Position numbers and translations under genes: made by a program. Below are positions 1 through 51,953 of a DNA stretch of 51,953 bases, piece after piece (position 1 is the first letter of the stretch; each line of letters starts with the position of its first letter). This stretch comes from Actinomycetota bacterium (GTDB lineage: Bacteria; Actinomycetota; Actinomycetes; JACCUZ01), in assembly GCA_030841035.1 (NCBI GenBank), contig JAVEDI010000102.1, positions 1 to 51,953 of the forward strand, written 5' to 3'. Below the pieces are notes generated by a model. It was given only the letters and a program-made list of their open reading frames with translations. It was not told where the DNA came from and ran no database searches.

Positions 1-1
1 G

Positions 2-2830
2 CTCGAGAGCCTGCGCCAGGTCGAGTCGGACGTCTTCAAGGGACACACGATCGACACGACGTGGCCGGTCGAAGAAGGCGTCGACGGTCTCGAGAAGGCC
101 GTCGAGCGCATCTGCGCAGAGGCCGACGACGCACTCGCGGGCGGCGCGAACATTCTCATTCTCTCCGACCGCGCGATGGGACCGGAGCGCGTTGCGATGC
201 CGTCGCTGCTCGCTGTCGGCGCCGTGCATCACCACCTGGTGCGCGCCGGCACGCGCCTGCAGGCAGGCCTGATCGTCGAGTCGGGCGAGCCGCGCAGCGT
301 GCAGAGCGTCGCCGTGCTGATCGGCTACGGCGCCGCCGCCGTGAACCCGTACCTGATGCTCGCCACGATCTCCGAGCTCGTGCGCGAGGGACGGCTGGAG
401 CTCGACGCCGAGGAAGCGAAGGCACGTGCCGTCAAGGCGGTTGGCAAGGGCCTGCTCAAGACGATCTCGAAGATGGGGATCTCGACCATCTCCTCCTACT
501 GCGGCGCGCAAATCTTCGAGGCGGTCGGGCTGTCGACCGAGCTCGTCGACAAGCACTTCACCGGCACGCCGTCGCGCATCGGCGGGATCGGCCTGGCCGA
601 GCTCGCCGAAGGGGCGCTGCTCAGACATGCGCGTGCCTACCCGGGCGTCGCGGGCGAGCTGCTGCCGGTCGTCGGCCTCTATGCATGGCGGCGCGACGGC
701 GAGCACCACCAGTGGAACCCCGACACGATCGCGCTCCTGCAGCATGCGGTGCGCGGCGGCGGGGCGAAGACCTTCGAGGAGTACTCGGCGACGGTCAACG
801 CCGAGTCGGCGCGCCGCTCGACGCTGCGGGGGCTGATGCGCTTCAGGACGCGCGCCGACGGCGGCATCCCGCTCGACGAGGTCGAGCCCGCGACCGAGAT
901 CGTCAAGCGGTTCTCGACGGGCGCAATGTCGCTCGGCTCGCTTTCGCGCGAGGCGCACGAGACGCTCGCCGTCGCGATGAACCGCATCGGCGGCCGCTCG
1001 AACACCGGCGAGGGGGGAGAGGATCCGGTGCGCTTCACCGACGAGCGCCGCTCGAAGATCAAGCAGGTCGCGTCGGGCCGCTTCGGGGTGAACATCGACT
1101 ACCTGACGAATGCCGACGAGCTCCAGATCAAGATGGCGCAGGGCGCGAAGCCCGGCGAAGGCGGCCAGCTGCCGGGGCACAAGGTCGACCGCTACATCGC
1201 GGGCGTGCGCTTCACGACGCCGGGCGTCGGCCTCATCTCGCCGCCGCCGCACCACGACATCTACTCGATCGAAGATCTCAAGCAGCTGATCTACGACCTG
1301 CGCTGCGCGAACCCCGAAGCGCGCATCTCGGTGAAGCTCGTCTCCGAGGTCGGCGTCGGCACGGTGGCCGCCGGCGTCGCGAAGGCGGGGGCCGACCACG
1401 TGCTGATCTCAGGACACGAGGGCGGCACGGGAGCCGCGCCGATGTCGTCGATCCTGCACGCCGGCATCCCGTGGGAGATCGGCCTCGCGGAGACGCAGCA
1501 GACGCTCGTGATGAACAAGCTGCGCGACCGCATCGTCGTGCAGACCGACGGCCAGCTCAAGACCGGCCGTGACGTCGTCATCGCCGCCCTGCTGGGCGCG
1601 GAGGAGTTCGGCTTCGCCACGGCCCCGCTCGTGGTGAGCGGCTGCATCATGATGCGCGTCTGCCACCTCGACACCTGCCCGGTCGGTGTCGCGACGCAGA
1701 ACCCGGCGCTGCGCAAGCGGTTCTCGGGCAAGCCGGAGTTCGTCGAGACGTTCTTCACCTACATCGCCGAGGAGGTGCGAGAGCACCTCGCGGCGCTCGG
1801 TTTGCGCAGCGTCGCCGAGGCGGTCGGCCAGGCCGAGCTGCTCGACACCTCCCGGGCGGTCCAGCACTGGAAGGCTCAGGGTCTGGACCTCTCACCGGTC
1901 CTGCACGTGCCCGACCTGCCCGAGGGCACGCCGCGGCGCTGCGTCACCAAGCAGGACCACGGCCTCGAGAAGGCCCTGGACAACGAGCTGATCGCTCGCG
2001 CCGACGACGCCCTGCAGTCGGGCCGGCCGGTGCGCTTCGAGGTGCCGGTCCGCAACGTCAACCGCACCGTCGGCACCATGCTCGGCGCGGAGGTCACCCG
2101 TCGCTACGGCGGCGAGGGCCTGCCCGAGGGCACCATCGACATCACGCTCACCGGTTCGGCGGGGCAGTCCTTCGGTGCGTTCCTGCCCCGCGGCATCACG
2201 CTGCGGCTGCACGGCGACGCTAACGACTACCTCGGCAAGGGGCTCTCCGGCGGTCGCATCGTCCTGCGGCCTGCGCTGCAGGCGCGCCTGGTGGCGGAGC
2301 GCAACGTCATCGCCGGCAACGTCCTCCTGTACGGCGCCACGGCCGGCGAGGTGTTCGTGCGCGGCCTGGTCGGCGAGCGGTTCGCCGTCCGCAACTCGGG
2401 AGCCACCGCCGTCGTCGAGGGTGTCGGCGACCACGGCTGCGAGTACATGACCGGTGGCACCGTGGTGATCCTCGGCCCCGTCGGTCGCAACCTCGCGGCC
2501 GGCATGTCGGGCGGCACCAGCTACGTGCTCGACCTGCACGAGGCGCGGCTCAACCGCGAGATGGTCGAGGTCGAGGCGCTGGACGCCGAGGACCTGGACC
2601 TGGTCCGCCATCTCGTCGGCCGGCACGTCGAGGCGACCGGCTCGACCGTGGGGGCGGCCCTGCTGGCGGCCTGGGAGGACGACCCCGGCGCCGTCGGCGG
2701 CCGGTTCTCCAAGATCATGCCGCGGGACTACAAGGCGGTGCTCGAGGCGCGGGCGGCAGCGCTGGAGGAAGGGCTGGACGCGGACGGACCGGAGGCCCTG
2801 GCCCGGATCATGGAGGCTTCTCATGGCTGA
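2..2830 (+). CDS. gltB: Glutamate synthase large subunit, C-terminal part (5' end cut by window edge)
   Basis: This is the C-terminal 942 residues of the NADPH-dependent glutamate synthase large subunit, which turns glutamine plus 2-oxoglutarate into two glutamates. The reading frame is open from base 2, so the N-terminal glutaminase domain (roughly 550 residues, judging from a usual length near 1500) lies outside. The visible part covers the end of the central domain, the FMN-binding synthase domain with the 3Fe-4S cysteines C548, C554 and C559 (motif [14 protein letters not shown]), and the C-terminal beta-helix domain rich in Gly (for example [20 protein letters not shown]). It overlaps gltD by 8 bases, so the two are probably translationally coupled. 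Codon choice changes near base 1570-1620: before it GAA and CTC are common, after it GAG and CTG dominate. Identity is very secure; the origin of the first 1.6 kb is less so. Confidence 0.97.
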
Positions 2831-4280
2831 CCCGAAGGGGTTCCTCACCACGACCCACCGCGAGCTGCCGCCGCGGCGCCCCGTCGACGTACGGATCCTG
2901 GACTGGCGCGAGGTCTACCAGCCGCAGGACCCGGCCCAGCTGCACCGCCAGGCCGGTCGCTGCATGGACTGCGGCATCCCGTTCTGCCACGACGGCTGCC
3001 CCCTCGGAAACCTCATCCCCGAGTGGAACGACCTGACCTGGCGCGAGGACTGGCGGGCCGCGAGCGAGCGGCTGCACGCGACGAACAACTTCCCGGAGTT
3101 CACCGGCCGGCTCTGCCCGGCGCCCTGCGAGGGTGCGTGTGTGCTGGCCATCAACTCCGAGCCGGTGACCATCAAGCAGGTCGAGGTCTCGATCGTCGAC
3201 CGCGCCTTCGAGGAGGGCTGGGTCGCACCACAGCCCCCGGAGCGGCTGACCGGCAAGACCGTGGCGGTCGTCGGGTCCGGCCCCGCCGGGCTGGCGGCGG
3301 CTCAGCAGCTGACCCGCGCCGGCCACACCGTGGCGGTCCTGGAGCGGGCGGACGCCATCGGGGGGTTGCTGCGCTACGGCATCCCCGAGTTCAAGATGGA
3401 GAAGCGCCACCTCGACCAGCGCCTCGCGCAGATGAGCGCCGAGGGCACGCGCTTCAAGACCGGCGTCGACGTCGGGACCACCATCACGGGCACGGCGCTG
3501 CGGGCCCGCTTCGACGCGGTCGTCCTGGCCGTCGGCGCGACGGCCGCCCGAGACCTGCCGGCACCGGGTCGGGAGCTCGACGGGATCCTGCAGGCGATGG
3601 AGTTCCTGCCGCACGCCAACCGGCATGCCCAGGACCCCTCCTACCAGGTGCCGGTGAGCGCCCGCGGCAAGCACGTGGTGATCATCGGTGGCGGCGACAC
3701 CGGAGCCGACTGCCTCGGCACGGCCCACCGGCAGGGTGCCGCATCGGTCACCCAGCTGGAGATCCTGCCACGGCCCGCCGACGAGCGACCCGACACGAAC
3801 CCGTGGCCGACGTGGCCGTTGGTCTACCGCACGTCCTCGGCCCACGAGGAGGGCGGCGAGCGGGTCTACTCCGTCAGCACCACCCGCTTCGTCGGTGACG
3901 ACGACGGTGCCCTGCGCGCGATCGAGCTGGTCGAGGTCGAGATGGTGGACGGTCGTTTCGAGCCGATCGAGGGCAGCGGCCGCACCATCCCCGCCGACCT
4001 GGTGCTGCTCGCCATGGGCTTCACCGGCCCGGAGCGCGCCGGGCTGCTCGAGCAGCTGGGTGTCGAGCTGGACGGCCGCGGAAACATCGTGCGCGACGCG
4101 TCCTTCATGTCCAGCGTGCCAGGCGTCTTCGTGGCCGGTGATGCGGGACGCGGCCAGTCGCTGATCGTCTGGGCGATCGCCGAGGGACGGTCGGCCGCCG
4201 CCGGCGTCGACCGCTGGCTGTCCGGCGCGAGCGCCCTGCCCGTGCCGATCGCTGCCGGCCAGCGGCCCCTCACGGTGTAG
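2823..4280 (+). CDS. gltD: Glutamate synthase small subunit
   Basis: This is the 485-residue FAD- and NADPH-binding partner of GltB, which feeds electrons from NADPH through its flavin and Fe-S clusters to the large subunit. The N-terminal Fe-S region has the cysteine motif [13 protein letters not shown] starting at C47, followed by a second set ([11 protein letters not shown]). A first Rossmann motif [10 protein letters not shown] near residue 150 binds FAD, and a second, [11 protein letters not shown] near residue 290, binds [24 protein letters not shown] stretch near the C-terminus is the usual end of this family. The length is normal. ATG at 2823 lies inside the gltB stop region, giving the usual gltBD operon. 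Confidence 0.97.
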
Positions 4281-4370
4281 CAGCCCGGGGCCATCGCCAC
4301 GGTTTCACTCCTGCTGGCCGGGGCAGCGGCCCACCGTAGCCACCGACGAGAGCAGAGAGCGGGAGACGTC

Positions 4371-4919
4371 ATGAGCACCCAGCTGCAGGGCAAGACGATC
4401 GCCTTTCTCGTGGCCCCGGAGGGCATCGAGCAGGTCGAGCTCACCGAGCCGTGGAAGGCGGTCCAGGAGGCCGGGGGCACACCGCGGCTGGTGTCCACGG
4501 ACACCGGGAAGGTCCAGGCCTTCAACCACCTGGACAAGGCCGACACCTTCGATGTGGACGAGACGGTCGACGGTGCGGAGGTCGCGCAGTACGACGGCCT
4601 GGTGCTGCCCGGTGGGGTCGCGAACCCCGACTTCCTGCGCACCCAGCCCGCGGCCGTGGCGTTCGCCAAGGGGTTCTTCGACGCGGGCAAGCCGGTGGCG
4701 GCCATCTGCCACGCGCCCTGGACGCTGATCGAGGCCGGCGTGGTGCGCGGCCGGCGCATCACCTCCTGGCCCAGCCTCAAGACCGACCTGCGCAATGCCG
4801 GTGCCGACTGGGTCGACGAGGAGGTCGTGGTCTGCGAGGCGGCGCCCAGCCTCCTGATCAGCAGCCGCAAGCCCGACGACCTCAAGGCGTTCGACGCCGA
4901 GATCGTGGAGCGGATGTAG
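4371..4919 (+). CDS. DJ-1/PfpI family protein
   Basis: This 182-residue protein has the single-domain fold of the DJ-1/PfpI superfamily, and its closest resemblance is to the PfpI/YhbO type. The likely nucleophile is C113 in AICHAPW, followed by H114, and an acidic partner lies in the N-terminal EGIE stretch at E20. The loop VLPGGVANPDFLR is also typical. Members have been described as stress-related glyoxalases, deglycases or peptidases; the sequence does not show which applies. The ATG at 4371 has a GGGAG ribosome site five bases upstream. It stands alone between gltD and pyk, 90 bases after gltD, and no promoter was obvious. Confidence 0.88.
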   Translation: MSTQLQGKTIAFLVAPEGIEQVELTEPWKAVQEAGGTPRLVSTDTGKVQAFNHLDKADTFDVDETVDGAEVAQYDGLVLPGGVANPDFLRTQPAAVAFAKGFFDAGKPVAAICHAPWTLIEAGVVRGRRITSWPSLKTDLRNAGADWVDEEVVVCEAAPSLLISSRKPDDLKAFDAEIVERM

Positions 4920-5005
4920 GGCTGTCCCCGGTCCGACACGTCGGCACCGCACGGCCGGGCCGGGTCCGCGATGTGACCGGTGCGGATCACGCCACCCCGA
5001 GCCTT

Positions 5006-5011
5006 TAGGCT
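5006..5011 (+). promoter_or_regulatory. Leaderless -10 element of pyk
   Basis: TAGGCT ends six bases before the GTG start of pyk at 5018. That spacing puts the transcription start on the start codon itself, and there is no Shine-Dalgarno sequence. No clear -35 box is seen. Confidence 0.65.
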
Positions 5012-5017
5012 CGGGGG

Positions 5018-6460
5018 GTGCGCCGCGCCAAGATCGTCTGCACCTTGGGTCCCGCCACTTCCAGCGAGGAGGGGACCCGCTCCCTCGTGGCTGCGGGCAT
5101 GGACGTCGCCCGCCTGAACCTCAGCCACGGCAGCTATGCCGAGCACGAGGAGGTCTACCGGCGGGTGCGCCGCGCCTCCGACGAAGCAGGTCGAGGCGTC
5201 GGCGTCCTCGTCGACCTGCAGGGCCCCAAGATCCGGCTCGGCAACTTCGCCTCCGGCCCGGTCGACCTCAGCCGCGGCGACGAGTTCACCATCACCACGG
5301 AGGACGTCCCGGGCGACGCCCGCGAGGTCTCGACGACGTACACCGGGCTCGCGGGCGACGTGCTGGTAGGCGACCGCCTGCTCATCGACGACGGCAAGGT
5401 CGCGCTGCGCTGCCTGAGGGTCGACGGCCAGCGGGTCGTCACGACGGTCGTCGAGGGCGGGCGGGTCTCCAACCACAAGGGCATCAACCTGCCGGGCGTG
5501 GCGGTGAGTGTCCCGGCCCTGTCCGAGAAGGACCTCGAGGACCTGCGGTGGGCCCTGCACCTGCGCGCCGACATGATCGCGTTGTCGTTCGTGCGCCACG
5601 CCGACGACGTCGACCTGGTGCGTGCGGTGATGGACGAGGAGAAGGTCCGCCTCCCGGTGCTCGCCAAGATCGAGAAGCCCGAGGCCGTGGCGAACCTCGA
5701 GGCGATCGTGGCCGCGTTCGACGGCATCATGGTGGCCCGCGGCGACCTCGGGGTGGAGCTGCCGCTCGAGGACGTCCCGCTGGTGCAGCGCCGTGCGGTC
5801 GCGCTGGCCCGCCGGTCGGCCAAGCCCGTCATCGTGGCCACCCAGATGCTGGAGTCCATGATCACCTCCTCCCGACCCACGCGCGCCGAGACCTCCGATG
5901 TCGCCAACGCCGTGCTCGACGGCACCGACGCGCTGATGCTCTCCGCCGAGACCAGCGTCGGGCGGTACCCCGTCGAGGCGGTCCAGACGATGGCGCGCAT
6001 CGCCGCCAGGATCGAGGAGAACGCCCTCGGTGACATCCCACCCCTGACCGGCACGCCCCGGACGAAGGGCGGGGCCATCACGCGGGCCGCGGCCGAGGTC
6101 GGTCAGATGCTCGGCGCGCGCTACCTCGTCGCGTTCACGCAGAGCGGCGACTCGGCGCGTCGGATGTCGCGGCTGCGCTCACCGATCCCTCTGCTCGCCT
6201 TCACCCCGGAGCCGGCGGTCCGCAGTCAGCTGGCGCTCAGCTGGGGCGTCGAGACGTTCCTCACACCGTTCGTGAAGCACACCGACGAGATGGTCCGCCA
6301 GGTCGACCGGCTGCTGCTGGAGGTCGGCCGGGCCCAGCGCGGCGACCTGGTCGTCATCGTGGCAGGTAGCCCTCCGGGCGGAATCGGCTCGACCAACGCC
6401 ATGCGGGTGCACCGCATCGGCGACGCGGTCGGGTCCGCGGTGCCGGCGTACAGCGGCTAG
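5018..6460 (+). CDS. pyk: Pyruvate kinase
   Basis: Pyruvate kinase (480 residues) transfers phosphate from phosphoenolpyruvate to ADP in the last step of glycolysis. The N-terminus KIVCTLGPATSS, the substrate loop MDVARLNLSHG, the active-site lysine motif KIEKPEAVANL, the metal site MVARGDLGVELP and the signature ATQMLESMITSSRPTRAE are all present, followed by the C-terminal allosteric domain. The length is that of a normal bacterial enzyme. The GTG at 5018 was chosen because the family homology begins at once and a TAGGCT -10 lies six bases upstream, indicating a leaderless mRNA. It is followed by a tRNA gene on the other strand. Confidence 0.97.
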   Translation: MRRAKIVCTLGPATSSEEGTRSLVAAGMDVARLNLSHGSYAEHEEVYRRVRRASDEAGRGVGVLVDLQGPKIRLGNFASGPVDLSRGDEFTITTEDVPGDAREVSTTYTGLAGDVLVGDRLLIDDGKVALRCLRVDGQRVVTTVVEGGRVSNHKGINLPGVAVSVPALSEKDLEDLRWALHLRADMIALSFVRHADDVDLVRAVMDEEKVRLPVLAKIEKPEAVANLEAIVAAFDGIMVARGDLGVELPLEDVPLVQRRAVALARRSAKPVIVATQMLESMITSSRPTRAETSDVANAVLDGTDALMLSAETSVGRYPVEAVQTMARIAARIEENALGDIPPLTGTPRTKGGAITRAAAEVGQMLGARYLVAFTQSGDSARRMSRLRSPIPLLAFTPEPAVRSQLALSWGVETFLTPFVKHTDEMVRQVDRLLLEVGRAQRGDLVVIVAGSPPGGIGSTNAMRVHRIGDAVGSAVPAYSG

Positions 6461-6514
6461 GCCCTTGGGCGGCGTGCCCGGTCCGGCGGGCCCGCTGCGG
6501 CCGCCGTCGGCGGG

Positions 6515-6587
6515 TGCCCCGAGTGGGATTCGAACCCACACTGGCGGTGGTTTGAGCACCGTGCCTCTGCCGTTGGGCTATCGGGGC
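6515..6587 (-). tRNA. tRNA with anticodon CAA (Leu by anticodon), short variable loop
   Basis: Read on the minus strand, a full cloverleaf of 73 bases folds: acceptor stem GCCCCGA/TCGGGGC, D arm, anticodon stem CGGTG/CACCG with loop CTCAAAC (anticodon CAA, Leu codon TTG), a five-base variable loop CCAGT, T stem GTGGG/CCCAC with loop TTCGAAT, and discriminator A. The CCA end is not encoded (the next bases are CCC). The short variable loop is the odd point, because bacterial tRNA-Leu normally has a long variable arm. A+T-rich sequence at 6588-6623 must hold promoters for both this gene and the divergent response regulator. Confidence 0.9.
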
Positions 6588-6611
6588 GAGAGCGTCATTC
6601 TGTCATCTCGG

Positions 6612-6617
6612 TAGCCT
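6612..6617 (+). promoter_or_regulatory. Leaderless -10 element of the ANTAR regulator
   Basis: TAGCCT ends six bases before the GTG at 6624, the same geometry as at pyk. There is no ribosome site between them. Confidence 0.62.
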
Positions 6618-6623
6618 CTGACC

Positions 6624-7244
6624 GTGAGCCAGCCACCCGGTGCCGCCGCGCGTCGCGTCGTCATCGCCGAGGACGAGGCGCTGATCCGGCTCGACCTCAA
6701 GGAGATGCTCGAGGAGGAGGGCTTCAGCGTCGTGGGTGAGGCGGCCGACGGTGACCAGGCGGTGGCGCTCGCCGAGCAGCTGCGACCCGACCTCGTCGTG
6801 CTCGACGTCAAGATGCCCCGCCTCGACGGCATCTCGGCGGCGCGGCGCATCAGCGCGGCCCGCATCGCCCCCGTGGTGATCCTGACCGCGTTCTCGCAGC
6901 CCGAGCTGGTCGAGCGGGCCCGCGACGCGGGGACGATGGCCTACCTGGTCAAGCCGTTCACGAAGGCCGACCTGCTGCCTGCCGTCGAGATGGCGATGGC
7001 CCGCTACGACGAGACGGTCGCGCTGGAGGCCGAGGTCGGCGACCTGCGGGAGCGGCTGGAGGCCCGCAAGCGCATCGACCGCGCGAAGGGCCTGCTCCAG
7101 TCGCGGCACGGCCTTGACGAGGCAGCGGCGTACCGCTGGCTGCAACGAGCCTCGATGGACGGCCGTACGACGATGCGGGCGGTCGCCGAGGTCGTCATCG
7201 CCGATCTGGGTGAGCAGCGTGGCAGCGACGTTTCGTCCACGTGA
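6624..7244 (+). CDS. ANTAR-domain response regulator (PdtaR-like)
   Basis: This 206-residue cytoplasmic regulator has an N-terminal receiver domain with acidic pocket E16-D17, phosphoacceptor D61 in LVVLDVKMP, a conserved Thr in ILTAF and Lys in YLVKPF. A short coiled linker leads to a C-terminal ANTAR RNA-binding domain (about residues 145-200, KRIDRAKGLLQSRHGLDE). ANTAR proteins act as antiterminators by binding paired hairpins in nascent RNA. The architecture and position next to pyk and polA match PdtaR of mycobacteria and the equivalent Streptomyces gene. The sensor kinase is not in the window. The start is fixed by the leaderless -10 element. Confidence 0.93.
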   Translation: MSQPPGAAARRVVIAEDEALIRLDLKEMLEEEGFSVVGEAADGDQAVALAEQLRPDLVVLDVKMPRLDGISAARRISAARIAPVVILTAFSQPELVERARDAGTMAYLVKPFTKADLLPAVEMAMARYDETVALEAEVGDLRERLEARKRIDRAKGLLQSRHGLDEAAAYRWLQRASMDGRTTMRAVAEVVIADLGEQRGSDVSST

Positions 7245-7430
7245 CGCATCGCGACCCGCAGGATCCTCGGTCGTGGCCTGCTCGAAACCCAGGTCACGAA
7301 ACGCTAACAGCCACTAGGGCAATCTCCGAGTCACCTCGGCAGGGTGACGCAGTGTTGGTAGGTTCCGCTCGTCAGGTCGTAGGCCTGTGCGGTCCTCGCG
7401 GTCCGCGCTACCCCCCGAAGGAGACGGTTT

Positions 7431-8720
7431 ATGATCCGCCCCACCCCGATCTGGCGGTCACTGGCGCTACTGACTGTCGCAGGCGTGGTCCTTACCGCGT
7501 GCGGTGGCAGCAGCGGCGCGGGGACCACCACCCAGCCGAGCAAGTCCAGCAGTGCCACGAGCTCCGCGCCTGCCGCAGCCAAGGGAGACGGCCAGCTGGT
7601 GGTCGGAACCCTGCTGCCGCAGACCGGCTCGCTCGCGTTCCTCGGGCCCCCGGAGTTCGCCGGTGTCGACCTCGCGCTCAAGGACATCAACGATGCGGGT
7701 GGAGTGCTCGGCAAGCCCGTCAAGAAGTTCGACTCGGACTCCGGTGACACCTCGACGGACACCGCCTCGCAGTCGGTGGACCGCTTGCTCTCGCAGAAGG
7801 TGGACGCCATCGTCGGCGCCGCCTCCTCGAGCACGACGCTCACCGTGATCGACAAGATCACGGGCGCTGGCGTGCTGCAGATCTCGCCGGCCAACACCTC
7901 CATCGAGCTCATCGACTACCCCGACCACGGGCTGTACTTCCGCACCGCGCCGCCGGACCTGTTGCAGGGCCGCATCATCGGTGACCTGATGGCTGCCGAC
8001 GGCCACTCGACGGCCGGCATCCTGGCGCTGCAGGACTCCTACGGGACGGGGCTGGCCAAGACCGCTACCGCAGCGTTCGAGTCCTCCGGGGGCAAGGTCG
8101 TCCAGACGGTCATCTACGACCCCAAGGCCGCCAGCTTCGCCACCGAGGTGAGCAAGATCAAGGCGGCCGACCCGGAGGCGATCGTGCTGATCTCCTTCGA
8201 CGAGGTCTTCAAGATCATCCCTGAGCTGATCAAGCAGGGCATCGGTCCCCAGAACAAGAAGATCTACCTGGTCGACGGTGACCTGAAGAACTTCGGAACC
8301 AAGGACTTCCCGAAGGGCACCTTCACCGGCACCAAGGGCACGACGCCGGGCGTCCAGTCGGGCGACGCGTTCAAGAACCGCCTCAAGTCGATCAACCCCA
8401 AGCTGACCGACTTCAACTACGGCCCGGAGGCCTACGACGCCACCACTCTCGTGGCGCTCGCGGCGACCGCGGCGAAGAACGACTCCGGAGCGGCGATCGC
8501 TTCGAAGATGCAGGAGGTCAGCGCCGGCGGGGAGAAGTGCAAGTCCTACAAGGACTGCCTGGCCCTGCTGCAGGCCGGCAAGGACATCGACTACGACGGC
8601 GTGAGCGGTCCGATCGAGTTCAACTCCAAGGGTGACCCCAGCGAGGCCACCATCGGCATCTACCAGTACGGCGCCGACAACCTGTACAAGTTCATCGAGG
8701 AGAAGAGCGGCAAGGTCTGA
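7431..8720 (+). CDS. livK: Branched-chain amino acid-type ABC transporter substrate-binding lipoprotein
   Basis: This 429-residue exported binding protein begins with a lipoprotein signal peptide (positively charged MIRPTPIWR, hydrophobic core, lipobox LTAC with C24 as the anchored residue) and a Ser/Thr-rich tether. The mature part is a type I periplasmic-binding fold of the LivJ/AmiC group (GTLLPQTGSLAFLGPPEFAG, then DDAASQS-type and YGTGLA motifs). It should capture a branched-chain amino acid or similar ligand outside the membrane and hand it to LivHMGF, encoded convergently just downstream. AAGGAG lies seven bases before the ATG. A TAGGTT at 7359-7364 could be its -10. Ligand specificity cannot be read from sequence. 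Confidence 0.92.
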   Translation: MIRPTPIWRSLALLTVAGVVLTACGGSSGAGTTTQPSKSSSATSSAPAAAKGDGQLVVGTLLPQTGSLAFLGPPEFAGVDLALKDINDAGGVLGKPVKKFDSDSGDTSTDTASQSVDRLLSQKVDAIVGAASSSTTLTVIDKITGAGVLQISPANTSIELIDYPDHGLYFRTAPPDLLQGRIIGDLMAADGHSTAGILALQDSYGTGLAKTATAAFESSGGKVVQTVIYDPKAASFATEVSKIKAADPEAIVLISFDEVFKIIPELIKQGIGPQNKKIYLVDGDLKNFGTKDFPKGTFTGTKGTTPGVQSGDAFKNRLKSINPKLTDFNYGPEAYDATTLVALAATAAKNDSGAAIASKMQEVSAGGEKCKSYKDCLALLQAGKDIDYDGVSGPIEFNSKGDPSEATIGIYQYGADNLYKFIEEKSGKV

Positions 8721-8755
8721 TCCGACGTACGTCGGCTGACCACCTCGTAGCAGGC

Positions 8756-8792
8756 GACCAAGGGCCCGGCCACCACGGCCGGGCCCTTGGTC
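8756..8792. terminator. Bidirectional hairpin terminator
   Basis: A perfect 16-base-pair stem (8756-8771 with 8777-8792, arms beginning GACCAAGGGCCC) with loop ACCAC lies between the convergent livK and livF genes. There is no T tract on either strand, which is common in high-GC actinobacteria. Confidence 0.85.
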
Positions 8793-8809
8793 GTGCGCGG
8801 CTGCGAGCG

Positions 8810-9703
8810 TCAGGCCTTGGCGAGGGTGCCGAGGTAGAGCTCGATCACCTTGGGGTCGTTGATCAGGTCCTTGCCGCTCGCGGTGTAGGCGTTGCGGCCC
8901 TGGTCGAGGACGTAGCCGCGGTCGCAGATCTGCAGGCAGCGCCGGGCATTCTGCTCGACCATGATGACCGAGACGCCGGCCCGGTTGATCTGGCGGGTGC
9001 GCACGAACACCTCGTCCTGCAGGGCCGGGGACAGCCCTGCGGAGGGTTCGTCGAGCAGCAGCACCGACGGCTCCATCATCAGTGCCCGGCCCATCGCGAC
9101 CATCTGGCGTTCGCCACCGGAGAGCGAGCCCGCGCGCTGGGCCCGCCGGTCACCGAGAGCAGGGAAGAGCCCGGTCACGAAGTCGAAGCTCTGCTTGAAC
9201 TTCCTGGGCGACTGGTAGACGCCCATCTCGAGGTTCTCCTCGATGGTCAGGCTGGGGAAGACGTTGTTGGTCTGCGGGACGAAGCCGACGCCCTTGGCCA
9301 CGAGCTGGTTGGCCTTGAGCCCGGTGATGTCCTCACCGCGCAGCCGCACAGTGCCCGAGCTGACGCGGATCAGCCCGAAGATCGCCTTGAGCAGCGTCGA
9401 CTTGCCGGCGCCGTTCGGACCGATGATGCCCACGAGCTCGCCGTCGTTCACATAGAAGTCGCAGCCGTTGAGGATGTTCACGCCGGGGACGTAGCCGGCG
9501 ATGACGTCGTCGGTGCGCAGCAGTGCCTCCGTGGCGAGCCGCTCGTGCTCGCTGCGGTCGCGCCCCGAGTCCTGGGGCGAGCTGCCCAGGCCCGCCGCCT
9601 TGACGGCAGCGTCCTGCTCGGTGCCCGCGGCGGTGCCGGACGTCCGGGCGTCCGCCTCGCCGGTCACGTCTGCATCGTCGTCGGCCGGCCGGTGCGTGCT
9701 CAA
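8810..9703 (-). CDS. livF: ABC transporter ATP-binding protein LivF
   Basis: This second ATPase of the transporter has 297 residues. It has Walker A GPNGAGKST at about 95-103, Q-loop, signature LSGGERQMVAMGRAL and Walker B VLLLDEP. The first 60 residues are a charged, probably disordered extension not usual in LivF. The start is taken as TTG at 9703, which overlaps the livG stop (TTGA) and has GAGGAGG seven bases upstream; a later start would remove part of the extension only. It is last in the livHMGF operon and is followed by the shared terminator. Confidence 0.9.
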   Translation of the reverse strand: MSTHRPADDDADVTGEADARTSGTAAGTEQDAAVKAAGLGSSPQDSGRDRSEHERLATEALLRTDDVIAGYVPGVNILNGCDFYVNDGELVGIIGPNGAGKSTLLKAIFGLIRVSSGTVRLRGEDITGLKANQLVAKGVGFVPQTNNVFPSLTIEENLEMGVYQSPRKFKQSFDFVTGLFPALGDRRAQRAGSLSGGERQMVAMGRALMMEPSVLLLDEPSAGLSPALQDEVFVRTRQINRAGVSVIMVEQNARRCLQICDRGYVLDQGRNAYTASGKDLINDPKVIELYLGTLAKA

Positions 9704-10698
9704 TGCTTGGCCTCCTCGTTCTCGGCCCGTTCCCTCTCGAGAGCCTCCTCGGCCTCGGCGAGCACCTGCTCCTCGTCCTCCTCGGTGAGGGCCGCGTCGT
9801 GGTGGGAGCCGAGGTAGGCGTCGATGACGCGCTGGTCGCCCATGACGCTGTCGGGTGGCCCCTCGGCGATCACCTTGCCCTGGGCCATCACGATGACCCA
9901 GTCGGAGATGTCGCGCACCATGTCCATGTCGTGCTCGACGAAGAGCACCGTCATGCCGTCCTCGCGCAGATCCTTGACGTGCCCGAGCAGCGACTGGGTC
10001 AGGGCCGGGTTCACGCCGGCCATCGGCTCGTCGAGCATCACCATCTCGGGACCGACCATCAGGGCCCGCGCCATCTCGAGCAGCTTGCGCTGGCCGCCCG
10101 AGAGCGAGCCGGCGAAGTCCTCGCGCTTCGTGTCGAGCTTGAAACGCGCGAGCAGGTCGTCGGCCCGGTCGGTGATCTCGCCCTCCTGGGTGCGCCATAC
10201 CGAGCGGAACAACGCCCGGAAGACGTTCTCCCCGCGCTGCCCCGTCGCGCCGAGGCGCATGTTCTCGATCACGGTCAGCTTGGACAGCGCCTTGGTGAGC
10301 TGGAAGGTCCGGACCATTCCCAGGCGTGCCACGCGGTGGGCGGCGACACCCGTGAGGGAGTGCCCGTTGAACGTCCAGGTTCCCGAGTCGGGCTGGTCGA
10401 AGCAGGTGAGCAGGTTGAAGAAGGTCGTCTTGCCCGCGCCGTTGGGTCCGATCAGTGCCGTGATGGCGCCGCGCTGGACCTCGACGTGCTCGACATCGAC
10501 CGCGGTCAGGCCACCGAACTGGCGCAGCATGTCGTCGACGACCACGATCGGATCGGGCTTGCTGGCCCCGGGCTCGTGGGGGACGCCCTTGAGCGCCAGC
10601 GCCGCCGCGTCACGACGGTCACGTCGGGTGCCGGTCTCGGCCCGAGGCGTGGGAGCCAGGGGCGCCTGACCGATCTGCTCGTTCTCCTCAGCGGGCAT
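9700..10698 (-). CDS. livG: ABC transporter ATP-binding protein LivG
   Basis: This 332-residue ATPase is the first ATP-binding subunit of the branched-chain amino acid-type importer. Walker A LIGPNGAGKTT, signature LSGGQRKLLEMARAL, Walker B MVMLDEP and switch His in FVEHDMDMV are present, along with the LivG-type C-terminal stretch VMGDQRVIDAYLG. Around 50 extra residues precede the ATPase domain, and the C-terminus is a strongly acidic helix (TEEDEEQVLAEAEEALERE), so the protein is about 75 residues longer than a typical LivG. The ATG at 10698 overlaps the end of livM by 11 bases, and the gene overlaps livF by 4. Confidence 0.93.
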   Translation of the reverse strand: MPAEENEQIGQAPLAPTPRAETGTRRDRRDAAALALKGVPHEPGASKPDPIVVVDDMLRQFGGLTAVDVEHVEVQRGAITALIGPNGAGKTTFFNLLTCFDQPDSGTWTFNGHSLTGVAAHRVARLGMVRTFQLTKALSKLTVIENMRLGATGQRGENVFRALFRSVWRTQEGEITDRADDLLARFKLDTKREDFAGSLSGGQRKLLEMARALMVGPEMVMLDEPMAGVNPALTQSLLGHVKDLREDGMTVLFVEHDMDMVRDISDWVIVMAQGKVIAEGPPDSVMGDQRVIDAYLGSHHDAALTEEDEEQVLAEAEEALERERAENEEAKH

Positions 10699-11680
10699 CG
10701 AGCGCGATCTCCCTCCGGTCGCCGAAGATCCCCTGCGGTCGGAAGATCATCAGGATCATCAGCAGCAGGCCGACCAGCATGAAGCGGAACTGTCCCACCT
10801 GGGTGTTGTTGATGATCGACGACGAGATGTACCCCGCGTCGATGGCCTGGTTCAGCACGTTGTCGGTGAGGGACAGGATCACCCAGAAGATCATCGCCCC
10901 GACGACCGGTGCGCCCACCCGGGCGGCTCCGCCGAGGATCAGCACGGTGTAGGCGAAGAACGTGGTGTCGGTGCCGAAGATGTCCGGCTGGATGGACGCC
11001 TGGCCCAGCGCGTAGACGAAGCCCCCCAGGCTGCCGAGAACGCCACCGATGATCAGGCTCTGCATCTTGTAGGAGTAGACGTTCTTGCCCAGGCTGCGTA
11101 CGGCGTCCTCGTCCTCGCGGATGGCCTTCAGCACCCGCCCCCAGGGGCTGCGCATCAGCAGCAGGACGATCAGGCAGGACAGCCCCACGAGGGCCCAGCC
11201 CACCGTGAGGATCCACATCACCCGTTCGGGGAAGCCGAACTCACCGATGTTGTAGTTGCCCTTGGGGTAGGGGTTGAGGCTGTAGAAGCCCGCCGCGAAG
11301 TTCTGCCGGCCGTCGGACCCGCCGAAGGTGCCCTCGAACGTCACGGACCGCACCACGAGCCGGATGATCTCGGAGGAGGCGATGGTGACGATCGCCAGGT
11401 AGTCGGCCCGCAGCCGCAGCGTCGGGATGCCGAGCAGCAGCGCCAGGAGCACCGCGCCCACCAGCCCGATGACGATGCCCAGCCAGAACGGCAGGCCGAA
11501 CGTCGCGACGGTCACGGCGAGCCCGTAGGCCGCGACGGCGAGAAACCCCGACTGCCCGAAGTTCAGCAGGCCGGTGTAGCCGAAGTGCACGTTGAGGCCG
11601 ATGGCCGCGAGCGCGAACACCACGGCCTGCAGGCCGACGGACGCCTCGAGGGCGTTGATGAGGATCCGGGTCCAGTCCAC
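10688..11680 (-). CDS. livM: ABC transporter permease LivM
   Basis: This is a polytopic membrane permease of 330 residues, normal for LivM. The family stretch NVHFGYTGLLNFGQSGF near the N-terminus and the cytoplasmic coupling motif SPWGRVLKAIREDEDAVRSLGK are clear. It pairs with LivH to form the channel. The GTG at 11680 was chosen because it opens the conserved N-terminus (WTRILINALEASVG) 20 bases after livH. The C-terminus ends FRPQGIFGDRREIALDAR and overlaps livG by 11 bases. Confidence 0.93.
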   Translation of the reverse strand: MDWTRILINALEASVGLQAVVFALAAIGLNVHFGYTGLLNFGQSGFLAVAAYGLAVTVATFGLPFWLGIVIGLVGAVLLALLLGIPTLRLRADYLAIVTIASSEIIRLVVRSVTFEGTFGGSDGRQNFAAGFYSLNPYPKGNYNIGEFGFPERVMWILTVGWALVGLSCLIVLLLMRSPWGRVLKAIREDEDAVRSLGKNVYSYKMQSLIIGGVLGSLGGFVYALGQASIQPDIFGTDTTFFAYTVLILGGAARVGAPVVGAMIFWVILSLTDNVLNQAIDAGYISSSIINNTQVGQFRFMLVGLLLMILMIFRPQGIFGDRREIALDAR

Positions 11681-11700
11681 GTCCTCGCTCCCTTCCCGCC

Positions 11701-13002
11701 TCAGCCGACCCGCTGCGCCCGGCCGAGGATGCCCTGCGGCCGGACCAGCAGGATGACGATGAGGATGCCCAGCGCGCCGACGTTCTTCAGCTCCACCGGG
11801 ATCCACAGGGTGGAGACCGAGACGAACAAGCCGACCACGATCGAGCCGACCAACGCGCCGTACGCCGTCCCGAGACCGCCCAGCGTGACCGCGGCGAAGA
11901 TGAGCAGCAGGATCTGGAAGCCCATCTGGAAGTTCACTCCCTGAGCCAGGCCCAGCAGGATGCCCGCGAGGCCCGCCAGCGTGGCACCGGCCACCCAGAC
12001 CACCCGGATCACCCGGTCGACGTCTATGCCCGACGCCGCGGCCAGTGCGGGGTTGTCGGCCACCGCGCGCGTGGCCTTGCCGGTGCGGGTCCGCACCAGC
12101 GCGTAGATAACGCCGCCCAGCACCACGACGGCGACCGCCATCGACCAGTAGTCCTTGGGGGCCAGGTCGACGCCGAGGAAGTTCAGGCCCCGTTGGCTCT
12201 GGTAGTCGGGATAGGACCGGTTGCTGCCCGTGAAGAGGTAGAGGTAGAAGTAGCGCAGGAAGATCGACAGGCCGATCGACACGATCATCGCCGCGATCAG
12301 GCCGGTGCCGCGGCGGCGCAGCGGTCGCCACAGCACAACGTCGTTCACCCAGCCCATCGCCGCGCACAGCAGCAAGGCCAGCGCGGCGGCCGGGAAGAAC
12401 TGCAGGCCGCCGAAGTCCGGCAGCAACGGCAGCACCCCGGTGCTGATCCACCAGGTCGAGACCGCGCCGAGCGTGACGAGCTCGCCGTGCGCGAAGTTCG
12501 TCAGGCCGGTGGTGCCGAAGATCAGAGACAGCCCTACGGCGGCCAACGCGATGATCAGGCCGAAGCGCAGCCCCTCGGCGGTCAGCTGGAGCGCCTGGCT
12601 CCACTTGCTCTCGATCGTTCGGGTGCTCTTGCCGAGCGGGAACAGCACCGGCTTGTCCTGGCCCTCGAGCACGGGCAGCTTCAGCGTCTGCTTGCTCGGG
12701 TCGGTGAGGGTCACGCCTTTCGGCAACGTCTTGGTGTCGATGCTCACGGTGAAGGTGCCCGGGCGTGGCACCTCGATGGTCCAGCGGCCGTTCTTGTCGC
12801 TGACCGCCTTGCCCGTGAACCCGCCGGGTCCCTTGGCCGTGACGACGACGCTGGGGTAGCTGGTGCGGACGTTGCCCTTGAGCTGGAAGAGGAAGCCGAA
12901 GATGGACTCTCCCGCCGCCTGCGCGGGACCCGCGCCGACGCCGAACAGGCAGACGCCGGCCGAGACCAGCACAGCGAGGAAGAGGGCCACCCGTTTGCGC
13001 AC
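11701..13002 (-). CDS. livH: ABC transporter permease LivH with an extra exported N-terminal domain
   Basis: The C-terminal 300 residues are a standard LivH permease (LIIALAAVGLSLIFGTTGL, TNFAHGELVTLGA, and the C-terminal LVRPQGILGRA). Unusually it starts with a signal-peptide-like segment ending GPAQA near residue 29 and then about 90 residues that look like a beta-sandwich of the carboxypeptidase-regulatory or CnaB kind (GKAVSDKNGRWTIEVPRPG), which would sit outside the membrane ahead of the first permease helix. The total is 433 residues instead of about 290. The GTG at 13002 is supported by GGAGGT six bases upstream. It is the first gene of the liv operon. Confidence 0.9.
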   Translation of the reverse strand: MRKRVALFLAVLVSAGVCLFGVGAGPAQAAGESIFGFLFQLKGNVRTSYPSVVVTAKGPGGFTGKAVSDKNGRWTIEVPRPGTFTVSIDTKTLPKGVTLTDPSKQTLKLPVLEGQDKPVLFPLGKSTRTIESKWSQALQLTAEGLRFGLIIALAAVGLSLIFGTTGLTNFAHGELVTLGAVSTWWISTGVLPLLPDFGGLQFFPAAALALLLCAAMGWVNDVVLWRPLRRRGTGLIAAMIVSIGLSIFLRYFYLYLFTGSNRSYPDYQSQRGLNFLGVDLAPKDYWSMAVAVVVLGGVIYALVRTRTGKATRAVADNPALAAASGIDVDRVIRVVWVAGATLAGLAGILLGLAQGVNFQMGFQILLLIFAAVTLGGLGTAYGALVGSIVVGLFVSVSTLWIPVELKNVGALGILIVILLVRPQGILGRAQRVG

Positions 13003-13069
13003 CAGGACACCTCCGGTGGTCGTGGACACCAGCTCTGGTTGGTCGCCGATCGAGGCGCCGGTGGGCCGG

Positions 13070-13075
13070 AGCATA
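13070..13075 (-). promoter_or_regulatory. Candidate -10 of the livHMGF operon
   Basis: TATGCT on the minus strand lies about 70 bases before the livH start in the 125-base gap between livH and the DUF554 gene. I see no good -35 at 16-18 bases, so this is a candidate only. Confidence 0.4.
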
Positions 13076-13127
13076 GTGCTGTCCCGTTTCGTTCGGTGGC
13101 AGCAAGCGACGTACGGTTGTCAGCAAC

Positions 13128-13877
13128 CTAGCGTGCCGCCGCCACGACGTGGACGAGGATCGGCGCCACCACCAGGGCAGGCAGCAGATCGCCGACCGGT
13201 ACGGCCTTGATCTGCAGCAGCCGCAGGGCCACGCCGACGAGAAGGAGTCCTCCGGTCGCGGTCACGGCGAGGACGTCGGCCTGCGGGAGCAGGTCACCGA
13301 GCACGGCCCCGAGCGCGGTCAGCGCTCCTTGCACCACCAGCACGGCCAGCGCCGAGGCGGCCACGCCCCAGCCGAGGCTGGCGGCGAACGCGATGGACGC
13401 GAACCCGTCGAGGGTCGCCTTCAACGCCAGCTTGTCGATGCCCCGCCCGAGCCCGTCGTCGAGCGAGCCCAGGATGGTCAGTGGGCCGACGCAGAACACC
13501 AGCGAGGCCAGGACGAAGCCTTCGACGAAGCGGTCACGACGCTCGCCGCCCCCGGTCGACGGCCGGAGGCGGCGGCGGATCGCGTCAGCGGCACCCTCGA
13601 GCCGGTCCTCGATGCGCAGCAGCGAGCCGGTGATGCCGCCCAGCAGCAGCGACCCCAGGACGATGAGCACGGGCGCGCTCGTGCCCACCTCGTGCGACAG
13701 CTCGGGGTCCAGGACAGCGGCGGCGCTCGTGGCCGCCACCAGCAGAGTGACCAGCCCGAGACCGTCGGTGACGACCGACCGGGTGCGGTCGGGCAGTCGG
13801 TCGCCCACGAGCACACCGAGGCCCGAGCCGGCCAGCACGGTGAGTACATTCAGGGCGGTTCCGGCACCACGGACCAC
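13128..13877 (-). CDS. DUF554 family membrane protein
   Basis: This is a polytopic membrane protein of 249 residues from the start used here. It begins with the glycine-rich N-terminus typical of DUF554 (GAGTALNVLTVLAGSGLGVLVG), has the central motif FVEGFVLASLVFCVGPLTILGSLDDG and the segment KATLDGFASIAFAASLGWGV, and keeps the internal symmetry of the family. Its function is unknown; a small-solute transporter has been suggested for relatives. The start is uncertain: GTG at 13877 matches where family homology begins, while another in-frame start exists at 13931. It ends 125 bases before livH on the same strand. Confidence 0.85.
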   Translation of the reverse strand: MVRGAGTALNVLTVLAGSGLGVLVGDRLPDRTRSVVTDGLGLVTLLVAATSAAAVLDPELSHEVGTSAPVLIVLGSLLLGGITGSLLRIEDRLEGAADAIRRRLRPSTGGGERRDRFVEGFVLASLVFCVGPLTILGSLDDGLGRGIDKLALKATLDGFASIAFAASLGWGVAASALAVLVVQGALTALGAVLGDLLPQADVLAVTATGGLLLVGVALRLLQIKAVPVGDLLPALVVAPILVHVVAAAR

Positions 13878-14042
13878 GGCATCCGACTTTCTCGAAAGAT
13901 TTTGATCTACCGACCAGATTGTCGGGCGCATTGTCTCGCGCTACCCCTGGTGCACGGCGTACAGTCCGGCGCGGCTGGACGGGGCAGCGACCGGGTGCAT
14001 GGTCTGGTGAGCACGCGCTCACCCTTCTGTCTGGAGGATGGT

Positions 14043-14627
14043 GTGACCCGACCCAGCGTTACCGTCCGGGACGCCGCGCCCGACGACCTTCCCGCCCTGC
14101 TGGTCATCTGGCGGGAGCTGCGCGAGCTGGGCGGACGGTTCGAGCGCACCATGCCGTCGGCCACCGAGGACGGCGTCCTCGACCGGCTCCGGGCGATCGA
14201 CGACGACGCGCAGTCGAGGGCCCTCGTCGCGGTCGTCGACGGCGAGGCCGCGGGGATGGCCATGCTCACCTGGTCGCCCTACGCGCCGCTGTTCGACCAG
14301 TCCGCGGTGCACGTGCACTACCTGCACGTGCGCGAGGGGTTCCGTCGCCGCGGCGTGGCCCGTGCGCTGCTGGGTGCGGCAGTGAGCCTGGCCGACGAGG
14401 TGGGCGCCGAGCACGTGTTCACCAGCGTCCTGCCGCATCTGCGTGAGACCCAGCGCTTCTACGCGCGCCTCGGGTTCGGCCCGGTGGTCGTACGTCGGTC
14501 GGTGCCCGTGTCGATGCTGCGCCGCCGGTTGGCGGGCGAGCACCGGCCCTCGCCTGCCGACAACCTGCTGGCCCGCCGTCGTACCCTCCGGCGGGTGCGG
14601 GCGGCGGTGGCGCAGGTCGGCGACTGA
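14043..14627 (+). CDS. GNAT family N-acetyltransferase
   Basis: This 194-residue soluble protein has the GNAT fold. The acetyl-CoA-binding motif A reads VHVHYLHVREGFRRRGVARALL, with the R/Q-x-x-G-x-A type loop RRRGVA, and motif B follows with LRETQRFYARLGFGP. The C-terminal 35 residues are basic (LARRRTLRRVRAA). The acceptor is unknown. GTG at 14043 follows GGAGG by five bases. It lies divergent from the DUF554 gene and 66 bases before polA; whether it is part of a unit with polA is doubtful because polA has its own leaderless promoter. Confidence 0.88.
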   Translation: MTRPSVTVRDAAPDDLPALLVIWRELRELGGRFERTMPSATEDGVLDRLRAIDDDAQSRALVAVVDGEAAGMAMLTWSPYAPLFDQSAVHVHYLHVREGFRRRGVARALLGAAVSLADEVGAEHVFTSVLPHLRETQRFYARLGFGPVVVRRSVPVSMLRRRLAGEHRPSPADNLLARRRTLRRVRAAVAQVGD

Positions 14628-14680
14628 CCGACCGACGGGCAGCGCTGTCCCGGCTGTCCGGGGCTGTCGGGGCGGCGCAC

Positions 14681-14686
14681 TACGCT
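14681..14686 (+). promoter_or_regulatory. Leaderless -10 element of polA
   Basis: TACGCT ends seven bases before the GTG at 14694, with no ribosome site between. Confidence 0.6.
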
Positions 14687-14693
14687 CGCAACC

Positions 14694-17429
14694 GTGGCAA
14701 CCGACGACGCGGCCGACCCTGGGCCGACCGCTGACCTCGAGGCGCCTGCCGACGGTGGCGCGCCGCGCACGCTGCTGCTGCTCGACGGCCACTCGCTGGC
14801 CTACCGGGCCTTCTACGCCCTGCCGGTCGAGAACTTCTCGACCACCTCGGGGCAGGCCACCAACGCGGTCTACGGCTTCACCTCCATGCTGATCAACGTC
14901 CTGCGCGACGAGCAGCCGAGCCACGTGGCCGTGGCCTTCGACGTGTCCCGGCAGACGTTCCGCTCCGAGCTGTTCGCCGACTACAAGGCCAACCGGTCCA
15001 CCAGCCCCGAGGAGTTCAAGGGCCAGGTCGAGCTGGTCAAGCAGGTGCTCGCCGCGCTGCACATCCCGAGCCTCGAGGTCGAGGGCTTCGAGGCCGACGA
15101 CGTGATCGCGACCATCGCCACGCGCGCCGAGCGCGAGGGCTTCGACGTGCTGATCTGCACGGGCGACCGCGACGCCCTGCAGCTGGTCAGCGACCGGGTG
15201 ACCGTGCTCTACCCGCGCAAGGGCGTCTCGGACCTGGCCCGGATGACCCCCGAGGCAGTGGCCGACAAGTACGGGCTGAGCCCGACGCAGTATCCCGACT
15301 TCGCGGCGTTGCGCGGTGACCCGAGCGACAACCTGCCCAACATCCCTGGCGTCGGCGAGAAGACCGCCACGCGCTGGGTGGTCGAGTTCGGCGACCTCGA
15401 CGGCCTGGTCGCGCGGGTCGACGAGGTCAAGGGCAAGGCCGGTGACGCCTTGCGCGCCCACCTGGCCCAGGTCGTGCAGAACCGTCAGCTCACCGAGCTG
15501 GTCCGCGACGTACCGCTCGAGGCCATGCCGGGCGACCTGGCGCGCCAGGTGTGGGACCGCGAAGAGGTCGCGACCGTCTTCGACGCCCTGCAGTTCCGGG
15601 TGCTGCGCGACCGGCTCTACGCGACGCTGAGCGCCGCCGAGCCAGAGGCCGAGGAGGGCTTCGACGTCGACGGCCGGGCGCTGCAGCCCGGCGAGCTGGT
15701 CGGCTGGCTCGCCGAGCACGTCGGCGGCGAGAGCCGTACCGGCCTGCACATCTCCGGCTTCTGGGGTGCCGGGAGCGGTGACGTCACCGGCGTGGCGCTC
15801 GCGTCGGGCGACGGCCGGACCGCCTGGTTCGACCCCGCCGATCTCGACCCGAGCGACGAGAAGGCGTTCGTCGCGTGGCTGGGCGACCCGTCGCAGCCCA
15901 AGGCGCTGCACGACGCCAAGGGCCCGAGCCTCGCCTTCGCGGCCCGGGGCTGGACGCTCGAGGGCGTCACCAGCGACACCGCGCTGTCGGCCTACCTGAG
16001 CCGGCCCGACCAGCGCAGCTACGACCTGGCCGACCTCGCGCTGCGCTACCTGCGCCGCGAGCTGCGTGCCGAGGGCAGCAACGACGGGCAGCTGTCCTTC
16101 GACGGCGCCGACGAGGCGGCGGCCGCGGAGGCCGACATGGTGCGGGCCCGTGCCGTGCTCGCGCTCGCCGAGGTGCTGGACGCCGAGCTGGAGACCAAGG
16201 CGTCGACCGCCCTGCTGCGCGACGTCGAGCTGCCGCTCGTCGCTGTGCTCGCGAACATGGAGCGCACCGGCATCGCCCTGGACACCGACCACCTCGGCGC
16301 CCTCGAGGCCCACTTCGGTGGCGCCGTCAAGGACGCGGCCGACGAGGCCTACGCCGTCATCGGCAAGGAGATCAACCTCGGCTCGCCCAAGCAGCTGCAG
16401 GTCGTGCTGTTCGACGACCTCGCCATGCCCAAGACCAAGCGCACCAAGACCGGCTACACCACGGACGCCGAGGCGTTGCAGACGCTGTACGCCGAGACCG
16501 GGCACCCGTTCCTGTCGGCGCTGCTGCTGCACCGCGATGCCACCCGGCTCAAGATCACCGTGGACGGGCTGCTCAAGTCGGTGGCCGACGACGGGCGTGT
16601 GCACACCACCTTCAACCAGATGATCGCCGCGACGGGCCGGCTGTCCTCGACCGAGCCCAACCTGCAGAACATCCCGATCCGCACGGAGGAGGGCCGCCGG
16701 ATCCGCCAGGCCTTCGTGGTCGGCGAGGGCTACGAGGCCCTGATGACGGCGGACTACAGCCAGATCGAGATGCGGATCATGGCCCACCTCAGCGACGACG
16801 CGGGGCTCATCGAGGCCTTCCAGTCCGGCGAGGACCTGCACGCGTTCACCGCGTCGCGGGTCTTCGGGGTCGCGCCGCTCGATGTCTCCATCGAGCAGCG
16901 CTCCAAGATCAAAGCGATGTCCTACGGCCTGGCCTACGGGCTCTCGGCGTTCGGCTTGTCGCGGCAGCTGGGCATCAGCGCCGAGGAGGCGCGGGGGCTC
17001 ATGGACGAGTACTTCGCTCGTTTCGGTGGGGTGCGCGACTATCTGCGCGACGTCGTGGCCGAGGCCCGCCACACGGGGTTCACCGAGACGATCATGGGCC
17101 GACGGCGCTACCTGCCCGACCTCACCAGCGACAACCGCCAACGCCGGGAGATGGCTGAGCGGATGGCTCTCAACGCCCCGATCCAGGGCTCGGCCGCCGA
17201 CATCATCAAGGTGGCCATGCTCAACGTCGATCGGGCGCTCGAGCAGCGCAAGCTGACGTCCCGGGTCCTGCTCCAGGTCCACGACGAGCTGGTGCTCGAG
17301 GTGGCGCCGGGTGAGCGCGAGGTGCTCGAGGCCGTGCTCCGTCGCGAGATGGGGGCGGCGTCACCGCTGAAGGTGCCGCTGGACATCTCCGTCGGTCTCG
17401 GCCGCACCTGGCAGGACGCCGGGCACTGA
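14694..17429 (+). CDS. polA: DNA polymerase I
   Basis: DNA polymerase I (911 residues) acts in repair and Okazaki fragment processing. The N-terminal 5'-3' exonuclease is intact (LLLDGHSLAYRAFYALP, EADDVIATIA, CTGDRDALQLV, NIPGVGEKTA). The middle domain corresponds to the 3'-5' exonuclease but lacks the DxE metal ligands (the first strand reads VTGVALASGDGRTAWF), so proofreading is probably absent, as in other actinobacterial enzymes. The polymerase domain has motif A DYSQIEMRIMAHLSDD, motif B RSKIKAMSYGLAYG and motif C VHDELVLEV. The start codon is placed by the leaderless -10 element. Confidence 0.97.
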   Translation: MATDDAADPGPTADLEAPADGGAPRTLLLLDGHSLAYRAFYALPVENFSTTSGQATNAVYGFTSMLINVLRDEQPSHVAVAFDVSRQTFRSELFADYKANRSTSPEEFKGQVELVKQVLAALHIPSLEVEGFEADDVIATIATRAEREGFDVLICTGDRDALQLVSDRVTVLYPRKGVSDLARMTPEAVADKYGLSPTQYPDFAALRGDPSDNLPNIPGVGEKTATRWVVEFGDLDGLVARVDEVKGKAGDALRAHLAQVVQNRQLTELVRDVPLEAMPGDLARQVWDREEVATVFDALQFRVLRDRLYATLSAAEPEAEEGFDVDGRALQPGELVGWLAEHVGGESRTGLHISGFWGAGSGDVTGVALASGDGRTAWFDPADLDPSDEKAFVAWLGDPSQPKALHDAKGPSLAFAARGWTLEGVTSDTALSAYLSRPDQRSYDLADLALRYLRRELRAEGSNDGQLSFDGADEAAAAEADMVRARAVLALAEVLDAELETKASTALLRDVELPLVAVLANMERTGIALDTDHLGALEAHFGGAVKDAADEAYAVIGKEINLGSPKQLQVVLFDDLAMPKTKRTKTGYTTDAEALQTLYAETGHPFLSALLLHRDATRLKITVDGLLKSVADDGRVHTTFNQMIAATGRLSSTEPNLQNIPIRTEEGRRIRQAFVVGEGYEALMTADYSQIEMRIMAHLSDDAGLIEAFQSGEDLHAFTASRVFGVAPLDVSIEQRSKIKAMSYGLAYGLSAFGLSRQLGISAEEARGLMDEYFARFGGVRDYLRDVVAEARHTGFTETIMGRRRYLPDLTSDNRQRREMAERMALNAPIQGSAADIIKVAMLNVDRALEQRKLTSRVLLQVHDELVLEVAPGEREVLEAVLRREMGAASPLKVPLDISVGLGRTWQDAGH

Positions 17430-17544
17430 CCCCGGCGCTCGCCGGCGAGATGGGCATCGTGGGCTCCTTCCGCCGGTGGGGTCGGCGGCATACGGTGGGG
17501 GAGGAGGTCACGGTTTCTCCGGATTTCGAGGGAGGTGTCCGGCG

Positions 17545-18933
17545 ATGCCCACGTTCGCGCTACCCACCTTCGCGCTGCCGGTCGCCGTCGCGGTGGGCAG
17601 CCTGGTACTCGGTGCCATGGCGGCGCCGCACACCGTCGTGGCCCGCGGTCCTCGGTACGCCGACGCACTGCAGGCCCAGGGGCCGGTGGACGGTGGCGGC
17701 CGGCCCGACCTCACGATGCCCGGGAACGACCTGCTGGGCGCCCGCGACGCCACGGCCGGTCCCGTCGGCCCGGCGCTGCCGGTCGGCGCACCGGGCGACG
17801 TCGTGACGGGCGATCCCAGCGGCGGCCGCGGGCCGGTGCGTGCCGTACCCGCCGTGTCGTTCAGCGGCTCGCCCACGACCATCCCGGGACCGGTCCTCGC
17901 GGCCTACCGGGCCGCTGCAGCGACGGTCGCCGGCGACGACCCCGGGTGCCGGCTGACGTGGCCGGTGCTCGCCGGCATCGGCAAGGTCGAGTCCGGCCAT
18001 GCGCGCGGCGGCGTGCTGGACGCCGGCGGCCGCACCCTCGCCCCGATCCTCGGACCGCTTCTCGACGGCAGCCCGGGGGTCGCGGCCATCCCCGACACCG
18101 ACGGCGGACGGTGGGACGGCGACAGCGTGTGGGACCGGGCGGTCGGGCCCATGCAGTTCATCCCGTCGTCGTGGCGGGTCCACGCCGCGGACGGGAACCG
18201 CGACGGGGTCTCCGACCCGAGCAACGTCTTCGACGCCACCCTGGCCGCCGCCCGCTACCTCTGCACGGGCGACCGGGACCTGAGCGTGGCCGGCGACCTG
18301 CGCCAGGCCGTGTTCGGCTACAACCACTCCTCGGCCTACGTCGCGACCGTGCTCGCCTGGGCGAGCGTCTACGCCACCGGCCAGGTCCTGACGACGGCCT
18401 CGACGGCCGGCAGCAGGGCACGCACCGGCAGCCCGCAGCGCGGCCCGCGCAGCGGCGCGGGTGGGTCCGGCACCGCCGGCGGGGGCACGACCGGAGCTCG
18501 GCCGACGCCGGGCGGCGCGCGGGGCCGTGCGCCGGCCTCGACCACCGTCTCGGCGGCCGGCGCCCCGGCGAGCGGCGCCCCGGCGAGCGGCGCCGCGGCC
18601 GGCGGCGACTCGGCGTCCGCGGCCGGCCAGCCACCGTCGTCCGGCGCCGCAGGGTCCTCGGCCCCCCGGGCGAGCGAGCCGGCCCCGACGGACACCCCGA
18701 CCGGGCAGCCGCGGGCCACCGCGACCGGGACCCCCACCCCGACGCCCACGCCGACGCCGACCTGTCCGCTGCCGACCGGCCTGCCCGTCGTCCCCGCACC
18801 GACCGTCTCGCCCGGCGTGACCGCCCCGGCGAGCCCGCCCGACCCGGGCACGCCGCTGGACCCGTGCGCCACGGCGACCCCGACGCCCACGGCCACCGAC
18901 CTGCCGATGCCGGTGCCGACACCCTTACCCTGA
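17545..18933 (+). CDS. Secreted lytic transglycosylase with Pro/Thr/Ala-rich tail
   Basis: This 462-residue exported protein likely cleaves peptidoglycan glycan strands. A signal peptide or anchor (MPTFALPTFALPVAVAVGS, containing a five-codon duplication PTFAL) is followed by a variable linker and an SLT-type domain at about residues 130-285 with catalytic Glu in GIGKVESGH, then VGPMQFIPSSW and VFGYNHSSAYVA. From about residue 295 the sequence is low-complexity Gly/Ala/Pro/Ser/Thr ending in repeated Thr-Pro, suitable for spanning the wall. ATG at 17545 follows GGAGG by nine bases. The same gene sits near polA and rpsA in other actinobacteria, as I recall. Its 3' end overlaps the convergent methyltransferase by nine bases. 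Confidence 0.9.
   Translation: MPTFALPTFALPVAVAVGSLVLGAMAAPHTVVARGPRYADALQAQGPVDGGGRPDLTMPGNDLLGARDATAGPVGPALPVGAPGDVVTGDPSGGRGPVRAVPAVSFSGSPTTIPGPVLAAYRAAAATVAGDDPGCRLTWPVLAGIGKVESGHARGGVLDAGGRTLAPILGPLLDGSPGVAAIPDTDGGRWDGDSVWDRAVGPMQFIPSSWRVHAADGNRDGVSDPSNVFDATLAAARYLCTGDRDLSVAGDLRQAVFGYNHSSAYVATVLAWASVYATGQVLTTASTAGSRARTGSPQRGPRSGAGGSGTAGGGTTGARPTPGGARGRAPASTTVSAAGAPASGAPASGAAAGGDSASAAGQPPSSGAAGSSAPRASEPAPTDTPTGQPRATATGTPTPTPTPTPTCPLPTGLPVVPAPTVSPGVTAPASPPDPGTPLDPCATATPTPTATDLPMPVPTPLP
18559..18594 (+). repeat. 15-base tandem repeat inside the lytic transglycosylase tail
   Basis: The unit GGCGCCCCGGCGAGC occurs twice in a row (18559-18573, 18574-18588) plus a partial third copy, coding for Gly-Ala-Pro-Ala-Ser. 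Thr-Pro repeats follow at about 18730-18765. Such repeats can change length by slippage. Confidence 0.9.
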
Positions 18934-19812
18934 CGCCCCCACGTCCCGGCGGTCCGGGGGCAGCTCGCAGACGAAGATCGCCGTCCCGGGGAGCACCCGG
19001 CCGCGCAGCGGGCTCCAGGCGCCCCAGGTGCGCGTCAGCTGCTCGGGCCACTCCGGTTCGACGAGGTCCACCAGGCGCAGCCCCGCCGCCGAGATCTCCC
19101 GCACCCGCGCACCCAGCGTCCTGTGGTGCTCGACGTACGTCGCGTCGCCGTGCGCGTCCGCCTCGACGTAGGGCGTCTGGTCCCAGTAGGAGTCGCGCGC
19201 GACCAGCCCCTGCCGACCCGGGTCGTCCGGGAAGCTCCACCGCACCGGGTGCGTCACCGAGAAGACCCACCGCCCGCCCGGGCGCAGCACCCGGGCCACC
19301 TCGCGCATCACCCGCGCCGAGTCGGCCACGAACGGCAGCGCGCCGTAGGCGGAGCAGGCCAGGTCGAACGTCGCGTCGCCGAAGGGCAGGTCGGTGGCGT
19401 CCGCGCACACCAGCGGTACGTCGAGCCCGGTGGCCACGCCCACGTCGCGTCCGTGCCGCAGCATGGCGCCGGACAGGTCCAACGCGACCGGCTCGGCACC
19501 GGCAGCCAGCAACCACCGGGAGCACTGCGCCGCGCCGGCGCCCACCTCGAGCACCCGTCGCCCCGTGACGTCACCGAGCAGGCCGGCGTCCGCCTCGGTC
19601 AGCCCCTCCGGTCCCCACACGAAGCGGTCGTCGCCGAGGAACGCGCCGTGCTCGTCGAGGTAGGCGGGCGTCTCGCGGTCCCACCAGGACCGGTTGGCCC
19701 GGCGGGTCTCCTGCGCATCGGCGGGCCGCCGGCCCACCCCAGCGACGTCACCCGCGACACCCCTCGCGACACCACCGGGGGAGTGCTCGGGCCGATCGGT
19801 CACGGGTGTCAC
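18925..19812 (-). CDS. Class I SAM-dependent methyltransferase
   Basis: This 295-residue soluble protein has the class I methyltransferase fold. Motif I is VLEVGAGAAQCSRWL near residue 90, followed by the acidic residue in VALDLSG, CADATDLPFGDATFD, and the post-motif REVARVLRPGGRWVFS. The segment RRANRSWWDRETPAYLDEHG ahead of the domain is typical of a common actinobacterial subgroup whose substrate is unknown. Start is GTG at 19812; the first 35 residues are low-complexity and a later start is possible. It is transcribed away from rpsA and its upstream region overlaps the rpsA promoter. Confidence 0.88.
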   Translation of the reverse strand: MTPVTDRPEHSPGGVARGVAGDVAGVGRRPADAQETRRANRSWWDRETPAYLDEHGAFLGDDRFVWGPEGLTEADAGLLGDVTGRRVLEVGAGAAQCSRWLLAAGAEPVALDLSGAMLRHGRDVGVATGLDVPLVCADATDLPFGDATFDLACSAYGALPFVADSARVMREVARVLRPGGRWVFSVTHPVRWSFPDDPGRQGLVARDSYWDQTPYVEADAHGDATYVEHHRTLGARVREISAAGLRLVDLVEPEWPEQLTRTWGAWSPLRGRVLPGTAIFVCELPPDRRDVGASG

Positions 19813-19849
19813 GCTCGTATCCTGGCCCGTGCGGTCGTCCCAGGCCGCG

Positions 19850-19879
19850 TTGACCGGCCCTGACGCGCGCGCGTATGCT
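19850..19879 (+). promoter_or_regulatory. Sigma-70 type promoter of rpsA
   Basis: TTGACC (19850-19855) and TATGCT (19874-19879) are separated by 18 bases, one of the best promoter matches in the window. Transcription would start near 19886 and give a leader of about 190 bases before rpsA. That leader contains an unusually A+T-rich patch (about 19935-19965). Confidence 0.75.
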
Positions 19880-20077
19880 TGACGCTGCGCTGTGGGCTCG
19901 CTTGTCCGCTGGTCGGATCACGCCGCGGTGTGTCGGAAAATCATCCCTGATCTTTCGAAGTGGGCCACTCGGCGTGCGCGCGTCCCTGACACCCCCGTGA
20001 ACCAGGAGACGTCCCGGGGGTCGGCTGACCGCCTGGACCCTCCCCGACACCTGTCCGCAAACGGAGCCTCACCCCAC

Positions 20078-21544
20078 ATGACGGCAAGCATCGACGCCCC
20101 CTCCACCCCCCAGGTCGCGGTCAACGACATCGGTGACGCCGATGCCTTCCTCGCCGCGATCGACGAGACGATCAAGTACTTCAACGACGGTGACATCGTC
20201 GAAGGCGTGATCGTCAAGGTCGACCGGGACGAGGTCCTGCTCGACATCGGCTACAAGACCGAGGGCGTCATCCCCTCCCGTGAGCTGTCGATCAAGCACG
20301 ACATCGACCCCAACGAGGTCGTGTCGGTGGGCGACGAGGTCGAGGCCCTGGTCCTGCAGAAGGAGGACAAGGAGGGGCGCCTGATCCTGTCCAAGAAGCG
20401 CGCCCAGTACGAGCGGGCCTGGGGCACGATCGAGAAGATCAAGGACGAGGACGGCATCGTCACCGGCACGGTCATCGAGGTCGTGAAGGGTGGCCTGATC
20501 CTCGACATCGGGCTGCGCGGCTTCCTGCCTGCCTCGCTGGTGGAGATGCGCCGGGTGCGCGACCTGCAGCCCTACGTGGGCAAGGAGCTCGAGGCCAAGA
20601 TCATCGAGCTGGACAAGAACCGCAACAACGTCGTGCTGTCCCGCCGCGCCTGGCTCGAGCAGACCCAGTCGGAGGTGCGCTCCACCTTCCTGCAGACCCT
20701 GCAGAAGGGCCAGGTCCGCTCCGGTGTGGTCTCGAGCATCGTGAACTTCGGTGCCTTCGTGGACCTCGGCGGCGTCGACGGCCTGGTGCACGTCTCCGAG
20801 CTGTCCTGGAAGCACATCGACCACCCCTCCGAGGTCGTCGAGGTCGGCCAGGAGGTCACGGTCGAGGTGCTCGACGTCGACATGGACCGCGAGCGCGTGT
20901 CGCTCTCGCTCAAGGCGACGCAGGAAGACCCCTGGCAGCAGTTCGCCCGCACCCACCAGATCGGCCAGGTCGTGCCGGGCAAGGTCACCAAGCTGGTGCC
21001 CTTCGGCGCGTTCGTCCGCGTCGACGAGGGCATCGAGGGCCTGGTGCACATCTCCGAGCTGGCCGAGCGGCACGTCGAGATCCCCGAGCAGGTCGTCCAG
21101 GTCGGCGACGAGATCTTCGTCAAGGTCATCGACATCGACCTCGAGCGCCGGCGCATCTCGCTCTCGCTCAAGCAGGCCAACGAGGGCGCCGCTCCCGCAG
21201 CCGGTGACGACAGCGCCTTCGACCCGACGCTCTACGGCATGGCCGCGTCCTACGACACCGAGGGCAACTACCAGTACCCCGAGGGCTTCGACCCGGAGAC
21301 CAACGACTGGCTGCCGGGCCACGAGACCCAGCAGGCCGAGTGGGAGCGTCAGTACGCCGAGGCGCGCACGCGCTACGAGGCGCACATGAAGCAGATCGAG
21401 GACGCCAAGAAGGCCGAGGCGGACGCCGGGGCCGAGACCGGCGTGGGCCCCTCGACGTACTCCTCGGCGACGCCCGAGGACAGCGGCACGCTGGCCTCCG
21501 ACGAGGCGCTCGCCGCCCTGCGGGAGAAGCTCACCGGCAACTGA
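20078..21544 (+). CDS. rpsA: 30S ribosomal protein S1
   Basis: Ribosomal protein S1 (488 residues) binds mRNA at the 30S subunit. Four S1 domains are visible, at about residues 36-105 (GDIVEGVIVKVDRDEVLLDIG), 123-190, 208-277 (GQVRSGVVSSIVNFGAFVDLG) and 293-365 (GQVVPGKVTKLVPFGAFVRV), then an acidic, disordered C-terminal region of about 120 residues. Four domains rather than the six of E. coli is the actinobacterial form. The ATG at 20078 begins the conserved N-terminus and follows GGAG. A good promoter lies 190 bases upstream and a strong terminator follows, so this is a single-gene unit. Confidence 0.97.
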   Translation: MTASIDAPSTPQVAVNDIGDADAFLAAIDETIKYFNDGDIVEGVIVKVDRDEVLLDIGYKTEGVIPSRELSIKHDIDPNEVVSVGDEVEALVLQKEDKEGRLILSKKRAQYERAWGTIEKIKDEDGIVTGTVIEVVKGGLILDIGLRGFLPASLVEMRRVRDLQPYVGKELEAKIIELDKNRNNVVLSRRAWLEQTQSEVRSTFLQTLQKGQVRSGVVSSIVNFGAFVDLGGVDGLVHVSELSWKHIDHPSEVVEVGQEVTVEVLDVDMDRERVSLSLKATQEDPWQQFARTHQIGQVVPGKVTKLVPFGAFVRVDEGIEGLVHISELAERHVEIPEQVVQVGDEIFVKVIDIDLERRRISLSLKQANEGAAPAAGDDSAFDPTLYGMAASYDTEGNYQYPEGFDPETNDWLPGHETQQAEWERQYAEARTRYEAHMKQIEDAKKAEADAGAETGVGPSTYSSATPEDSGTLASDEALAALREKLTGN

Positions 21545-21568
21545 GCGGCACCGCCCGCCCCGACACCA

Positions 21569-21606
21569 CGGCAGAAGGCTCCCGCTCCGGCGGGGGCCTT
21601 CTGCCG
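21569..21606 (+). terminator. rpsA terminator
   Basis: A stem of 16 pairs (CGGCAGAAGGC at 21569-21579 with GCCTTCTGCCG at 21596-21606, extended inwards by five more pairs including one G-T) closes on a six-base loop, 24 bases after the rpsA stop. No T tract follows. Confidence 0.88.
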
Positions 21607-21632
21607 TCCCGGCCCTGCCTGTGGCCAGCACA

Positions 21633-21638
21633 TACGCT
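21633..21638 (+). promoter_or_regulatory. Leaderless -10 element of the membrane acyltransferase-like gene
   Basis: TACGCT ends six bases before the GTG at 21645 and decides between this start and the in-frame GTG at 21621, which lies upstream of the -10. Confidence 0.62.
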
Positions 21639-21644
21639 GCCCCG

Positions 21645-22880
21645 GTGAGGTCACGGCTGGCAGCGGGGCGACGCCTCCTCGGCGTCGACGTGGCACGGTC
21701 GCTGGCGCTGATCGGCATGATGTCGGTGCACATCTTCCCGGCGGTGCGCCCGGACGGCTCCCTGCATCCGGCCTACCTGCTGGCCGCCGGCCGCTCGGCT
21801 GCCCTCTTCGCGACGCTCGCCGGCGTGGGCCTGGCCCTGACCACCGGGGGTCAGCAGCCGTACGCCGGGCGCTGGCTGCGCGCCGCGCGGGGGGGCGTGC
21901 TGGCGCGCGCCGGGCTGCTGGTCGTGCTGGGCCTGTTGCTCGGACAGCTCGACTCCCCGCCCCTGGTGATCCTGGCCTACTACGGGCTGCTGTTCGTGGT
22001 GGCCGCGGCGTTTCTCGGGCTGTCGGCCCGGCCGTTGTTCGCGCTGGCCGCGCTGGCGGCGGTGGCCGCCCCGGTCCTGAGCCAGTGGCTGCGCTCGGGC
22101 ATCGACCCGACACCGATCACCGAGCCGGGTCGCCACCACCTGCTCGTCCAGCTGGCGCTCACCGGCACCTACCCGGTCCTGCCCTGGACGACCTACGCCT
22201 TCCTCGGCCTCGCGGTCGGCCGGCTCGACCTGCGCCGCACCAGCACCGCCGTACGCCTGCTCCTCGCCGGCGCCGTCGCCGCGGTCGCCGCCACGGTGCT
22301 CTCCGCGAGGTTGCTCTCGGCCGCGGGCGGCGTCGGGCCGTTGCGTGCCTCCCTCGCGGGCGACCAGTTCTTCGGGTTCCTCCGGGCGGACCTCGACACC
22401 CGGTGGCTGCGCGAGGGCCTCTTCGGCACCACACCCACCGACGACTGGCGCTGGCTGCTGATCTGCACGCCGCACAGCAGCACGCCGTTCGACCTCCTGC
22501 ACACCGCCGGTACGTCGCTCGCGGTGCTCGGTGCGTGCCTGCTCGCGGTCCGGCTGCTGCCCGCTGCCGCTCGGGGGATCTACCTGCCGCTCGCCGCAGC
22601 CGGCAGCATGACGCTGACCCTGTACTCGCTGCACGTCGTCGCGCTGACCAGGGGCAGCCCGCTGCTGTTCACCCGCGATCCCGCGACGCTGTGGTGCAGC
22701 CACGTCGTCGTCGCGATCGTGCTGGCCAGCGTGTGGCGCTCGACGGTCGGGCGCGGGCCGCTCGAGTGGCTCGCGGCGCGACTCGACCGGACGGGTCGGC
22801 GGGTTGCGGGAGGCCGCGAACCGCTCGACCAGCCAGTCGACGGTCCGCGCCGCGACGGCGCGGCCCGTGCGGCCCGCTAG
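21645..22880 (+). CDS. Membrane protein of the DUF418/DUF1624 (acyltransferase-like) group
   Basis: This is a 411-residue integral membrane protein with about ten hydrophobic segments. The N-terminus RLLGVDVARSLALIGMMSVH is the hallmark of the DUF1624/DUF418 superfamily, which is related to heparan-alpha-glucosaminide N-acetyltransferase and may move acyl groups across the membrane. A conserved-looking C-terminal stretch (AAGSMTLTLYSLHVVAL) is also typical. The C-terminal 40 residues are basic and hydrophilic. The substrate is unknown. GTG at 21645 is preferred because of the -10 element just before it. Its TAG stop lies inside the -10 of coaE. Confidence 0.83.
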   Translation: MRSRLAAGRRLLGVDVARSLALIGMMSVHIFPAVRPDGSLHPAYLLAAGRSAALFATLAGVGLALTTGGQQPYAGRWLRAARGGVLARAGLLVVLGLLLGQLDSPPLVILAYYGLLFVVAAAFLGLSARPLFALAALAAVAAPVLSQWLRSGIDPTPITEPGRHHLLVQLALTGTYPVLPWTTYAFLGLAVGRLDLRRTSTAVRLLLAGAVAAVAATVLSARLLSAAGGVGPLRASLAGDQFFGFLRADLDTRWLREGLFGTTPTDDWRWLLICTPHSSTPFDLLHTAGTSLAVLGACLLAVRLLPAAARGIYLPLAAAGSMTLTLYSLHVVALTRGSPLLFTRDPATLWCSHVVVAIVLASVWRSTVGRGPLEWLAARLDRTGRRVAGGREPLDQPVDGPRRDGAARAAR

Positions 22881-22883
22881 CCT
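22878..22883 (+). promoter_or_regulatory. Leaderless -10 element of coaE
   Basis: TAGCCT begins with the stop codon of the preceding gene (TAG, 22878-22880) and ends six bases before the coaE GTG at 22890. Confidence 0.62.
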
Positions 22884-22889
22884 CGGCGG

Positions 22890-23483
22890 GTGATCAAGGT
22901 GGGGCTCACCGGCGGCATCGGATCGGGCAAGAGCGAGGTGGCCCGACTGCTCGCGTCGCGCGGGGCCATCGTCGTCGACGCCGACGTCCTGGCGCGTGAG
23001 GCCGTGCGGCCGGGAACCGAGGGGCTGGCCCGGGTCGTCGCCGAGTTCGGCGAAGGCGTGCTGGCGGCCGACGGGACGCTGGACCGGCCGGCACTGGGCC
23101 GGGTGGTGTTCGCCGACCCGCAGCGGCTGGCAGCCCTGAACGCGATCGTGCACCCCTACGTCGCGCGCCGCCGCGCCGAGCTCACGGCCGAGGCACCGGA
23201 CGACGCGGTGGTGGTGGACGACGTACCGCTGCTGGTGGAGAACCACCTGGAGTCCGGCTACGACCTCGTGGTCGTGGTCGACGCACCGGCGGCCGTGCAG
23301 CTGGAGCGGCTGACCGGGCTGCGCGGGATGACCGAGGAGGACGCGCGTTCCCGGATGGCCGCGCAGGCCTCCCGGGAGGAGCGCCGTGCGGTCGCCGACG
23401 TGGTGCTGGACAACGACGGCGACCTGGCGGCGCTGGAGACTGCCGTGTCAGCGCTGTGGGAGCGGCTGACCCGCCGCGGCTAG
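22890..23483 (+). CDS. coaE: Dephospho-CoA kinase
   Basis: This 197-residue kinase performs the last step of coenzyme A synthesis, phosphorylating the 3'-hydroxyl of dephospho-CoA. The N-terminal P-loop [21 protein letters not shown], the HPYVARRR segment and [10 protein letters not shown] are all characteristic. Many actinobacterial CoaE proteins carry a C-terminal UPF0157/GrpB domain; here the protein ends after the kinase domain. It is the last conserved gene before the polysaccharide region. Its stop overlaps the convergent LPXTG gene by four bases. Confidence 0.96.
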
Positions 23484-23794
23484 GCCTGGTGGCGGCGGCG
23501 GGTGACGAGCATCAGGGCGAGCCCGGCCACGACGAGCGCCAGTGCCGTCCACAGCAGAGCGCCCTCGAAGCCGGTGTGCGGCAGGCCGCCCCCGGCGTTG
23601 CTGGCCACCCCGTTGCTGGCCCCGGACCCGACGTTCGAGCCGACCTTGGTGCCCTCGACGGCGGTCCCCGTGCTGCCACCCTGGACCGTGGGCGGGTAGG
23701 TCGCATCCGCCACCGCCCAGGCGGCGGTGACGGCGAGGCCGAAGCCGGCCGTCAGCAGAGCAGCGAACAGCGCGGCGATGCGGCGAACTGTCAC
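23480..23794 (-). CDS. Small LPXTG-type cell-wall anchored protein
   Basis: This 104-residue protein has a signal peptide (basic MTVRRIAA, hydrophobic core to about residue 29), a short Gly/Ser/Asn/Thr-rich exposed segment of about 40 residues, then the sorting signal LPHTG at 71-75, a hydrophobic helix and a basic tail (RRRHQA). This is the arrangement needed for covalent attachment to the wall by a sortase. No sortase gene is in the window. The exposed part is too short for an enzyme; a surface coat or adhesion role is a guess. GTG at 23794 follows a purine-rich GGGAGGG site by six bases. Confidence 0.85.
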
Positions 23795-23819
23795 AGTGAT
23801 CCCTCCCGTGGTTGTGTTG

Positions 23820-23849
23820 ATGTTGTCAGCCGCCCCCCGGCTGTGTCAA
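23820..23849 (-). promoter_or_regulatory. Candidate promoter of the LPXTG gene
   Basis: On the minus strand TTGACA (23849-23844) and CAACAT (23825-23820) are 18 bases apart; the spacer holds a small AGCCG/CGGCT hairpin. The start point would be near 23813, just ahead of the ribosome site. Confidence 0.5.
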
Positions 23850-23872
23850 CGCAGTGTCACGTAGACGGGGGA

Positions 23873-25693
23873 CTAACTCACGCATTCGGCTCCTGTGACT
23901 ACGGAGCGTTGCGGTTTGACCAGCGGTTGCTCCACGAGAGCCGGCCGTTGCCGGCTGGCCGGGCCCTGCAGCGCCAGCACGGCCGTGCGCGCCTGCCCGG
24001 GGCGCAGGAGGAGGGGGAACGCGAAGACCGGACGGCTGCGCTCCGCCCCGAAGCGCACCGGCAGCGCTCGCCCGGCCTCGCTGGCACCGAGCAGGCGGGA
24101 CCCGGGCGGCGCGAAGACGTAGACCAGGGGCCGGTTGGTGCCGCGCGGCGGACGGCGTCCGTCGACCTTCGGCAGCGCCTCGCCCGTCACCCACGCGGGC
24201 AGGCCGGCCGCAGGAGCGCCGTTGCGGACGGTGATGAGCAGCCGGCTCCTGCGCTGGCCGCCGGTACAGGCGCCCAGCGACCACCGCACGGTGCGCTCCA
24301 GGTAGTAGTCGAGCTTGTTCCCGCCGCCGTTGTTGATCACCACGGACAGCTCGGCGGGGGAGCGCGACAGCGTCCCACCGATGCGGGACGAGGCGATGTC
24401 GCGCTCCTCGGAGCGGTGCGCGCTGTACAGCAGCAGGCGGCCTTCTCCGACGGCGCGCCGTCCTGCCGTGACCAGCTTGGCCGGATCCACCGCGCCGGAG
24501 AGCAGGTTGCGGACGATGGCTGTTCCCGCGGCGGCCGCCGCCGTGTCGCGGGCCGAGTTCTGGTCGAAGTCCGGGAACAGCTCGTAGAGGTCGTGCATGA
24601 AGTAGGCGGCGGTCGTGCTCTCGGTCAGCACTCGACCACCCCCTGCGTGCACGGGCCCGGTGGCTCCGACGAGGTATCCCAGGGTGAACGGGTCGACCGC
24701 GATGACGCCGTCGAGGCGTTCGTGGAACTGGCGCTGCCACAGTCCCAGCCACAGCCGGGCGGCGTACGGGAAGTGCGGGCTGAGGTTGGCGTTGACCCAC
24801 AGCCCGGGGTCCGCGCCGTAGAGGCGGGCGAAGTCGGTGCCCAGGTCCACGACCGGACGCCGGGCGCCCTTCAGGTCCGTGTTCGGCCCGATCGTGCGCA
24901 GCCGCACGGCACCGTCGCGGACGTCCAGCACGGCGTACGCCCCCAGGAGACCCCCGGTCCCGCGGGACTCGGCGGGGTTCTGGATGGCCACCAGGTACGA
25001 CCGGTGGCCACCGCTGCCCAGCATCGGCGGCAGCACGGCCAGCGCCCGCGCGGCCGCGTCGGTGAGCCGTCGGAACTCGCGGGCCTGCCGCCGGGCATCG
25101 CTCAGAGCGCTTCGTACCGGTCCTGCCAGGCGCCCGTCGACGCCCCTCAGGCGCCTGTCGACGTCCTTCGACGTGACGGCTGCCCGACGGACGCCGGGGC
25201 CTGCTCGCACCAGCCGTGCCACGTCGACGTGGCTGCCGTCCCGGATGAGCGTGGCGGGTTGGAGCAACCGGCCGCTCGCAAGCAGCGGCGGCAGCGCCTC
25301 CTCGGCCAGCTCGTCGACGCCTGCGGAGACGGTGCTGACGGTCCGCGGCATGTCGCCGAGCAGGGGGACGGCACCGACTGCCCGCCAGACCGGGTCGTGG
25401 GTCAGGTCCCGCGCGGCCCCTGTCTCCCGCTGCATCGACGCCAGCACCCGCTCTGCCCGCGCGAGCTCGCCGGCCGCGACGGCGTCCTTCAGATCGGCGG
25501 CCTCGGCGCGGGCGAGCTCCAGATGGTCCCTGGCCGCAAGCCCCCGGATCCCCAACCAGGCGGTCGTGGCGACTAGGACCCCGAACACGACGGCGAGCGA
25601 GCCCCACAGCGCGCGGTTGCGGCGCCGGGCTCCACGGCCGGACGGCTCACGCGCCGAGCGGCCCGGGCCGAGCCCGGTGGTCCACCTGGCCAT
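23873..25693 (-). CDS. DUF4012 membrane-anchored protein
   Basis: This 606-residue protein has a basic N-terminus, a single membrane helix at about residues 30-50, a helical segment, and a large extracytoplasmic domain that matches DUF4012. The stretch IQNPAESRGTGGLLGAYAVL near residue 240 is the strongest family signature; others are FPYAARLWLGLWQ, DGVIAVDPFTLGYLVGATGPV and FPDFDQNSARDT. Members occur in exopolysaccharide gene clusters of actinobacteria and some Gram-negatives, but no activity has been shown to my knowledge. Transfer of polymer to the wall is an attractive but unproven idea. ATG at 25693 is taken as the start. Confidence 0.85.
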   Translation of the reverse strand: MARWTTGLGPGRSAREPSGRGARRRNRALWGSLAVVFGVLVATTAWLGIRGLAARDHLELARAEAADLKDAVAAGELARAERVLASMQRETGAARDLTHDPVWRAVGAVPLLGDMPRTVSTVSAGVDELAEEALPPLLASGRLLQPATLIRDGSHVDVARLVRAGPGVRRAAVTSKDVDRRLRGVDGRLAGPVRSALSDARRQAREFRRLTDAAARALAVLPPMLGSGGHRSYLVAIQNPAESRGTGGLLGAYAVLDVRDGAVRLRTIGPNTDLKGARRPVVDLGTDFARLYGADPGLWVNANLSPHFPYAARLWLGLWQRQFHERLDGVIAVDPFTLGYLVGATGPVHAGGGRVLTESTTAAYFMHDLYELFPDFDQNSARDTAAAAAGTAIVRNLLSGAVDPAKLVTAGRRAVGEGRLLLYSAHRSEERDIASSRIGGTLSRSPAELSVVINNGGGNKLDYYLERTVRWSLGACTGGQRRSRLLITVRNGAPAAGLPAWVTGEALPKVDGRRPPRGTNRPLVYVFAPPGSRLLGASEAGRALPVRFGAERSRPVFAFPLLLRPGQARTAVLALQGPASRQRPALVEQPLVKPQRSVVTGAECVS

Positions 25694-26026
25694 CGACGAC
25701 TAGCCCCGCACCGGCCGGCGCGGGGCGGGGGCGCCGCCCACGTGCGCCGTCGCCTGCGGCACCTCGGTCGGCGTCAGCCGACCTGCCCGAGCATCCACGT
25801 CCGCCCCCACCCGAAGTCCTGTCCTCATCTTGCCCGACGCGCCGCCCGGATGCGGCGTGCGGGGCGTCGGTAAGCCCGCGCGACGTCGGCCCGTCCTGCC
25901 TCCCTGTCCCCTCGATCCGGCTTCTTCACCCGATCGGTGGAGCGACCGGGCCCGTCCGGTGCCGACACAACTAGTGACGAAATCACCTAGCCGTCGCACC
26001 CCCCGGGGGGCGACCGGGAGCTACAC
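25694..26026. other. Divergent intergenic region between DUF4012 and GH16 genes
   Basis: These 333 bases have no convincing gene. They hold a hairpin at 25703-25726 (GCCCCGC/GCGGGGC, leader side of the DUF4012 gene), an inverted repeat at 25971-25990, and a GTCGC/GCGAC plus C6G6 palindrome at 25993-26014 directly before the GH16 start. The region must contain both divergent promoters, but I cannot place -35/-10 pairs with confidence. Confidence 0.6.
25971..25990. promoter_or_regulatory. Inverted repeat, possible operator upstream of GH16 gene
   Basis: CTAGTGA-CGAAA-TCACCTAG is a near-perfect inverted repeat with one extra base in the right arm, in a locally A+T-rich stretch 37 bases before the GH16 start. 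It could bind a dimeric regulator. No second copy was noticed by eye in front of the other polysaccharide genes. Confidence 0.45.
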
Positions 26027-27439
26027 GTGCTGCTTCACAGCCACCGCCTCCGCCCGCAGGGCACCCGCACCTTCGTCGCCGCCGTCGCGGTGCTGGGCCT
26101 GGGTGTGGCACTGCTGCCCGGCCTGGCGCCGGTAGCCGCCGCCGCGAGCACGCGTAAGGGCGCTCACGTGCCCCGGGTGCTGGCGAGCATGCACGCGGAT
26201 CGCTCGGCGCCCCGGCCACTGCGCGGCGCCACGCTGGAGAGCGGCAGGGCCCACTTCGTCTACGCGATCCCGCGCAAGCCGGTGAAGCGAGTGATGTTCT
26301 GGGTGGACCGCAGCATGACCCACCGGCCCACGCGTGTGGACCGTACCGCCCCGTACGACATGGTCGCTGGCACGGCGTCGGCCGCGGGCCGATGGACTCC
26401 GAGACCCGGGCCCCATGTCGTGCGGGTCCGCTACGTGTGGCGCGACGGCGGCAGCAGGGTGCGGACCCTGCGCTTCGTCGCCAGCCGGCCCAGCGCGCCG
26501 GTCAAGAAGCGGCGTGCCCCCTCGGGCGCCCCGGCCGGACCCGTCCCGGGACTCCCCCCGAGCCTCCCCCCGGTCACCCCGCCGAGCGTCCCGCCGGTCA
26601 CCCCTCCCGGTAGCCCCGGGGGAGCCGACCTGCCCTCGGTCCCGGCCCCGAGCGGGAAGGCGTGGTCGCTGTCCTGGGCCGACGAGTTCAACGGGACGGC
26701 GGTCGACCCGTCGCGCTGGACAACCTGCTGGGACTGGACCTACGGCAACTGTTCGACATCGGGCAGCGCTCTGGGCGGCGTCGAGCGCTATTCGCCGAGC
26801 CAGGCGCGGCAGGCGACCGGCGTCGCGAGCCTGGTCGCCCAGCCGCTGAGCAGCCCGGAGGCCGGTTCCTGCTACCAGAACCAGTGTCGCTACACGTCCG
26901 GCCTGCTCACGACCGCCCGCCCCGGAGCTCCCTCATCGAGCTACCTTTACTCGTTCACCTACGGGTACGTCGAGGGCCGCATCCGGGCCAGCGACGACGC
27001 CGGGTTCTGGTCGACCTTCTGGATGCTGCCGCGCCGCACGGACCTCACGACCGACTACACGCACGAGATCGACATCCTCGAGATGGCCGGTGAGCGTCCG
27101 ACCACGGCGCTGCAGACCTACCACTTCGCCGGTCGCACGGCCCAGTGGCGGCCGAACTGGTCCCCCGCCGAGAACGGTTCCTGCCCGGTGCTGAAGTACG
27201 GCGGCACCTACCACACCTATGGGGTCGACTGGCAGCCCGACCACATCGCCTTCTATCTCGACGGCCGCAAGTGCGGGGAGTACACCAACGCGGCGAACAT
27301 CTACGACAAGCCGATGCAGATCATCCTCGAGCTGATGGTGAACTCGTCGTGGAACCGCAGCTTCGGCACCCCGCTGTCGGACTTCACCAAGACCAGCAGC
27401 ATGGACGTCGACTACGTGCGGGTCTGGCAGGCACGCTAG
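26027..27439 (+). CDS. Secreted family 16 glycoside hydrolase
   Basis: This 470-residue exported protein has a signal peptide (core TFVAAVAVLGLGVALLP, cleavage near VAAAAS), a beta-rich domain of about 90 residues (FWVDRSMTHRPTRVD, HVVRVRYVWRDGG), a Pro-rich linker and a GH16 domain at about 210-470. The catalytic motif is HEIDILEMAG, giving E347, D349 and E352 as nucleophile, helper and acid/base. Cysteine pairs in CWDWTYGNC and CYQNQC suggest disulfides. GH16 enzymes cut beta-1,3/1,4 glucans, galactans and related polymers; within an exopolysaccharide cluster it may trim or release the product. A shorter paralogue lies at 38898-39821. Confidence 0.92.
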   Translation: MLLHSHRLRPQGTRTFVAAVAVLGLGVALLPGLAPVAAAASTRKGAHVPRVLASMHADRSAPRPLRGATLESGRAHFVYAIPRKPVKRVMFWVDRSMTHRPTRVDRTAPYDMVAGTASAAGRWTPRPGPHVVRVRYVWRDGGSRVRTLRFVASRPSAPVKKRRAPSGAPAGPVPGLPPSLPPVTPPSVPPVTPPGSPGGADLPSVPAPSGKAWSLSWADEFNGTAVDPSRWTTCWDWTYGNCSTSGSALGGVERYSPSQARQATGVASLVAQPLSSPEAGSCYQNQCRYTSGLLTTARPGAPSSSYLYSFTYGYVEGRIRASDDAGFWSTFWMLPRRTDLTTDYTHEIDILEMAGERPTTALQTYHFAGRTAQWRPNWSPAENGSCPVLKYGGTYHTYGVDWQPDHIAFYLDGRKCGEYTNAANIYDKPMQIILELMVNSSWNRSFGTPLSDFTKTSSMDVDYVRVWQAR

Positions 27440-27687
27440 CGGCGTCGGCTCGTCCAGACCCACCGCACGAGCAAGGCAAGGGCTGCGACGGAAGGCACGT
27501 CGGCAAGAGTGGCTCCGTGGTCGTGGGTGAGCGGCAGCAACGTGGGGCCTTCCACGGGCGCGTTGACCCGAAGCCACAGCAGTGCCAGCACGGTGACGAG
27601 CAGCCACACGACCGGACGCCCGGTGTGCACGGCCAGCACGGTCAGCAGGACCAGCAGGAGGAGCGCCGCCGCCAGGGCGGCTCTCAC
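27436..27687 (-). CDS. Small membrane protein
   Basis: This 83-residue protein is predicted to have two or three membrane segments: an N-terminal helix pair (ALLLLVLLTVLAV and WLLVTVLALLWL) and a hydrophobic C-terminal stretch (VPSVAALALLVRWVW) ending in basic RRR. I recognise no family. The length, hydrophobic pattern and the tail-to-tail four-base overlap with the GH16 gene support a real gene, but there is no strong ribosome site before the GTG at 27687. It could be an accessory of the neighbouring flippase, which starts divergently 118 bases away. Confidence 0.55.
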   Translation of the reverse strand: MRAALAAALLLLVLLTVLAVHTGRPVVWLLVTVLALLWLRVNAPVEGPTLLPLTHDHGATLADVPSVAALALLVRWVWTSRRR

Positions 27688-27792
27688 GGTCCGGTGCTGA
27701 AGCAGCCGTCAGTCACCACTGGCTCCTCGTCCGCCGTGCAGCCCGGAGGCGAGTCTATGCGGCATGCCGGCCGCCACCGCTCGCCCAGCAGA

Positions 27793-27798
27793 TACGCT
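27793..27798 (+). promoter_or_regulatory. Leaderless -10 element of the flippase gene
   Basis: TACGCT ends six bases before GTG at 27805, with no ribosome site. It fixes the start in a long upstream open frame. Confidence 0.62.
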
Positions 27799-27804
27799 CG
27801 TCCG

Positions 27805-29043
27805 GTGTCGTCACGCCGCGGGCTCACCGCGGACGTGAGCATCGTGTTCCTCTGCCGCTTCGTCGGCATGGTTCTCAACGCCGTCGTGTACGTCCTGGTC
27901 GCCCGAGCGATGGGACCGGCGGGATTCGGGCGCTTCGCCGCCGTGGCCGGCATCGTCACCGTCGCTCAGGTCCTGCTCGACGCGGGTACCAGCTCGGTCG
28001 TCTCCCGGGACGCCGCCGAGGGCCGCGAGCGGTCCTCGCTCACCGCGGCGCTGGTCTACCGGGGGTGGTTGCTCGCGCTGCTCGTCCTGGGCCTGCTGGG
28101 TCTGCTCGTCGCCGGCAGCTGGGGGCCCCCCTCGGTCCGGCCCGCGACGGCCGTCGTGGCGGCGGCCGCGGTCTGGACCGTGTCCGGTGTCCTGCAGGTC
28201 CTCGCGGTGGGCCTGCTGATCGGCAGGGGTCGCACACTGGCCGGATCGGTGCTGCCGCTCGCCGAACGCGTCCTCGCGGTGGTGGTGATCCTGCTCGTGC
28301 TGCTGGCGGACCGGCTCTCGGTCACCTCGACGCTCGCCGCCGTGGCCGGCAGCTGCCTGGCGACCGCGGTGGTGGCTGGGGTGACGCTGCGCGCCGACGT
28401 GCTGGCCGGCTGGGCCGGCCGGGCCCGCGCGCGCGGCAGCGCCCTGGGCGCCGCTCCCAGCTTCCTGACCAGCAGCCTCGGTGCTCAGCTGCAGAACCTC
28501 GACGTACCTCTGGTCGGCGCCCTTGCGGGAGCCGGCAGCGCGGGCCTGCTCGCGGCTCCGTCCCGGCTGACGACACCGCTGGGCCTCGTCGCGGCGTCCG
28601 CGGCCAGCATCCTGCTCGTCCAGGCGCGTCATCACGCCGGCGGTCCCCGTCCCGCGGGGGCGCGACCGCTGCGCCGGGTGGTGGCCGGCGTGCTCGCCTT
28701 GACGGCGCTGGGCGCGTTGCCCCTGCTGGTCGTGCCGGAGCGCACGGCGCGGCTGCTGCTGGGGGAGGGGTACAGCGGCTCGGCCACCGTCTTCCGACTG
28801 GTGGCCGTGGGTGTCTGCGTCGCCGCGGTCAACCAGCCGCTCGCCGCGCAGCTCCAGGCGATGCGCCGGCACCGGGAGGTCGCCATGATCGTCCTCGCGG
28901 GGGGGCTGCTGGGACTGGTCGTCGTGGCCGTCACCGCTCCGGCGGCCGGTGCTACGGGCGGCGGCGTCGGGATCCTGGGCTCGCAGCTGGTCATCCTGCT
29001 GGCGCTGGGTCTGGCCCTGCGCCGCCATGGGGTGGTCGCGTGA
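27805..29043 (+). CDS. Polysaccharide flippase of the Wzx / oligosaccharide transporter type
   Basis: This 412-residue polytopic membrane protein has about twelve hydrophobic segments. The N-terminus FLCRFVGMVLNAVVYVLVARAMGPAGFGRFA is split by the typical motif AR-x-x-GP-x-x-FG of the MOP superfamily polysaccharide transporters. It would flip lipid-linked repeat units from the cytoplasmic to the outer face of the membrane. Start choice rests on the leaderless -10. The stop overlaps the next gene by three bases (GTGA), so the two are one unit. Low sequence conservation is normal in this family, so the family call rests on topology and the N-terminal motif. Confidence 0.85.
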   Translation: MSSRRGLTADVSIVFLCRFVGMVLNAVVYVLVARAMGPAGFGRFAAVAGIVTVAQVLLDAGTSSVVSRDAAEGRERSSLTAALVYRGWLLALLVLGLLGLLVAGSWGPPSVRPATAVVAAAAVWTVSGVLQVLAVGLLIGRGRTLAGSVLPLAERVLAVVVILLVLLADRLSVTSTLAAVAGSCLATAVVAGVTLRADVLAGWAGRARARGSALGAAPSFLTSSLGAQLQNLDVPLVGALAGAGSAGLLAAPSRLTTPLGLVAASAASILLVQARHHAGGPRPAGARPLRRVVAGVLALTALGALPLLVVPERTARLLLGEGYSGSATVFRLVAVGVCVAAVNQPLAAQLQAMRRHREVAMIVLAGGLLGLVVVAVTAPAAGATGGGVGILGSQLVILLALGLALRRHGVVA

Positions 29044-29798
29044 CGGTCCACTGGCTGCTGCTGACCGCCACCGTCCGGGCGCCGACGTCGGTGCGGGTGT
29101 CGGTCGCCGACCCGGTCGCCCGTGCCGGCCAGTACCGCGCCGCCATCAGCGAGTGGCGCCGGCTGGCGCCGGCCCTCGGCGCGCGCATCGCCGTGGTCGA
29201 GAACAGCGGGGCCGCCGAGGACGAGCTCTTCGCGGACGTCGCCGGTGTGCCGGGGTCGCCGCCGCCGGTGCTGCTCCGCGCCGAGCAGGGCGACCCGCGA
29301 AGGGGAAAGGGCGCCATGGAAGCCGACATGATCGACCAGGCGCTGGCCCAGCTGGAGGTGGCGCCGGGCGAGCTGGTCGCCAAGTGCACCGGCCGGCTCG
29401 TCGTGCCCAACGCCGCTCGCGCGGTCCCGCCGTTCGCTGCGGGTGCAGGGGAGCGGGCGCCCGCCATCGTGCTGCGGGCCACTCTCGGCGGCAGCTATGT
29501 CGACACCCGTCTCCTCGTCGCCACGACGTCGGCCTGGTCCGACGTCCTGGCCGGTATGGCGCAGGAGGTGGACGAGGATGCCGGGCACTTCCTCGAGCAC
29601 GTCGTCGCCGACCGCGTCCACCTGGGCCGCTCCCGGCAGGCGCTCGCGGTGCATCGGTTCCGCCAGCGTCCCCGCTTCGCCGGGTACAGCGGCACGTCGG
29701 GCGAGCGCTACGACACACCGGCCGGGCGCCTGCGGCGTGTCGCGGGGGCGCCGGTCGAGGCGCTGCTGCGCCGGCTGCCACCGGACAAGCAGTTCTGA
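29040..29798 (+). CDS. Unrecognised protein, possible glycosyltransferase of the polysaccharide cluster
   Basis: This soluble protein has 252 residues. The N-terminal beta-strand LLLTATVRAPTSV, then a helix with ISEWRRLAP, IAVVENSG, a charged RRGKGAMEADMIDQAL and VAKCTGRLVVPN suggest an alpha/beta enzyme. The order of motifs (TAT, ENSG, GKG-x-x-E, K-x-TGR) reminds me of uncharacterised proteins in capsule and O-antigen clusters that may be glycosyltransferases, but I cannot name a family. The C-terminus is basic. It overlaps the flippase stop by three bases and is thus cotranscribed and probably translationally coupled. Confidence 0.6.
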   Translation: MTVHWLLLTATVRAPTSVRVSVADPVARAGQYRAAISEWRRLAPALGARIAVVENSGAAEDELFADVAGVPGSPPPVLLRAEQGDPRRGKGAMEADMIDQALAQLEVAPGELVAKCTGRLVVPNAARAVPPFAAGAGERAPAIVLRATLGGSYVDTRLLVATTSAWSDVLAGMAQEVDEDAGHFLEHVVADRVHLGRSRQALAVHRFRQRPRFAGYSGTSGERYDTPAGRLRRVAGAPVEALLRRLPPDKQF

Positions 29799-29841
29799 AG
29801 CGGGCATGCCGACGAGCCGGGTCCTCCGCCGGGTCCGGCCG

Positions 29842-30870
29842 TCAGGGCGGTGCAGGCCCGGACGGCCCTGGTTCCTCGGGCAGCCGCGGGGGGTCGGCTA
29901 GCCCGCGCTGCCCGCCGCCAGGGACCAGCAGCGCGGCCGCCCCGGCAAGAAGCGCCGGCACGAAGTAGACCGCGAGGTGGAACGGGACGATGAAGCCGAC
30001 GGCCGTGCTCGGGTCGACGCCGTAGAGACCGAGCGCCGCCCGCCCGGATGCCTCGAAGGGTCCGAAGAAGCCCGGGCTGGAGGGCAGCGCCACGCCGATG
30101 GCCAGGATGCCCTGAAGGGTCAGCGCGGCCCAGGCGGGCGCGTCGACGTGGAAGGCGCGCAGCCCCAACCACCCGGCGGAGCCGTTCAGGAGCCACGCGA
30201 GCACCGTCCAGAGCACGGCGAGGCCGAGCCGCCCCGAGCTGCGCAGCGCCTCCACACCGATGAGCGCCCCGTCGACCGCGTGGTCGGCCCGGGCCCGCAG
30301 CCGTTGCGGCAGCAGCCTGGCCGTCACGGCCGGGGCGAGGCTGCGCACCGGCTCGGCGAACCACGAAGCGGCCACCAGCACTGCCACCAGCGTCACCGAG
30401 ACGGCGGTGACGGCCAGGGAGAGCGGGAGGTAGGACGCCTGGTCCAGTGACCACAGCAGCGATGCGGACAACATCGCCAGGACGACCGCGCTGTCCAGGG
30501 CTCGTCCTGCGGCACTGGAGAGCAGCCCCGTGGAGATCGCGACCTTGCTCGAGCGACGCAACGCGACCAGGGTCGCGATCTCGCCGGCGCGCACCGGCAG
30601 GAGGTTGTTGACGAACGTGCCGATCACGACCGCTCGGACGAGATCCCGGGTGCGCGGCTCCACTCCCCGCGCGAAGAGGAAGCGCCAGCGGACGCCGCGC
30701 GCGACGAGACCGGCGAAGGCCGCCAGAGCGGCAGCGGTGAGGAGTCCGGGCGAACCCGAGCGCATGTGGCGCCAGGCGACCTCGAGGTCGACGTCGCGGA
30801 ACGCCCACCACAGCAGCAGGCACGTCAGCAGGACGCCCACTCCGACGAGGTAGGACCGCCGCGTGGTCAT
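29842..30870 (-). CDS. UPF0104 / lysylphosphatidylglycerol synthase-type membrane protein
   Basis: This 342-residue protein has about eight membrane helices and the marks of the YbhN/AglD (UPF0104) family: VIGTFVNNLLPVRAGEIATLVALRR in two parts and a C-terminal SSPGFFGPFEASG. The family shares its fold with the flippase half of MprF and appears often beside glycosyltransferases in polymer clusters, perhaps moving lipids or lipid-linked sugars. The C-terminal 35 residues are proline-rich and hydrophilic. The ATG at 30870 has GGGGAG just upstream. It is convergent with the preceding unit and divergent from the sulfotransferase. Confidence 0.85.
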   Translation of the reverse strand: MTTRRSYLVGVGVLLTCLLLWWAFRDVDLEVAWRHMRSGSPGLLTAAALAAFAGLVARGVRWRFLFARGVEPRTRDLVRAVVIGTFVNNLLPVRAGEIATLVALRRSSKVAISTGLLSSAAGRALDSAVVLAMLSASLLWSLDQASYLPLSLAVTAVSVTLVAVLVAASWFAEPVRSLAPAVTARLLPQRLRARADHAVDGALIGVEALRSSGRLGLAVLWTVLAWLLNGSAGWLGLRAFHVDAPAWAALTLQGILAIGVALPSSPGFFGPFEASGRAALGLYGVDPSTAVGFIVPFHLAVYFVPALLAGAAALLVPGGGQRGLADPPRLPEEPGPSGPAPP

Positions 30871-30972
30871 CGACTCCCCGAACCGTTGGTAGCAGCACCG
30901 TACTTGCCCGCTCGCGACGGACGTCGGAGGCCGCGGCCCTCGCGGTGGGGCATTATCGAGAGGTCGAGAGAG

Positions 30973-32025
30973 GTGAGCTTGTTCAGCGCACGTGAGTTCT
31001 CCAACTTCAAGGATCCCTGGGGCCTGCTCACCCGGATGGTCCGTAGCGGCGACCGGGCGGCCTTGGCCTCGCTGACGCGGGCTGCGACGGAGATCGTCGC
31101 CACGCCGCTGGACGGGGCGCTCTCGCGGCGCGAACGCCGTCTCGTCGAGCAGGGCGACCAGCCGTCCCAGCCGCTCGTCCTGGTCGTGGGAGGCGCTCGC
31201 ACCGGCAGCACCATGGTCTACCAGATGTTGGCCGCGGCGCTACCTGTCAGCTATTTCACCAACGTCACCGGGGTCTTCCCGAGGTCGCCGATCACGGCGA
31301 CGGGTCTCCTCGTCCGGGACTGGGACCGGCCCTCCGCCGACCTGCACAGCTTCTACGGCCAGACCGCACGCTGGACCGGTCCGAACGACGGCTTCGCGGT
31401 CTGGAACCGGTGGTTCGGCCACGACCGCTACGTCGCGCAGGGTGTCCCGGTGGACGAGGCGGGGCGGGCGGACATGCGCGCCTTCTTCGGAGCCTGGACC
31501 CGGTTGTTCCCACGGCCGTTCCTCAACAAGAACAACCGCAACACCAGCGTCGTCGCGCAGCTCGCCGACCTGCTGCCCACGGCGGTCTTCGTCAGCGTCA
31601 GCCGGGACCCGCTGTACGTCGGCCAGTCCCTCGTCATGGCGCGACAGAGGGTGCAGGGGGACCGTCGGGTGCCGTGGGGGCTGAACGCCCAGAGCACAGT
31701 GGACCCCTCGCTCCCGGGGCAGGACCCGATGGCCTACCTCGACGATGTCGCCGCGCAGGTTCACCGCACGGAGGCGCAGCTGCGCGAGCAGCTGGCCGGT
31801 CTTCCGCAGAGTCGGTGGATCGAGCTGGCCTACGAGGACGTCTGTCGCGACCCCGGGGACGCGATCCGGCGGGTCGCCGACCTGGTGCCTGGTCTCGAGA
31901 TGCGCCCGAGCTCGCTGGACGGGCCCCGACCGGATGCGCCGGGCAACACGGACCGGCTGGGCGAGGCCGAGCTGCAGCGGCTGCGCGACGCTCTCGACCT
32001 CCGCTATGGAGAGGCGACCGGATAG
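30973..32025 (+). CDS. Sulfotransferase family protein
   Basis: This 350-residue soluble protein resembles PAPS-dependent sulfotransferases. The 5'-phosphosulfate loop is LVVGGARTGSTMVYQML, the 3'-phosphate site VFVSVSRDPLYVGQSLVMAR, and the C-terminal IELAYEDVCRDPGDAIRRVADL is common to the family. In this setting the acceptor may be the polysaccharide or a lipid-linked repeat unit; that is inference. No PAPS synthesis genes are nearby. The start is uncertain: GTG at 30973 abuts the purine-rich GAGAGAGG, and TTG at 30979 would have better spacing. The 3' end overlaps the convergent membrane glycosyltransferase by 22 bases. Confidence 0.82.
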   Translation: MSLFSAREFSNFKDPWGLLTRMVRSGDRAALASLTRAATEIVATPLDGALSRRERRLVEQGDQPSQPLVLVVGGARTGSTMVYQMLAAALPVSYFTNVTGVFPRSPITATGLLVRDWDRPSADLHSFYGQTARWTGPNDGFAVWNRWFGHDRYVAQGVPVDEAGRADMRAFFGAWTRLFPRPFLNKNNRNTSVVAQLADLLPTAVFVSVSRDPLYVGQSLVMARQRVQGDRRVPWGLNAQSTVDPSLPGQDPMAYLDDVAAQVHRTEAQLREQLAGLPQSRWIELAYEDVCRDPGDAIRRVADLVPGLEMRPSSLDGPRPDAPGNTDRLGEAELQRLRDALDLRYGEATG

Positions 32026-33752
32026 CCGTAGAGCGTGCGCTGCGCAAGGCCGAACCACTCGCTGTAACGCACCTCGAACAAGGGGGCCCTGCCGCGCAGC
32101 GGGCCGTCGAGCACGACGAGGGAGCGCCGGAACCGCGGCACCACGTCCCGGTAGGGCGCCGGCGGGAGACCGTCGTCCGGCGGCGCGGACCGGTGCTCCT
32201 GGAGCCGGGCGCGATAGTGGTAGCCCACCCACTCCGCCCCGGCGTCGATGCGGTCCGCAGGAATTCCGAGGCTGCGCGCCCGTTCGCCGGCCTCCCACCG
32301 CGCGTGCGCAAACGACTGCGCGTCCCACGTGCCGGAGAGCGACACGACGGACAGCAGCACCAGGGTCGCCGCCGCCGCCGCGACGCTCCACCTGCCCCAC
32401 CTGCCGCTCGGGGCGTCCCCCGACGTCGTCCACGCCACCAGTGGTGCTACGACGAGGATGACCAGGGGCGCGGCATAGCGGTCGAAGACGAAGAAGTTGG
32501 CGTAGGCGTTGAGGACCAGCAGCCCCACGCACAGCACGACGGACGCCGCGACGACGACGGCCCGCGGGTCCAGGGCGGCCACGCGCTCGGCGCGGGCGGC
32601 TCGGGCCGTGGTTCGGACCTCGGCCACCAGTCGGTGCGCCCCGTGCCACGAGAGCACCGCCGCCAGCGCGGTCCCGGTGGCGACGGCGGCCAGGAACGCC
32701 AGCCACACCCACAGGGGAACGACGGGGTGCCTGCCGCCGGAGAGGAACACGTTCCCGCCGATGGCACCGTAGCGGGTCACGCCGTTGCCGCCGAACGGGA
32801 ACTCGCGAAACATCAGGACCGCGCCGATGGCCGCCAACGCGAAGGCCGAGGAGCCGAGGAGCACCAGCCGGCCGCGCTGCACGTCCGGCCACGCCCGGGC
32901 GGCGGCCAGCACGAGCACCGGCAGCAGGAACCCGGCAGTGAAGATCGCCAGGGTCAGCAGGCTGCCGGTGCCGTTCGTGGGTGGCCAGGCCGAGAGGCTG
33001 TGACCACCGAGGGGGAACGAGGCGCGCCACAGGGTGAAGGCGAGCCCGGCAGCGAGGACGGCGACGGTGGCCGTGACGGCGACCGACCGCTCCCGGGCAC
33101 GGCCACCGCGGACCCAGAGCAGGCAGAGCACTGCCAGCGGCGCGACGACCGCCTGTTGGCGGATGGTGAACCCGAGGAGACCGATCGCGAGGGCGACTAC
33201 CAACCTGCGCCGCCTCACCGGCTCGTCGGCTCGCAGCGCGGTGATTCCGAGGACCGTGCACCAGGTCTGACAGGCGATGCTGGGCAGGTCGGTCATCAGC
33301 GTCACGGCCAGGTAGCCGAACGGCGGGTAGGACATGACGGCCGCGGTGCAGAACAGCGCCCAGACCCGGGCGACGAACAGCCGGGCATACGCCCAGATCC
33401 CCGCGACCAGGGCGACGTAGGACACGACAGACACCGGCTTGAAGTCGACGATGCCCGTGCCGAACAGGCTGCCCGAGAGCCAGGTGAAAGGCACCAGCCC
33501 GAGGAAGTTCACGTCGTTCCAGTCGATGAATGCCAGATCACCGGTCAGCACGTCGTGGCGCACGATGCGCAGGTAGGCCCAGTCGTCGAGAAAGGGAACC
33601 GACAAGGCGCCGGTCCGCGCCGCGAACAGGAAGGGCGCACAGGCCAGCAACGCGACGGCGGTCGCCAGGACCCACTCGGTCGCGCGGTGTCGTCCTCGGC
33701 GCGGCCGGGAGCCCGCGTCGTCGAGAACCTGGGGACTGGTCAAGGCGCGCAC
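32004..33752 (-). CDS. GT-C type membrane glycosyltransferase-like protein
   Basis: This is a 582-residue protein with about ten to twelve membrane helices. Just after the first helix it has LSVPFLDDWAYLRIV, the acidic pair in the first outer loop that GT-C enzymes (dolichyl/polyprenyl-phosphate sugar users, PMT/ArnT type) use for catalysis. The C-terminal 120 residues form a soluble outer domain. It could add a side-chain sugar from a polyprenyl-phosphate donor on the outer face. Start is GTG at 33752, overlapping the preceding gene by 13 bases in a three-gene minus-strand unit. The donor and acceptor are unknown. Confidence 0.75.
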   Translation of the reverse strand: MRALTSPQVLDDAGSRPRRGRHRATEWVLATAVALLACAPFLFAARTGALSVPFLDDWAYLRIVRHDVLTGDLAFIDWNDVNFLGLVPFTWLSGSLFGTGIVDFKPVSVVSYVALVAGIWAYARLFVARVWALFCTAAVMSYPPFGYLAVTLMTDLPSIACQTWCTVLGITALRADEPVRRRRLVVALAIGLLGFTIRQQAVVAPLAVLCLLWVRGGRARERSVAVTATVAVLAAGLAFTLWRASFPLGGHSLSAWPPTNGTGSLLTLAIFTAGFLLPVLVLAAARAWPDVQRGRLVLLGSSAFALAAIGAVLMFREFPFGGNGVTRYGAIGGNVFLSGGRHPVVPLWVWLAFLAAVATGTALAAVLSWHGAHRLVAEVRTTARAARAERVAALDPRAVVVAASVVLCVGLLVLNAYANFFVFDRYAAPLVILVVAPLVAWTTSGDAPSGRWGRWSVAAAAATLVLLSVVSLSGTWDAQSFAHARWEAGERARSLGIPADRIDAGAEWVGYHYRARLQEHRSAPPDDGLPPAPYRDVVPRFRRSLVVLDGPLRGRAPLFEVRYSEWFGLAQRTLYGYPVASP

Positions 33753-34879
33753 AGCAGCCGGCCGAACGCGTCGTACTGGTCAGTGCCCTGCCAGGTCTCG
33801 ACGGGCAGCGACGTGACACGTCCGCGCAACGTCAGCCACGCGCTGGTCGTCAGGGTGTCCAGCGTCCGCGTCAGGTCCCCCAGGAGGTCGTGACCGAGGA
33901 GCAGACCGGTACCGCGCTGCCGGGTCCACCGCCCCGTCTCCGTCGCGTCCCGCGCGAGTGCCGGCACCCCGAACAGCCCACCCTCGTAGAGCCGGTTGGG
34001 CAGGAACCAGGCGGAGTTGCCCTCTTCGGCGGTCAGGTCGATGCACCAGTTGAGGTGGACCGACGAGTACAGCGCCGGCAGCCCGTCGGGATAGCTGTAG
34101 GGACCGACGTAGTCCACATGCCGGGTGGCGGCCACCTCCGCCTCGAACCGGTCGCCCCCCGGCATCGTCGGGCGACCGGCGAGCAGGAACTGCACTCGTC
34201 CCTCGAAGCTGGTCGCGACCTGCTGCATGATCTCCCAGCTGCGTCGGCACCGCAGATCGCCGAACCAGCCGATCCGCCACGGCTCGCCGGGTGACGTCGC
34301 CGCATGCCGGCTGCGGACCTCCTGCGGCAACGGCGGATGCACCCGGTTCTCCAGCAGCAGATGGGGCCCGCGCCAGCCCTGGGCCGCGAGGTACTCCCGC
34401 ACGTAGGCCGGGGACGTCGTCACCACCAGCGTGGTGCGACGCAGGACGAACCGTTCCGCGAGGCGCAGCGCCGTGGACCGCGGGCCACGGCGGGTCATGA
34501 CCGGCTGTACGTCGGCCAGCTCGACGACCAGCTCCGGGGAGGACCGGGCGAGCAGTCGCACCACAAGACCCAGCGCTGCGCAGTCGACGTTGATGGCGTA
34601 CACGCGTCGGGCGCCGCGCAGTCGTTCCCGGCAGCGCCACAGCTGCGGCACGGCCCTGGCGAGGGCCGCGAGGCGTTGCCGGTAGTCCTCGCTGCGGGTG
34701 GCGCCCAGGTTGAGGAAGGGCACCGGCAGCGCGGCTGCCGGGCACCGGCCGCGGTCGAAGCTGAGCACCACCAGCTGCGCGCCGGCGTCCCGCAGCGCGA
34801 CGAGCCGCTTCGCCAGCCGGGCGTCGCCGCAGTCGGGCGCCACCACCACCACGCGTGCTGCCGCAGCGCGGGCGCTCAC
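33740..34879 (-). CDS. Glycosyltransferase, GT-B fold (GT4-like)
   Basis: This 379-residue cytoplasmic protein has two Rossmann-like halves. The first half holds VVVVAPDCGDARLAKRLVALRDAG and INVDCAALGLVV; the second begins with WRIGWFGDLRCRRSWEIM and ends with LPNRLYEGGLFGVPALARDATETG, the region that usually contacts the sugar nucleotide in GT4 enzymes. ARLAKR near the N-terminus is the loop that binds the acceptor. Donor and acceptor are unknown. It shares four bases (GTGA) with the upstream glycosyltransferase gene and 13 with the downstream GT-C gene. Confidence 0.82.
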   Translation of the reverse strand: MSARAAAARVVVVAPDCGDARLAKRLVALRDAGAQLVVLSFDRGRCPAAALPVPFLNLGATRSEDYRQRLAALARAVPQLWRCRERLRGARRVYAINVDCAALGLVVRLLARSSPELVVELADVQPVMTRRGPRSTALRLAERFVLRRTTLVVTTSPAYVREYLAAQGWRGPHLLLENRVHPPLPQEVRSRHAATSPGEPWRIGWFGDLRCRRSWEIMQQVATSFEGRVQFLLAGRPTMPGGDRFEAEVAATRHVDYVGPYSYPDGLPALYSSVHLNWCIDLTAEEGNSAWFLPNRLYEGGLFGVPALARDATETGRWTRQRGTGLLLGHDLLGDLTRTLDTLTTSAWLTLRGRVTSLPVETWQGTDQYDAFGRLLCAP

Positions 34880-35946
34880 CGGGCGTCCCGAAGTGCTGCC
34901 GCGAAGGCATCGGCGAACGAGGCGGCGTCCGCGACGGGGACCGGCGCCGGCCGGGGCAGGCTGCGCGCCCGCTCGAGCGCGGCTCCCAGGCGAGCGGGGG
35001 TGAGAGGGCTCCAGACCCCCGCCGGGGACAGGGCCGCCTCCGGACGCAGCGACCGGGCGCCCGCGGCCACGACCCTGCTGCCGGCGGCGAGCGCCTTGCC
35101 GAGCAGGCCGCTCGGGCCTTCGTTGGAGTGCGCGATGACGAGGCAGTCGACCAGCCGCACGAGGCCGTCCAGCTCGCGGGCCGGCAGCAGGCGGTTCTCG
35201 ATCCGCACGACCGTGCCCGCCGCGCGCAGCCGGTCGATCGCGGGTGCGGCCTCGTCCAGCGCGTCCGCGTCACAGATGCCCGCGACCAGCAGTCCGGTGC
35301 CCGGCCCCAACCGGGCCATCGCGTCGGCCGTCAGGCCCAGGTTCTTGCGGGCCTGCACCCGGCCGAAGACGCCGAACCAGAAGAGGTCCGCGTCCAGACC
35401 CAGCCGGGAGCGAAGCTCTGCCTCGCCGCCCGGGCACGGGTCGAACGAGACGGGGTCCCGTACCCATCCAGGTCCCGAGGGCATGACCTGTCCGGCGAGC
35501 CGCAGCGCCACCACGTCGGGGATCCGGGCGGCCCGGCCGAGGAGCACCCGCTTGCCCGCCGCGCGCAGCCGGCCCGCCGCGGAGCGGCTGGCGTACCGGA
35601 CGGGGTCCCGCAGCACGAGCCCGGTGATCCGTCCCCGGCCGTCCCAGCGGCCACGGAGGCCCAGCTGGAGCAGGGTGTGGTCGCCGTCCGGCACCGCCAC
35701 GCCGTCGACCTCCAGCGTGCGCGAGGTCGCGGCCAGCGCGTCCAACCAGGCGCCTCCCGCCGGAGCGACGGTGATGCGCGCGGGGTCCAGGTCACCGAGG
35801 TAGGCGGCGAAGTGCGGCGCCGACGGTACGTCGGGCCCCAGCAGCAGCACGACGTCGTGCCCCGACGCCGTCAGGTGGTCGTCGAGGATCCGCACGTAGT
35901 CCAGGCGGTGTCCGTCGGCGCGGTGCTCGGCCAGCAGGACCCGCAT
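34876..35946 (-). CDS. Glycosyltransferase, GT-B fold (GT4-like)
   Basis: This 356-residue glycosyltransferase opens with RVLLAEHRADGHRLDYVRIL, with a central WFGVFGRVQARKNLGLTADAM (start of the donor half) and a C-terminal VIAHSNEGPSGLLGKALAAGSRVVA, corresponding to the E-x7-E donor region of GT4 enzymes. ATG at 35946 is chosen because the first beta-strand starts there and a G-rich ribosome site (GAGGGGGG) precedes it; an in-frame start at 35970 would overlap the promoter of the divergent wzy-like gene. It heads a three-gene glycosyltransferase unit. Specificity is unknown. Confidence 0.82.
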   Translation of the reverse strand: MRVLLAEHRADGHRLDYVRILDDHLTASGHDVVLLLGPDVPSAPHFAAYLGDLDPARITVAPAGGAWLDALAATSRTLEVDGVAVPDGDHTLLQLGLRGRWDGRGRITGLVLRDPVRYASRSAAGRLRAAGKRVLLGRAARIPDVVALRLAGQVMPSGPGWVRDPVSFDPCPGGEAELRSRLGLDADLFWFGVFGRVQARKNLGLTADAMARLGPGTGLLVAGICDADALDEAAPAIDRLRAAGTVVRIENRLLPARELDGLVRLVDCLVIAHSNEGPSGLLGKALAAGSRVVAAGARSLRPEAALSPAGVWSPLTPARLGAALERARSLPRPAPVPVADAASFADAFAAALRDAR

Positions 35947-35986
35947 GTCCCCCCTCGATGACAGAAGCACCCGACAACCATGGCTC

Positions 35987-35992
35987 TAGACT
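35987..35992 (+). promoter_or_regulatory. -10 element of the wzy-like gene
   Basis: TAGACT lies ten bases before ATG 36003, giving a transcript start at about 35999 with almost no leader and no ribosome site. The whole divergent control region to the glycosyltransferase unit is only 56 bases. Confidence 0.55.
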
Positions 35993-36002
35993 GGGTTCCA
36001 TC

Positions 36003-37541
36003 ATGGCATCGGGCGGCACCCCTGCGCCGGGGGCGCGAGGAACCGTCGACGTGCTGCGCAGCAGGCCCCCTTCTCGCCTGCACCGGCTGAAGCGACTCGC
36101 CCGGCGGGTGCCACCGGGGATCGCCCTGGACGTCGGCGCCGTCGCGACCGTGCTGCTGGCCGTCACCTACGCCTCCTCTCGCGGCATGGTGGCCGTGCTG
36201 CTCCTGCTGCCACTGCTGCTCGGCGGCGGCTTCGTCGCCGTCCTGTCCGGTTGGCTGCGCCCGGTCGAGGTGTCGGTCCTCGCCGGCATCCTGTGCCTGC
36301 TCACCACCCGGTCCAACATCCTCGGAGAGGCCTTCGGCATCGTGGGCTCGGCAGGCTGGCTGGTCGTGGCTGCCACGTCCCGCTCCTGGCTGCGCCACCC
36401 GCGGACCGTGCCGTTGCTGGTCGGTGTCGCGGCGAGCGTTCTCGCCTACTGGTCCTACATCGTGCTGCTCGACGCCCTGCGGTCCTCCAGCCTCCAGGCG
36501 GTGGTCGCGGCCGGTGCCGGCACGCTCGGCGGCCTGGCGGTCCCCAGCGTCCTCGCCACCGGGGCCGCCGTGGTGGGCTGCTGGGCGTTGGCCGTCGACC
36601 GGCAACGAGGGCCGCGGTTCGTCAAGGCGCTCGTCGCGTTGGGCGCGTGGCAGGTGCTGGGATATCTCGTGCTCGTGCCGCTGTGGCAGGTCGCCGGGCC
36701 CCGGGCCGGGCTGGTCGCCACCATCAACCCGCTGACCTTCGGTGGACGCGACGCCGACTTCGGCCTCTACGCCACCGGGATCCTCACCACCGGAGGAGGA
36801 GGCTTCGCCTCGGCGGTTGGTCCACGGCTGACCGGATGGACGGGGGAGCCCGGCATCCTGGGGGCCACGCTGCTGCTGGTGGCCTTCGCCGCGGCGGTGA
36901 CACCGGAGGTGTCGCTGCGGTGGCGGACCGCGGGATGGCTCGTCGCCCTCCTGGGCGTCGTGTGCGCGCAGAGCACCGCGTCGGTCCTCACGGCAGCGCT
37001 GGGGGCGGTCGTGGCGCTGGTGACCGTCCCAGCCACCCGGGCCGGACGGCTCCAGGGCGCCGTCTGGGCCGCGACCGCGGGCGCGTTCGCCTTCGCGGCC
37101 CTGCTGTTCAGCCGTTTCGGGCTGCGCGGCAAGGGTGAGCAGAGCCAGGTTTCGGTGACGGACCGGCTCAACGGGGTCGGAACACCCCGCGAGCTGTTCC
37201 AGACCTGGCTCCACGCACCCTTCGGCGCACCGTTGGCCAACGGTGGTTCGGTCGGGGTCAATCTCGTCCAGGAGTCGCTGCGGTACGGCGTGCTGGTGGC
37301 CCTGCTCGCCACGCTGGCCTTCCTGAGTCCGGCGGTGTGCGCGGGGGCCATGCGTAGACTGGCGCCAGCGGTGATCATGCTGCTCGCGACCGCGTGGTTC
37401 GCCCAGCCCGGCATGGCCAACCCGCTGTGGTTGGCGCTCTCGATGATCGCCGCCGGCGGCGTCGCCCGTGAGCAGCGCAAGGAGGAGCCCGTGCCCACGC
37501 CCAACGGCCGTCCGCTCACCGGTGCTGTCGCGATCCGATGA
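36003..37541 (+). CDS. O-antigen ligase / Wzy polymerase-like membrane protein
   Basis: This 512-residue protein has about twelve membrane helices and a larger outer loop in the second half (SVTDRLNGVGTPRELFQTWLHAPFGAPLANGG), the arrangement of Wzy polymerases and O-antigen ligases. The motif region HAPFGAPLANG is where many ligase-family proteins have H/R-x-PFG-x-G. It likely joins repeat units on the outer face of the membrane. ATG at 36003 is favoured by the -10 element; an in-frame upstream ATG at 35958 lies before that promoter. The stop overlaps the next gene in ATGA. Confidence 0.75.
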   Translation: MASGGTPAPGARGTVDVLRSRPPSRLHRLKRLARRVPPGIALDVGAVATVLLAVTYASSRGMVAVLLLLPLLLGGGFVAVLSGWLRPVEVSVLAGILCLLTTRSNILGEAFGIVGSAGWLVVAATSRSWLRHPRTVPLLVGVAASVLAYWSYIVLLDALRSSSLQAVVAAGAGTLGGLAVPSVLATGAAVVGCWALAVDRQRGPRFVKALVALGAWQVLGYLVLVPLWQVAGPRAGLVATINPLTFGGRDADFGLYATGILTTGGGGFASAVGPRLTGWTGEPGILGATLLLVAFAAAVTPEVSLRWRTAGWLVALLGVVCAQSTASVLTAALGAVVALVTVPATRAGRLQGAVWAATAGAFAFAALLFSRFGLRGKGEQSQVSVTDRLNGVGTPRELFQTWLHAPFGAPLANGGSVGVNLVQESLRYGVLVALLATLAFLSPAVCAGAMRRLAPAVIMLLATAWFAQPGMANPLWLALSMIAAGGVAREQRKEEPVPTPNGRPLTGAVAIR

Positions 37542-38917
37542 ACGCCACCGTGCTGGTGCGGCGCCTGGTGCGCGCGTGGCCGATCTACGTCCTCACCGGG
37601 CTGCTCGGCCTGCTCGCCGCGGCCGGGGGCAACGCCTTGGCGACCCCGACGTACCGCGCGCAGGTGGAGCTCTACGCCTCGAGCACATCCTCCACGAACG
37701 ACCTGTCGAACCTCTACCAGGGCGGCCTCTACGCCCAGCAGCAGGTGACCACCTACGCCCAGATCATCGACAGCCCCACGATCCTGAACCCGGTCATCGC
37801 GGCAACGGGTTCCCGGCTCACCGTCGACGCTCTGGAGCAGCGGGTGGAGGTGGCGGTGCGCCCCGACACCGCCCTCATCTCGGTGGCGGTCTCCGCGCTG
37901 CGCCCGGGCGAGGCGCAACGACTGGCCAACGCGGTGGCCGATGCATCGTCACGGGTCATCCCGACCCTCGGTGCTCCCAAGGGTTCCAGCCCTCCCACCG
38001 TGGCGGTCACGGTGCTGCAGCGTGCCCAACGACCGACGGCACCCGCCACGCCGCGCCGCACGCTCAACCTCGCACTCGGCCTGGCCTGCGGCCTGCTGCT
38101 GGGCCTGCTCGCGGTGCTCGTCCGGGCGTTGCTCGACCCCCTGATCCGCTCCTCCGAGCAGCTGGGCAGGTCCATCGGCGCGCCACCGCTGGGCGAGATG
38201 CCGGGGCCCGGCTGGGTCCCACGGCGGCGCAGGCTGTCCAGCTCGCCGGGGACGGGTGGCACCCGGGAGGCCGCCGAGCGGCTGCACACGTCGATCGCCA
38301 TGACAGACCCGTCAGCGCTGCGCCGGACCCTCGTCGTGACGTCGCCGGTCGCCGATGCAGGGCAGGGCCTGGTGGCCGTCGAGCTGGCCATGGCGATCGC
38401 TCGCGGCCGGGACGCGCTCGTCGTCCTCGTCGACGCGGACCTGAGGAACCCCGACGTGGACGTCCAGGTCAACTGCTTCCCGGACGCGGGACTCGCCGAC
38501 GTGCTGGCCGGCCGCGTCATGCTCGACGACGCGCTGTGCCCGGTCGGTCGCCTCGGCCTCAGCCTGCTCTCGGCGGGCTCGCCGCAGGCCGACGCGTCGG
38601 AGCTCGTCGCTTCCCGGGTGATGCTCGACGTGATCAGCCGGCTGGAGAAGCTCTACGAGTACGTCGTCATCAAGGCACCACCCGTGCTCCCGGTCAGCGA
38701 TGCGGCGGTTCTCTCCGCCCTGACCGACGGCACCGTCGTCGTGGCCGAGCGCGGTGTCACCCGGCGCCGAGACGCCGCCGAGGCGTTGAGGTCGCTCTAC
38801 GCCGTGCGTTCGAAGGTCCTGGGCGGCGTGCTGACGTACGGCGTCAACACGCCACGGCCCGGCGCCCACCGCGGGGCCTCCGTGCCGGTGCCGCCGGTCA
38901 GCCGGGGGGCGCCGTGA
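37538..38917 (+). CDS. Wzz/BY-kinase-like polysaccharide copolymerase with degenerate ATP site
   Basis: This 459-residue protein has two membrane helices (about 15-35 and 175-200) around an extracellular Wzz-type domain (TYRAQVELYASS, YAQQQVTTYAQIIDSP), then a cytoplasmic tyrosine-kinase-like ATPase domain. The Walker A' strand VVLVDADLRNPDV (D299, D301, R303) is kept, but the Walker A loop reads DAGQGLVA where GEGKST-type residues are expected (Lys to L278), and the Walker B acidic residue is K379 in VVIKAPPVLPVSDAAVL. There is no C-terminal tyrosine cluster. It probably controls chain length without kinase activity. It overlaps the wzy-like gene by four bases. Confidence 0.85.
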   Translation: MNATVLVRRLVRAWPIYVLTGLLGLLAAAGGNALATPTYRAQVELYASSTSSTNDLSNLYQGGLYAQQQVTTYAQIIDSPTILNPVIAATGSRLTVDALEQRVEVAVRPDTALISVAVSALRPGEAQRLANAVADASSRVIPTLGAPKGSSPPTVAVTVLQRAQRPTAPATPRRTLNLALGLACGLLLGLLAVLVRALLDPLIRSSEQLGRSIGAPPLGEMPGPGWVPRRRRLSSSPGTGGTREAAERLHTSIAMTDPSALRRTLVVTSPVADAGQGLVAVELAMAIARGRDALVVLVDADLRNPDVDVQVNCFPDAGLADVLAGRVMLDDALCPVGRLGLSLLSAGSPQADASELVASRVMLDVISRLEKLYEYVVIKAPPVLPVSDAAVLSALTDGTVVVAERGVTRRRDAAEALRSLYAVRSKVLGGVLTYGVNTPRPGAHRGASVPVPPVSRGAP

Positions 38918-39821
38918 CCGGGACGCTGCGCCACACGCGGCAGTAGTCCACGACCATCCGGCCGCCGGCCGGGACGTCGGTCAGGCTGAGCCCGCCCGAC
39001 CTGCTCGTGGACGGATAGACCATCAGCTCGAGGATCAGCTGCACGGGCTTGTCGTAGATGTTCGCCGCATCGGAGAACCGGCCGCAGGCCTGGCCGTCGC
39101 GGTAGAACGTGATGCTGTCCGGTCGCCAGTCCACGCCGTAGGTGTGGAAACCAGCGGTGGCCAGCGGCGGGCAGTCGCGGGCGCGGAACTGCCGCGTCCG
39201 ACCGGCGTAGTGATAGGTCTGCAGGGTCGTGCCGGCCCGCTCGCCTGCGGCCTCCAGCACGTCGATCTCATGCGTGTAGTCCCCGCGCAGGTCCGTGCGC
39301 CGGGGCAACAGCCAGAACGTCGACCACAAGCCGGGCGCGGCGCTGACCTCGATCCGCGCCTCGGCGTAGCCGTACCGGAACACGTACCTGTAGGGGCGTC
39401 CGGACCCGGGTCGAGCGGTCGTGAGCAGGCCGGAGCGGTGCGTGCAGCGGCCCTGGTAGCACTGCCCGCGGCGAGGCTTCGCCAGGCGCTGCGCGACCAG
39501 CGTGGCGACGCCGTCACGGACCCGGACCTGGCGGGGCGTGTACCGTTCGAGCCCGCCGAGAGCGGTCGCGCTGCGCGAGCAGTCCGACACCGTCCAGTCC
39601 CAGCAGGTCGTCCACCGGGAACGGTCGACGGCAGAGCCGTCGAACTCGTCGGCGAAGGTCAGCCGCCAGGTCCGTCCTGCTGGTGCCGTGACCGCCGGGG
39701 GCGGGACCGGGTCGCCGTCGGAGGGCGCGAGCACAGAGTCGGCCCCGGCGACCACGGCTGACCCCGCGAGCAGTGCACCGGCCGCCGCCACCCCGAGACG
39801 GGCCATCGCGGATCGGGCCAT
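38898..39821 (-). CDS. Secreted family 16 glycoside hydrolase (shorter paralogue)
   Basis: This 307-residue exported GH16 enzyme has a signal peptide (MARSAMARLGVAAAGALLAG), a short linker, then one catalytic domain. The active-site motif HEIDVLEAAG gives E185, D187 and E190. It shares with the larger GH16 protein at 26027-27439 the stretches RWTTCWDWT, LERY-P-Q, CYQ-x-x-C, SGLLTTARPG, STFW-LPRRTDL and NIYDKP, so the two are clear paralogues. The ATG at 39821 is chosen because of the leaderless -10 at 39828-39833 and because the signal peptide begins there. The 3' end overlaps the wzz-like gene by 20 bases. Confidence 0.9.
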   Translation of the reverse strand: MARSAMARLGVAAAGALLAGSAVVAGADSVLAPSDGDPVPPPAVTAPAGRTWRLTFADEFDGSAVDRSRWTTCWDWTVSDCSRSATALGGLERYTPRQVRVRDGVATLVAQRLAKPRRGQCYQGRCTHRSGLLTTARPGSGRPYRYVFRYGYAEARIEVSAAPGLWSTFWLLPRRTDLRGDYTHEIDVLEAAGERAGTTLQTYHYAGRTRQFRARDCPPLATAGFHTYGVDWRPDSITFYRDGQACGRFSDAANIYDKPVQLILELMVYPSTSRSGGLSLTDVPAGGRMVVDYCRVWRSVPVTAPPG

Positions 39822-39827
39822 GCGGGG

Positions 39828-39833
39828 ACGGTA
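39828..39833 (-). promoter_or_regulatory. Leaderless -10 element of the second GH16 gene
   Basis: TACCGT on the minus strand ends six bases before ATG 39821. It separates this gene from the big operon, whose last gene ends at 39866. Confidence 0.6.
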
Positions 39834-39865
39834 CCTCGCCGGCGCACCGGTTCGGGCCTTCCCGC

Positions 39866-41056
39866 TCAGAAGCCCGGCTCCCGCGCAGAGGGAGCGGCGA
39901 AGTCGGGCAACCGTGCTCCCAGCCCGAGCAGGCAGCACACGGCCGCCGCTGCTCTGGCGGAGGCCCGCCCGTCGCCGTACGGGCTGCTCGCCGGCCGCTG
40001 CGCCGGGCGCCGCGGGGCCGACAGATAGCCCTCCGCCGCGCTGACGATGGCGTCCCGCTCGGTGCCCACCAGCGTGACGATGCCCGAGGCCAGGCCCTCC
40101 GGACGCTCGGTCGTGTCGCGGGCGACCAGCACGGGCTTGCCGAGGCTGGGGCCCTCCTCCTGGAGGCCCCCGCTGTCGGTGATCACCAGGTCGCTCGCGT
40201 TCAGCACGTGGCAGAGCTCGCCGTACGGCAGGGGTTCGGTCAGCACGACGTTGGGCAGCTGCGCCAGCCGCGGGACGAGGACCTCGCGGACGACCGCGTT
40301 CGGGTGCGCCGGCAGCACGATGCCGGCTGCGGGATGGCGCCGCGCGATCGTGGCCACCGCGTCGGCGACCCTGCCCATCGGCTCCCCCCAGGCCTCTCGC
40401 CTGTGCAGCGTCACCAGGACCGTGTGGGTGCTGGCCTCCAGCAGGGCGGGGACCCGGGGGTCGCTCCAGGACGGCGGGCGACCGACCGTCATGTAGAGGG
40501 CGTCGATCACCGTGTTCCCTGTGACGACGATGTCCTTCGGGGCGACCCTCTCGGCCTCGAGGTTGCGCCGGCTGTGCAGTGTCGGAGCCAGGTGCAGGTC
40601 GGTGAGCTGCGTGGTGAGCCGGCGGTTGGCCTCCTCGGGGAACGGCCGCTGCCGGTCGCCGGTCCGCAGCCCCGCCTCCAGGTGGACCACCGGGACGTGC
40701 TCGTAGAACGCCGCCAGAGCGCCGGTGAACGTCGTGGTGGTGTCTCCCTGGACGATCACCGCGTGGGGCCGGACCCGGCGCACCACCTCCACCAACCGCG
40801 GCAGGGCCCGCTCCGTCAGCTGGGCGGGCGTCTGTCCGTGCTCGAGCAGCCGCAGGTCGAACTGCGGCGCGATGCCGAACAGGCCGTTGACCTCGTCGAG
40901 CATCTCCCGGTGCTGGCCGGTGACGGCCACGGTCAGCTCGATGCCGGCTTCCTGGCGCAACGCCGCAACCAGCGGGCCCATCTTGATCGCCTCCGGCCGG
41001 GTGCCGTACACGACCAGGACGCGCTTGCTCGACGCTGCGGACGACGGGTCACTCAT
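39866..41056 (-). CDS. wecB: UDP-N-acetylglucosamine 2-epimerase (non-hydrolysing) family
   Basis: This 396-residue cytoplasmic enzyme has all major WecB/MnaA motifs: VYGTRPEAIKMGPL, TGQHREMLD, VQGDTTTTFTGAL, VVHLEAGLRTGD, LVTLHRREAWGEPM and ITDSGGLQEEGPSLGKPVLVARDTTERPE. It interconverts UDP-GlcNAc and UDP-ManNAc, or, if it is of the WbpI kind, epimerises the 2,3-diacetamido uronic acid nucleotide. The nearby dehydrogenase, aminotransferase and acetyltransferase make the second option attractive, but the sequence alone does not separate the two. It is the last gene of the eight-gene operon and overlaps the deacetylase gene by eight bases. Confidence 0.93.
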   Translation of the reverse strand: MSDPSSAASSKRVLVVYGTRPEAIKMGPLVAALRQEAGIELTVAVTGQHREMLDEVNGLFGIAPQFDLRLLEHGQTPAQLTERALPRLVEVVRRVRPHAVIVQGDTTTTFTGALAAFYEHVPVVHLEAGLRTGDRQRPFPEEANRRLTTQLTDLHLAPTLHSRRNLEAERVAPKDIVVTGNTVIDALYMTVGRPPSWSDPRVPALLEASTHTVLVTLHRREAWGEPMGRVADAVATIARRHPAAGIVLPAHPNAVVREVLVPRLAQLPNVVLTEPLPYGELCHVLNASDLVITDSGGLQEEGPSLGKPVLVARDTTERPEGLASGIVTLVGTERDAIVSAAEGYLSAPRRPAQRPASSPYGDGRASARAAAAVCCLLGLGARLPDFAAPSAREPGF

Positions 41057-42032
41057 CGGTCACCCGACGCCCTGGTAGCGCGCCGACGGCAAGGGCCTCG
41101 ACGTGCGCGCCGGTGCCGACCACGTGGAACTGCGCCTGCAGCTGCCGCAGGCACCAGCGGACGACCGCCGCCTTGTCCCTGGCCGGGAGACCCATGCCGG
41201 GGAAGAACGAGGTGCCCGGGGCATCCGTCGCGTCGAGGAGGTCGAGGGGGTGCAGCAGCAGCGACGGCCCGACCCGCGCCAGGCGGCAGGCCCGCAGCGC
41301 CGTGCGGAAGTACGCTTTCGCGAGCGCCGGGGAGACACCGTGCAGGAAGAGCACGTAGCTGAAATGGATGGGCAGCCGCACGCCCGGCATGGTCGTCACG
41401 GGAAGCTCGACCAGGGAGCCGCCGGGGACCTGCCACCGGTAGGGCCGCAGGGGGCGCAGACCGTCCTTCGCGCGCCCGAACAGCTCCCTGCGGCGGCCGC
41501 GCTCGTCGGCGTCCAGCCGTGCGGTGCGGAAGTAGTAGGTGCGCGCGAGGGGGCCTATCCACGTCGGCAGCGTGGACGCGTCGTAGGCGTAGCCGCGCTC
41601 GCACAAGACCTCGAGCAGCGTCGACGACAGGCTGTACCCCGGGCCCCGGAAGCCCAGCGGCCGCCGTCCCGTGACCCGCTGCAGCCCCTCCTCCGTGCGG
41701 GCGAGCTCGTCGACGATGCGCTCCCGCGAGTAGGTGCGCAACCACGGTTCGTGGGAGAAGCTGTGGTTGCCGATCTCGTGACCTGCCGCGGCGATCGAGG
41801 CGATCGGCTCGGCGTTCTCCTCGACCTCGGTGTCCTGCCCGACGACGAACACCGTGGCGGTCAGCGACGCCTCGTCGAAGAGCTCGAGGAAGCGCGGCAC
41901 GACGGTCGGCAGGTACGTGGGCAGCGACTGCCACGCGGGGTCGCCGTACGTCTTGAGGTACGACCACAGGTTGTCCAGGTCCAGCGAGAGGCTCGCGAGC
42001 AGCGTTCGCCCGACAGCCGGGGTCCGCGTCAT
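41049..42032 (-). CDS. Polysaccharide deacetylase (NodB/CE4-like)
   Basis: This 327-residue protein has the NodB homology domain in its first half: SLSLDLDN near the N-terminus gives the acidic metal/base pair, TATVFVVGQDTE follows, HEIGNHSFSHE provides the H-x3-H zinc histidines, and FRGPGYS is motif 3. There is no signal peptide, so it should act in the cytoplasm, possibly on a nucleotide sugar or lipid-linked precursor rather than on finished polymer. ATG at 42032 overlaps the upstream stop in ATGA. Removal of an N-acetyl group during repeat-unit assembly is an inference from context. Confidence 0.87.
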   Translation of the reverse strand: MTRTPAVGRTLLASLSLDLDNLWSYLKTYGDPAWQSLPTYLPTVVPRFLELFDEASLTATVFVVGQDTEVEENAEPIASIAAAGHEIGNHSFSHEPWLRTYSRERIVDELARTEEGLQRVTGRRPLGFRGPGYSLSSTLLEVLCERGYAYDASTLPTWIGPLARTYYFRTARLDADERGRRRELFGRAKDGLRPLRPYRWQVPGGSLVELPVTTMPGVRLPIHFSYVLFLHGVSPALAKAYFRTALRACRLARVGPSLLLHPLDLLDATDAPGTSFFPGMGLPARDKAAVVRWCLRQLQAQFHVVGTGAHVEALAVGALPGRRVTDE

Positions 42033-43354
42033 GCGGCGAGCACCCGGGGCAGTACGCCGTCGGCGACGGACAGCGTCTCGTTGACGTTGAGCGTGCCGTC
42101 GGTGATCAGCGCCGAGCTGGCGAGGTAGAGCCCCGGTACGGAGGTCACGACCGGCGGCAGCCTGCGTGAGTACCCGAGCGTCGGGACCGGCAGGACCAGG
42201 CGAACGCGCGACAGACCCGAGGCCAGGACGTCGTCGCGGTGGAACGTCGGGTAGATCCGCTCGAGTGCCGGCAGGAACTGATCGAGCAGCTCCGCCTCGG
42301 GGGACCCGAGGACGGGGTCGTCGGACCGGACGTACCGCGGCAGGTAGACCAGTCCGTGGCCACCGAGCTGCTCCCGGCCGACCAGCGCCGACATGTCGAT
42401 CACGGCCGTGAAGGGAGCCGGCTCCGTCAGGTAGGTGATGTAGTTGTCGGTCAGCGGACGGGGAAGCAGCAACGACAGGCAGACGATCCCTTGGTAGGTG
42501 ACCGCCGTGCACCGCAGGCGCTCGGCCTCCGTGAGGTCCGGGCACAGCCGTGCGGCGATCGGCGACGCCGCGGTGACGACCACCTGGTCGAACTGCGGGT
42601 GGCTGCCCGAAGCGGTCTCGACGGTCAGTGTGCCGTCGTGACCCGGATGCGTCGCCCGTACCGACCGGACCTGTTCGCCGAGCCGCACCTCGACACCGCG
42701 GGCCTGCATCACGGTGGCCAGCGCGCCGAGGACGGTCGCGTAGCCGCCGGTGACGAAGCCGAAGCCGTCGCCCGTGCCGCCGCCGTGCCGCCGCGCCCCG
42801 AGCAACCGCTTGAGCGTCGTGGCGATGAACGTGGCCGAGGCGGCCTCGACGTTCGCCCCCAGCTTGGAGCGCAGCAACGGCTCCCAGAAACGCTCCGTCG
42901 CCTGGTCTCCGCTCCAGCGGCGAAGCCAGTCCAGCACCGGCACGTCCTCGACCGACAGCGGGTCGCGCAGCGCGGCGGCTCGCAGCGCCGTCACACCGAG
43001 CCTGCCCTTGGCCACCGGGCCGAGGAACGGCAGCCGCAGCACCTGCGCCGGCGTGGTGGCGGGGTGCACCGCGCCGTCGGCCGCGCAGCCGGCCGGCACG
43101 CTGCGCCAGAGCAGGAGGTCCCTCAGCCCGAGCTCGTCGAGCAGGCCGAGCGTCCGCACGTCGCTCGGCAGGATGACGTGGTAGTGCTTGTCCCAGGTGA
43201 TGTCGCCGAGGCGCCATACCGACGCCAGGCCGCCGAGGTCCGGGGCCGACTCGAAGAGCGTCACCGACCGGCCGGCCGCAGCCGCGCGCTCGGCCACGCG
43301 CATGCCCAGCATTCCGCCGCCGACGACGGCGAGCCGCTTGCCGGGTCGGGTCAC
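42029..43354 (-). CDS. FAD-dependent oxidoreductase (amine oxidase / UDP-galactopyranose mutase-like)
   Basis: This 441-residue flavoprotein has an N-terminal FAD-binding motif VVGGGMLGMRVAERAAAAGRSVTLFE and the following GGLASVW that is typical of the protoporphyrinogen oxidase/amine oxidase group. The central region (WEPLLRSKLGANVEAASATF and FVTGGYATVLGALATVMQARG) and the C-terminal segment YLASSALITDGTLNVNETLS match a subfamily often found in exopolysaccharide clusters with unknown substrates. GTG at 43354 overlaps the acetyltransferase stop (GTGA) and places the Rossmann motif at the N-terminus. It could oxidise or rearrange a sugar or lipid-linked sugar. Confidence 0.83.
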   Translation of the reverse strand: MTRPGKRLAVVGGGMLGMRVAERAAAAGRSVTLFESAPDLGGLASVWRLGDITWDKHYHVILPSDVRTLGLLDELGLRDLLLWRSVPAGCAADGAVHPATTPAQVLRLPFLGPVAKGRLGVTALRAAALRDPLSVEDVPVLDWLRRWSGDQATERFWEPLLRSKLGANVEAASATFIATTLKRLLGARRHGGGTGDGFGFVTGGYATVLGALATVMQARGVEVRLGEQVRSVRATHPGHDGTLTVETASGSHPQFDQVVVTAASPIAARLCPDLTEAERLRCTAVTYQGIVCLSLLLPRPLTDNYITYLTEPAPFTAVIDMSALVGREQLGGHGLVYLPRYVRSDDPVLGSPEAELLDQFLPALERIYPTFHRDDVLASGLSRVRLVLPVPTLGYSRRLPPVVTSVPGLYLASSALITDGTLNVNETLSVADGVLPRVLAA

Positions 43355-43995
43355 GCGCTGCCCTCGACCACGGCGCTGGCCTCGACCACGGTGCCGTCCG
43401 CGATGGTGTAGCCGCGACCGCACGAGCCGCAGGTGACCTGCTGCGAGCCGGGCGGGGGACCGTCGTGCCGTCGCCAGCGCACGACCGGTGCGCCACACCG
43501 GCAGACCGCGCCGACACTGGCCGCGGGGGAGCCGACGACCAGGTGGAAGTCCGGCACGTCGCCCGTGACGACCCCGCCCATGCCGACCATGGCGAACCTC
43601 CCTACGACCAGACCCGGGCCGATGACCGCCGCAGCGCCGAGGGTGGCACCCTCGCGGACCAGCGTGAGCTCGGTGTGCTCGTCCACTGCGGAGGATCGCA
43701 GCGTCGCCAGGTCGGGGGTGGTCGCGCGCGGGAAGCGGTCGTTGGTGAAGGTGACGTGCGCGGACACCATGACGCCGTCCTCCACCGTGACTCCCGAGCA
43801 GATGTAGACGAACGCGTTGATCTTGACGCGATCGCCCAGCTTCGTCTCGCCGGCGAGGTAGGACTTGCCACCGACGATGCACTCGCGACCGACGACGGCA
43901 CCGGAGCGCAGGTGAGCGTTGTCCCAGACGGAGGTCCCCGCGCCGAGGATGACGTCGTCCTCCACGATCGCGGTGGGGTGGACCCGTGGCGTCAT
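43351..43995 (-). CDS. Left-handed beta-helix acetyltransferase (WbpD/WlbB-like) with Zn ribbon tail
   Basis: This 214-residue protein is built of hexapeptide repeats from HPTAIVEDDVILGAGTSVWDNAHL to the G-rich strand VVGRFAMVGMGGVVTGDVPD, with the loop SAHVTFTNDRFPRA that is characteristic of WbpD/WlbB-type N-acetyltransferases of UDP-2-acetamido-3-amino-uronate. VGSPA marks the end of the helix. The tail has two cysteine pairs (CRCG and CGSCG), a likely zinc ribbon as in some relatives. ATG at 43995 overlaps the dehydrogenase stop. The neighbouring dehydrogenase and aminotransferase support 3-N-acetylation of the amino sugar. Confidence 0.88.
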   Translation of the reverse strand: MTPRVHPTAIVEDDVILGAGTSVWDNAHLRSGAVVGRECIVGGKSYLAGETKLGDRVKINAFVYICSGVTVEDGVMVSAHVTFTNDRFPRATTPDLATLRSSAVDEHTELTLVREGATLGAAAVIGPGLVVGRFAMVGMGGVVTGDVPDFHLVVGSPAASVGAVCRCGAPVVRWRRHDGPPPGSQQVTCGSCGRGYTIADGTVVEASAVVEGSA

Positions 43996-45005
43996 GCGCT
44001 CAGCTGGCGCTCGGCCCGGCGCGAGGGCACGGTCACCCACTCCTCGGTGCGTGCGGACTCGTAGGCCGCTTCCACGGCGGCGACGGAGGCGATGGCATCG
44101 GCGCCCGTGACGACGAACTCGGCCCGGCCCTGCAGGGCGTCCACGACGTTGCGCAGGTTCTCGCGCAGTGCCTGGATCTTGTCGTAGCCGGTTCCGAACG
44201 GCCGGTCGACCGGCGAGGAGGTGGTGCGCAGCCGGGACGCACGCCAACCGACCTCGAGGGACCCCTCCGAGCCGAACACGGCGAGGTACCGGTCGGTCAG
44301 GCGGTCCAAGTTCCAGGACAGGTCGATGCTCCCGATCTTGCCGTCGAGGGTCCGCACCAGGACGGCGGCGGTGTCCTCGACCCGCAGTGCGGGATTGGTC
44401 GTCCAGATGGCGGCGAGGACCTTCTCGGCGGGCCCGAAGGCGTAGCGCAGCACGTCGACGGCATGGGTGCCGTTGTCGATCAGGACCCCGCCGCCACCGA
44501 CAGCCGGGTCCGCGTTCCACCGGCGACTCATGTCCACCCGGCTGGTGAAGGCGACCTCGGTGCGTACGACGTCGCCGAGCGTGCCGGCCTGGATGATCGA
44601 ACGCGCCTGGATCACGTCCGGGACGAAGCGGAACTTCGACGCCATCGTGATCGGCGTGCCGGTGCGCACCGCCGCGGTGAGGATGCGACGGGCCGACAGC
44701 GTGTCGACCGAGAGAGGCTTTTCGCACATCACCGGCACGCCTGCCTCCAGGAACCCGACGCACAGCTCCTCGTGGGTCGCGGGCGGCGTGCAGATCAGCG
44801 CGAGCTCGACGCGGTCGTTGTGCGCGAGCGACAACGGGTCGTGGACCGCCTGGGCGCCGCTCGCCGCCGCAAGGCTGTCAGCCGCGTCGGCATTGACGTC
44901 GGCGACCGCGACGACGGAGGCACCCGGCAGGCCCGCGGCGGCCTGCGCGTAGGCGTTGCCGATGGCCCCGGCGCCCACCAGGGCGATGCGGAAATCGCGT
45001 GTCAT
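43992..45005 (-). CDS. Gfo/Idh/MocA family dehydrogenase (WbpB/WlbA-like)
   Basis: This 337-residue NAD(P)-dependent enzyme begins with a Rossmann motif RIALVGAGAIGNAYA, has the family signature MCEKPLSVD, and a C-terminal half with AVGGGGVLIDNGTHAVDVLRY supplying the catalytic His and Asp. In the WbpB pathway such an enzyme oxidises the 3-hydroxyl of UDP-GlcNAc uronate to a 3-keto sugar for the DegT aminotransferase encoded immediately before it in the operon. It shares four bases with both neighbours (ATGA). Another sugar substrate is possible; the assignment relies on the gene trio. Confidence 0.88.
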   Translation of the reverse strand: MTRDFRIALVGAGAIGNAYAQAAAGLPGASVVAVADVNADAADSLAAASGAQAVHDPLSLAHNDRVELALICTPPATHEELCVGFLEAGVPVMCEKPLSVDTLSARRILTAAVRTGTPITMASKFRFVPDVIQARSIIQAGTLGDVVRTEVAFTSRVDMSRRWNADPAVGGGGVLIDNGTHAVDVLRYAFGPAEKVLAAIWTTNPALRVEDTAAVLVRTLDGKIGSIDLSWNLDRLTDRYLAVFGSEGSLEVGWRASRLRTTSSPVDRPFGTGYDKIQALRENLRNVVDALQGRAEFVVTGADAIASVAAVEAAYESARTEEWVTVPSRRAERQLSA

Positions 45006-46216
45006 GTACGACCTACCTCCTCACCGATGGTCGCCAGCAGGAGCTCGACGTGGACCTCTTCGAACTTCTCGTTCCACGGCAGCACGAGCACCGACTCGAG
45101 GAAGGCGAAGGTGCCCGGGAAGCGAGCGGCGTCGTAGTCGCGAGCCTCGGGTCGCGCCAAGGAGAGCGGCCAGCTGCTCGACCCGAGGGTACGGGCGTCG
45201 ACGAAGATGCCGCACCGGAAGGCCGGCTTGCCGATGTAGCGCGGTGCGGCAGGGATGCCGCGGGACCGCAGCCGCCTCGCGAGGCGGGTCACGCCGTCGG
45301 GCACCACTGCCTGGTCCATGACCAGGGGGTACCGCCAGTACGCGTGCTCGGCACCCGGCGCGGGCGCCGGAGTGACGAGCCCCGGCACGGAGGCCAGCCC
45401 GGCCGAGAGCTGCTCGGCCAACCGGCGCCGGTGCGCGACGAACTCCGGCAGGCGGGGGAGCTGGGCGAGCAGGACCGCGCTGTGCAGCTCGGTGGTGCGG
45501 TAGTTGAGTCCCAGCTTGCGATGGTCGGGCTGGCTCTCGCCGTAGGGCCACGACTTGTTGACGAACAGCCGTATCTCGTGGGCGAGTCCGTCGTCGTCGG
45601 TCACCACGATGCCGCCTTCGCCGGCGGTGATGTGCTTGCCCTGCTGGAAGCTGAAGCAGCCGACGTCCCCCAGCGTGCCGACCCGCTGCCCGCCCCGGGA
45701 GGCCAGGAACGCCTGCGCCGCGTCCTCGATGACGGTCACGCCCTCGCCCATGGCCGACCGGATGCCCCCGACGTCGGCTGGGTTGCCGAAGAGGTGAGTC
45801 ACGATGACGGCCCGCGTGCGGTCGCTGCGGACCGCCGAGACCGTCTCCGGGGTGACGTTGCCGGTCGTGCGGTCGACGTCCGCGAAGACCGGGATCAGGC
45901 CCTGGTAGAGCAGCGGTGTGAGGGCACCCATGTCGGTCACTGCCGTGGTGATGACCTCGTCACCCGGTTCGAGCTCCAGCGCAGCGACTGCGGCGTGCAC
46001 GGCTGCGCTCCCCGACGCGCACGCGATGGCGTGGCGGACCCCGAGCAGGTCGGCGAACTGCCGCTCGAACCGCGGCGTCACGGCGCCCTTGGTGGCGGTC
46101 AGGGTGCCCGACGCGATCACCTCTGCCAGGAGTTCCATCACCCGCGCGTCGAAGCTGCGGCCGCCGGCGCCCTGGTCGTCGGGGAGGACGAGGTCGGGCG
46201 ACACGGTGTCGGTCAT
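45002..46216 (-). CDS. DegT/DnrJ/EryC1/StrS sugar aminotransferase (WbpE-like)
   Basis: This 404-residue PLP enzyme transfers an amino group to a keto-sugar nucleotide. K194 in FSFQQGKHITAGEGG is the Schiff-base lysine, D165 in IEDAAQAF binds the pyridine nitrogen, and ACASGSAAVHAAVAAL forms the phosphate-binding loop. The C-terminal part (FLESVLVLPWNEKFEEVHV) resembles the group that acts on UDP-linked sugars. Paired with the dehydrogenase and acetyltransferase downstream, it would install the 3-amino group. ATG at 46216 follows GGAG and overlaps the stop of the glycosyltransferase fusion. Confidence 0.9.
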   Translation of the reverse strand: MTDTVSPDLVLPDDQGAGGRSFDARVMELLAEVIASGTLTATKGAVTPRFERQFADLLGVRHAIACASGSAAVHAAVAALELEPGDEVITTAVTDMGALTPLLYQGLIPVFADVDRTTGNVTPETVSAVRSDRTRAVIVTHLFGNPADVGGIRSAMGEGVTVIEDAAQAFLASRGGQRVGTLGDVGCFSFQQGKHITAGEGGIVVTDDDGLAHEIRLFVNKSWPYGESQPDHRKLGLNYRTTELHSAVLLAQLPRLPEFVAHRRRLAEQLSAGLASVPGLVTPAPAPGAEHAYWRYPLVMDQAVVPDGVTRLARRLRSRGIPAAPRYIGKPAFRCGIFVDARTLGSSSWPLSLARPEARDYDAARFPGTFAFLESVLVLPWNEKFEEVHVELLLATIGEEVGRT

Positions 46217-48381
46217 GAGTTCTCCTGTCGTTGCCACGTGGTGACGTGCATCTGTGCCGCCGCGGGGGCCGGTCGCGCTGGGGCGGCAGCCGCCCGCGGG
46301 CGATGCCTGCGCAGCCGCACCCCGTCCCCGAACACCCGCCATGACTCCGCCAGCGCCTTGCGAGACAGAAGCTGCGTGCGCCCGCGGCGGGGTGCGCGGC
46401 CCGACCAGTCCAGGGTCGCCGGGATCTCGGTGACGTGCAGCCCGCGCCGAAGGGCGAGGTGCAGAACCTGGACGTTCGCGGCCGGCCCGCGGCGCAGGTC
46501 TGGCAGGGAGCGCGCGAAGTCGCCGTCGTACAGCCGGACCATCGCGGTGAACGTGTGCACCGGCGTGCCGGACATGCCTGCGAGGTACCGGTTGGCCATC
46601 CGGCTGCGGAGGGCCAGCAGGCGCGGGACCTCCACGAGCCGCCCGTCACGCATGTACGGAGACGTCGTGACGACGGCTGCGCCCTCCGACCGCCAAGCGG
46701 CCAACAGGCGACCGATGTGCTCGACGTCGTAGCTGAGGTCCGCGTCCAGCGTGATGACGGCGTCGCCGCGTGCTTCGGAGAACACCGTCTGCAGGGCAGC
46801 GCCCAGGCCCTGGTTGCGCGCGTGACGGACCAGCCGGACCGGCAGGGGCAGGTCGCTGGCGGCGACCCACCGCTCCACCACGTCCGGCGTGCCGTCCCGG
46901 GACCCGTCGTCGACCACGACCATCTCCCACCGGAACCCGTCCAGGAGGCGGACGTGCTCGGCCAGGGTCTGCAGAGTGCGGGCGATGTCCGCCGACTCCT
47001 GGTAGACCGGCAGCCCGAGCGTCACGAGGGGGGTCGACGCCAAGCGGGCCGGCCACCGCGTCAGCGGGGTGGGGCGCACGGACGGTGCCGGGTCCGCCAC
47101 GAGGCGGCCGAGCGTCTCCTGCAGCATGTGCAGACTGCGCTCCGGAGCCAGGTTGGCCCGGAAGTAGCGCAGCCCGTGCTCGCCGTAGCGTCGGCCCAGG
47201 TCCGTGCCGGCGAGCGAGCGTACGGCGGCACCCACATCGCGGTCGCCGGGGGCAAGAAGCATCCCGGTCTTATGGGCGCGCAGGTCCAGCCCGGTCGCCG
47301 ACTCCGGCCGGACCAGGCCCAGGACGGGTACGCCGGACGCGACGTAGGAGGTGAGCTTGCTGGGCAGGCTCATGTCCACCACGCTGGAGCGCTCGTGCAG
47401 CAGCAGCACGTCGGCCGCGCGCAGCAACGAAGGGTAGTCGCTCTCGCTCACGGGGTCGTGGAAACGGACGTTGGGAAGCCCGCGGGTCATCCCCTCGAGG
47501 CGCCGCCGCTGGTTCCCGTCCCCGACGAAGGCGAACAGGATGTCCGGGTCGGTCTCCGCCGTGTCCCGCAGGCGCGGCACGAGCTCGTCCAGCCCTTGCT
47601 TCTGCCCGAGGTTGCCCGTGTGCAGCACGACGGTCCGGTCGCCCCAGCCCATCCCCCGGCGCAGCTGCGCCCCGTCGAGCGTGCTGCTCTCCTGCAGGCG
47701 GCTCCAGTTCCTGATGACGCGCAGGGGGACGGATCCGCCGGTCAGCCGGTCCACGGGCTCCCGGAATGCCTCGCTCGCCAGCGCGATGACGTCGGCCTGC
47801 CGCAGGGTCCGTCCCTCCAGCCACCCCAGCACGTGAGAGGCGGCGCCCGGCGCGCCGGCGGCCAACCCGCTCTGGGCCGCCGCGGAGGACACCACGTCCT
47901 GGACCCACTGCAGCAGCGGCAGGCGCCCCAGCCGGGCCGCCGTCGTGGCCAGCCAGGCACCGAGCAGCGTCGGCGAGCACCCGATGACGACGTCGGGGTC
48001 GAGGGTGAGCGCCCGACGGGCGGCAGCCGCGACGAACGACGCCTCGTAGACCGCTCGCCACGCCAGATCGGGCTGGGCCGGGACGACGCAGGGCACCCGG
48101 TGCACGGAGACACCGTTGAGCCGCTCCCGGTGCCAGCGTGCGCGCGAGTCCGGATGGCGCCGCCACTGCGGATAGTGCGGTTGGGTCGTGACGACGTCCA
48201 CGACGGCACCGCACCGGGCCAGGTGCTCGGCGAGATCGGTGGTGTACGGCGCCGAGCCGCTGAGCTCGGGTGCGTAGTACATCGAGACCAGCAGGACGCG
48301 GCGGCCTTCCAGGTGCCCGTCCCTGAGGGCTGCTGTGCCCGCGGCCGCCTCGAAGGACGGCTGACCGTCAAGGGCGGTCAC
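46213..48381 (-). CDS. GT4-GT2 fusion glycosyltransferase
   Basis: This 722-residue protein combines two transferases. Residues about 25-430 are a GT4 (WcaI-like) enzyme: LLVSMYYAPELSGSAPYTTDLAEHL, HTGNLGQKQGLDELV and the donor region LPSKLTSYVASGVPVLGLV. Residues about 450-690 are a GT2 domain like dolichyl-phosphate mannose synthases: VTLGLPVYQESADIARTL, VVVDDGSRDGTPDVV and ITLDADLSYD with the DxD metal site. The tail is Ala/Pro/Arg-rich. One chain could carry out two successive steps, or the GT2 half could make a polyprenyl-phosphate sugar for the GT-C enzyme at 32004-33752. It overlaps both neighbours by four bases. Confidence 0.87.
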   Translation of the reverse strand: MTALDGQPSFEAAAGTAALRDGHLEGRRVLLVSMYYAPELSGSAPYTTDLAEHLARCGAVVDVVTTQPHYPQWRRHPDSRARWHRERLNGVSVHRVPCVVPAQPDLAWRAVYEASFVAAAARRALTLDPDVVIGCSPTLLGAWLATTAARLGRLPLLQWVQDVVSSAAAQSGLAAGAPGAASHVLGWLEGRTLRQADVIALASEAFREPVDRLTGGSVPLRVIRNWSRLQESSTLDGAQLRRGMGWGDRTVVLHTGNLGQKQGLDELVPRLRDTAETDPDILFAFVGDGNQRRRLEGMTRGLPNVRFHDPVSESDYPSLLRAADVLLLHERSSVVDMSLPSKLTSYVASGVPVLGLVRPESATGLDLRAHKTGMLLAPGDRDVGAAVRSLAGTDLGRRYGEHGLRYFRANLAPERSLHMLQETLGRLVADPAPSVRPTPLTRWPARLASTPLVTLGLPVYQESADIARTLQTLAEHVRLLDGFRWEMVVVDDGSRDGTPDVVERWVAASDLPLPVRLVRHARNQGLGAALQTVFSEARGDAVITLDADLSYDVEHIGRLLAAWRSEGAAVVTTSPYMRDGRLVEVPRLLALRSRMANRYLAGMSGTPVHTFTAMVRLYDGDFARSLPDLRRGPAANVQVLHLALRRGLHVTEIPATLDWSGRAPRRGRTQLLSRKALAESWRVFGDGVRLRRHRPRAAAAPARPAPAAAQMHVTTWQRQENS

Positions 48382-49895
48382 GACCCGCTCCGCGTGAAGA
48401 TGGAGATGGTGGTGCGGAGCAGGATCTTGATGTCGCTCCAGAGCGACCAGTTCTCGATGTAGTAGTTGTCGAAGAGCAGCCGGTCCTGGATGGACGTGTC
48501 CCCGCGCAGGCCGTGGACCTGAGCCCAGCCGGTGAGCCCGGCCGGCACCCGGTGCCGCGCGGTGTACCGCGGCATGGACTCGGTGAACTTCTGCACGAAG
48601 AACGGGCGCTCGGGCCGCGGCCCCACCAGGCTCATCTGGCCGCGCAGCACGTTGACCAGCTGCGGCAGCTCGTCGAGGGAGGTCTTCCTCAGGAAGCGGC
48701 CGACGGGCGCCACCCGGCCATCAGCGGCGATCGACCACTCGAGGTCGGACTGGTTGTCCGAGCTGCGCAGGGTGCGGAACTTCAACAGCTCGAACTGCCG
48801 GCCGTCGAGCCCCACCCGCCGCTGGCGGTAGATCACACCGCGGCCGCACTCGAGACGTACCGCCACGGCGCACGCCAGCATGAACGGGGACAGCAGCACG
48901 AGGAGCGTCGCGGCGACCAGCATGTCGAGCGCGCGCTTGACCGGCCAGATCGGGCTGCGGTGAGTGGCTCGACGGAGCCTGATCACCGGGATGCCCCAGA
49001 TCTCCTCGACGTCCCTCGTCCGGTGGTGCAGCTCGAACAGTCGCGGGATGTAGAAGATGTCGCAGTCCAGCCGGTCGCACTGGCGGATGATGTCGACGAT
49101 CGAGGACTCCGGCGCGGAGGTGAAGGCGATCACCACCACGCCGATCTCGTGCCGGCCGAGGACAGCGGCCAGGTCGGTGCCGTCGCCCAGGAGCGGCAGC
49201 TCCAAGGGGTCGTCCTTGCCGCCGTGCAGCGGCTCGGCGTCGACGAAGCCGACCGGCTTGAGGCCGTAGACGCTGTTGTGCAGCAGCGTCCCGGCGATGT
49301 GCACACCCACCGCCCCGGCTCCGTAGATCAGCGTTCGGTGGCTCACGGTTCCGCGTCGCCGCATGGCGCGCACCAGGTGGTAGGACGCGGCCCGCCCGGC
49401 GACCAGGCCGGCGGCGCCCGAGAGGGCCACCGCCATGGTCGTGGACGGGGCGACCGGGCCGAGCGACGTCGAGGCGCTCACCAGCACCACCAGACCGGCG
49501 GCCGTGAGGCAGCGGCCGAGCAAGGGGGGCAGGTCGTCGAGCACGGACAGGCTCAGCCGGGACCGGTACAACCCTCCCGCGGCGAGCAGCAGGCTGGTCA
49601 GGCCGACGAACGACAGCGCGGCACCCATCGCATGGTGGCCGACCACGACCGCCACGAGCAGCCCGAGCAGGTCGATCGTCACCAGCAGCGGCGCGACGCT
49701 CCAGCGCGTCCACACCGGCCGGCCGCTCACCCTGGGCACCCTCGCCGAGGGGTCCTGCGCGGCGTCCCGCTGGTCGGGCGCGGAGGTCCGGTAGCCCGAG
49801 TCCGGCCGAGGCTGCGCGGGACCGAGGACGTCGGAGGGATGGTAGGGACGATCACGCGTGAGGCTGCGTCGCCGGCCCGAGGGCCCCGCTGTCAC
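48378..49895 (-). CDS. Initiating polyprenyl-phosphate sugar-1-phosphate transferase (WcaJ/CpsE type)
   Basis: This 505-residue membrane protein starts the repeat unit by moving a sugar-1-phosphate onto undecaprenyl phosphate. It has four N-terminal helices, a CoA-binding-like Rossmann domain (RTLIYGAGAVGVHIAG), a fifth helix-loop (KRALDMLVAATLLVLLSPF) and the catalytic domain with YRQRRVGLDGRQFELLKFRTL, NVLRGQMSLVGPRPERP and GLTGWAQVHGLRG. GTG at 49895 has GGGGAG six bases before it; an upstream in-frame GTG at 49931 lacks such a site. It is the first gene of the eight-gene operon. Which sugar is used cannot be told. Confidence 0.93.
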   Translation of the reverse strand: MTAGPSGRRRSLTRDRPYHPSDVLGPAQPRPDSGYRTSAPDQRDAAQDPSARVPRVSGRPVWTRWSVAPLLVTIDLLGLLVAVVVGHHAMGAALSFVGLTSLLLAAGGLYRSRLSLSVLDDLPPLLGRCLTAAGLVVLVSASTSLGPVAPSTTMAVALSGAAGLVAGRAASYHLVRAMRRRGTVSHRTLIYGAGAVGVHIAGTLLHNSVYGLKPVGFVDAEPLHGGKDDPLELPLLGDGTDLAAVLGRHEIGVVVIAFTSAPESSIVDIIRQCDRLDCDIFYIPRLFELHHRTRDVEEIWGIPVIRLRRATHRSPIWPVKRALDMLVAATLLVLLSPFMLACAVAVRLECGRGVIYRQRRVGLDGRQFELLKFRTLRSSDNQSDLEWSIAADGRVAPVGRFLRKTSLDELPQLVNVLRGQMSLVGPRPERPFFVQKFTESMPRYTARHRVPAGLTGWAQVHGLRGDTSIQDRLLFDNYYIENWSLWSDIKILLRTTISIFTRSGS

Positions 49896-50023
49896 TTGCT
49901 TCTCCCCTGCCTCTGGTGTGTGCCCCGTCACCAGGCCCCCCCTGGCACGTCTGTTCGACCAACGTCTGAGGCTCTTCGTCCGTCGCCCCTTTCGACCTGC
50001 TCCGGAAGCCCGACCGACGTGAC

Positions 50024-50055
50024 GACGGCGGCGAACCTCCCGGCCCGCCGCCGTC
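50024..50055. promoter_or_regulatory. Hairpin in the leader side of the polysaccharide operon
   Basis: GACGGCGGCG (50024-50033) pairs perfectly with CGCCGCCGTC (50046-50055) around a 12-base loop, 129 bases before the first gene of the operon. It could be an attenuator, an RNA-protein site or simply a terminator for upstream transcription. Confidence 0.5.
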
Positions 50056-50300
50056 CCGAACCGGTACGGATGTGACGCTCGAGATCACCACGTGCCATGC
50101 GACCTTAACGACTTCCTCTCCCAGGACCTGCCCAAAACGGCATTGTCTTGAACCCCCACCGCGCAACGTGACCCAAACGGAGGGCCGGACCCCACCCCAC
50201 GTGACGGAGCCGGACCACTGGGTGACCGGCCGGGGGACCGACTGGACCCGGCCCCGCGGGGTACCGGACGCGGCCGTCCCGGGCTGTCGGCGCAGCGACG

Positions 50301-50306
50301 TACGGT
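50301..50306 (+). promoter_or_regulatory. Leaderless -10 element of uvrB
   Basis: TACGGT ends six bases before the GTG at 50313; no ribosome site is present. Confidence 0.62.
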
Positions 50307-50312
50307 TGACGG

Positions 50313-51953
50313 GTGCGACCGACCACCGATCTCGAGCGACGTGTGGCGCCGTTCCGCGTCCTGAGCGACTTCCAGCCCTCCGGCGACCAGCCGGCGGCCA
50401 TCGACGAGCTCGAGCGCCGGGTCAGGGCGGGGGAGAGCAACGTCGTCCTGCTGGGTGCCACCGGCACCGGCAAGTCCGCCACGACCGCCTGGCTGGTCGA
50501 GCGGCTGCAGCGCCCCACGCTGGTGATGGCGCCCAACAAGACGCTGGCGGCGCAGCTGGCGACGGAGTTCCGCGAGCTGCTGCCCAACAACGCGGTCGAG
50601 TACTTCGTCTCCTACTACGACTACTACCAGCCCGAGGCCTACATCCCGCAGACCGACACCTACATCGAGAAGGACTCGTCCATCAACGACGAGGTCGAGC
50701 GGCTGCGGCACTCGGCGACGAACAGCCTGCTGACCCGCCGCGACGTGATCGTGGTGGCGTCCGTCTCCTGCATCTACGGTCTCGGCACCCCGCAGGAGTA
50801 CGTCGACCGCATGGTGCGGCTGAAGGTCGGCGACACGCTCGAGCGCGACCAGCTGCTGCGGCGCTTCGTCGAGATCCAGTACACCCGCAACGACCTGGCC
50901 TTCACCCGCGGCACCTTCCGGGTGCGCGGCGACACGATCGAGATCTTCCCGGTCTACGAGCAGCTGGCCGTGCGCATCGAGATGTTCGGTGACGAGATCG
51001 AGCGGCTGATGACGCTCCATCCCCTGACGGGCGAGGTGATCACCGAGGACGAGGAGCTCTACGTCTTCCCGGCCACCCACTACGTCGCGGGCCCGGAGCG
51101 GATGGAGAAGGCGATCACCGGCATCGAGCTCGAGCTCGCTGACCGGCTGGCCGAGCTCGAGAAGCAGGGCAAGCTGCTCGAAGCGCAACGGTTGCGGATG
51201 CGCACGACCTACGACATCGAGATGATGCGCCAGGTCGGGTTCTGCTCCGGCATCGAGAACTACTCCCGGCACATCGACGGCCGCGCGCCCGGGTCCGCGC
51301 CCAACTGCCTGATCGACTACTTCCCCGAGGACTTCCTGCTCGTCATCGACGAATCGCACCAGACGGTGCCGCAGATCGGCGGCATGTACGAAGGTGACAT
51401 GTCCCGCAAGCGGACCCTCGTCGACCACGGGTTCCGGCTGCCCAGCGCGACGGACAACCGGCCGCTGAAGTGGGAGGAGTTCCTCGGCCGCATCGGCCAG
51501 ACGGTCTACCTCTCGGCGACCCCCGGTCCCTACGAGCTGAACCGGGCCGAGGAGGCGCCGGTCGAGCAGGTCATCCGCCCGACGGGGCTGGTGGACCCCG
51601 AGGTCGTCGTCAAGCCGACCAAGGGCCAGATCGACGACCTCGTCCACGAGATACGGCTGCGTGCCGAGCGCAACGAGCGCGTCCTCGTCACCACGCTGAC
51701 CAAGAAGATGTCCGAGGACTTGACGGACTACCTGCTCGAACTGGGTATTCGAGTGCGCTATCTCCATTCCGAGGTTGACACTCTGCGTCGGATCGAGCTG
51801 CTGCGAGAGCTGCGCTCCGGCGAATACGACGTTCTCGTCGGCATCAACCTGTTGCGCGAGGGCCTCGATCTGCCCGAGGTGTCGTTGGTGTCGATCCTCG
51901 ACGCCGACAAGGAGGGTTTCCTCCGGTCCGGCACGTCGCTGATCCAGACGATC
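50313..51953 (+). CDS. uvrB: Excinuclease ABC subunit B, N-terminal part (3' end cut by window edge)
   Basis: The first 547 residues of UvrB, the helicase-like damage verifier of nucleotide excision repair, are visible; roughly 150 residues are missing at the right edge. Walker [12 protein letters not shown], the beta-hairpin region [28 protein letters not shown], the DEAD-type box VIDESHQT, and helicase motifs SATPGPYE and [13 protein letters not shown] are intact. GTG at 50313 is set by the leaderless -10. From about base 51720 (TTGACGGACTAC) codon use changes abruptly to include TTG, ATT, CGA, TAT, CAT, GTT and ACT, although the protein remains a normal UvrB. Confidence 0.97.

Follow-up and report, generated by a model that had tools for sequence, protein, structure and literature searches.

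The window, a stretch of 51,953 nucleotides forming one contig of a draft actinobacterial genome, encodes a fused PCP-2-like copolymerase, the cytoplasmic domain of which resembles BY-kinases but, judged from its residues, does not carry the motif set of an active enzyme: Walker A, Walker B, the EX2RX2R motif and the Tyr cluster are missing, and only Walker A' is present. It is likely that this protein acts as a phosphorylation-independent PCP-2 of the Wzx/Wzy pathway with the BY-pseudokinase domain serving as a scaffold, and the assembly of the sugar coat probably does not depend on the phosphorylation switch that usually controls it. In current models, capsule and EPS assembly is switched by cycles of Tyr phosphorylation of the copolymerase. 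In this genome, kinase activity appears to be missing along with the phosphatase and the acceptor tyrosines, while the Wzx/Wzy locus looks complete, which makes the genome a natural kinase-free case.

The copolymerase gene and its surroundings

The open reading frame and strand proposed by the sequence-only reading were correct; the gene encodes 459 amino acids, is open over its full length and shows a normal third-position GC of 0.92. The Wzz domain scores 35.3 bits at a Pfam cut-off of 25.5, and the NCBIfam autokinase models match the C-terminal part with scores below their cut-offs. Together with two transmembrane (TM) helices flanking an extracytoplasmic domain and a predicted, cytoplasmic BY-kinase fold after TM2, the protein displays the PCP-2 architecture, and its family membership suggests a role in chain-length control. 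The following features were assigned to it:

37538..38917, + strand, fused PCP-2-like copolymerase with BY-pseudokinase domain, 459 aa (Wzz, PF02706)
37565..37621, + strand, TM1, residues 10-28, start of the Wzz region (hydropathy; helix 14-34 in the AlphaFold2 model)
38057..38152, + strand, TM2, residues 174-205, after a Pro-rich conserved segment with P166, P169 and P172 (hydropathy and conserved prolines)
38255..38305, + strand, helix with broken EX2RX2R motif, E244-A-A-E247-R-L-H250 (alignment)
38342..38374, + strand, degenerate Walker A, SPVADAGQGLV, Lys replaced by Q276, Ser/Thr by G277 and Glu by A274 (alignment)
38420..38452, + strand, retained Walker A', VVLVDADLRNP, residues 295-305 (alignment)
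38654..38692, + strand, degenerate Walker B, YEYVVIKAPPVLP, Asp replaced by K379 (alignment)
38840..38914, + strand, C-terminal tail without Tyr, of low model confidence and probably disordered (sequence, AlphaFold2 model)

The gene appears to be part of a Wzx/Wzy cluster, in which Wzy is recognised by topology only. The candidate Wzy gene lies directly upstream, its end overlapping the copolymerase start (ATGA); its product has no Pfam match, and its topology and position point to the polymerase. The cluster also holds several glycosyltransferases, a DegT aminotransferase and a polysaccharide deacetylase. Its main members are:

26027-27439, + strand, second GH16 glycanase
27745..29043, + strand, Wzx flippase (Polysacc_synt, 60.3 bits), start codon tentative
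30766-32025, + strand, sulfotransferase (Sulfotransfer_3), true start probably inside the ORF
35958..37541, + strand, multi-TM protein of 527 aa, Wzy polymerase candidate (about 12-13 hydrophobic segments)
38898..39938, - strand, GH16 glycoside hydrolase, convergent with the copolymerase gene, 20-base overlap (domain match)
39866..41056, - strand, UDP-GlcNAc 2-epimerase, WecB type (domain matches)
46213-48381, - strand, fused glycosyltransferase, GT4-type N-terminal and GT2-type C-terminal domain
48378..49931, - strand, initiating sugar-phosphate transferase, Bac_transf with CoA_binding_3 (domain matches)
50313..51953, + strand, gene which we take to be uvrB-like from its recognised sequence, cut by the contig end, cluster boundary, indicating that the G001 polysaccharide locus occupies the same chromosomal site

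The presence of the sulfotransferase gene within a polysaccharide cluster suggests a sulfated glycan, and the two GH16 glycanases could trim the polymer and hence affect its length.

Kinase motifs, predicted fold and possible partners

The register of the kinase-like domain was set with a panel of 131 homologs from the same class, 130 of them intact and one from the congeneric genome G001, and by direct HMMER alignments to the BY-kinases BceF and CapAB from the PDB. The segment SPVADAGQGLVAVE pairs without gaps with the S-x-x-P-G-E-G-K-[ST]-T-T region of CapAB/BceF and all 130 intact homologs. Accordingly, the catalytic Lys position of Walker A (Lys/Arg in 130/130 intact homologs) is occupied by Q276 and that of the Mg-liganding Ser/Thr (130/130) by G277, while A274 replaces a residue that is E/D in every intact homolog; the P-loop glycine G275 is kept. 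The sequence-only reading was thus right about the loss of Walker A, but its assignment to L278 and V279 was shifted by two positions. L278 corresponds to the next Thr, a variable position at which four intact homologs have Leu as well, and the V279 position is likewise variable. The other points that it had named were confirmed: K379 stands where 130/130 intact homologs have the Walker B Asp, Walker A' is intact with its DxDxR as DADLR (residues 299-303), and the C-terminal Tyr cluster is absent, since no Tyr follows Y434 and none occurs in the 25-residue tail. Moreover, PPNPSE has become QADASE. A shifted but intact Walker A was also sought in the whole protein and in forward frames +2 and +3 and was absent; the protein contains no GK dipeptide, and GK[ST] does not occur in either of these frames. 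Hence, the catalytic losses stand with a corrected Walker A register.

One further loss had been overlooked, namely that of the EX2RX2R motif, which is present in 123/132 alignment rows and reads E244-x2-E247-x2-H250 (R247E, R250H) in the window protein; without this oligomer motif, the protein may be unable to make the contact of the classical ring. In total, the window protein deviates in 15 of 73 near-invariant columns, and 14 of these lie inside the kinase-like domain. This domain is the most diverged part of the protein, its identity to the panel being below that of all 130 intact homologs and low even when the N-terminal half is taken into account (z = -3.6).

Despite these changes the BY-kinase fold is predicted to be retained. 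The AlphaFold2 model with 54 relatives reached a mean pLDDT of 84, with values near 90 across most of the kinase-like domain, although such a fold is expected from an alignment with intact relatives and the model says little on nucleotide binding. Foldseek TM scores were 0.90 for CapA1B1, 0.85 for CapAB and about 0.8 for the Wzc kinase domain.

A separate active kinase was searched for across the genome, a draft in 120 contigs with 99.8% completeness, in which absence is no proof. Neither the window protein nor TIGR01007 detected a second BY-kinase; other P-loop matches were short or weak, and those inspected were ParA/CpaE-like. Likewise, no second Wzz protein was detected in this draft, in which the gene is single-copy, and no CpsB_CapC-type phosphatase was found there. 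The sole match of the LMW-PTP fold (LMWPc) in the genome is arsenate-reductase-like, the arsenate reductase models themselves matching below their curated cut-offs. A CTGNICRS-type LMW-PTP is carried by G006, a relative with intact kinase. In the latter genome (L154), a DUF4012-like gene directly adjoins a Wzb-like LMW-PTP, and the search of the window genome revealed no phosphatase of this type; a DUF4012 protein is encoded in the window cluster as well (23873-25693, - strand).

Recurrence across Actinomycetes

Homologs in the first panel had been ordered by how similar they are to the window protein, and only the window and G001 proteins deviated in it. This initial picture of a single genus-specific loss reflected ranking bias and was dropped, because the low-scoring tail contained five more degenerate homologs: L199 (G190), L201 (G237), L204 (G193), L211 (G287) and L219 (G273). 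Altogether, the Walker A Lys is missing from 7 of 180 assessable homologs of the class, which belong to five genera and differ from one another in their substitutions. The Walker B Asp is kept in L204 and L219, and the congeneric L004 (G001) has lost A' also. All degenerate homologs keep the entire kinase-like domain, and most of their loci are adjoined by Wzx and/or Wzy_C genes. G287 possesses an intact copy too, about 43 kb from the degenerate one on the same contig; in the other six pseudokinase genomes no intact BY-kinase was found, the TIGR01007 matches being below cut-off. A search for related loci with the window protein as query found none. Tail loss without catalytic loss is seen in L088 (G195) and L104 (G336), which have intact Walker motifs and a tail devoid of Tyr.

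The phylogeny gave four state changes on the best tree and three to six in bootstraps, of which the strongly supported branches force only one. That both pseudokinases of the genus go back to one event is compatible with the data (AU p = 0.25, long branches), and the number of losses may be smaller, given that long branches meet with weak support.

The gene lists hint at a possible loss of the locus-linked phosphatase in the pseudokinase genomes. An LMW-PTP was listed within 25 kb in 24/58 intact genomes vs 0/7 pseudokinase genomes (one-sided Fisher p = 0.03) and the same contrast gave p = 0.08 at 10 kb, the cut-offs having been picked after the list was seen and low-scoring LMW-PTP matches lying outside it. 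Within about 10 kb on each side of the seven pseudokinase loci, where the contig allows, no LMW-PTP was present. As a more doubtful extension, kinase-free PCP-2 proteins might have arisen repeatedly in Actinomycetes together with loss of the locus-linked Wzb-type phosphatase, and would then represent a separate branch in which monoderms control chain length independently of phosphorylation. In the window protein, a pairing of K379 with the kept A' aspartates might hold the domain in a single state. The recurrence is the most interesting part of the finding, and it suggests that some monoderm systems, with no outer-membrane export to gate, can dispense with the phosphorylation cycle. Among open-licence papers, no published description of recurrent kinase loss across Actinomycetes was found.

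Function of the kinase-like domain

The octamer of Wzc forms in the unphosphorylated state and comes apart once the Tyr tail is phosphorylated (PMC8285477). Its residues Lys540, Thr541 and Asp642, the first and last of them as a pair, arrange Mg-ATP and also organise the change between open and closed states (PMC8517177). The window protein is devoid of counterparts of these three residues and of the acceptor tyrosines; hence, a phosphorylation cycle through it is very unlikely. The sequence-only reading had asked how polymer length is controlled without such a cycle. This question is not wholly open, because BY-pseudokinase PCP-2 proteins have been described (PMC12004946, PMC4182512). PssP2 of Rhizobium leguminosarum is a fused protein without Walker motifs or Tyr cluster that contacts the polymerase PssT, and its mutant produces EPS of altered length (PMC4182512). 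EcpK/EpsV of Myxococcus and HfsB/HfsA of Caulobacter are BY-pseudokinase PCP-2 systems working independently of phosphorylation (PMC12004946). PCP-2 proteins without kinase motifs thus have a part in polymer length or production, and they make contact with the polymerase or a PCP partner, as found for PssP2 (PMC4182512) and EcpK/HfsB (PMC12004946).

The window protein resembles PssP2 in combining a Wzz half and a BY-kinase-like half in a single chain from which Walker motifs A and B and the Tyr cluster are gone, whereas PssP2 is Gram-negative, has 586 aa, reportedly lacks also A' and occurs beside a second PCP, PssP. It shares with EcpK/HfsB a BY-kinase fold without Walker residues A and B or Tyr tail that works with a Wzx/Wzy PCP; however, the latter are bipartite systems of separate proteins in Gram-negative bacteria with outer-membrane export, and EcpK is without several secondary-structure elements. 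EcpK, like PssP2, is reported to have lost all three Walker motifs, the window protein only A and B. Fused PCP-2 pseudokinases of the S. meliloti SMc01795 type reportedly have the same fused architecture and lost kinase motifs (cited in PMC12004946); these forms belong to Alphaproteobacteria or Vibrio and are likened to the window protein by description only. CapB1 of S. aureus also has a BY-kinase fold and is inactive in vitro, but its active-site motifs are conserved, it is a separate polypeptide and it has the active paralog CapB2 (PMC3795738). Within the family, a single intact homolog was found, L003/L237 of MAG BP_167; it has the same fused architecture at 36% identity, but with an intact EEGKTTT, the Walker B Asp and a YGYGYGY tail. 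Hence, the precedents are Gram-negative, and the window protein is an actinobacterial addition to a known kind of BY-pseudokinase PCP-2.

Collectively, the retained predicted fold, the lost catalytic, docking and Tyr residues, the failure to find another BY-kinase in the draft genome and the coupling to the Wzy candidate support the idea of a pseudokinase copolymerase put forward in the sequence-only reading. We infer that the Wzz half and the retained cytoplasmic fold would assemble around the Wzy polymerase, and that chain length would be set through protein-protein contacts and stoichiometry, rather than by a cycle in which the protein autophosphorylates on Tyr, the ring disassembles and a phosphatase drives its reassembly. 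Alternatively, the C-terminal domain might be a decaying remnant, the Wzz half alone acting like a kinase-free PCP-1 regulator. PCP-1 Wzz proteins do control length without a kinase, and the fastest divergence in the kinase-like domain and the lost docking motif would fit relaxed constraint. The EX2RX2R loss fits both explanations, because the motif is not needed without trans-phosphorylation, yet its absence weakens the case for a classical ring. Against decay speak the full-length open frame with normal third-position GC, the 58/73 near-invariant columns that are kept, the high-confidence predicted fold and the lack of truncation in any degenerate homolog. Together with the precedents of PssP2 and EcpK/HfsB, which favour a scaffold role, this makes neutral decay rather unlikely.

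It is very improbable that the domain has kept nucleotide binding or works as a kinase through an unconventional active site: the kept Walker A' DxD and G275 would allow for it, but Lys, Ser/Thr and Walker B Asp, of which the Wzc equivalents organise Mg-ATP (PMC8517177), are all gone, as is the Tyr tail, and no dedicated phosphatase was detected in the genome. A trans modulator of a separate active BY-kinase, as proposed for CapB1/CapB2 of S. aureus (PMC3795738) and in line with the intact and degenerate copies that the related genome G287 has side by side in its gene set, is hardly to be expected in a 99.8% complete genome in which no second BY-kinase was found and the other inspected matches are ParA/CpaE-like. 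An error of sequencing, assembly or frame deserves consideration in a draft of 120 contigs, however, we regard it as nearly negligible, because several independent base changes, spread over several codons of one clean frame, would be required for the key substitutions at positions constant in 130 homologs, and the G001 protein is degenerate too. The latter is encoded in a different polysaccharide cluster that also abuts uvrB (L157), which argues against contamination of the window contig.
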